Below are positions 1-34,284 of a stretch of DNA of 34,284 nucleotides, piece after piece. The notes below the pieces were generated by a model. That model saw only the letters and a program-made list of their open reading frames with translations, did no database searches and had not been told where the DNA came from. The DNA is from an uncultured Candidatus Competibacteraceae bacterium (GTDB lineage Bacteria; Pseudomonadota; Gammaproteobacteria; Competibacterales; Competibacteraceae), in assembly GCA_903879705.1 (NCBI GenBank), contig CAIRMO010000080.1, positions 1 to 34,284 on the forward strand, given 5' to 3'. Each line of letters opens with the position of its first letter. Position 1 is the stretch's first letter. The position numbers and the translations under genes are program-made.

Positions 1-300
1 ATATACCGTATTGCATTGCAGCAAAAAATAACTCAATTAATTGTTTTTATTTAACTATTCTACCCCGGGAACTCCCAAAGAGCCGACTAATTCTCACGGC
101 GGCGACTCAACATGTTGCAGTAATGCGGTTTCAAGGCCTCGCCAGGATGATAAAGAAAATCCGAAACTGAGAAAAAACTTTGCTTTGTGTCGTCCAACCG
201 GATGATTCTCAGACAATAGGTATTGGGTGATTTTCTCCGGTCGGACAAAGGCATTTTCAAGATTAGGCAGTTTCATGGAGAGCCAAATAGTCGTGCAGCG

Positions 301-385
301 GGTCGCTGGATTCCCGCATTCGCGGGAATGACGGAACCGGGAACTTTGATTGCGAAAATCTACCGAGAAGATGCCATACCCATTC
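301..385. repeat. REP-like dispersed repeat, copy A
   Basis: The core at 307-335 is a palindrome with arms ATTCCCGC and GCGGGAAT around a 3-base loop, followed by GACGGAAC. The homology with the copy at 7595-7712 (opposite strand) runs past the hairpin into a tail containing TGCGAAAA.CTACCG, so this is a longer element than a bare palindrome. It lies in the 388-base stretch downstream of fliT that holds no convincing gene. There is no T-run after the hairpin, so I do not call it a terminator. Confidence 0.75.
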
Positions 386-388
386 AAC

Positions 389-703
389 TCAAAAACTCTG
401 ATACGCCTGCAAGGCACGCCGACCTTGACTCAATGATTTGAGGTGGTCGCTCAACTGCTCCCGTTCGGCCTGAGCCAGTTTCAGCAATTCGGCGTCGCTG
501 ACCAGCACCGCCCGTGCGGCGGCTTCAAGCTGAGGGGCGAGATCAGCGGGCGGGGCGGTCTGGAATAGTTCTTCCAGCAAGACCCGCCGCTGGCTTTCCC
601 GTTCGGGGACGGTGTCCCACACGCCGGCTTGGGCCAGTTCCAGCATCTCGGTACTGAGTGAGCGCAGCCGGTTGATGCACTGCTTCCACTCGGCGGGCGT
701 CAT
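389..703 (-). CDS. fliT: FliT-like flagellar export chaperone
   Basis: A 104-residue, mostly helical, acidic protein with no membrane segment. It lies directly behind fliS with an ATGA overlap (start 703, fliS stop at 700). FliT-type proteins are small cytoplasmic helical chaperones for the filament cap protein FliD and, in enterobacteria, regulators of FlhDC. Size and position after fliD-fliS fit that role. The sequence itself is poorly conserved, as is usual for this family, so the call rests mainly on gene order, size and helix pattern. It is probably the last gene of the fliD-fliS-fliT transcription unit, since nothing coding follows before the window edge. Confidence 0.7.
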   Translation of the reverse strand: MTPAEWKQCINRLRSLSTEMLELAQAGVWDTVPERESQRRVLLEELFQTAPPADLAPQLEAAARAVLVSDAELLKLAQAEREQLSDHLKSLSQGRRALQAYQSF

Positions 704-1128
704 GCCGGCGCGTCCGTTGGCGGTGCTGTGACTTTCGGGCTATTGCCAATCGCGTCCCAGCCTTCCTTGACCGGGCGCAGCAGGTCAGCGACCTCATCGA
801 GGATGGCGGTATCGGAGCGCAGGTTAGCTTCCAATAATCGTCGCTGCATGAAGTCGTAGAGGTCATCGAGGTTGGCCGCCAACTCGCCACCAGCGTCCAG
901 ATTCAACCCGTCGCGCAGGCCGCCGACAATGTCAATCGCTTTGCCGATCTGCTCACCCTTGCCGGGGATGTCATGGCGCTGAATGCAGCCCTTAGCGGTA
1001 GCGATCCGCTCAAATGCGCCCTCCATCAGCATCTGAATCAGCCGGTGCGGGCTGGCGTAGGCGACGCCGGTTTGGGCACTAACCTGCTGGTATTGCTTAA
1101 GAGCTTTGGGGATGTTCGGGGCAACCAT
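700..1128 (-). CDS. fliS: Flagellar secretion chaperone FliS
   Basis: A 142-residue protein with the FliS layout: an N-terminal region rich in Q and Y (KQYQQVSAQTGVAYASPHRL), then the helix LIQMLMEGAFERIATAKGCI. The central part IGKAIDIVGGLRDGLNLDAGG and the LYDFMQRRL helix also fit. FliS binds the C-terminus of newly made flagellin in the cytoplasm and stops it polymerising before export. The C-terminal 20 residues are proline- and alanine-rich and look disordered. The ATG at 1128 has only a weak Shine-Dalgarno sequence. The gap to fliD is about 100 bases and contains a hairpin but no obvious promoter. Family assignment is firm. Confidence 0.92.
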   Translation of the reverse strand: MVAPNIPKALKQYQQVSAQTGVAYASPHRLIQMLMEGAFERIATAKGCIQRHDIPGKGEQIGKAIDIVGGLRDGLNLDAGGELAANLDDLYDFMQRRLLEANLRSDTAILDEVADLLRPVKEGWDAIGNSPKVTAPPTDAPA

Positions 1129-1197
1129 GTCGGATTACTCGGCGATGTGAGTAGTAAACAATTATAGCGGAATCACCCATTGGATGCCGCAACCTGA

Positions 1198-1219
1198 ACC
1201 GGGACGTTGAGGTCCCGGT
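1198..1219 (-). other. Hairpin between fliD and fliS
   Basis: An 8-bp perfect stem, ACCGGGAC and GTCCCGGT, with a 6-base loop lies just after the fliD stop. There is no following T-run on the minus strand, so this may be an mRNA-stabilising or attenuating hairpin rather than a strong terminator. Confidence 0.4.
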
Positions 1220-1229
1220 GGGCATTTGG

Positions 1230-3269
1230 TTAGTTGCTGGATTTGTTGCTGAACTGCTGCGCCAGGTAATTGCCAGTGGCCGTGAGTTGGCTGACCAGGG
1301 TATCCATCGCCCGGAACTGGGCGTTGTAGCGTTTTTCCAGCGCCGTCATCCGAGTATCAAGGGTTGACCGTTGATCGCTAATCCGCCCCACCTGTTGGTT
1401 AAGGCTATCAGTGCGGGCGGTCAATGGGCTGTTTTTGCCGAGCAGGCTGGTCAGCATGGTGTCGAGCCGCGCTGCCAAGCCATCGGACAGCGAGACTTCG
1501 CCGCGATCCCCGGTCGCTCCACCCACCACTTCCACCGCAAGGCCCGCTGCGCCGCCCCCGGTTCCAGTCAGCTTCCGTCCGGATCCGGTCGCGTCAGTGC
1601 CGCCAATCGTGCCTTTGGCATCCAGCCCGGCGGTTTTGATCCCCACCCCGGCGCTAAACCCGAGCGTGGTTTCCGTGCTGGTGCCCACCGCAGTGAATTC
1701 GACGGCAGAGGATCCACCGTAACTGCTTGAGGTGAAGCTGAACATGCTGGTGGTGCTGCTGAAACTGACGCCAATCGAGGCGCTGGCGGTTTGCAGAGCG
1801 GAATCGCCATTGATCCGGCTTTGCAGTTCTGCCACCAGTTGGCTGGAGGTGTAGCTTCCCTGTGTCAGCGTGAGGGTGCCGGACTGGGTGCCGTTAACCT
1901 TCAGAGCGAGGGTGTCGTTAGCGGAGGTGATATTGAACGCGGTGGCAGCAATGCCGGTATAGCTGCCTTGAGTCGCCAACTGGCTGACGGCAACCGCGTA
2001 ATTGCCGGTGCGGCTTTCGCTGGTGGAACTGCTGTAGTTGACCAGCCGGTCGCTGGTGCGTCCGGCACGGGCGAACAGGCCGGCGACGCCTTGCGGATCG
2101 GTTTCGATGGCCTTTTGCAGCTTGGCGCTGTCGAGGGTGAGGGTGCCATCGCGATTGGTGGAGATGCCCAGATCGGACAGTGAATCGAATTGCGTCGATG
2201 CGCCAGTGACGACCTTGTTCAGTTCGCTGCGGATCTGGCCGAAAATGGCGCGGACGCTGAAATCGCCCTGCAACGCGCCGCTTTCTTTGGTTTCAGCGTT
2301 GTACGAGGTCAGCGACTTAACGGTGCTGGCCAGATCGTTGAAGGCTTTGACAAAGGACTGGACGCCGCCGCTGATGGCGCTGTTGTCCTTGGCGACCGTC
2401 AGGGTGGTCGCCGTGGTATTGGCTTCCTTGAGGTTCAAGGTGACGCCCTGAATCGCGGTACTGAGGGTGTTGCTGGCGCTGGTGATGGTCAGGCCATCAA
2501 TGATGACGCTGGCATCCTTGGCATCCTGACCCACCGGTTGCTGCATGTTCTTGCCCGTTCCGGCGGTTTTGGTCGGGTCATAGGCCAGGATCGACAGGCC
2601 AGCGGCGTTCGTGTTGTTGCCGTCGCCATCAGCGGTAGTGACCTTGAGGCTGTTGGCCGCGCCGGTGTCGGTGGAACCTAAAGTCAGTCGCCAGCCATTG
2701 GTGCCATCATTGACGACGGTGGCCGTGACGCCGACTTTAGCGTCGTTAATGGCCTTCGCGACGCCATTAAGAGTGTTGTTCGAGGAATCAATGGTGACGG
2801 TTTTGACCGCTTTATTGGCGTTGGCGGTGAAGGCATTGCCGACACTGTTGTAGGTTCCAAACTGGAAAGTCAGCGTTCCGGTTCCGACTACATATTGATT
2901 CGGATCCTGCTGGATGTTCAGCGCCGGATCAGTCACCAGTTTCTGGCTCTGCGCCAGATTGTCGACCTTGACGCTGTAGCTTCCCGCTGGGGCAGTGCTA
3001 CTGGCGCTGGCGGTGAACAGCTTGTCATTGGCGACCGTGGCTTTGGCGCTGGCCTGAAAGGAGCTGGCGTTCTTGATGCTGGAGAGCGCCGATTGAAAGG
3101 TAGATAACGCGCCTTTAAAACCACCAAGCGCCGAAATGCGCGTTTGCAAGGCGGCCTCGCGCTGGTTCAACCGGCTTTCAGCCGGGGTGCGCTCGGCGGT
3201 GATCAGTTGCGAAATCAGACCTTTGATGTCAATACCGGAGCCGACGCCGGATGAAGTAATGCTGGCCAT
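1230..3269 (-). CDS. fliD: Flagellar filament capping protein FliD (HAP2)
   Basis: About 679 residues. The N-terminus (MASITSSGVGSGIDIKGLIS) is the classic FliD start, followed by the QLITAERTP.ESRLN segment. The C-terminus is a long coiled-coil with DQRSTLDTRMTALEKRYNAQF and ends LAQQFSNKSSN. FliD forms the cap at the filament tip and guides flagellin insertion. The middle is a Ser/Thr/Gly-rich surface domain. I chose the ATG at 3269 because AGGAGA stands 6 bases upstream and the family N-terminus begins there; the reading frame is open further up to 3302. It is long for the family (often 450-500), the extra length lying in the variable central domain. It lies 119 bases downstream of flaG. 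Confidence 0.95.
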   Translation of the reverse strand: MASITSSGVGSGIDIKGLISQLITAERTPAESRLNQREAALQTRISALGGFKGALSTFQSALSSIKNASSFQASAKATVANDKLFTASASSTAPAGSYSVKVDNLAQSQKLVTDPALNIQQDPNQYVVGTGTLTFQFGTYNSVGNAFTANANKAVKTVTIDSSNNTLNGVAKAINDAKVGVTATVVNDGTNGWRLTLGSTDTGAANSLKVTTADGDGNNTNAAGLSILAYDPTKTAGTGKNMQQPVGQDAKDASVIIDGLTITSASNTLSTAIQGVTLNLKEANTTATTLTVAKDNSAISGGVQSFVKAFNDLASTVKSLTSYNAETKESGALQGDFSVRAIFGQIRSELNKVVTGASTQFDSLSDLGISTNRDGTLTLDSAKLQKAIETDPQGVAGLFARAGRTSDRLVNYSSSTSESRTGNYAVAVSQLATQGSYTGIAATAFNITSANDTLALKVNGTQSGTLTLTQGSYTSSQLVAELQSRINGDSALQTASASIGVSFSSTTSMFSFTSSSYGGSSAVEFTAVGTSTETTLGFSAGVGIKTAGLDAKGTIGGTDATGSGRKLTGTGGGAAGLAVEVVGGATGDRGEVSLSDGLAARLDTMLTSLLGKNSPLTARTDSLNQQVGRISDQRSTLDTRMTALEKRYNAQFRAMDTLVSQLTATGNYLAQQFSNKSSN

Positions 3270-3388
3270 GATGTTCTCCTCGCGCGGGTACTCGCTGGGC
3301 ACCGGTCTTTATGAAGCAGAACGGAGTCAACCGTTCAAGCACCGACCAACTCCCGCAATGGCAATATTTTGATTGAATTGCGCTGTGA

Positions 3389-3910
3389 TCAAGCGATGGC
3401 CTGTAGCAACTGGCCTTCCATCTTGAGCCGCTTGCTATCCTTACCGGAGGGTGACCGCTCGGTTTGCTGGTTGTCTTCCATTTCCTTAAAAAACTTGGCT
3501 AACTCCAAAGCTTTTTCTGACGGAATCTGCCGGATCACTTCCTTGGTTTCCCGATCCACGATCCGCACCACCAATTGCTGGGATTGATCGTCGATTTCAA
3601 ATTGCAGGTTGGTATTGTACTCGCGCAGACTCTGATTGAGATCCTGAACCGTTTCGGCCAGTTGCTGACGGGTCGGTGCGGGGCCGGACTGCGAATTGGG
3701 CTGGCGACCGTCGGGATCCGTGTTCCGTTTTCGCTCAGCGCCGGCGCTGGCAGGGGATTGGGTAACGGATGACTGTGCAGTGGTCAGGGGTTGACCGACC
3801 GCGTTTTGCACAGTAGCCGGCGGCGGCGGTTCGGAACGGGCGCCAGTGGCGGGTCGAGCCGACACCGGGTTAGCGCCGGCCAGGTTGCTGATAGTGCCGA
3901 TGTCGCTCAT
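3389..3910 (-). CDS. flaG: FlaG family flagellar protein
   Basis: A 173-residue protein. The first 85 residues are a low-complexity Pro/Ala/Ser/Gln-rich region. The conserved FlaG domain is C-terminal: LNQSLREYNTNLQFEIDDQS, then VVRIVDRETKEVIRQIP and the closing helix KALELAKFF. FlaG proteins affect filament length and lie next to fliC and fliD in many bacteria. A GTG at 3913 and an ATG at 3910 are both possible starts; AGGAGGG at 3917-3923 is 6 bases from the ATG, so I prefer the ATG. The long disordered N-terminus is unusual compared with the roughly 120-residue typical form. A terminator-like hairpin separates it from fliC. Confidence 0.9.
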   Translation of the reverse strand: MSDIGTISNLAGANPVSARPATGARSEPPPPATVQNAVGQPLTTAQSSVTQSPASAGAERKRNTDPDGRQPNSQSGPAPTRQQLAETVQDLNQSLREYNTNLQFEIDDQSQQLVVRIVDRETKEVIRQIPSEKALELAKFFKEMEDNQQTERSPSGKDSKRLKMEGQLLQAIA

Positions 3911-3940
3911 CACGATCCCTCCTGAATCACTGAAACTGAA

Positions 3941-3977
3941 AGCGGGGTTTGAGCGTTAGTTTAGCCCAAACCCCGCT
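3941..3977 (-). terminator. fliC terminator hairpin
   Basis: An 11-bp perfect stem (AGCGGGGTTTG with CAAACCCCGCT) and a 15-base loop, followed on the minus strand by a T-rich stretch (TTTCAGTTTCAG). It begins 18 bases after the fliC stop. It is likely a Rho-independent, possibly partial, terminator that separates very high fliC expression from flaG-fliD. Confidence 0.7.
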
Positions 3978-3994
3978 CTGTTACCTCGTTTGGC

Positions 3995-5497
3995 TTACCG
4001 CAACAGCGACAGGATATTCTGCTGCGACTGGTTGGCCTGAGACAGCATGGCGATACCGGCCTGGGACAGAATCTGCGCCTTGCTCAGGTTCGAGGTTTCC
4101 TTCCCGAAATCGGCGTCCTGAATCCGCGACCGGGCGCTGGTGATGTTATCCGACACGTTTTGCAGGTTGCTGATGGTCGAGTCGAAGCGGTTCTGCACCG
4201 CACCCAAGTCACCCCGCAGGTCGTCAATGAAGGCCAGCGCGTTGTCGATCACGCTGATGGCGTCGTTGGATCCGGTCTGGCTCTTGATATCGATGGTACC
4301 CACGTCGGTGAGTGTTGACGCGCCAGCCCCCGCCAGAGTGCCACCACTTGCAGTCACATTTGTGGTCGAGAAGCTCTTGCCGGATTCGTAGACCACCCGA
4401 CCACCCACTGTCGAGAAACTAGCACCGCTGGAAAAACCCGATGCAGCAGCACCATTCAGGGCACCATTCTGATCGATCCCCTTTACATCCCATGTACCTG
4501 ACGCACCTGTCGTAGATGCCCCCTTGATCTGGATGTCATAGCCATCGCTATTTTCGAGAAGGAGGGAAGCTGCGTTGGTCGGATCAACCTTCGCCGTAAC
4601 CCCTGTCGTACCCGATTTGTCATTGATAGCCGCCGCCAACCCTGCTAAATCGGTCGCGCTGGTTGTAGCACCTGAGGTACTCATGCTATAAGAAATGGTC
4701 ACGCCCGCAGCGGCTGCCGAGTTTTGTCCTTTCAATTGAAAACTGATCGCCCCCGTGGACGTAACCTGAAAATTAGCCTGAGTGATCGCCCTCGCGGTTA
4801 CCCCGGTTTGCGCGGTAATCCCATTGATCGCCGTAGCGATTGTCCTCGCACTGGACCCCGCCGCTGCGATGCTAGCGCTGGCAGTTCCCACTGAACCGTT
4901 AATGGTTATGGCACCAGAAACTGCATTGCTATTCGCTGCTCCAGAACTGGCCACAGAAATGGAGGCCGATGAAGTAATTCGCTGGGCACCAATCGCACTG
5001 GCTTGGGCACTCCCCATGCTGACCGCAATAGTCTGATTATTATTGGCGCCAACCTGGAATTTCTGGGCAGAGAAACTGCCATCGAGCAGGGTCTTGCCGT
5101 TGAACTGCGTGGTATTAGCGATGCGGTTCAGTTCCTGCTGCAATTGGCCCACTTCCTTTTGTAGCGAAGTACGGTCGGTGCCGGTATTGGTGTCGTTGGA
5201 CGATTGCACCGCCAGTTCACGCATCCGCTGGAGGATGTTGGTGGATTCCTGCAACGCACCTTCCGCGGTCTGCGTCAGGGAAATACCGTCATTGGCGTTA
5301 CGGGCCGCTTGATTAAGTCCCGTAATCTGCGAGGTCATGCGGTCGGCAATCGCCAAGCCGGCGGCGTCGTCCTTGGCGGAGTTGATCCGCAGGCCGGTGT
5401 TCAGGCGCTGCATGGCGGTACTGAGTTTTTCCTGGCTGCTCATCAAGCCGCGTTGGGCGGTCAAAGCGGAAGGGTTAGTGTTAATTCCGAGTGCCAT
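3995..5497 (-). CDS. fliC: Flagellin
   Basis: 500 residues. The conserved N-terminal D0/D1 region starts [18 protein letters not shown] and includes [20 protein letters not shown] and the [20 protein letters not shown] segment (residues 1-150). The C-terminal D1/D0 region (about 415-500) includes [20 protein letters not shown] and ends [11 protein letters not shown]. The centre (about 160-410) is an Ala/Ser/Thr/Gly-rich variable domain. It forms the filament after export by the flagellar type III apparatus. GGAGAAG stands in front of the ATG. The Ser/Thr-rich surface domain is a possible O-glycosylation target; whether the glycan genes further right act on it is only inference. A sigma28 promoter lies upstream. 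Confidence 0.97.
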
Positions 5498-5590
5498 GGC
5501 TGCTTCTCCAATTCAAGTGACTGAGAACTGCGGTGGGATTTTGGGGTCGCCTGAAAATGTGGTTGTGGCAAACCCGGTGCTTGTTCTCAG

Positions 5591-5617
5591 CTATCGGCGG
5601 CGGCGGGCCGGGCTTTA
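5591..5617 (-). promoter_or_regulatory. Sigma28 (FliA) promoter of fliC
   Basis: On the minus strand, TAAA (5614-5617), a 15-base spacer and GCCGATAG (5591-5598) match the FliA consensus TAAA-N15-GCCGATAA with one mismatch. It lies about 95 bases upstream of the fliC ATG, leaving an 80-90-base leader. Confidence 0.88.
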
Positions 5618-5655
5618 GGGGTGGGGGGAAAATTTTCTTTGCACAACCTTTGCCG

Positions 5656-5684
5656 TTGCTAACCGTCAATAGACTATTTACAAT
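5656..5684 (+). promoter_or_regulatory. higBA promoter with candidate HigA operator
   Basis: TTGCTA (5656-5661), a 17-base spacer and TACAAT (5679-5684) give a good sigma70 promoter. The higB ATG follows at 5691, only 6 bases after the -10 box, so the message would be nearly leaderless. Between the boxes lies the small palindrome AATAG-A-CTATT (5668-5678), placed where an antitoxin would block polymerase. Confidence 0.65.
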
Positions 5685-5690
5685 GCTCTG

Positions 5691-5960
5691 ATGATATGCA
5701 CATTCCGGCACAAAGGTCTCGAACAATTTTTCAGGACCGGCAGCACCGCAAGTATTCAGTCTCAACACGCCAGGCGATTGAGACTGCAACTCGCGAAGCT
5801 TGACAGCGCCCGGATTCCCAATGATATGGCATTACCGGGTTGGCGATTACACCGACTAACCACCGGACACTGGTCAGTGTGGGTCAATGGCAACTGGCGC
5901 ATGACTTTTGCTTTCGAGGCTGAAGATGCCGTGCTGGTGGATTACCAGGACTATCACTAG
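5691..5960 (+). CDS. higB: HigB family toxin (type II TA)
   Basis: An 89-residue RelE/ParE-fold toxin of the HigB family. It shows the family start MICTFRHKGLEQFFRTGSTA, the LAKLDSAR helix region, the MALPGWRLHRL segment and the end NWRMTFAFE..DAVLVDYQDYH. Such toxins cleave mRNA on the ribosome. The gene order, toxin first, is typical of hig loci. The likely promoter leaves almost no 5' leader and no Shine-Dalgarno sequence, which would keep toxin translation low relative to the antitoxin, which has a good AGGAG. It is divergent from fliC, with only about 75 bases between the two promoters. Confidence 0.93.
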   Translation: MICTFRHKGLEQFFRTGSTASIQSQHARRLRLQLAKLDSARIPNDMALPGWRLHRLTTGHWSVWVNGNWRMTFAFEAEDAVLVDYQDYH

Positions 5961-5970
5961 GAGAATGAAA

Positions 5971-6297
5971 ATGACTCGCATATTTAACCCTCCCCATCCA
6001 GGAGAGGTGTTGCGTGATGGGGTTTTCAACGGAACCGGCATCACCATCACCGCCTTTGCTCAGCGAATTGGGGTAACTCGCGTGACCCTTTCGAATGTGC
6101 TAAATGGCAAGAACGGGATTAGCGCTGACATGGCGGTGCGCCTCGCGGCAGCGCTCGGCGGCAGCGCCGAATCGTGGCTGAATCTGCAACTACAGTACGA
6201 TTTAGCGAACTCAGAAATGGCGCTCAAGGAGACTGTCGCCAAAATTCAACCGATGGCGATGGACTTCACCACAAGCGATCAAATCCCAATACGGTAG
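5971..6297 (+). CDS. higA: HigA family antitoxin, XRE helix-turn-helix
   Basis: 108 residues. It begins MTRIFNPPHPGEVLRDGVF, the hallmark of HigA antitoxins. The HTH follows (ITAFAQRIGVTRVTLSNVLN), then the GKNGISADMAVRLAAALGGS region and SWLNLQLQYDLA. It neutralises HigB by binding and represses the operon through its HTH. I chose the ATG at 5971 because AGGAG ends 7 bases upstream; an in-frame ATG at 5965 is too close. The start is 10 bases after the higB stop. The C-terminal 25 residues are less conserved. Confidence 0.93.
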   Translation: MTRIFNPPHPGEVLRDGVFNGTGITITAFAQRIGVTRVTLSNVLNGKNGISADMAVRLAAALGGSAESWLNLQLQYDLANSEMALKETVAKIQPMAMDFTTSDQIPIR

Positions 6298-6583
6298 CGC
6301 GAGTCTTTTTGCGGGAACCATCGAGTTGTTAGACGCCGACCGGAACCGCGAAAATCTCTACAAAGCACTGACGCTGGGGGTTCTCCAGGAGTCCGATGTG
6401 AGTTGTGGGATTGCCGCATCGAACCACCCCGTCGACTTCGTCGCCACCCCTCCTTGTCCAAGGAGGGGAAGGGTTAGCGCTAACGGTCACGCATCGCCGT
6501 ATCGTTCAGCGGAGCTAGGGTAGCAAACGCCGCGGCCAAATTTCCTGAAAAGATGATCCGCAAATGGCTCGATCATTTCCTGG
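6298..6583. other. Gene-free stretch after higA
   Basis: No gene is supported here. At 6447-6468 a near-perfect palindrome CCCCTCCTTG-TC-CAAGGAGGGG resembles short intergenic palindromes. Open frames in the area have no family-like sequence and no Shine-Dalgarno sequence. Confidence 0.5.
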
Positions 6584-6658
6584 TTCGTCATACCCGCGAA
6601 AGCGGGTATCCAGCTTTTCAGCGGCTGACTGGATTCCCGCATACGCGGGAATGACGGA
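6584..6658 (+). repeat. REP-like repeat, copy B (double hairpin)
   Basis: Two adjacent palindromes, TACCCGC-gaa-GCGGGTA and ATTCCCGC-ata-GCGGGAAT, joined by AGCTTTTCAGCGGCTGACTGG. The 75-base unit recurs in inverted orientation at 7638-7712. The pair brackets the TPR gene. Confidence 0.85.
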
Positions 6659-6744
6659 AAGCGAAATCAGGGCGTTATTGGTCTGGTATTTTCTTTGTCC
6701 GAAGTCGCCTGAGCATACGGTAGGGGTCGCCATTCCGCAGTTGA

Positions 6745-7431
6745 TCAGCCAGCGCCTTCACTTTTACTCGGCCTCTGCAATGCCTGCTCTAAATTGCGCT
6801 GGGCCTCGTTGAAATCAGGTCGTAACGCCACAGCCTGACGAAACCGGGCAATGGCTTCCTCCCGGCGGCCCAGTTCCAATAATACCTTGCCCAGATTATT
6901 GCAGGCCAGCACATGGCCGGAATTTAACGCTAGTGTTCGTTGATAACTATCCACCGCTTCCTCCAGTCGTCCTAAACCCTGTAGCGCTTTGCCCAGATTG
7001 TTGTGATAGGTATCCGAGTCCGGGCTTTCCCGCAATGCCTGGCGGATCAGCCGCTCCGCAGTCGCATGATCGCCGCGCTGCGAATAAATCACCCCCAGCA
7101 GATGCAGCGCGTCGATGTAGGCCGGTTCTGCCTCGAAGACCTGACGATAGACTGCTTCGGCATCATCCAAGCGCTTGTCCCGATGCCATTGCGCCGCCTG
7201 CTCCAGCAATTGCTGGTAAATATTTTGAGCCTGTTGGGGTTGCTGTTCCTTCAACCGTTGTTCAGCCAAGGCCATCGCCTGGGTCAGGGTCAATGGCTGT
7301 TCATTGATTTGCACCATGAGTTGCTGGTTGCCGCGCATCAGGCTTTGCAGCAGAGTCATCGCCTCATTGCGCGTACTCGGTGAAGTGGATGAACGGTTGG
7401 AACTTCTTGATTGGCGGGGTTTATTCGGCAC
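6745..7431 (-). CDS. Tetratricopeptide repeat protein
   Basis: 228 residues, cytoplasmic, no signal peptide. After a basic, Ser/Arg-rich N-terminus (1-25) and a Gln-rich helical part come about four TPR units. Typical lines are DDAEAVYRQVFEAEPAYIDA, LGVIYSQRGDHATAERLI, LGKALQGLGRLEEAVDSYQR and LGKVLLELGRREEAIARFRQ. TPRs are protein-binding scaffolds; the partner is unknown. The start is a GTG at 7431 with AAGGAG 7 bases upstream (7439-7444). The gene is flanked by inverted REP-like repeats. TPR proteins often lie beside flagellin or surface-glycan genes, which suggests but does not show a link. Confidence 0.85.
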   Translation of the reverse strand: MPNKPRQSRSSNRSSTSPSTRNEAMTLLQSLMRGNQQLMVQINEQPLTLTQAMALAEQRLKEQQPQQAQNIYQQLLEQAAQWHRDKRLDDAEAVYRQVFEAEPAYIDALHLLGVIYSQRGDHATAERLIRQALRESPDSDTYHNNLGKALQGLGRLEEAVDSYQRTLALNSGHVLACNNLGKVLLELGRREEAIARFRQAVALRPDFNEAQRNLEQALQRPSKSEGAG

Positions 7432-7594
7432 GGGATGGCTCCTTGGCTGGATAAGGTTAAAATTTGGTTAAAAACCAACTTCTATTTAACACTGCTGCGG
7501 TCATGCGGCAACGATTGCCCAAGGGGAAATGAACGAACCCTTTTCGGAATAATCTTTTCAGGAAATCGCCTAAATCCAGATGTTCCCTGAGGTT

Positions 7595-7712
7595 ATACCC
7601 ATTTCCGGTAGGTTTTCGCATTCATGGTTCCCGGGTTCCGTCATTCCCGCGAGTGCGGGAATCCAGTCAGCCGCTGAAAACCGGGATACCCGCTTTCGCA
7701 GGGTTGACGAAC
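7595..7712 (-). repeat. REP-like repeat, copy C (inverted)
   Basis: Inverted relative to 6584-6658, with the same double hairpin (7638-7712) at near identity. The left flank (7595-7637) also matches the tail of copy A at 336-385. It fills much of the 327-base gene-free gap between the TPR gene and the Fic gene; nothing coding is seen there. Confidence 0.85.
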
Positions 7713-7758
7713 GGGTTGTTTTTGACCTGAAAAAGATCAAATCTATCGGGAAACGGTA

Positions 7759-8595
7759 TTACAAGCCTCCACCCATCCGATGCTGATCCCGATCACGCTG
7801 CACTTGCCGAGCATTTTCCACAAGCTCCAAGGTTTGCCACCAATTGTCCGCAAAAAATTTCTGAAGCGCCTTCAGTTCGGGTCCTTCCTCAAGCAACGGT
7901 TTTCCTGTTTGCGGTTGCCCATGGCTGCTGTCATAGGCCGACAAAAGACCGATATATTCACGCCGTCGTTCTCGCGCCACAACAATGGGGGGTAAGCCGG
8001 AGTGGATGACGGGTAGATTGGCGACCAACCGCGCCATGCGCCCGTTGCCGTCAAAAAATGGATGAATTCGAGTCAGCCCTAAATGTAGGCGAGTATAGGC
8101 TGATAAAGCGGCTTCCATCTCTAAATCGACCGCACAAAAGCGATTCAGTAATATCAACCAATCCGCCATCAAGACAGGAACCTGTTCGGGACGAGCATAT
8201 TCACGCCAAGCCTGGCGATTGTTTTGATCCAGATAATAGGTTCCATTCGGTTCGTTTTTCCATGCCCCTATCGGGCTGTAGATATCAAAAATGATCTCCG
8301 TTTGTACAGCCCGATGCAATTGAAATAAATCAGCTTCTACAAATGGCGTGGCGCGTTTAACCCAATCGTAAATGAGTTCAATGGCTCGAGCATGGCCGAC
8401 GACTTCGTAGTGATCTTTGAGGGGTTTACCCGCGACGGTGAGTCCTTCCGCCAAGACAAATGCGGTATCGCCAAGCGTCAGGCTGTTGCCTTCCAGAGCG
8501 GTGGACGTATGGGTCCACAAATCCCGCAGTTGCGCCCGCAAGGCGATCTGTAAATCGCAATCAAGTCCGGCAAACAAGTCTTGTTGAGCGCTCAT
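7759..8595 (-). CDS. Fic domain protein (AMPylase-type, class II)
   Basis: 278 residues. The catalytic Fic motif HPFFDGNGRMAR is at about residues 178-189. The N-terminal inhibitory helix carries S-T-A-L-E-G (residues 31-36), fitting the [S/T]xxxE[G/N] motif whose Glu blocks productive ATP binding; this makes it a self-inhibited class II Fic. The flap EPNGTYYLD precedes the motif. Such enzymes transfer AMP, or another nucleotide part, to target hydroxyls; the target is unknown. I chose the ATG at 8595; a TTG at 8616 is in frame. The start overlaps the end of the upstream broken Fic gene by 35 bases. Confidence 0.88.
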   Translation of the reverse strand: MSAQQDLFAGLDCDLQIALRAQLRDLWTHTSTALEGNSLTLGDTAFVLAEGLTVAGKPLKDHYEVVGHARAIELIYDWVKRATPFVEADLFQLHRAVQTEIIFDIYSPIGAWKNEPNGTYYLDQNNRQAWREYARPEQVPVLMADWLILLNRFCAVDLEMEAALSAYTRLHLGLTRIHPFFDGNGRMARLVANLPVIHSGLPPIVVARERRREYIGLLSAYDSSHGQPQTGKPLLEEGPELKALQKFFADNWWQTLELVENARQVQRDRDQHRMGGGL

Positions 8596-9912
8596 GGGTA
8601 TCCATCTCGGTATCAATGCCGCGAAACGCCTGATCGTAGCCCTGTAGCCAGGCGAGTTCCTGGGGTATCTCCTGTTCCACGGTCTGCTGAATCATGTCCC
8701 GTAGAAATTTGACCTCGCCATCCGCGGCAAAGTAGCGATAGGGTCCGGGGCTTGGATGGCGTTCGATGTCCGGCCCCTCGTCAAACCGCCGGAAATCCCA
8801 AAGCCGGGTGACCGGTTCGGAAAAGTGGGTGAGGATCTGATGGTAGCGGGGAATATGTTTCATGATCACCGCAGAAACCGGGATCACTAGTTCCGGTGAC
8901 GTCAGCCCGGAGCGATTCAGCACATGGTGAATGATGTAGCGGTGCAGTCGTCCGTTACCATCCATGAACGGGTGGATATAGACTAGGCCAAAGGCAGCGC
9001 AGGCAGCTTTCACCAGTGGGTCGATCTCACGCTGGTCATCATTGACAACGCCTCCCAGCCCGCCATGGTTTCGCGCAGCGTATCCGGCGGGTGGGGCAGG
9101 AACGTGATGCGCCCGGCAGCATTCTCCAGCCACTTCTGTCGGGTTCGATAGCTGGCCTCCTTGGCAAAATCATGCCTGACGATGGCGTTCTGGATTTCGA
9201 CCAGCACGTCTTCGGTCAATCGGGGGATGTCAGCGGCATGGCGCAGGATCTGGATGAACCGCTCCTCCTTGCTGGCGCTCGGCGTTTCTCGTTCGATGGC
9301 GAAACTGCCTCGGGTCTCCGACAGGTATAGATATTGGAGAGTGCGCTCATAGTGGTTAGCGGCGCGCGTCATCTCCGCGAGAGCCGCCGCGCGGGCCAGC
9401 ATGGCCTCCAGCCAGCCCGGTTCGGGGCAGCCATTCCGGCGTACTACCGGGCAAAACCGGGGATCACCCAGGGCATTATTATTGACCCGCCAGGTTTGGT
9501 CTCTGACGGGGTGGCCGGCAACGACGTACAAACCGGGATCGAACAGATCCACATAGCGGGCCGTCGGTTTGATGCCAGCATCCAGTGGCGCGCTGGTTAG
9601 CCACTCCCACAGGCAGGCGATGCGGCGGATGTACTCGCCATTGGGGTTTTCACGCAGACGGATAACGATGGCGTCCCGGCCAATCTGCGGCAAAGCGGCG
9701 GCGATCGTCGCTAAATCAATACCTTCGTGGCGGATGGCGAATTCCAGATGGCCGAGCGGTGTGTCAGTGAGGGCGACTCCGGTGGGAAAAAGGATGCGCT
9801 GGTCCGTATCGACGCGACGATTGACTGAGGCGGCGATGTACGCTGGCATGGAAGGTGGGCAAACGGCAAGTTTCAGCCGGTTGATCAAGGCGCTATAACC
9901 GACCGGCTTCAT
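8561..9912 (-). pseudogene. Fic domain protein broken by one frameshift
   Basis: Two adjacent frames make one Fic protein of about 450 residues. The upstream part (9912 to about 9045) holds the Fic N-terminal domain with RGSFAIERE, an S-x3-E inhibitory-type helix. The downstream part (about 9050 to 8561) holds the catalytic HPFMDGNGRLHRY motif. The protein similarity crosses from ...RETMAGWEAL to VVNDDQREIDPLVKAACAAF, and a single inserted base near 9040-9055 would restore it. This is either a real inactivation or a one-base sequence error. It is unlike the neighbouring short Fic and belongs to the longer Fic/DOC_N type. Because the catalytic motif is intact, repair of one base would give a full enzyme. 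Confidence 0.8.
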
Positions 9913-10027
9913 CCGTGATGGCCTCGAAATTTGTTCACTGTACTCGAGATATAGTCAGAAAATGCAAATTTTTCTTAGGAACATCGAATTCTTATCTCAT
10001 TCCCCAGTACGGCCCAAATTTTTCGGG

Positions 10028-10504
10028 TCATATTTCACCGATATGAGACGCCAAGCGATCAATCAGACCAAGATGATAGAAAATGCCTTGCTTTCGCATC
10101 TTCTCCGCCTCAGCCCGGAACGAAGGGATCAGTCCTGCCGTCTTGGCCTTCACCAGAATGCCCAGCGTACCGGTTACTTTTAAACCCAGATATTCCGCCA
10201 ATCGACGTCCCTGACGTTCGTCGATAATCACCCAGTCAGCGCCATAGATCAGCGCCTGAGCTAATACCTGTTGCTCTCCCCGATCCAGCGTCATCAGAAT
10301 GGAAGAAGGTTCGATGAACTCATCAGCGCCCGGAATAATCCATTCCATTGAAAAGAGCGACGGGACATGAATTAGTCCACCTGCTGCACACTCATCAATA
10401 ACCGCTATCGGTGCCCGAATCTGCCCAAAAAGTTCTGGCAACAAATGCAGTCGATCAACGCTTGCCAGCGCGATGATCGGCGTCGTATTGCAATAAACGA
10501 TCAC
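10028..10504 (-). CDS. PIN-like DUF3368 protein, probable toxin
   Basis: 158 residues. The N-terminus is MIVYCNTTPIIALASVDRLH, the DUF3368 form of a PIN domain start. Further acidic positions are in VIDECAA, LDRGEQQVLAQAL and VIIDERQGRRLAEYLGL, followed by the typical VTGTLGILVKAK. PIN domains are metal-dependent RNases, and DUF3368 proteins usually pair with UPF0175 antitoxin-like proteins, as here. The first acidic residue of classical PIN domains is Asn in this protein, which is common in DUF3368, so activity is uncertain. It overlaps the upstream gene by 4 bases (10501-10504). Confidence 0.85.
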   Translation of the reverse strand: MIVYCNTTPIIALASVDRLHLLPELFGQIRAPIAVIDECAAGGLIHVPSLFSMEWIIPGADEFIEPSSILMTLDRGEQQVLAQALIYGADWVIIDERQGRRLAEYLGLKVTGTLGILVKAKTAGLIPSFRAEAEKMRKQGIFYHLGLIDRLASHIGEI

Positions 10505-10755
10505 AGCAACGCTATCTCTCGCGTAAAATCATCCGCGTTGTTCTCAAGCAGAACCGCGCCTTCTTGCATGGCCATTAACAAAAAATGGATTCGCGGCATA
10601 CCTGTCCAGCGCGCCGCCATCCCCGAGGACAACTTGCCTTCCCGAAACAGCGCCAGCGCAGTCTGCCACTTCATCAAACTGGAGAAATGTTCGGCATCCA
10701 TATGTAATTCAATAAGAATCTCCGACGGACATTCAACCTGAATGATATTTAGCAT
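10501..10755 (-). CDS. UPF0175 family protein, probable antitoxin
   Basis: 84 residues with the UPF0175 pattern: ALALFREGKLSSGMAARWTG, then M.RIHFLLMAMQEGA and a C-terminal FTREIALL. The middle is a small HTH-like region, and members are the usual upstream partners of DUF3368 PIN-like proteins. The ATG at 10755 has GAGG 7 bases upstream. The stop overlaps the start of the toxin gene, so the two are translationally coupled. It sits only 35 bases downstream of the giant glycosyltransferase gene, on the same strand, and may be read through from it. Confidence 0.85.
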   Translation of the reverse strand: MLNIIQVECPSEILIELHMDAEHFSSLMKWQTALALFREGKLSSGMAARWTGMPRIHFLLMAMQEGAVLLENNADDFTREIALL

Positions 10756-10790
10756 CCATCACCTCGCTTCGTTCAAGAAAAACCCAATTT

Positions 10791-13700
10791 TCAATCCGGC
10801 AGCAGTGCTTTCATCCATTCATCAAGGTGTTGGTCCAGCATCCAGTTCGATAGGACCCATTCACGCAATTGCTCTCCAGCGGTACGGGTCGCGTCCAGAT
10901 CATGAATGTGAGAGCGGATGGCGTCGATCCAGGCTTTGGGGTTGTTGGGGACGCGAGTGACGGGCGCATTCCGGTACGGCAGAACATCCGTGGCAATGAC
11001 TGGATAACTGACTGCGCCATATTCCAACAAGCGCAGATTGCTCTTGGCCGAGTTAAACCGATTCAGTTCAAGCGGTGCAATCGCCAGATCCAGATCGAGC
11101 GCGGCCAAGCCTGTCGGGTATTCATCGAACGCAACGGCGTTATGCACTTCAGCAACGTGATAGCGGAGTTTAGGCGGACACAGGCCCATGAAAATCCAGT
11201 CTACTTCATTGGCGGTTGCTTCAACCACCGGCAGGATAAATTCGAGATCGCCTTGGTGTTGCTGGGCGCCGGCCCAACCTACTCGGGGTTTACGTCGCTC
11301 TTTCTTGGGCGGTTGCAAATTGCCCCAACGCGAACGCTCCAGGTAGTTGGGAACCACGCGGATATCGTCAACCATGCCGCGCATCGCTTCAGCAATGGAT
11401 TCGGTGGTCACAATCGCCCGGTGGCATAGCGATACTCCGCGCCGCACCCGCGCTTTGGTGTCCTTACCAAAATGTTTATGTGCTGCGCTTTTTTGCGGAA
11501 CGGAAAACACAATATCGTCTTGGCCGAAAACCCGGAATAGATCGGGCAATAATTCGGCATAATTTTGCAGATCTTCCAGATGAAAGTCAGAGAAGGCATT
11601 TTGCAAAAATAAAACCGTCGGTTTGGCCCTGATCAGTTCAGAAACAAAGGGCATGAATCGCCGATCGCTGTTCAGGGGAGGTAATTGGAAACGGCATATC
11701 CGACCATTGTCAGCCAATTCTTTGAGTGGCCCCATCATCCGGTATTGTCCAACACCCATTTCATCCGGCGATTGAGCGACAATGCGGGGCAAGGATTCAA
11801 AATCAGGATGCCACGGCACGTCAAAATCACCGTCAATCATCCAATCGTGCTGGCGCAGACTCAAATGACGATTGTAGGCAGGGTCGTTGCCCAAGCGAGA
11901 GCGCCATTTCTTGATAAAGGCTTTGCGTGAGAATGAATCATTCGGTTCCTGCTGGGCATCGTGTTTGGTGTTAACGTCGCTTTTATCTTGGCAAGCCAGC
12001 GTCACAAAAGGCGTCCAGACAATCCGATAACCACGATCACCGAGTTTCAGGCAAAGATCGGCATCATAGTAAAAGTTGGAAAAATCTTTCTCATCGAAGC
12101 CGCCGACTTCAAGAAATAAAGCCTTACGAACCAGCATACAGGTAGCAGTTATTGCCGAGAAATTCTGGGTCAGTTGGGCGCGGCCCATATACCCGGATTC
12201 CGCTAACGGTAAATCCAGATTAATTGGGCCTACGGTACCATCGATACCCAGAATCAGACCAGCGTGCTTAAGCCGTTGATCGAACGAGACCACTCGGCAA
12301 CCAACCGCTCCCACATCGGTACAAACGCCTATCGCTGTTAAGCGGGTTAGCCAATTTTCCTGCAAAACGGTAGCGTTATCATTTAGCAATAACAAAAACT
12401 GACCCTGCGCTTGCCGAGCAGCAAAATTGCGGATTGCCGCATCATTGAATTTTTGTGAAGAGTGCAACACCCGCACCCGCGAGTCGTTATTTGATAATTT
12501 AGCAAGGAACGTCTGCACAGAAGGTTCGACATGACTGTGGTCAATTAAAAGAATCTCGAAACTTGGATAATCAGTTTTTTCCAGTAGCGATTCCAAACAG
12601 GATTGAATCCTGCCCAGTTGATCCTGAATCGGTACAATAATGCTGACCATCGGTGGACAAATTGGCAATTGATAGTCGATGAACAGCGTACCGGGTAGTG
12701 GACCGTCACCTATTCCAGCGGTGATGCCACAACGCGCCAGATGCTGTTGTACGAGCAGACGAGCAAGTGCAGTACCGGCGTATTCTTCAGCCAGTATTTC
12801 GGGAACATGAACAAGAATTTCGTCGATATGAGCGACAGCAGTTGAATCTTGCTCGACCGCTAAAAGAGCGGCTCCATAGTTGCGCGCTAGTCCTAGCGGC
12901 AGAATCGCGATCCGTGGATCGAGCATCAGCGGTTTGCGGATTAGTGTCGCCGCACCGATGTAGGGGTTTGAACGCAGTAATTCGATATTGATATCTGGTT
13001 TCAGCTTTAGCTGCGAGTATTCGCCTTCCGTGTTGATAATATCCTCATCAGTGTATAACAACAGGGTATTGGGTCGATTAAGTAGGTGCAGGCCAGCTAG
13101 CAAAGTGAATGCGGGTGAAAAACTTAGACCCGCTGGCGCACAGATAAACCACGCCGCAGGACTAGCCGTGACTATAGCGGTGATGGCATCAGCTTGTTGT
13201 TGAGAAGCAGTCTGAACCCATTCTAATACTTTGCTAGATTCAAATCGTGGATCGGGGCAAGCATGTTCGGAAAATATCGTGAGTCGCCAGTTGGGTAACG
13301 CTTGGGCAGCTAGATCATCAACCGTGTTGGTAACAAGTTTATTGATGAGTTCAGATAAGATCGTTAGTTGCTCACCTTGACCGCTGTAGTTTACAGTTAA
13401 AAGAATATGTATGTTTTTGATTAATTCCGGCGCTTCAATGCTGTTCAGTAAGCGCTGACAGCGCTCATTATTCCAGAGACGCTCGGCAAGCCATATTAAA
13501 TAATTCGTTTCTTTAATTTTTTCATGTCCGAAAAATTTATGGCAAATCTCATGAATTTCTTCAGTATTTAAAAAAACCTCACCTTCCTTTTTCATTACTT
13601 CTTCAAGTTTGTTTTTTAATCCATCAAAACTGGGCTGGCAATTTATATCACCTAACCATGTTTTCAATTCATTTTCATCAATCAACAGAATTAAAGAGGC

Positions 13701-15662
13701 AAAGGTTGAGTACTTCAGCGCAACCACAAGTGCAATAGCTTGTAAGCGATCTTGCTCCTGCTTAATAGGGACACCAAAGCTTTCAGCGTAAAAAGCGCCT
13801 TCTCTCGTCATGAACCAATGAGCTGAAGCTGCATAACTCTGATGGCTGCAGTGCTGGATAAAAACGACTAGAGAAAGAAAGACATTGACATAGTCGGGTT
13901 TAGGTGCCTTGGAAGCATACCAATGCCTTTCCAAAGGCTCCTCGATTTGAGCAACTGAGGAGTATGTATGTTGAACCGTAAGTTGCTTATCGTGACGACG
14001 CCAGTACCCACCTACTGTTCCAGAGTAACAACCATAGCCATAAGCATCTTCAAGCATTTTGAACAAAAATTGTTCACCTACTTGTGTCAGTGGGGAATCA
14101 CAAATCTTCTCGTAATAACTCATCAAGCAATGAGTACGAAAGACTGCCATGTGAAAAGGTATGAAGTTGCAAACAGTAAGGTATGGAGCAATACGCATTA
14201 AGCCAGATCGATTTGGCGAGAATGGGTGTCTATTATGTTCGACTACTTGCTTGGAATCTTCCATGAAGTGCCGCCAACTGAAGAAGACGAAGGGTGTCTT
14301 TGGAAATTGTTGAAATTGGCGCATAGCGGCTTCGACAAATGTACTTTCAAGAAAATCATCAGCTTGCAGTGCTGCGACAAATTCAGTCTCAACACTTTGT
14401 AATGCTAAACGATGGTTATTTTTTGCACCAATATTTTCATCCCTAATAACCAAACTAATACGAGGATCTTGCAAAAATGGTTCAATAATTTCTAGTGTAT
14501 TATCTGTTGAACGATTATCAAAAATAATTAGCCGCCATTCTGGAGAAGTTTGGTCTACGACAGATTGTATGGCCTCTGCAATGAAGTGAGCATAGTTATA
14601 ACTAGTTAGGACGATGGTTAGAAGACACTCTTCCTTAGGATGTTGATTAACAAGTGTAGATTGGTTTTTAGGTATTGAAAACTCTTGGTAGGCAGAAATT
14701 TTGTATGGAAAACCAAGCTTTACAAGCTCAATGTTACCCAATCTATTCCACTCTCCAAGTGGCTGACCTAAGCAGTGCAAGGAATTTTGCATACAAGGTT
14801 TACAAAGTGGATGGGAATACTTAAGCTTTTGCAAATCTTCCTTTGTTTTTTCCAAGAAAGATTTATGAATATTAGAAACAGGATCGTAAGTAATACAACA
14901 CAAGGCAACTGATCCATCATAATTAATAACAGTTTGCTGGCTTCTAAAATGACAATCTGGCAAATAGACTTTTTTTGCTATTTCAACCTGTTTTTCAATG
15001 GGTAACAAAAGGCGTTGATGTAATAAATTGTCATCATCTGATAATTTTTTACCCGACACATAGTTGAGTATCTTTTCAAGAGGCGCAAAACCTGCCCACC
15101 CTGGTATTAACTTAAAACCAAGTTCCTGTGCTAATGCAGTTGCCATTAAAAGATCGATATTTAGATTGTCTTTATAAAGATGATAATGCATTTCCACATG
15201 AAAATTTTTACTAAATTTTTCCATATAGTATTTCAAATGATAGAGATTTGATTTTACAATATTGATATTCCCTTTATGATGCCCTTTTTGATAAGTTTCC
15301 TGATAAAAACCTGATAACGATACGCGAAAAAAAGAAGGGTTTGCCTTAACTATATTTTTTAAATCACAATCAACATTTAAATTTGTTGAAAGCCAAGCAG
15401 GAATATCATTTTCTAACGAATATCGAATAAATTCATCTAATTGTGGATGTAAAAAAGCCTCACCCCAATTATAAAGATGAATAATCGGCTGCGATGCACT
15501 ATCTTCTCTCTTTATTTTCTTTACGATTTCTTTAAAGTAGGCAATATCCATCATTCCTTTGGGTCGAGATTGCCCTTGAAAATCTTGTTTTTTGAAATTC
15601 CCAACCGGACAAGAGGGGCATGCTAAATTGCAAGTACCTACCACATCTATAAAATACAACAT
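10791..15662 (-). CDS. Radical SAM / multidomain glycosyltransferase fusion
   Basis: About 1623 residues. Residues 1-310 form a radical SAM domain with C11-x3-C15-x2-C18 (CNLACPSC), the YNWGEAFLHPQ motif and a SPASM-like cysteine set (about 237, 255, 256, 287, 290, 297). Residues 345-590 are a GT2 domain (LTIVLTSYNYAHF, acidic QADDF). Residues 750-960 are a diverged GT2-like part (TDEDIIN, KLKPDINIELL). Residues 1005-1240 are a second clear GT2 (SIIVPIQDQ, LLLLNDNA). The last 340 residues resemble GT4 enzymes. It would build and perhaps chemically alter a surface glycan at the cytoplasmic face. I chose the ATG at 15662 because GGAG lies 8 bases upstream and the radical SAM domain begins there; a TTG at 15761 lacks a Shine-Dalgarno sequence. 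The 5' half is visibly more AT-rich than the 3' half. Confidence 0.85.
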   Translation of the reverse strand: MLYFIDVVGTCNLACPSCPVGNFKKQDFQGQSRPKGMMDIAYFKEIVKKIKREDSASQPIIHLYNWGEAFLHPQLDEFIRYSLENDIPAWLSTNLNVDCDLKNIVKANPSFFRVSLSGFYQETYQKGHHKGNINIVKSNLYHLKYYMEKFSKNFHVEMHYHLYKDNLNIDLLMATALAQELGFKLIPGWAGFAPLEKILNYVSGKKLSDDDNLLHQRLLLPIEKQVEIAKKVYLPDCHFRSQQTVINYDGSVALCCITYDPVSNIHKSFLEKTKEDLQKLKYSHPLCKPCMQNSLHCLGQPLGEWNRLGNIELVKLGFPYKISAYQEFSIPKNQSTLVNQHPKEECLLTIVLTSYNYAHFIAEAIQSVVDQTSPEWRLIIFDNRSTDNTLEIIEPFLQDPRISLVIRDENIGAKNNHRLALQSVETEFVAALQADDFLESTFVEAAMRQFQQFPKTPFVFFSWRHFMEDSKQVVEHNRHPFSPNRSGLMRIAPYLTVCNFIPFHMAVFRTHCLMSYYEKICDSPLTQVGEQFLFKMLEDAYGYGCYSGTVGGYWRRHDKQLTVQHTYSSVAQIEEPLERHWYASKAPKPDYVNVFLSLVVFIQHCSHQSYAASAHWFMTREGAFYAESFGVPIKQEQDRLQAIALVVALKYSTFASLILLIDENELKTWLGDINCQPSFDGLKNKLEEVMKKEGEVFLNTEEIHEICHKFFGHEKIKETNYLIWLAERLWNNERCQRLLNSIEAPELIKNIHILLTVNYSGQGEQLTILSELINKLVTNTVDDLAAQALPNWRLTIFSEHACPDPRFESSKVLEWVQTASQQQADAITAIVTASPAAWFICAPAGLSFSPAFTLLAGLHLLNRPNTLLLYTDEDIINTEGEYSQLKLKPDINIELLRSNPYIGAATLIRKPLMLDPRIAILPLGLARNYGAALLAVEQDSTAVAHIDEILVHVPEILAEEYAGTALARLLVQQHLARCGITAGIGDGPLPGTLFIDYQLPICPPMVSIIVPIQDQLGRIQSCLESLLEKTDYPSFEILLIDHSHVEPSVQTFLAKLSNNDSRVRVLHSSQKFNDAAIRNFAARQAQGQFLLLLNDNATVLQENWLTRLTAIGVCTDVGAVGCRVVSFDQRLKHAGLILGIDGTVGPINLDLPLAESGYMGRAQLTQNFSAITATCMLVRKALFLEVGGFDEKDFSNFYYDADLCLKLGDRGYRIVWTPFVTLACQDKSDVNTKHDAQQEPNDSFSRKAFIKKWRSRLGNDPAYNRHLSLRQHDWMIDGDFDVPWHPDFESLPRIVAQSPDEMGVGQYRMMGPLKELADNGRICRFQLPPLNSDRRFMPFVSELIRAKPTVLFLQNAFSDFHLEDLQNYAELLPDLFRVFGQDDIVFSVPQKSAAHKHFGKDTKARVRRGVSLCHRAIVTTESIAEAMRGMVDDIRVVPNYLERSRWGNLQPPKKERRKPRVGWAGAQQHQGDLEFILPVVEATANEVDWIFMGLCPPKLRYHVAEVHNAVAFDEYPTGLAALDLDLAIAPLELNRFNSAKSNLRLLEYGAVSYPVIATDVLPYRNAPVTRVPNNPKAWIDAIRSHIHDLDATRTAGEQLREWVLSNWMLDQHLDEWMKALLPD

Positions 15663-15761
15663 GTTACTTGCTCCATATAGGAACTCAATTAACATCAAGA
15701 AATACGGGTTACGAAACACACTTGTGCAGTTCTGGATTATTGCGTATGCCGCAGATTTCAA

Positions 15762-16553
15762 TCACGAAGTATGTCGAACCCGCTTCAAATAGCCATCCGG
15801 TGCAACAGTAATCAACAATTTATGCTCAATATCCTTATCAACCATAAATTCATTATGGGTTTTAAGAAACTCCCAGACTGCCGTTTTGGGGTTATTGCCT
15901 TTATCCCAGGGACGATCTGGGAAAGAACCAGGCGATATATCTTCGATGATTGTGTCAAAAACAACGCAATAGTTATTGAGACTCACTAATGGAGCGTAGG
16001 CGTTCAGTTCCGCTAGAACGTGGTCATGTGTATGCATCGAGTCCAAGCAGACTAGAATCCGTTGATAGTTTCTAGCGAAAGCGTGAACCTGGTCAACAAC
16101 ATCCTCCGCGATAGAAGAACCTTCAATCATCTTAATACGATTGCTAAGAGGATGATCTTCAATCCTGATGCGATTATGTTCACGAATGTCAACGTCGATA
16201 CCAAGCACCCATCGCTTAGGCAAACTTGGATTAATACATTCCTTGTTTTTTATTGCTTCGCATAAATCTAACAAAGCAAGCATTGATGCACTTAACATCA
16301 ATGAACCACCTCGGGCAATACCAGTTTCAATAATAAGATCAGGTTGAGTTTTCCAGATGATCTCTTGCAAAGCGATCATCTCTTGTGGATACTGGATAAT
16401 AGGCAACCCTATCCAGTCAAAATTATAGGAATACTGTGTACGTAAGCTTTCATGGAGAAAATTATCCGCCGAATTTAAAAGTGAAGTATCACACGAGTAA
16501 ACAGCGATTCGCTCAGTTCGTTCTTGCAGAAAATCTTGATGATCGTCTTTCAT
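15762..16553 (-). CDS. CmcI/cephalosporin-hydroxylase-family methyltransferase
   Basis: 263 residues. The SAM-binding motif IIETGIARGGSLMLSASML and the acidic strand VLGIDVDIREHN are followed by ILVCLDSMHTHDHVLAELNA and CVVFDTIIED. This is the family labelled cephalosporin hydroxylase, whose members in polysaccharide clusters are taken to be SAM-dependent O-methyltransferases with a metal bound by Asp/His. It probably methylates a sugar of the glycan made by this cluster; the substrate is unknown. The start at 16553 is an ATG with only a weak GAGA upstream. Its stop lies 99 bases before the start of the giant fusion gene. Confidence 0.85.
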   Translation of the reverse strand: MKDDHQDFLQERTERIAVYSCDTSLLNSADNFLHESLRTQYSYNFDWIGLPIIQYPQEMIALQEIIWKTQPDLIIETGIARGGSLMLSASMLALLDLCEAIKNKECINPSLPKRWVLGIDVDIREHNRIRIEDHPLSNRIKMIEGSSIAEDVVDQVHAFARNYQRILVCLDSMHTHDHVLAELNAYAPLVSLNNYCVVFDTIIEDISPGSFPDRPWDKGNNPKTAVWEFLKTHNEFMVDKDIEHKLLITVAPDGYLKRVRHTS

Positions 16554-16639
16554 ACTTCAGTCTCTAAGGAGTAGTTAACGGCTTATAAACGCTACTTCTG
16601 GAATAACACGACCGCATCATTAAGTAGTGATTGATGCCA

Positions 16640-17176
16640 TCAGTCACTATCAATTCTTCTGCCCACTATCGTAGGATCACTGAATTCGAGACCGTATTCG
16701 CTCCTAAACTCTTCTAATAAATGTAATTCTAAATCCATAAACATTTGATTTTCAAATTCCATAGCCTGCTGTAGTAATTTTCCACCTAATGAAAATTCAG
16801 CAAATTTTCCGCTTATATAGCTTTCATCTAGCCAAGCCTCAGGAGCTACTCGCATGCCCTCTGGCAACTCGAATATTTTTTTATAGAGATATACCAGCAT
16901 AGCAAATGCCTTGCTATTAAATCTAATATGTACTTTCATCTCTTTTGTAAAGTTAAGCACAGTATTTTCTCCAAGATTCGGATAATCCTCGATATGATCA
17001 TCGAACGATTCTTCAATCAAACCCATTTTCAATGACCTGTCATAAAGATCTGTATTTCGGAATGGCCAAAATATCCCACATACTGGAATATCAACACAGC
17101 ACCTTGCGTTTAGCTTGATTGTTGATAGCATATCCTCTTTGGTTTCCCCAGGTAGTCCACACATATTACATGGCAT
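16640..17176 (-). pseudogene. C-terminal remnant of a radical SAM (B12-type) protein
   Basis: About 178 residues that match only the last part of a B12-binding-domain radical SAM enzyme: GLPGETKEDMLSTIKLNA, then IFWPFRNTDLYDRSLKMGL and a helical tail. These line up with GFPEDTVETLEDTRQMIED and IIPFPGTKVFQQAQDDGL of the intact neighbour at 19429-20844. The CxxxCxxC cluster and the whole B12 domain are missing. It begins exactly where a truncated methyltransferase gene stops (17166-17176), in another frame. It appears to be the 3' side of a deletion joint. The fragment may still be translated but cannot bind the radical SAM cluster. Confidence 0.8.
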
Positions 17177-17540
17177 CCCGTAACCGATTTAAGAAGCTAC
17201 CAGAACCGCAGCCAACATCAACAACAAATGCACTTTTACGCAGACCTGAGTGATGGAGAATTTCTACTGTTTCAGCTAGGTATGCAGATTCGGCGGGATG
17301 CTTGTCTCTCAAACCATAAGAATTAATTAAGTAGTAATCTCGATAAAATGCATCGAAATCTTCAATTTTTGAGGACGTGTCATAATATACGAAGCCACAA
17401 TCACTACATGCAACCACATTTACTTCACCAGAAATCGGTGTTCCTTCAAATAAAGGGAACGAAAGATGACTCAGAAAAAATGCAGAAGTTGAACAGGAAC
17501 ACAAGGGGCATGCTCTCATAACTAAAATTTTTTCTGACAC
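17166..17540 (-). pseudogene. N-terminal remnant of a zinc-ribbon SAM methyltransferase
   Basis: 124 residues equal to the first third of a methyltransferase like the one at 18266-19429. It has a zinc ribbon with CPLC and CSDC pairs (MRACPLC, VACSDCGFVYYD), a linker with the family pattern FDAFYRDYY, then the SAM-binding motif VVDVGCGSGSFLNRLRDAM and an immediate stop. The remaining two thirds of the domain are absent. The GTG start at 17540 lies inside the end of the FkbM gene (19-base overlap), as expected of an operon gene that was once complete. The break is shared with the radical SAM remnant beside it. Confidence 0.85.
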
Positions 17541-18253
17541 CGACTTCTCTCTTCGACCATATCAGTCATCTTAGAATTCAAGAAAAGTGCGTTTGCAGTC
17601 CAAACACGCCCGGCATCTGTATAAACAAAAGGTAGTATATCCCAAAGCCTGTACCCTTTTGGCTCCAAAAACTCCAATAGATCACGCAACTTCATTTGAT
17701 TAACATAAGATTCAGCCAAAGTGACCTCTAAATAAATCATCCCAACAGCACCAGTGGTCAGCATTGAAATACCTCCATTGAGAACATCTAGCTCAGCTCC
17801 TTGCACATCTATCTTAAGTATGTCAATGCTGTCAACTCCGGATTCATAGCAGACCCTATCAAGAGTGCGACATTCAACATTGATTAAATCAAAATCATAT
17901 TTATGGTCTGGACTTAATTGTTGAAGCCAAGGCTCAGGAGACAAAAAAGAACTCATTTCTGGCAGGCGCATGATATGAAAAGCCCTACATTCATTTGTAC
18001 TACCAAGAGCAAATAAATAAAGATGTACATCTTTTAACCATCCATATGAATTTTTTAATTCATCAAAAACATAGGGAACAGGCTCAAAACTATATACACG
18101 GCAATCGGGCAGTAGCTCTCGGTAATTTAAAATACTTTGTCCTCGATTAGCGCCGACATCAAAAATTAGCGGTTTTTGCACTTGACACGCGGTCAATATA
18201 TCAACTTGTTTAATAAAAATTTCTTTTTCTTTGGATTCCAAATAAATACCCAT
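17522..18253 (-). CDS. FkbM family methyltransferase
   Basis: 243 residues. Motif I is LIFDVGANRGQSILNYREL, followed by VYSFEPVPYVFDEL, the ECRTLDRVC segment and the FkbM hallmark ILKIDVQGAELDVLNGG. The family uses SAM to O-methylate sugars or polyketides, and in glycan clusters it usually methylates a terminal sugar. The ATG at 18253 has GAGG 7 bases upstream. It lies 12 bases after the stop of the zinc-ribbon methyltransferase and overlaps the next gene fragment, so it is within the operon. It is AT-richer than the flagellar genes. Confidence 0.92.
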   Translation of the reverse strand: MGIYLESKEKEIFIKQVDILTACQVQKPLIFDVGANRGQSILNYRELLPDCRVYSFEPVPYVFDELKNSYGWLKDVHLYLFALGSTNECRAFHIMRLPEMSSFLSPEPWLQQLSPDHKYDFDLINVECRTLDRVCYESGVDSIDILKIDVQGAELDVLNGGISMLTTGAVGMIYLEVTLAESYVNQMKLRDLLEFLEPKGYRLWDILPFVYTDAGRVWTANALFLNSKMTDMVEERSRCQKKF

Positions 18254-18265
18254 AACTTACCTCGT

Positions 18266-19429
18266 TTAAATCACTAAATATGAGTTGTTATTATAATCAT
18301 ATTTCATAAGCTGGCAAATCATGTCTGCCGTATAAATAGACTTAGGTATGAGAATAAATTTTTCATTAAAATTAATTAAATTGGCAGAAGAACGTATCTC
18401 AATTCCACGTATTTTTCGACCAATTTTTGCTGAAGATACATCAAAAAGCCCCTTTAATCGTTCCAGAATTTCGGGATGCATACCAAGAATCAACATGGCA
18501 TATTGCGACAAACCCCAAAGAAGCAAGTCTCTATTAGTCGACAAAATTTCTGCAATTTGATCCCCGGATACTGGCTGAACAGGTAATCCATTAGCCAGAT
18601 ACATAGCTAACCCTGAGTCTGAAATATTATTTTCTACATTTTCCTCCCTCTGGCATAAAACATATAGACAATCCATCTCGCTACCTTCACCAGGCTGGAA
18701 AGACCATGTATCGACAGCCATTGGCGCTAGCCCAGCTTTCTGTATCATGGCTAGAAAATGTGAGCGATCAAAATGATTAATATGTTCAAAGTAAAACCAA
18801 GACCAAGGAATCACTGCATCAAGTAAAACCGCAGTATTCGGAACCTCAATATAAAATATAGCATCCGGATCAGACGCTGAAACTATTTCGCGTAAGAAAG
18901 ACAGCGGATCATAAAGGTGTTCCAGTACATGACTCACCACAACAACCGACGGTGCTTCAGGTAACTGCTCAATGCGTTCAACGACCGACAGCCCTGCTAT
19001 GCTCCCCACAAAATCGCGGCAAGCGTTCGATGCTTCTAGTCCAAACAAAGAGCTATAACCACGATCCCGAAGATACAGCAATAACCCCGCTTTGCCACAA
19101 CCCACATCCAAAATCGTTTGAGTGGGGTCCAACCACTCATCGAGTCGCTCCAGCAACCGCTCATAGCGAGCGCACTCAACTGGAGTACTACCTCCTGAAC
19201 CCGCCGTAGTAGAGACCGAATAATGATCATTGCCTCTGTAGTAAGCTGCTAATGCTTCGGAACCTTCACTCAAGTCATTAAAAACAAATCCGCAAGACGA
19301 ACAAGCCACTAAAGGACTCACTCCTGACAAACCAAGATCATCAAACAAAGCATAACGAAGCGGGCGGATTAGCCAGCCTTGTGCAGTTCCACATAACGGA
19401 CAGGGTCTATGAAATAAAAACTTTTCCAT
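18266..19429 (-). CDS. Zinc-ribbon class I SAM methyltransferase with C-terminal Rossmann-like module
   Basis: 387 residues. A zinc ribbon (C10, C13, C43, C46) leads into a methyltransferase domain with ILDVGCGKAGLLLYLRDRG, VVVVSHVLEHLYDPLSFL and a downstream YIEVPN strand. The last 110 residues contain LLLWGLSQYAMLIL and LFDVSSAKIGRKIRGIEI, which match the pattern of the N-terminal module of the three radical SAM paralogs further upstream. The substrate is probably a nucleotide sugar or lipid-linked glycan; this is inference. Its ATG shares one base with the stop of the radical SAM gene before it (TGATG), indicating translational coupling. Confidence 0.87.
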   Translation of the reverse strand: MEKFLFHRPCPLCGTAQGWLIRPLRYALFDDLGLSGVSPLVACSSCGFVFNDLSEGSEALAAYYRGNDHYSVSTTAGSGGSTPVECARYERLLERLDEWLDPTQTILDVGCGKAGLLLYLRDRGYSSLFGLEASNACRDFVGSIAGLSVVERIEQLPEAPSVVVVSHVLEHLYDPLSFLREIVSASDPDAIFYIEVPNTAVLLDAVIPWSWFYFEHINHFDRSHFLAMIQKAGLAPMAVDTWSFQPGEGSEMDCLYVLCQREENVENNISDSGLAMYLANGLPVQPVSGDQIAEILSTNRDLLLWGLSQYAMLILGMHPEILERLKGLFDVSSAKIGRKIRGIEIRSSANLINFNEKFILIPKSIYTADMICQLMKYDYNNNSYLVI

Positions 19430-20844
19430 CAGGCGACAATCTTATTGAGCAGGCGGGCTTTATCGCTCTTGAATTGTAGAGAATCAAACACCTTCCGATA
19501 ATAGCGTAGCTCATCCATACTCATTTGATAGGGCTTAACAAAAAAGCGTGCTTCATCCTGAACTGGGTCAAGGTTAATGGCACCTTTCCATAAATCTTCA
19601 GGCTTAAAAGAATCCAGAAAAAGACCATCATCCTGAGCTTGTTGAAACACTTTGGTTCCTGGAAAAGGAATAATATTAAAAACATAATTCAAGTCGAGTT
19701 CCAAATCTTCAATCATCTGGCGGGTATCTTCCAAGGTCTCTACAGTATCTTCCGGGAAACCCATAATAAACATACTACTGGTAAACATTCCATGGCGCTT
19801 CAATGAATCCGACACCGCGTAAATCTTATCACGAGACAGCTTTTTTCCGACTAAGGCACGCATTTGATCATTACCATGCTCAATAGGTAAACGAACAAAA
19901 ACACAGCCCGCTGCCCCCATAGCACTGATCACCTCATCATCAAGCGCTGCCAGATAAGTACCACAGGTCGTTTCCCATTGAATATTCAATCCACGACGAA
20001 CAATATCATTGCAGATAGTCAAAATATGCTTACGATTAATATTAACGTTATCATCAATAAACCCAAAATAATTCTGGCCCCATTGCCGATGCAATTTTTC
20101 AATTTCATCAACGACTTTTTCTGGAGTACGAAGCCGCAGTTTACGTCCCATAGTGGTATAAATCGCACAAAAATTACAGGTAAAGGGACAACTACGAGAG
20201 GAAAGGATCGGTACAGATAAATTAAATTTCAAGCCCTTTGGATTATACCAACTGGAAAGATCAATATAGTAGTCGGGGAGAGAAATCAGATCCCATGCTG
20301 CCTCAGGTAAATCATCAAGATTGACGTAGCTCAATCGCTCATTTATAAGAATCTCCCCATTTCTCCGAAAAGCCAGCGACTGAATATGATCGAGATTTTC
20401 CCTATTTCCTACAGCAAGTGCGTTAGCCAATTCAACAATCGTCTCCTCTGCTTCACCGACAGCTACAAAATCAAAAGCATTACTATTTTGCAGAATTTCA
20501 CGAGGGAAAAGGCTGGGGTGAGCGCCTCCCGTAGCAATAGGAAGATCCGGCATGACCACACGGATAGCCTCAGCCAATTCTAATACCACCGGAAAATGCA
20601 AAGTAGTAAAACAGTTAATACCAACGAAATCTGGATTTATTTCAGCAAGCTTAGCGAGCGTTTCGTCTATATAATAGCGCTCTGAATTAACACTATTTCC
20701 ATTTTTGATTGACAGATCAAGTATATATGGCTCATGCTCGTGCTGACGCAACATAGCCGCCAAATATAAAAGTGGCACTGGAATAGTCCCTTTGGAATCT
20801 TTGAGACCTTCGAGTTTGACTGGCGCAATGAGCAGGACTTTCAT
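19429..20844 (-). CDS. B12-binding-domain radical SAM protein
   Basis: 471 residues. The N-terminal 160 residues are a cobalamin-binding-type Rossmann domain (MKVLLIAPVK, VGINCFTTLHFP, ATGGAHPSLFP, VAVGEAEETI). The radical SAM domain has C219-x3-C223-x2-C226 (CPFTCNFC), then FGFIDDNVNIN, RLPIEHGNDQMR and FIMGFPEDTVETLE. Members of this class catalyse methylations at unactivated carbon, ring contractions and other radical steps; many bind cobalamin. In a glycan cluster a C-methylation or another sugar change is plausible. A DxHxxG motif is not seen, which is usual outside the methionine synthase type. It lies 49 bases after the GT4 gene. Confidence 0.9.
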   Translation of the reverse strand: MKVLLIAPVKLEGLKDSKGTIPVPLLYLAAMLRQHEHEPYILDLSIKNGNSVNSERYYIDETLAKLAEINPDFVGINCFTTLHFPVVLELAEAIRVVMPDLPIATGGAHPSLFPREILQNSNAFDFVAVGEAEETIVELANALAVGNRENLDHIQSLAFRRNGEILINERLSYVNLDDLPEAAWDLISLPDYYIDLSSWYNPKGLKFNLSVPILSSRSCPFTCNFCAIYTTMGRKLRLRTPEKVVDEIEKLHRQWGQNYFGFIDDNVNINRKHILTICNDIVRRGLNIQWETTCGTYLAALDDEVISAMGAAGCVFVRLPIEHGNDQMRALVGKKLSRDKIYAVSDSLKRHGMFTSSMFIMGFPEDTVETLEDTRQMIEDLELDLNYVFNIIPFPGTKVFQQAQDDGLFLDSFKPEDLWKGAINLDPVQDEARFFVKPYQMSMDELRYYRKVFDSLQFKSDKARLLNKIVA

Positions 20845-20893
20845 ATCAGCTCCATCTAAATACTAAATTACAGCGAGTTAACAGCATCATAAA

Positions 20894-22249
20894 TCAATCT
20901 AAGACTACTGGATTAAACGCTTCGCGCATCACAGAGCAAAGCTTGGCAATCGGTACATCATCCGGGAAACAGGATTGGTAATGAAATAGAGAACCCCGCG
21001 TATCGGAAAAACACGCGACCGGTAATTGCCGAATCTGCTCACCCCATGATTCTAGGCCATTCGTTACCACACTACGCAACACCCTGCCAGCCATCGTACC
21101 TTCCCAAGCATCAAGCAACAGATTTAACGAATGCGACTCTACAGGAGCAAGCGTAGTTGAACCCTGTAGGAAACGCAGTCGCCGCGCCAAACTCATCCCC
21201 TCTTCATAAATGACGTGCCAAGCATTCACCGTCTCCCGGATGGAAAACCGGACAGCAACCCACTCCTGCGCCTGCTGCGCTAATATTTCCAACCAGGGCC
21301 GATTCGCATGAAGCTGACGCAAGGCTCGCACATATTCCCGCTCATCAGCACACACCAAACCTGTACGACCATCATCAACGATATAGCGTTCGCAACCCGT
21401 ATCGAGAACCACGGGTACCGCGCCAGCCGCCATCGCTTCCAACAACACCTGCTCACCCGTCCCATAATGCTGAGTATTCAGCGGGTAGCCGAACACATCC
21501 AACGTCACCATCAAGTGCAGCGCATCTTCAATCGGCCCCAGAATATCGAAACGCTCTTCCACCCCTGCTTCGACCACCTGCCGCCTCAAAACTTCATGGC
21601 GGGGACCCCCAGCGACGATAAATCGGGTATTCAGTAACCCAGTCGCCAAGCAAAGCTGCACAAAGTCAGGATGCATTTTCGCAGCATCGACTGTGCCGAT
21701 ATATCCCACCCGAAAAACACCATCCGCACTTCGAGTACGCTCGGGTAAAGTCGGCACACCTGCACAACTCTGAATCACACGGATATCCACCTCCCCTTTA
21801 GCTAAGGGCTGAGCCAAAGCGGGAGCCTTCCGACTCCAAGGTGTTGCCAGTGCCAGTATATCAGGGTAATCCGCCAACCCCAAAGGAAAATTCTGTGGAG
21901 GATAATGGCCGTTGACATGACTCCAAAGTATACAACGAAACGGCGGCCAATCCGGTCGATGCATAAAGTCATTCAATAACGGATGATGCCACCAGTGCAG
22001 ATGCACAATATCCGCATCCGCCAGCAATCCTCGAAGAGCCTCATCCTGACCCCACAGGCGATCCACCGCCAAAACGCCCTCAGCCGCCGTCCATTCAGTC
22101 ATGCGGTCATTAAGATATTCCAGACAGGCCAGTCGGTGTTCAAAGCCACCCTGTCTGCAACTTTCCGACACCAACGCCCGCACCACAGTACCTACTCCTC
22201 CCCCATAATGAGGGGCAAAATGCAGAACGCGGATCGGGCGGCGCAACAT
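20894..22249 (-). CDS. GT4-type glycosyltransferase
   Basis: 451 residues. The N-terminal Rossmann half starts RVLHFAPHYGGGVGTVVRAL, with the glycine loop that binds the acceptor phosphate or donor. The C-terminal half has VGYIGTVDAAKMHP, FIVAGGPRHEVLR and the donor-binding E-x-x-x-x-E line GTGEQVLLEAMAAGAVPVV. It ends with a roughly 90-residue extension of unknown function. GT4 enzymes retain the sugar anomeric configuration and use nucleotide sugars at the cytoplasmic face. It lies 5 bases after the radical SAM gene at 22255-23526 and is clearly cotranscribed with it. Confidence 0.9.
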   Translation of the reverse strand: MLRRPIRVLHFAPHYGGGVGTVVRALVSESCRQGGFEHRLACLEYLNDRMTEWTAAEGVLAVDRLWGQDEALRGLLADADIVHLHWWHHPLLNDFMHRPDWPPFRCILWSHVNGHYPPQNFPLGLADYPDILALATPWSRKAPALAQPLAKGEVDIRVIQSCAGVPTLPERTRSADGVFRVGYIGTVDAAKMHPDFVQLCLATGLLNTRFIVAGGPRHEVLRRQVVEAGVEERFDILGPIEDALHLMVTLDVFGYPLNTQHYGTGEQVLLEAMAAGAVPVVLDTGCERYIVDDGRTGLVCADEREYVRALRQLHANRPWLEILAQQAQEWVAVRFSIRETVNAWHVIYEEGMSLARRLRFLQGSTTLAPVESHSLNLLLDAWEGTMAGRVLRSVVTNGLESWGEQIRQLPVACFSDTRGSLFHYQSCFPDDVPIAKLCSVMREAFNPVVLD

Positions 22250-22254
22250 TCAGA

Positions 22255-23526
22255 TTAACCTTGCATATCCGCTGTGATTGAAACGTCCGTATCCAACCGG
22301 GCATAGGAACTGCAATACTGATGAATGCCATGGCTGGAACAGCGCTTACATAAATCCGAGGCGTAACGCCGAGTCTGGATATCGTCCAAAGAAGTCGTCA
22401 AATAATCTTGAGCAACGATATTAGCTTCTGGGTAATAATACATCATACAGGTGCTGACTGAAGCATCCCAATTGATATTAACGCAGCGCAAAGCATCACA
22501 AGACAGGTGGGCATAGCGACGGGCAATATCAATGCCTTGATCAAGATTCAGCAACAATAGATCAGCCGCCTTTTGCGCAGGTTCAGGCAGAGGATGTCCC
22601 TCACAGTGCGCCAACACATCATCCAGAGACACCAGATAAGCATAAACCGGGTGAAGCTCCAGATTCAGTTCCTCACATAATGTACGAAAGCGCTCCAACC
22701 CCTCGCCCACGCTATGCTTATAAAGATGGTAATACACCTCCACCTTCATCTCCGGATGATATTCGCGTCGCAACCGAGCTACTTCGCGCAAATGCTCCAG
22801 GAAAACAGACCAGCGCCCCTTAGTATGGGTAATTTCATAATCCTCACCCCAACCGGAAGCCGAAATTCGCAACCACTCCGGCTTGGCGGCTAAAATCCGC
22901 GCATAGTCCACCTTAGCGTTCAAATTACTGGAGATTGCGCAACGCACCCCTTTCTCATGGGCATAGGCAATAATTTCCGGCAACTGTGGGTGTAGTGTCG
23001 GCTCACCCCACTGATAAAGTTGGATATTACCGACAAAAGGACTCTCTGCCACGATCTTATCCAGTACCCTCTGGAAGGTTTCCAAGGGCATAAAACCCAG
23101 CTTACGCTCGTCTGGGGAACGAGTAGCACGGGGACAGGAAATGCATTTAAGATTACAGGTACCAGAAATATCAACCGAATAATCAACAGGTTTAAGCCGA
23201 GTATAACCCAAAAAATCCCGGCCTTCTAACAAGTTAACAGCCTGTAATTGGCTGGCGATGTCAATTTCAAAAAAATAGGAAGCGATAATAACAAAGTGAT
23301 CATCTCCAAAATCACTAGCGTTAACCATATCAGGCTTACACACCGGCAGACCCATCAACTGCTCACTCTCCCCACGAACGGAACGGTCAATAAATCCAGC
23401 AATGTTGATCCGGTGTGAACGCAAAACCTGACAGATACCGCGTCCCTGATTCCCGGCTCCCCAGATCCAGATGTCGCGAGCGCCAACAGTCTGCCTTAGT
23501 AAATCAAGTGCATTCTGTACATTCAT
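22255..23526 (-). CDS. Radical SAM/SPASM-like protein, paralog 3 of array
   Basis: 423 residues. Residues 15-110 form a Rossmann-like module (DIWIWGAGNQGRGICQVL, GFIDRSVRG, FVIIASYFF). The radical SAM cluster ligands are C124, C128, C131 (CNLKCISC), followed by LYQWGEPTLHPQL, AISSNLN and the VEVYYHLYKHS segment shared by all copies. The C-terminal region has a SPASM-like cysteine set (C..RCVNINWDASVSTCM and LCKRCSSHG). The start ATG overlaps the stop of paralog 2 by 4 bases. The function is unknown. The fold, and the fusion of a fourth copy to glycosyltransferases, suggest a glycan-linked radical reaction. Confidence 0.88.
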   Translation of the reverse strand: MNVQNALDLLRQTVGARDIWIWGAGNQGRGICQVLRSHRINIAGFIDRSVRGESEQLMGLPVCKPDMVNASDFGDDHFVIIASYFFEIDIASQLQAVNLLEGRDFLGYTRLKPVDYSVDISGTCNLKCISCPRATRSPDERKLGFMPLETFQRVLDKIVAESPFVGNIQLYQWGEPTLHPQLPEIIAYAHEKGVRCAISSNLNAKVDYARILAAKPEWLRISASGWGEDYEITHTKGRWSVFLEHLREVARLRREYHPEMKVEVYYHLYKHSVGEGLERFRTLCEELNLELHPVYAYLVSLDDVLAHCEGHPLPEPAQKAADLLLLNLDQGIDIARRYAHLSCDALRCVNINWDASVSTCMMYYYPEANIVAQDYLTTSLDDIQTRRYASDLCKRCSSHGIHQYCSSYARLDTDVSITADMQG

Positions 23527-24797
23527 TGGCTGTCCTCGCTACGTTGCCGCCAGCCTTCCGGCTCGCCATTATCGAGAATCCGTTCTTCCAGATAAACCCC
23601 GGTGTAATGATGCAAACCATGACTCATGCAATGGCCGCAAAATGCACTATTCTTCCGCCGCGCCATAATTTCCGTCAACGGTATTTCCAGGAAATCTTGA
23701 GCAATAAATGGCTTAAAATAAACACCACAAAATCGCACCCGCCGATCCCAATTGATCGGTAAACAGCGTTCCTCAGGACAAGGTTGCTCCCGGCGACTTT
23801 TAGCGCGGGCTAGTCCTTCGTCGATATCCATGAGCATCATATCCAAGGTTTGTTGCGCTTCTGGCGACAAAGGGCGACCTTCTACATGATCAAGGACATT
23901 ATCAAGAGAATAGAGATAAGCCATATTTGGTCGAAAAATAAATCCCAATTCCTCGCAGAGACCGCGCATTGCAAGATAACTATCCCCAATGCTATGTTTA
24001 TAAAGATGATAATTAAGAATAATCTGCATATCGGGATGATACACATCCCGCAACAGTGCCAACCGGTGAAGATTCGCCAGAAATTGCTCCCAGTGACCGC
24101 CTGTATGACCAATTTCGTAAGCGGAGCCAAATCCTGAAGCAGAAACCTTAATCCAATCCGGTTTAGCAGCAATCACCTCGCGCAGTCCTCGATCGACTTT
24201 TAAGTTCGTCGATATCGCTGTCAATACTTTGGCGTCCCGAGTGCAAGCAATAATCTCTGGCAATTGCCGGTTTAAAAGGGGTTCCCCCCAAGCATAGAGT
24301 TGAATGCTACCAAGAAACGGGATTTCCCGCAGCAGCTTATCCAACACGCGCTGGTAATCGGACACACTGATAAAACCTACTGGAGGGCGCTCTTCAATGT
24401 TGCCCTGTGGACAAGAAACACAGCGCAGATTACAAATTCCGGAGACATCTACACTAGGGTCAAGATCATTCAACTCCCGCGATGGTAAATAATGGGTATG
24501 ATGAACCAGTCCATTGGCAAGGCAAATATCTTCAATAGCCCGATCGTGATGTCCCGACCCAATCACGATATACGCTTGCCCATCGCGTGCAGCCGCCAGT
24601 ATGGGTTCCGGCGATATTACCGGGTAACCTAATGCACAGGTTCCCTGCATACTGGGGCTGGAATCAAGAAATCCCTGTACTGGAAGAGCATACCGCTCAA
24701 AGGCTCGGCAAACTCCTTGGCCGACGATCATTGCGCCCCAGATATAGACTGGGCGACCATTGATCTTGGTCAGTAACTGCTCCGGATCGATGTCCAT
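23523..24797 (-). CDS. Radical SAM/SPASM-like protein, paralog 2 of array
   Basis: 424 residues, same architecture as its neighbours. The N-terminal module is VYIWGAMIVGQGVCRAF, GFLDSSPSMQG, IVIGSGHHDRA. The cluster ligands are C122, C126, C129 (CNLRCVSC), with LYAWGEPLLNRQL and ILNYHLYKHS. The C-terminal cysteines are in CPEERCLPINWDRRVRFCG and FCGHCMSHGLHHY. The second Gly of the nucleotide-binding loop is kept. The gap to paralog 1 is only 3 bases (TGA ACC ATG). Side-by-side conservation with paralogs 1 and 3 is strong through the radical SAM domain and weaker at the ends, so these are old rather than recent duplicates. Confidence 0.88.
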   Translation of the reverse strand: MDIDPEQLLTKINGRPVYIWGAMIVGQGVCRAFERYALPVQGFLDSSPSMQGTCALGYPVISPEPILAAARDGQAYIVIGSGHHDRAIEDICLANGLVHHTHYLPSRELNDLDPSVDVSGICNLRCVSCPQGNIEERPPVGFISVSDYQRVLDKLLREIPFLGSIQLYAWGEPLLNRQLPEIIACTRDAKVLTAISTNLKVDRGLREVIAAKPDWIKVSASGFGSAYEIGHTGGHWEQFLANLHRLALLRDVYHPDMQIILNYHLYKHSIGDSYLAMRGLCEELGFIFRPNMAYLYSLDNVLDHVEGRPLSPEAQQTLDMMLMDIDEGLARAKSRREQPCPEERCLPINWDRRVRFCGVYFKPFIAQDFLEIPLTEIMARRKNSAFCGHCMSHGLHHYTGVYLEERILDNGEPEGWRQRSEDSQ

Positions 24798-24800
24798 GGT

Positions 24801-26084
24801 TCAGATCATCGCCTTGGGGAGTGCAATACTCATTTTTTCTTCAATCAGCTTTTCATCGCTATACACAACGAAACAGCGGTGAATGCCACGTTCTTTGCAA
24901 CTAGCACAAAACGCGCTGTTTTCTCTAGCATTAATAATCTCATCGGCTGAAACCTCCAAAAAACTGCCTTCAACCAGGTTAAGATCTGGCTGGTACCACT
25001 CCATACATTGGGCGACGCGTAAATCCCAGGTAATCCATAAATGACGCTCGTAGTAGCAAGGGCGATGCCGCTCTGCATAGGCTTTTTCCATAACATCATG
25101 GACTTGGAGAAACTGATAATCCATCGTCTGACGAACGCGCTCGTTGACAGGTCGACCCTCGATAATCGCCTCAATATTGTCCAATGGCGCTAGAGCCGCG
25201 TGGCGATAACGTAAAACAAAACCCAATTCGTCGCAAAGTTCCTGCCATTTCAAGTAAGCATCACGATTATGGTTATAAATATGATAAAAAACTTCAACCA
25301 GCATTTCAGGGTAATAACGATCCCGGTATTCAGCCAGTCGATAAACATTATCGTATAAAAGGCCCCACTTGCCGCCAGTATGCGTCACTTCGTAACTGGA
25401 TCCCCAGCCGGAGACGGAAATCCGAAACCACGTAGGTCGAGCCGCTACAACTTGTTCGAAATCAAGCTTAAAGCTTAGATTACTGGAGATGGCAGACAAT
25501 ACGCCATATTCATGAGTAATACGGATAATTTCTGGTAATTGCCGATTTAAAAGCGGTTCACCCCAATTGTAAAGAGTAATAATACCTGTGTAAGGATCTT
25601 CACGAAGTATTTTCTGAATCAAAGTACGGTAATTTGCCGCCGTCATAAACCCTTTAGTACGATGCTCATCGAAATTTCCACGCGGGCAAGAAATGCACTT
25701 CAAATTGCAACTACCTGCAATATCTACTTGATAGTTAAAACGACGAAGCTCACCTTGAATAACGAAATCTTTTTCAATAGAAAAGCCCTGTTCCTGACAG
25801 TTACCCAATATTTCATCAGCATGAAAACCAGATGCAATCACAATAAAAGAATCTTTTCCTGAATAATCAGTGAAAAAATTAGCAGGCAACAAAATCTTGC
25901 AGCCAAAAACTATACTGCCGATTAAGGCTACACTGCTATCGATAAAGCAGAAAGTATCGATATTATGCCGTTGAAGAACCTGATAGGCTGCATAACCATC
26001 ATGACGGGCACCCCATATAAAAACCTTTCGGTTGCCTATACGGTGTCGGAGTTCTTCTGGACTCGGTATTTCATTATTTTGCAA
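24801..26084 (-). CDS. Radical SAM/SPASM-like protein, paralog 1 of array
   Basis: 427 residues. The module at residues 19-110 reads VFIWGARHDGYAAYQVL, CFIDSSVALIG, FIVIASGFHADE. The cluster ligands are C126, C130, C133 (CNLKCISC), then LYNWGEPLLNRQL, the VEVFYHIYNHN segment, and C-terminal FCASCKERGIHRCF. The start is a TTG at 26084 with GAG 7 bases upstream. It is now the first gene of the array because an insertion sequence sits 37 bases further upstream, so its promoter may be disrupted or supplied by the element. Gene order suggests it once followed the SDR gene in a longer operon. Confidence 0.87.
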   Translation of the reverse strand: MQNNEIPSPEELRHRIGNRKVFIWGARHDGYAAYQVLQRHNIDTFCFIDSSVALIGSIVFGCKILLPANFFTDYSGKDSFIVIASGFHADEILGNCQEQGFSIEKDFVIQGELRRFNYQVDIAGSCNLKCISCPRGNFDEHRTKGFMTAANYRTLIQKILREDPYTGIITLYNWGEPLLNRQLPEIIRITHEYGVLSAISSNLSFKLDFEQVVAARPTWFRISVSGWGSSYEVTHTGGKWGLLYDNVYRLAEYRDRYYPEMLVEVFYHIYNHNRDAYLKWQELCDELGFVLRYRHAALAPLDNIEAIIEGRPVNERVRQTMDYQFLQVHDVMEKAYAERHRPCYYERHLWITWDLRVAQCMEWYQPDLNLVEGSFLEVSADEIINARENSAFCASCKERGIHRCFVVYSDEKLIEEKMSIALPKAMI

Positions 26085-26125
26085 AGCTATTTCTCGTTAA
26101 TTTTAGTAGCTTAAAACTTTAGAAT

Positions 26126-27194
26126 TAGGACTTTCGCTTAGGCCGGCTGATAGGCACGAATTCGCGGGTTTCGTAGTTCGTTACGCAGATAATCACTCCA
26201 TAAATCGTGTTTAACTTGATAAAGCGTTTTTCCCAGTTTCTTCGCGATGACTTTCAGTGAAAACCACGCATGATAGCAACATGCAAAATGATTGCGTTGC
26301 GCCCGTTGTTTACGGCATTGGCACCGTTCAATCCCGGTCAGTTGTTTCAGTTCTCGATGCAACTGCTCTATGCACCAACGCACCTGATTCTCTTTTTGAA
26401 CCACCTGCGTGTGAATAGAACCTGGGGCGCGATTCGTGATCACCCATTCAATGCCGCCGTTTGTAGCGACTATCTTGAAAAGCTGCACTGTAAACGGAAC
26501 TTTCTTGAGTTTGACGGTGATTCCTTCCTGAAGTTGTTCTGGGGTCCATTCAATCTGTTGCAAATGAATATACCCTTGCTCTTTATCCAGACTAACGAGG
26601 CGATTTTCTTTCAAAGTCGTCACAAAAAATTTGTCAACGCTATGAATATACTTGAGATTTTCCGATCCAGCATACCAACTGTCGAATAAGATTGTTTGCG
26701 CCTGAATGCCTTTTTCTTCAAAAGCCTGACGAAGCATCTCTTGGAAATGATCGTTTTTAGTTTTCCCATCAGCATCGGGGTCGTACACCCGAAAATCTAG
26801 CGGATGATAGTCTTTTTGATGCGCATGAACCAGATTAACAATCCCAATACCTTTGATTAAGCTGTGCGTGTTTCCACTATATTGAAGTTTCACCATTTCA
26901 ATTTTTTTGGAATAATTTTTATCCTGAACACTGTCGTCTAAAACGAGATAAGATTCGCTACTATTGTTAATCAGTGGTTCAGCAAATTCCCATAGCGTAT
27001 GTGCAGTGTGCTTTTCACGCCGCAAAAAATCATTAACGGCATCATGGCTGACTTTCTCTAAATGAGCCGCCAGATTCGTACAGGTATAGTTAATCGGAGT
27101 ACTGATAACGTACTCTACGTACTGTTGCTTTGTGATTGTCATTCGGCCATAATATCAGATTATGAGGGGTGCGCAACCCCAAGCGAAAGTCCTA
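26126..27194 (-). mobile_element. Complete insertion sequence (1069 bp), IS4/IS701-like
   Basis: 14-bp perfect terminal inverted repeats: TAGGACTTTCGCTT at 26126-26139 and its complement at 27181-27194. The direct repeat AGAAT on both sides (26121-26125 and 27195-27199) is a 5-bp target duplication, so it is a simple insertion with intact ends. It holds one DDE transposase gene whose stop codon overlaps the left repeat. Confidence 0.93.
26138..27142 (-). CDS. DDE transposase, IS4/IS701-like
   Basis: 334 residues. The three acidic catalytic regions are visible: YLVLDDSVQDKNYSKK, TILFDSWYAGSENLKYI and the C-terminal CIEQLHRELKQLTGIERCQC with the R-x-x-E-x-x-K-like spacing of the DDE RNase H fold. 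The N-terminus has the conserved HDAVNDFLRREK helix that binds the element ends. It cuts and pastes the element. The ATG at 27142 lies 52 bases inside the right end. The coding frame is intact, so the element may still be active. I cannot decide between the IS701 group and another IS4-superfamily branch; the 5-bp duplication is unusual for IS701. Confidence 0.9.
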   Translation of the reverse strand: MTITKQQYVEYVISTPINYTCTNLAAHLEKVSHDAVNDFLRREKHTAHTLWEFAEPLINNSSESYLVLDDSVQDKNYSKKIEMVKLQYSGNTHSLIKGIGIVNLVHAHQKDYHPLDFRVYDPDADGKTKNDHFQEMLRQAFEEKGIQAQTILFDSWYAGSENLKYIHSVDKFFVTTLKENRLVSLDKEQGYIHLQQIEWTPEQLQEGITVKLKKVPFTVQLFKIVATNGGIEWVITNRAPGSIHTQVVQKENQVRWCIEQLHRELKQLTGIERCQCRKQRAQRNHFACCYHAWFSLKVIAKKLGKTLYQVKHDLWSDYLRNELRNPRIRAYQPA

Positions 27195-27311
27195 AGAATA
27201 TGTTTCCATAAATTTTAAATAGGATTTATTGCCTCTCTTTCCAGAGTATTAGTCTGGACTTTCAAGCAATCTATACCTCATATTCGGTTTATCGGCAAAA
27301 GCCACGGTTTC

Positions 27312-28157
27312 TTAACCCTGTCCATGAAAAATTTGATCAAACCGCTTTCTACTACCCCAAAAAGCCATCGGCTCATAGTCTGGGTAAGGGTAATAACCAA
27401 GATTAAGGTCGATACGCCAACCGTTTTCCTTGATCCAGCCTTCAACCAGCTTACGAACGGAAACGGGCTTTCCTGAGCAAATATTTACAATACCGTTATT
27501 TTCAGCCATCTCTGCTAAGGCAATTAAATATTCCCCAACTTTAGCAACCGGTAGATAGTCCCGCAACTGCTCTCCACCAGACATATTGAACACTTTATGA
27601 CCCTGTTCCACTGCCCTCCTGAGTTGTGGCAATAATGAATTTTCCGCCTGCCCTTCCCCATAAAGGTAAAAGAGTCGCGTCCAAGTCAGATTGAAGGACC
27701 ACATCTGTTGGAGATATTCAAGCTGGCGTCGAAGCATATCTTTGGCGAATCCATAAGGATTATTAGGGCGTGTTTCCAAGTTTTCATTAAGCGGACCCGA
27801 CTGCATGCCGTATTCAAAACAGGTTCCAGCAACTACTAGGTTTTTTAACCCAGACTCCACTAGTGCCTTTAGGAATCGATACTGAGCGGGTAATTCTTCT
27901 TCAAAATGATGCAAAGACTTGTAATTCGGTAGTCCAGTCCATGCCAGATGAATCAAGGCATCAGGCCGATCCAATAAATCAAATACGTTCGCCGATGGAT
28001 CTCTCAGATCCATCGAAACAACGGCATGTCTTGAAAGCGGCAGTGGAATTTCTGCCGAGGGCTGACACATCAAGATCGGAGATATTAAGCGCCGTTCCAT
28101 CTCTGTAATAACATGTTGGCCAATGAATCCGGTTGCCCCGGTGACCGCAATCTTCAC
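27312..28157 (-). CDS. NAD-dependent epimerase/dehydratase (SDR), likely CDP-4-keto-sugar reductase
   Basis: 281 residues, extended SDR fold. The NAD loop is KIAVTGATGFIGQHV. The catalytic Tyr-x-x-x-Lys is in NPYGFAKDM, with the VAGTCFEYGM strand bearing the partner residue. LFYLYGEGQ and GGEQLRDYLPV are typical of reductases acting on 4-keto-6-deoxysugars such as abequose or talose synthases. Given rfbF and rfbG nearby, it may reduce the 4-keto group of a CDP-4-keto-6-deoxyhexose; this is inference. The start is a GTG at 28157 overlapping the stop of an aminotransferase remnant. The insertion sequence lies downstream, 117 bases after its stop. Confidence 0.82.
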   Translation of the reverse strand: MKIAVTGATGFIGQHVITEMERRLISPILMCQPSAEIPLPLSRHAVVSMDLRDPSANVFDLLDRPDALIHLAWTGLPNYKSLHHFEEELPAQYRFLKALVESGLKNLVVAGTCFEYGMQSGPLNENLETRPNNPYGFAKDMLRRQLEYLQQMWSFNLTWTRLFYLYGEGQAENSLLPQLRRAVEQGHKVFNMSGGEQLRDYLPVAKVGEYLIALAEMAENNGIVNICSGKPVSVRKLVEGWIKENGWRIDLNLGYYPYPDYEPMAFWGSRKRFDQIFHGQG

Positions 28158-28285
28158 GGAATGATTGCCTGGCAGCAGGTGATATAGTCATAACAGCGGT
28201 CACCCCAGCCATTAGCAGCATCAGTAGCGTAGGCCACCTCCAACTCGGTAATGGAAGGCTTGATGTAGTGGATGCGCGACTTCAT
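28154..28285 (-). pseudogene. N-terminal remnant of a DegT/DnrJ/EryC1 aminotransferase
   Basis: 43 codons. The first 35 read like the start of a sugar aminotransferase: RIHYIKPSITELEVAYATDA, then ANGWGDRCYDYI. The frame then runs into TCCQAIIP and stops at the GTG of the SDR gene. The PLP-binding domain, about 330 residues, is missing. The ATG is 3 bases after the stop of the HEPN-like gene. Loss of this gene implies that an amino-sugar branch of the glycan was removed by a deletion. Confidence 0.75.
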
Positions 28286-28288
28286 GTC

Positions 28289-28807
28289 CTAACTTTCCAG
28301 TTGCCTTGAGAGTTCGGATAGCACTTGGTAGGCGAATTCCGGGGTCACGTTAGCCGGCGAAGGTTTCTTTGGGTTCTTATGCGCCATCCAGTCACGATAT
28401 TTCTTAATTTGCTTGGCATCGCCCACCAGATGACCCCCCACCAGTGGCTTAATCAAATCCAGCACTTCCTCGGTGCGCCAGTATTCAATGGCGTCTTCAA
28501 CCTTTTGGAACAACGCACAGTTAAATGATGATGGCGGATCATCCAGGATCTTCCGGCTCTCGGCTGCAATCTTGGCGATAACTCGCCGCTCGAAAATCGC
28601 CCACATGGATAGAATTGCGTGATCGGAAGCCGCCTTGCGACAGGTCTCGACATCAACCTCTATGGCAGGTTGCACGCTATCAATAAAATGGGTGTCCCGC
28701 AGCAGACGGAGGTCAGCGCGACGAACCACTCGCAGCGCTACTTTCAAGGCATCCATGGTCATTTGGAATGTTTGCCAAACATCCTCAATGGCATCAGTGA
28801 TACTCAT
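28289..28807 (-). CDS. HEPN-like domain protein
   Basis: 172 residues, helical, no known family name recalled. The R-x4-H motif R138-DWMA-H143 within KKYRDWMAHKNPKK is that of HEPN RNases, and the surrounding IEYWRTEEVLDLIKPLVGG pattern fits a HEPN bundle. HEPN proteins are often RNase toxins in toxin-antitoxin or defence cassettes. The ATG at 28807 has GAGG upstream, and an open frame further upstream to 28849 is probably not used. It overlaps the stop of the preceding gene by 14 bases, so the two form a cassette. The activity is not shown; some HEPN proteins are only binding modules. Confidence 0.6.
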   Translation of the reverse strand: MSITDAIEDVWQTFQMTMDALKVALRVVRRADLRLLRDTHFIDSVQPAIEVDVETCRKAASDHAILSMWAIFERRVIAKIAAESRKILDDPPSSFNCALFQKVEDAIEYWRTEEVLDLIKPLVGGHLVGDAKQIKKYRDWMAHKNPKKPSPANVTPEFAYQVLSELSRQLES

Positions 28808-29276
28808 GGTCAGAGACCTCAGCCAGCAAATCGAAAAACAGCGCTTCATCCAGCTTGCGCCCTCGACTCAGCTTGTGGCTTTCAATCCAATACCAACCCG
28901 CATCCTGAATTCCCCGATATAGGGGTTTGGTACGGCTTTCCCTTTGTCCATTCACCACAACGGTTGTCGTGATAGCCGGCCCTCCCGCATCCAAATCGAC
29001 CAAAATCACTTGGTCCAGCGCCCCTACCATATCGACCCGCCCCTTGGCGCCTATCACCGAAGCGGCCACCGGTACCACTTCAGCAATTATCTTTCCACTG
29101 GAATCATGCAGACACAGCTTATCAGCCTCATACTGGCCATAAACCTCCTCGTTGAGCGTCACTTGGCAGCGCGACACTTCGAGTTCTTGATGTCGTGCCC
29201 ATGTCTCGATATCTGCCAACAATCGCGCCAGACTGGTGCGAAAATGTTCTGGAACTACTTGCGAACGCTCGTTCAT
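28794..29276 (-). CDS. Hypothetical protein, partner of HEPN-like gene
   Basis: 160 residues, soluble, no motif I recognise. The N-terminal half contains the helix RTSLARLLADIETWARHQE; the middle is beta-rich (EVSRCQVTLNEEVYGQYEAD, then VILVDLDAGGPAITTTVVVN), and the C-terminus is helical (KLDEALFFDLLAEVSDHEYH). The ATG at 29276 has GAGG 5 bases upstream; a GTG at 29282 is also in frame. It lies upstream of the HEPN-like gene and overlaps it, the usual place for an antitoxin or regulator, but no DNA-binding motif is visible. It is unclear whether it neutralises the HEPN protein or works together with it. Confidence 0.6.
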   Translation of the reverse strand: MNERSQVVPEHFRTSLARLLADIETWARHQELEVSRCQVTLNEEVYGQYEADKLCLHDSSGKIIAEVVPVAASVIGAKGRVDMVGALDQVILVDLDAGGPAITTTVVVNGQRESRTKPLYRGIQDAGWYWIESHKLSRGRKLDEALFFDLLAEVSDHEYH

Positions 29277-29334
29277 TAACACCTCGCGGTTAATCCGGAA
29301 AGTACCGCATCTACAGTATCACAGCACCATCAAG

Positions 29335-29442
29335 CTAATTCATCGAACAACCAGTAACCCGATCCGGGACTGATTCCCCACGACGAATCACTACAGCTTC
29401 TTTTAGACTTTGGATTAAATCTTCGAAAAGTGCCTTATCCAT
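29335..29442 (-). pseudogene. Antitoxin N-terminal remnant
   Basis: 35 codons reading MDKALFEDLIQSLKEAVVIR then RGE and a stop. This is the start of XRE antitoxins that pair with RelE-type toxins; the HTH is lost. The ATG shares one base with the stop of the toxin remnant upstream, as in intact pairs. Confidence 0.65.
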
Positions 29443-29522
29443 CACTCTAAATCCTTAACCAACATTCGCAGTAGCGCCACTTTTTGAACTGTCAGGTTGT
29501 CTTTAACCAATGCAGGGTAACT
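29442..29522 (-). pseudogene. RelE-type toxin C-terminal remnant
   Basis: About 26 codons ending KDNLTVQKVALLRMLVKDLE and a TGA that overlaps the ATG of the antitoxin remnant. The pattern matches the end of RelE-type toxins (kDnLT..e...L..lvk). An in-frame stop lies just upstream, so the rest is gone. Confidence 0.55.
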
Positions 29523-29546
29523 CCCTGGTCAATAGACTAATCCCCG

Positions 29547-29840
29547 TTATGCTGCCTGACAATTTGGCGAATCAACCACCATGCGCGGGAACAAGCCGGC
29601 CGCCGCCGCCATATCCATCAGCGCCTCAAGAGAAAACCGATGGATCTTACCTTGCAATAACTTAGCAATGCGGGGTTGCGTGACCCCAAAACGCCGGGCC
29701 GCCTCCGGTTGACTTAGGCGCTGTTGCTGGATGATCTTCTCCAGTTCCATCATCAGCACCGAACGGGCTTGCAGATTAGCAGCCTGCTGCGGCGTATCCT
29801 CAATGGCATCCCAGACACTGTAAAAAATTTGCCCCTTCAT
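29547..29840 (-). CDS. XRE-family antitoxin (HigA-like)
   Basis: 97 residues. The HTH is LSQPEAARRFGVTQPRIAKLLQGK followed by FSLEALMDMAAAAGL, typical of the HTH_37-like antitoxins paired with Gp49-type toxins. The N-terminus SVWDAIEDTPQQAANLQARS binds the toxin in related systems. It overlaps the toxin gene by 4 bases (ATGA at 29837-29840). It should bind its promoter and neutralise the toxin. Toxin-first order agrees with a HigBA-type locus. The overall GC level resembles the chromosome more than the AT-rich glycan genes. Confidence 0.88.
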   Translation of the reverse strand: MKGQIFYSVWDAIEDTPQQAANLQARSVLMMELEKIIQQQRLSQPEAARRFGVTQPRIAKLLQGKIHRFSLEALMDMAAAAGLFPRMVVDSPNCQAA

Positions 29841-30163
29841 GATGGTCTCCTCATGAGTTCCTGATAGCGTTTATGCGCCACACCGACATCTTTCTCACTG
29901 GTTTGCTGAGTTTTTTTCTGGAAGCAGTGCAAAACATGTACGGCATCCATCAGCTTCGCCAAATAGATGACCCGGTAGATTCCGATCCGGTCCCGGATAC
30001 GAATCTCTTTGACGCCTTCGCCCACCACCGGCATCGGGTTCCAATCCGAAGGTTCTTGCCCATTCTGCACCTTATCCAGTTGATAACCTGCTTCCCGACG
30101 CGCCTCAGTCGGAAACAGCCGCAAGTCATCGAGCGCGCTTCCGTGAAAAACAACAGGCTTCAT
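29837..30163 (-). CDS. HigB/Gp49-family toxin
   Basis: 108 residues, RelE superfamily, phage-derived Gp49-like branch. It shows VVFHGSALDDLRLFP..ARREAG, then NPMPVVGEGVKEIRIRD and the strand pair GIYRVIYLAKLMDAVHVLHCFQKKTQ, with the KTQQT motif common in these toxins. The C-terminal helix is AHKRYQELM. It is expected to cleave mRNA on the ribosome. It sits 23 bases downstream of the broken C-methyltransferase, inside the nucleotide-sugar operon and on the same strand. The start ATG at 30163 is the only good one. Confidence 0.9.
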   Translation of the reverse strand: MKPVVFHGSALDDLRLFPTEARREAGYQLDKVQNGQEPSDWNPMPVVGEGVKEIRIRDRIGIYRVIYLAKLMDAVHVLHCFQKKTQQTSEKDVGVAHKRYQELMRRPS

Positions 30164-30186
30164 AGCAGGTTAAAAATAAAAGGTTG

Positions 30187-31410
30187 CTAAAAAACGTTCA
30201 ACTCAGGCACCGCCGTGACCCACTGCCCGCCCCACGCTTCAACATAATCTAGCTCCGCCCTAATCTCCTCGCGCAAATTCCACGGCAGGATCAATACATA
30301 ATCCGGCCGTTCCGCCGCAATCCGTTCCGGGTGAACAATGGGAATATGGCTTCCCGGCAAATAACGGCCCTGCTTGGACGGAGCCGCATCGCAGACAAAG
30401 GGCAACAAATCCGGCTTCACCCCGGCATAATTCAACAGTGTATTGCCCTTGGCTGCCGCCCCATAGGCAACCACAGTTCGTCCAGCGCGTTTTTGCTCCA
30501 ACAGAAAGAGTAGCAGATCATTTTTCACCCGGTTGGCATGAGGCTGAAACGCCCGATAAACTGCCAGATCCTGCAAACCGCCGCGCCGTTCCTCTGCCAG
30601 CACCACGCTAACCGCCGGCGACTCAGGACGCGAATCCCCAGCGTGGCAACCATAAACCCGCAAGCTGCCACCATGCGTCGGCAATCGCTCCACCGCCAAA
30701 ACCCACAAGCTGGCCTGCTCGAAAATCCGGCTGACCGTGTACAACGACAGACAGGAAAAATGCTCGTGGTAAACCGTATCGAACTGAGTGTCCTTGATCA
30801 GCCGCAGCAGATGCGGAAACTCCAGCGTAATCACCTCACCTGGCTTGAGCGCAGTCTTCAGGCCCGCCGTAAAATCATTGATATTCGGTACATGAGCATA
30901 GACGTTAATTGCCAATAATCAGATCGGCTTGCCGCCCCTCGGCGACCAGCCGTTCAGCCAGCGCTCGACTGAAAAATTTCCGCAGGATCGGAATTCCCAG
31001 CGCCTCGGCCGCCGCCGCAGTGCCAGCAGTCGGTTCAATACCCAGACAAGGGATCTTCACAGCAATAAAATTCCGCAATAAATAACCATCATTAGCAGCG
31101 ACCTCGATCACCCAACTATCGCGCCCCAAATTCAATCGCTCGCGGATCATTTTGACATAGCCGGACACGTGGTCAAGCCAATTCGAGGAAGTCGAAAAAA
31201 ATAGGCGTAATCCGGGCGGAATAGCTCATCAGCGCGCGCGTAGTCCTCGGTCTGTACCAGCCAGCAGCGGTCGCAAACCCACAGCCGGAGTTGAAAGTAT
31301 AGCTCAGGCCGGTGCAAATCATCGGCACTTAAATAAGTGTTCGACGGCGGTGCGAAGCCCAAATCCAAAAATAGATGCATCAGCGAGTTACCGCAATGAC
31401 GGCAATTCAT
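30187..31410 (-). pseudogene. Sugar C-methyltransferase with two compensating frameshifts
   Basis: Three abutting frames form one protein of about 408 residues, the family's normal length. Part 1 is the zinc-binding domain (CRHCGNSLMHLFLDLGFAPP, SNTYLS). Part 2 is the SAM domain (WVIEVAANDGYLLRNF). Part 3 carries VPNINDF, the EFPHLLRLI segment, VYHEHFSCLSLYT and the C-terminal module VVAYGAAAKGNTLLNY. The first shift is in a run of seven T (minus strand, about 31186-31192) where eight would restore frame. The second is one extra T near 30908 in GGCAATTAACG. The family (TylC3/NDP-hexose C-methyltransferase-like) adds a methyl to C3 of 4-keto-6-deoxysugars. The gene is either truly inactive or carries sequence errors; the equal and opposite shifts leave most codons intact. 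Confidence 0.85.
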
Positions 31411-31958
31411 GAGGCGATTCCGGGAAAATCAGCCCCGATCAACGGGTGGCGACGGTCTCGCTCAGATACCTCGGTCACCAGGTGTGGCCAGGCAATCGCA
31501 AGCACAGGATCATCAAACCGGACGCCCGCCTCCATCTCTGGCGTATATATCGCTGTTACCAAATAGAGAATTTCAGTACCTGCTTCCAGCGCCTGAAACC
31601 CATGAGCGCAACCCTCGGGAATCACCAACATCCGTGTATTTTCCTGCGTTAATTCCTCGGAATGCCAATGAAGAAAGGTCGGCGAGTCCTTTCTCAAATC
31701 CAGCGCCACATCCCACACCCGACCGCGTAAACAACGCACCAATTTCATCTCTGCATGAGGCGGACGCTGATAATGCAGACCCCGGATCACCCCTACCACA
31801 TCAGTCCGGGAATAGTTCACCTGAACAATCTGCCGACCGCCCAAAATGGTGGATAACTCCCGTTCACAAAACAGGCGCATGAATGCGCCACGACGATCGA
31901 TAAGGGGCATGGTTTCGACAATTGCCACGCCCTCGATAGTCGTCGGCTGGATTTTCAC
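31407..31958 (-). CDS. RfbC-like dTDP/CDP-4-keto-6-deoxyhexose 3,5-epimerase
   Basis: 183 residues, cupin fold. It has DRRGAFMRLFCERELSTIL, the catalytic His in VIRGLHYQRPPHAEMKLV, VWDVALDLRKDSPTF, PEGCAHGFQALE and the Tyr region EILYLVTAIYTPEMEAGV. It epimerises C3 and/or C5 of a nucleotide-linked 4-keto-6-deoxyhexose. The dTDP-rhamnose genes rfbA, rfbB and rfbD are not in this window and the neighbours make CDP-sugars, so CDP-4-keto-6-deoxyglucose is the likely substrate. It starts with a GTG at 31958, overlapping the rfbG stop by 4 bases. It also overlaps the broken methyltransferase by 4 bases. Confidence 0.9.
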   Translation of the reverse strand: MKIQPTTIEGVAIVETMPLIDRRGAFMRLFCERELSTILGGRQIVQVNYSRTDVVGVIRGLHYQRPPHAEMKLVRCLRGRVWDVALDLRKDSPTFLHWHSEELTQENTRMLVIPEGCAHGFQALEAGTEILYLVTAIYTPEMEAGVRFDDPVLAIAWPHLVTEVSERDRRHPLIGADFPGIAS

Positions 31959-33040
31959 TGCGTCTCCAAAAATTGTTCAATCTGCGCCCGCGTCGCCGCC
32001 CGCATATCCACGCCCGCCCGCTCGGCCCGATACCAGGCCACGGTTTCAGCCAGCGCCCGCGCCAAATTCCAGTGCGGTCGCCAACCCAGCCGCTCGTGCG
32101 CCTTGGCGCAATCTAGGCGCAGGTAATGGGCCTCGTGAGGATGCGGCTGATGGTCCGCACACCATGCCGCGCCCACCCCCCATTCTACCGCCAGATGCTC
32201 CGCCAACCAGCGTACTGACCGGGCATCGGCCGCGTCCGGTCCAAAATTCCAGCCCCCAGCATACGCGGGTCCTTCGATAAACAATCGTTCGGCCAGCAGC
32301 AAATAACCGTGCAACGGTTCCAACACATGCTGCCAGGGTCGAATCGCGGCCGGTTGACGAATTCGCATCGGCTCTCCCGCTTGCCAGGCCCGGATCAGAT
32401 CCGGAACCAGCCGATCCGCCGCCCAGTCACCGCCGCCGATAACATTTCCTGCACGGGCGCTGGCTACCGCAACCCCATGCTTTCCATAATCGTCCGGGTT
32501 AAAAAACGAACGACGCCAAGCAGCAGTCGCCAGTTCAGCACAGCCCTTGCTGCTGCTATACGGATCGTAACCGCCCATCGCCTCGTCTTCGCGATAGCCC
32601 CGGCGCCGTTCACGATTTTCATAGCACTTATCGCTGGTGACGATCACCACCGCCCGGACTCCACCCACCTGACGGACTGTTTCGAGCAGATGCACCGTAC
32701 CCATCACGTTAGTCGCGTAGGTTTCGACCGGTTGGCGATAGGATTCCCAAACCAGGGGCTGTGCCGCCAGATGAAACACAATTTCTGGCTGCGTCTCCTG
32801 CATGGCCTGTTGCAAACCGGGCAGGTCGCGGACATCAGCGATGATCGACCGCATCCCCTCACTGACCCGCGCCGCCTCAAACAGACTGGGGCGAGTTGGC
32901 GGATTCAGCGCGTAACCCGTTACTTCCGCCCCCATACTTTGCAGCCACAGCGACAGCCACCCGCCCTTGAAGCCCGTATGGCCCGTCAGTAATACCCGCT
33001 TGCCTTGCCAAAATTCCGGCGTCACGTCCAGATCTTCCAC
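31955..33040 (-). CDS. rfbG: CDP-glucose 4,6-dehydratase
   Basis: 361 residues, extended SDR. The NAD loop is [19 protein letters not shown]. The [13 protein letters not shown] and [20 protein letters not shown] segments are characteristic. [15 protein letters not shown] and the catalytic YSSSK ([13 protein letters not shown]) follow, then [13 protein letters not shown] and [14 protein letters not shown]. It converts CDP-glucose to CDP-4-keto-6-deoxyglucose, the branch point for CDP-dideoxy and branched sugars. The GTG at 33040 overlaps the rfbF end by 19 bases and has GAGG nearby. The length matches the family (about 355-360). Confidence 0.96.
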
Positions 33041-33792
33041 GGTGCCTCACCGCTCGCCCATAGCTCCTCAAGATAAGATCGATCTCGCAGGGTATCCATC
33101 GGTCGCCAGAACCCGTGATGCAGATAAGCTGATAATTGCCCGGTTTTCGCCAGATGTTCCAACGGCCCCGATTCCCAACCAACGGCATCACCCTCGATGT
33201 AATCCAGCACTCGCGGCGACAGCACGAAAAATCCGCCGTTGATCCAGCCGCCATCGCCCAGCGGTTTCTCCTGAAAATCAGCCACCCGCTCTTGCTCCAG
33301 CTGCAAGGAACCGAACCGCCCTGGTGGCAAAACTGCCGTCACCGTCGCCAACCGATTCTGCGCCCGATGGAAGGCGACCAGCGCCGTCACGTCCACGTCG
33401 GCTACGCCATCGCCATAGGTAAAACAAAAATCCTGATCATCCAGGTACTGACGCACCCGCCGCAACCGACCGCCGGTCATGGTGTGTTCGCCGGTATCGA
33501 CCAAAGTCACCCGCCACGGCTCGACATGTTTTTTATGCACTTCCATCTGGTTCAAAGCCATATCGAAGGTGACATCGGACATATAGAGAAAATAGTTGGC
33601 GAAGTATTCCTTGACCTGATAGCCCTTGTAGCCCAGGCAGATGATGAAGTCATTGATGCCGTGGGCTGAATAGATTTTCATGATGTGCCAGAGAATCGGC
33701 CGTCCGCCAATCTCGACCATCGGTTTGGGCTTGAGGATAGTTTCTTCGCTGAGGCGGGTACCGAGACCGCCGGCTAAAATAACGGCTTTCAT
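33022..33792 (-). CDS. rfbF: Glucose-1-phosphate cytidylyltransferase
   Basis: 256 residues, the normal length. The nucleotidyltransferase signature is [20 protein letters not shown] followed by [16 protein letters not shown]; then come [19 protein letters not shown], the metal-binding YGDGVADVD and [15 protein letters not shown]. It makes CDP-glucose from CTP and glucose 1-phosphate, the first step of this pathway. The ATG at 33792 has AAGGG 10 bases upstream. It is the first gene of the operon read leftwards, with a hairpin 37 bases upstream of its start. Confidence 0.97.
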
Positions 33793-33828
33793 AGGCTACT
33801 ACCCTTGTTGGTGGAGACTTCTGCCCAA

Positions 33829-33858
33829 TAGAGCGATTCCAAAGTTGGAATCGCTCTA
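33829..33858. other. 14-bp perfect hairpin upstream of rfbF
   Basis: TAGAGCGATTCCAA and its exact complement TTGGAATCGCTCTA are separated by only AG. No T-run follows on either strand, so it is not a classical terminator. It could be an operator, a REP-like element or the end of a lost mobile element. Confidence 0.6.
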
Positions 33859-33881
33859 AATGTAGCACTTTGGCAGTGGGG

Positions 33882-34010
33882 TCAGTGTGCGACCTCAAAG
33901 ACAGCGCTGAGGGTGGAAGCATCGAGCAGGTGTTCGGCCCAGGTTTCGAGTTGATCGGGCGTGGCCTGGGTCAGCCGCTGGCGGGTTTCGGCGGACAGCA
34001 GGCCGAAGCC
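33882..34010 (-). pseudogene. C-terminal remnant of a DUF4351/Rpn-type protein
   Basis: 42 codons before a TGA, reading GFGLLSAETRQRLTQATPDQ, LETWAEHLLDASTLSAVF and a short tail. This fits the DUF4351 tail (rfG.l......L..a....Le.w..rlL.A.tl.evF) found at the end of Rpn/PD-(D/E)XK nuclease-like proteins. The frame is cut exactly where the REP at 34011 begins. Confidence 0.6.
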
Positions 34011-34045
34011 CCGTAGCCTGGATGGAGCGAAGCGGAATCCGGGAC
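34011..34045 (+). repeat. REP element with GTAG foot (RAYT-linked)
   Basis: GTAG (34013-34016), then stem CCTGGAT (34017-34023) and ATCCGGG (34037-34043) with one G-T wobble, around GGAGCGAAGCGGA. This is the common REP form recognised by REP-associated transposases, one of which starts 36 bases downstream. Confidence 0.8.
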
Positions 34046-34080
34046 GGTTGCTGTCTCACCCCAACAGGATTTCTCAACAC

Positions 34081-34284
34081 ATGGTTCATTACCGACGTGC
34101 TTATATTCCTGGCGCGAGTTATTTTTTCACGGTCACGTTGCGGAACCGGCGATCACAACTGCTGGTAGAACATGTCGATGTGCTACGAGCGGCAGTCCAC
34201 ACCGTAAAACAGTTATCGCCGTTTACCCTGGATGCCGCGGTGATACTCCCCGATCACCTGCACATGATTTGGACTTTGCCGGAA
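34081..34284 (+). CDS. REP-associated tyrosine transposase (RAYT), partial
   Basis: The first 68 residues of a Y1-type transposase; the gene continues beyond the window. The start MVHYRRAYIPGASYFFTVTL and the NRRSQLL segment are typical. The metal-binding HUH motif is in AVILPDHLHMIWTLPE (H-x-H). The catalytic Tyr would lie in the missing part. RAYTs cut single-stranded DNA at REP hairpins and are domesticated relatives of IS200/IS605 transposases; the REP just upstream is the expected partner. The ATG at 34081 matches the family start. Confidence 0.9.
   Translation, partial: MVHYRRAYIPGASYFFTVTLRNRRSQLLVEHVDVLRAAVHTVKQLSPFTLDAAVILPDHLHMIWTLPE

Follow-up and report, generated by a model that had tools for sequence, protein, structure and literature searches.

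A twitch-type radical SAM domain joined in frame to a putative flagellin glycosyltransferase in a Competibacteraceae genome

Two kinds of described system come closest to the locus reported here: FgtA-type genes, which are taken to assemble a glycan directly on flagellin, and radical SAM enzymes that act on sugars, which are known mainly from antibiotic pathways. BlsE (cytosylglucuronate decarboxylase) and DesII are nucleoside or nucleotide-sugar radical SAM enzymes whose folds resemble that of our domain (Z 19.4 and 18.6), and to our knowledge neither is joined to a glycosyltransferase. BtrN, the 2-deoxy-scyllo-inosamine dehydrogenase (PDB 4M7S/4M7T), combines like our domain a radical SAM part with a twitch domain of C-X17-C ... 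CX2C spacing, but it is a free-standing protein of an antibiotic pathway. The accessible part of PMC9012708 presents BtrN as a twitch-domain two-electron oxidase whose four-Cys auxiliary cluster is the likely electron acceptor. FgtA (PA1091) of P. aeruginosa PAO1 is, in the accessible part of PMC11833859, one gene that unites a flagellin glycosyltransferase with a second glycan-modifying activity, which is a separate gene in C. difficile, and a pa1091 mutant yielded non-glycosylated flagellin. By that description, rather than by sequence, FgtA is like the fused gene in being a large flagellin-cluster gene with GT2 and a second activity, but the second activity of FgtA is a phosphotransferase and not a radical SAM enzyme.

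A preliminary description of this DNA had held that no characterised enzyme has this arrangement, and the openly accessible literature, searched by titles and abstract openings with most subscription journals outside the scope, yielded no description of a radical SAM-glycosyltransferase fusion. The accessible parts of PMC2791219, PMC2147049 and PMC8326336 hold nothing that bears on it. The novelty lies in an unusual domain join inside a recognisable kind of system.

The fused gene and its modules

The window, by which we mean the whole stretch of DNA analysed (34,284 nucleotides), carries on its minus strand a frame of 1656 amino acids (10791-15761) that opens with a TTG right behind the stop of the upstream gene. 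An ATG at 15662, residue 34 of this frame, is preceded at 8 nucleotides by GGAG and gives a stop-free product of 1623 amino acids (10791..15662). The single frame of about 1623 codons reported earlier is therefore real; the plus-strand reading of the same interval is riddled with stops. Residue numbers given here are those of the 1656-aa open frame.

The N-terminal part consists of a predicted radical SAM barrel and a twitch-type auxiliary-cluster domain (residues 34-330, 14772..15662), with C44, C48 and C51 in a CX3CX2C motif and C270, C288, C320 and C323 as the auxiliary cysteines. It is followed by a linker predicted to be disordered (residues 331-376, 14634..14771, pLDDT below 50) and by a first GT2 domain (residues 382-542, 14136..14618, Pfam PF00535), near whose beginning lies the start of the unfused UBA2383 relative in the alignment. 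A degenerate stretch (residues ~760-1030, 12672..13484) separates it from a second Pfam GT2 domain (residues 1036-1254, 12000..12656), and the protein ends in a GT4-like glycosyltransferase (residues 1376-1655, 10797..11636) recognised by PHROGs phrog_7162 (E 4e-30) and only weakly by Pfam (E 0.033, under the cut-off). Weak GT1/GT4 Pfam matches were also found in two of the eight members of its sequence set, A4. Pfam matched nothing over residues ~760-1030, where the GT2 likeness is a motif reading by eye; a profile built from these residues recovers the corresponding region of homologous proteins and, with a weak match (E 2e-5), a portion of another large frame in the source genome. Thus, in the series GT2, GT2-like, GT2 and GT4-like proposed in the preliminary description, both GT2 domains and the GT4-like one were recovered by models and the GT2-like one by eye only. 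The predicted structure of the C-terminal half was poor (pLDDT 47, pTM 0.37) and was left out of the fold search.

We looked for a start codon that could separate the two parts. No in-frame ATG, GTG or TTG occurs between residues 341 and 430, and an internal start of the glycosyltransferase's own was rejected. Since the usual start is absent near the first GT2, the radical SAM and glycosyltransferase parts are most simply one protein. The open frame and its modules bear out the earlier view of a radical SAM domain joined to glycosyltransferases in a sugar-related context.

The radical SAM domain and its relatives

The Pfam Radical_SAM model (PF04055) gave no match to the fused protein at E<=0.1 and the Pfam SPASM model gave E 0.033; the three window paralogues scored 20.7, 29.3 and 37.3 bits against PF04055, whose cut-off is 29.5. 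The miss appears to be a matter of sequence-model threshold, outweighed by the motif and the predicted fold. NCBIfam TIGR04317 matched residues 37-289 (E 6.9e-11; 41.9 of 380 bits, far under its cut-off) and a PHROGs radical SAM model matched residues 40-291 (E 1.1e-7). The cysteines of C44-X3-C48-X2-C51 and C270, C288, C320 and C323 were invariant in all 18 aligned sequences, the fused protein included, and an AlphaFold model of the N-terminal part (7 sequences; pLDDT 75.7, pTM 0.79) showed the radical SAM fold. The putative radical SAM identity rests on the sub-cut-off NCBIfam match, the PHROGs match, the seven invariant cysteines and this predicted fold. The best solved match to the model was BlsE (Z 19.4, rmsd 3.7 over 264 residues), tied with SuiB, MoaA, DesII and anSME (Z 18.5 to 19.4), and a sactipeptide enzyme was also among the top matches. 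As peptide radical SAM enzymes score like sugar ones, the fold match has no evidential value for the substrate. A profile search of the PDB returned 12 distinct sequences at E<=0.001, with BtrN as the best and with DesII, cytosylglucuronate decarboxylase and also non-sugar enzymes among the others; the strong part of the BtrN match is confined to 75 N-terminal residues, with the cluster region aligned at 4 bits.

The seven-cysteine SPASM motif is defined in the accessible part of PMC6231123 as CX9-15GX4C-gap-CX2CX5CX3C-gap-C. The fused protein departs from it: C270-X12-G-X4-C288 is followed by C320-X2-C323 and X6-C330, and the next cysteine, C379, is located inside the glycosyltransferase. As the full SPASM motif is absent, the domain is of the twitch type and could accommodate one auxiliary cluster. 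The four ligands C270, C288, C320 and C323 correspond to one predicted cluster, with the C-X17-C and CX2C spacing of the BtrN chain. The earlier label of radical SAM/SPASM-like therefore keeps its first half, on motif and predicted fold, and exchanges SPASM for twitch. The domain had also been called closely patterned on the radical SAM array upstream, which is true loosely, at 29-33% identity; the tree places the fused domain with other proteins, on a long end branch of uncertain exact position, and an origin by duplication of the array was rejected. A viperin-like defence reading of the array was rejected as well, the PADLOC matches being weak for the three paralogues (best 27.8 bits) and nil for the fused protein.

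The nearest relative found, at 38-40% identity, is a 530-aa protein of genome G277. It is like the fused gene in its radical SAM part and in adjoining a GT41-type protein, but its N-terminal part has weak TPR matches and no glycosyltransferase. Fusions of GT2 and radical SAM domains exist elsewhere: a 1265-aa protein of G817 reads GT2-radical SAM-SPASM-GT2 followed by a 4Fe-4S-type match, and an 874-aa protein of G920 shows GT2, radical SAM, SPASM and cupin matches, both with strong Pfam support. Like the fused gene they hold GT2 and radical SAM in one frame, but with GT2 first and SPASM over the Pfam cut-off. A query with the GT2 and radical SAM parts of the G920 protein matched end to end only itself and the G817 protein (44% identity), that is, 2 of 395 genomes with three candidates scored per genome. 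Because the radical SAM parts of these two proteins occupy a very distant branch of the tree from the fused domain, GT2 and radical SAM domains came together on more than one occasion. We know of no characterisation of the G817 and G920 fusions. Other large frames were set aside because they have no Pfam glycosyltransferase: those of G1033 (radical SAM/SPASM-methyltransferase), G814, G1142, G1000 and G1066 and a 574-aa frame of G1065. Two of these, L127:4478-8968 (G1033) and L151:1793-4933 (G814), join radical SAM/SPASM and methyltransferase domains to a stretch that matches GH127/squalene-cyclase-like models. Separately, the 65-kb Smac51 plasmid CP026658.1 (L067) encodes six members of the same radical SAM family, which are annotated as hypothetical proteins, together with a perosamine synthetase and an annotated cephalosporin hydroxylase.

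Matches to the radical SAM part or to its family profile, with the source genome included, occurred in 7 of 369 genomes of the class (E 1e-8), 8 of 398 of the phylum (1e-30) and 9 of 39 of the family (1e-10), and in 1 of 78 genomes of the class of G436 (E 1e-20). Outside the source genome, none of these class, phylum, family or G436-class matches lay in a frame longer than 534 aa. The same fusion was found in 0/6 of the other matching class genomes, 0/7 for the phylum and 0/8 for the family; as several of these searches scored 3-5 candidates per genome, the absences fall short of proof. Two further sampled groups had family matches in 44/395 and 22/168 genomes, the longest listed frame in the second being 405 aa. 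Relatives were also located at nine loci of viral contigs, where the seven that pass a profile cut-off of 1e-15 sit in frames of 326-437 aa and no long frame was seen. On plasmids, the radical SAM-GT2 stretch retrieved two records, both matching over the radical SAM part alone, and the radical SAM part by itself retrieved three. The preliminary description had proposed to search for the parts as neighbours, and a Methylocystis plasmid has them: some 4 kb separate a free-standing radical SAM gene from an annotated glycosyltransferase of 1788 aa, after which comes rfbF. It had also set absence from every relative against the fusion, and this holds in part: the radical SAM part is absent from three of three complete relatives of the glycosyltransferase, and in none of the eight other matching family genomes does it lie in a long frame.

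The flagellin island and the CDP-sugar cassette

The three complete relatives (1290, 1262 and 1267 aa) begin with an ATG at the first GT2. The 1290-aa UBA2383 relative shows 71% identity to residues 375-1656 of the fused protein. GC content is 34% in the radical SAM part and about 50% in the C-terminal half, and the low-to-high gradient is common to the UBA2383 relative; since this relative matches residues 375-1656 and mirrors the gradient, only the radical SAM part is extra. The 1262- and 1267-aa relatives carry another kind of first GT2 (about 30% over 126-180 aa), which counts against the reading that we prefer. Gene order was compared in relatives from records labelled Candidatus Competibacteraceae, Proteobacteria or Pseudomonadota. 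In three loci (L075, L078 and L080) the glycosyltransferase is directly followed by a TPR protein and flagellar genes, and in two others (L029 and L030) an opposite-strand gene, GT41-type in the scanned L029, comes before the TPR protein. A fliC gene was present near 10 of the 24 loci with a glycosyltransferase homologue in the DNA available, many of the other loci stopping at contig edges. By gene order the window has the same fliC and fliD/fliS neighbourhood. Judged from its sequence relatives, the fused protein from the first GT2 onward appears to be a flagellin-island glycosyltransferase of the Competibacteraceae.

All genes of the island considered here lie on the minus strand. Past the fused gene come several genes that include a DUF3368 and a Fic gene, then a TPR protein (6745..7431), which in the relatives stands between the glycosyltransferase and fliC, then fliC (3995..5497), followed by flaG, fliD and fliS towards coordinate 700. 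About 3.4 kb of other genes separate the fused gene from the TPR and fliC genes; there the Fic-family gene occupies 7759-8616, with Fic-like fragments recognised by eye, and the DUF3368 gene 10028-10504. On the other side, the order leading to the fused gene starts with rfbF (glucose-1-phosphate cytidylyltransferase), rfbG (CDP-glucose 4,6-dehydratase) and an rmlC-type epimerase (31407..33792), each over its NCBIfam equivalog cut-off. A sugar C-methyltransferase gene (30193..31410) comes next, broken into three frames by comparison with its G436 homologue, which could be either decay or mutation or a sequencing error. Two unidentified ORFs, an NAD-dependent sugar epimerase/dehydratase (27312..28157) and a DDE transposase gene (26138-27142) lead to the tandem twitch-type radical SAM proteins rSAM1, rSAM2 and rSAM3 (22255..26084, rSAM3 lowest). 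In G436 the epimerase and rSAM1 genes adjoin. The Pfam scan then identified a GT4-type glycosyltransferase (20894..22249), a B12-binding radical SAM protein (19429..20844), a SAM-dependent methyltransferase (18266..19429) and an FkbM-type methyltransferase (17522..18253). Two truncated genes (16640..17540) follow, with a Pfam match for neither: 17166-17540 is the N-terminal part of a methyltransferase, and 16640-17176 resembles, by eye, the C-terminal end of a B12-binding radical SAM protein. Their end-to-end overlap suggests an internal deletion in the island. Directly upstream of the fused gene is a CmcI/rhamnosyl O-methyltransferase-type gene (15762..16553, Pfam), syntenic in G436. The rSAM1-3 proteins and their homologues carry an extra N-terminal domain of ~110 aa, of WGA type and weakly like the start of NeuD/PglB-type sugar acetyltransferases (TIGR03570), possibly a nucleotide-binding fold.

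Much of this arrangement recurs. The genes rfbF-rfbG-rmlC, the epimerase, rSAM1-rSAM2-rSAM3 and the GT4-type gene keep the same order in the window, G436, G988, G1011 and G1065, which belong to two sampled groups, and rSAM1-3 are 47-60% identical to their counterparts in the other cassettes. The B12 radical SAM, methyltransferase and FkbM or CmcI genes surround the cassette in differing order, and both the window and G436 have the C-methyltransferase after rmlC. Between the epimerase and rSAM1, G988 has two genes, one of them CmcI-like, and in G1065 rSAM1 and rSAM2 are separated by a fourth radical SAM gene. Three of the five genomes (the window, G436 and G1011) have flagellar genes next to the cassette: in G1011 it adjoins fliD/fliS, and in G436 a plain GT2 comes after it, then a GT41-type protein, fliC, fliD and fliS. 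BLAST detected no flagellar genes near it within the available stretches of G1065 and G988. In G1065 it ends in a protein of 1886 aa with five GT2 stretches, and G1011 has a 2226-aa protein of that kind beyond it, so that with the window three of five genomes show a large glycosyltransferase at or beyond the cassette end. Among the five, the window alone has a radical SAM domain on it. This recurring multi-radical-SAM sugar cassette is apparently undescribed in the openly accessible literature searched.

Function of the fused protein and alternative readings

We give a probability of about one half to the reading that the fused gene encodes a glycosyltransferase for flagellin to which a sugar-tailoring radical SAM domain has been added at the N-terminus. 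PMC6231123, in its accessible part, warns that function, like fold, is hard to predict from sequence networks in the radical SAM subfamily concerned, and for this reason our confidence is held there. The roles of the C-methyltransferase, FkbM and CmcI families are established. Because these families accompany the rfbF, rfbG and rmlC equivalogs, the cassette would make a methylated CDP-6-deoxyhexose. The radical SAM part would hold two [4Fe-4S] clusters, a catalytic one and an auxiliary one with all its ligands, and, in the manner of BtrN, would take two electrons from a sugar C-H/OH, or else epimerise the sugar; by this analogy, oxidation or epimerisation at a sugar carbon is its most likely reaction. 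In the cytoplasm, the glycosyltransferase modules would assemble a short glycan straight onto Ser/Thr of flagellin, with the long flexible tether holding the radical domain close to the sugar under transfer. We lean slightly towards a flagellin-bound sugar, rather than a nucleotide sugar, as the substrate.

The strongest alternative is an accidental and recent joining, in which the final gene of an imported cassette became attached to the resident glycosyltransferase through a deletion in a recombining island; the protein would be produced, but its radical SAM domain would be a passenger or would work as it did on its own. The signs of decay in the cassette, namely the broken C-methyltransferase, the two truncated genes that overlap end to end and the transposase gene, speak for such an event and count against the preferred reading, and the fusion was seen once in the sample. 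However, the join is in frame and falls at a linker that separates two complete modules, none of the seven cluster cysteines has been lost, and GT2-radical SAM fusions arose separately in another lineage; we consider an accidental joining rather unlikely.

The substrate of the domain might instead be the peptide of flagellin, for instance a side chain of Ser, Thr or Cys close to where the glycan is attached. The presence of SuiB, anSME and a sactipeptide enzyme in the top fold matches fits this proposal, but three further members of this radical SAM family sit in a recurring CDP-sugar cassette that also has methyltransferases and a GT4-type gene. Moreover, BtrN leads the PDB profile matches, DesII and cytosylglucuronate decarboxylase ranking lower, and no peptide-recognition (RRE) domain was detected in the Pfam and NCBIfam scans. 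A peptide substrate thus seems improbable.

An assembly chimera of two genes would be suggested by the single source of the fusion, a draft genome of 148 contigs, and by the GC difference between the two ends of the gene. Yet the frame stays open, and the assembly contains the 501-bp junction once, the one other match being a chance run of 23 bases, so that repeat-driven misjoining is not indicated. Nor is the GC gradient a sign of a chimera, since the unfused UBA2383 relative has the same one. We regard this explanation as very unlikely.

The earlier proposal of a radical modification on a growing lipid-linked glycan (O-antigen or capsule), whose clusters in the O-antigen case also carry CDP-hexose, epimerase and GT4 genes, is equally hard to sustain, as the glycosyltransferase belongs to a flagellin-neighbour group and the Pfam scan revealed no initiating lipid-phosphate transferase, flippase, polymerase or ligase among the 28 window proteins that it covered, which makes direct transfer onto flagellin the likelier course, although the genome may encode such functions outside this set.

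A broader form of the flagellin glycosyltransferase reading is offered tentatively: a protein-glycosylating enzyme with its own radical SAM domain may rewrite a sugar during or after its placement on flagellin, and may be the visible end of a wider mobile flagellar cassette of CDP-hexose genes and three to four twitch-type radical SAM proteins, which would spread between distant bacteria and yield radical-tailored glycans. The covalent link between a radical SAM domain and a putative flagellin glycosyltransferase provides a concrete, testable case of radical chemistry in bacterial protein glycosylation, and the cassette together with the fused gene represents a defined gene set whose products could be sought on flagellin.
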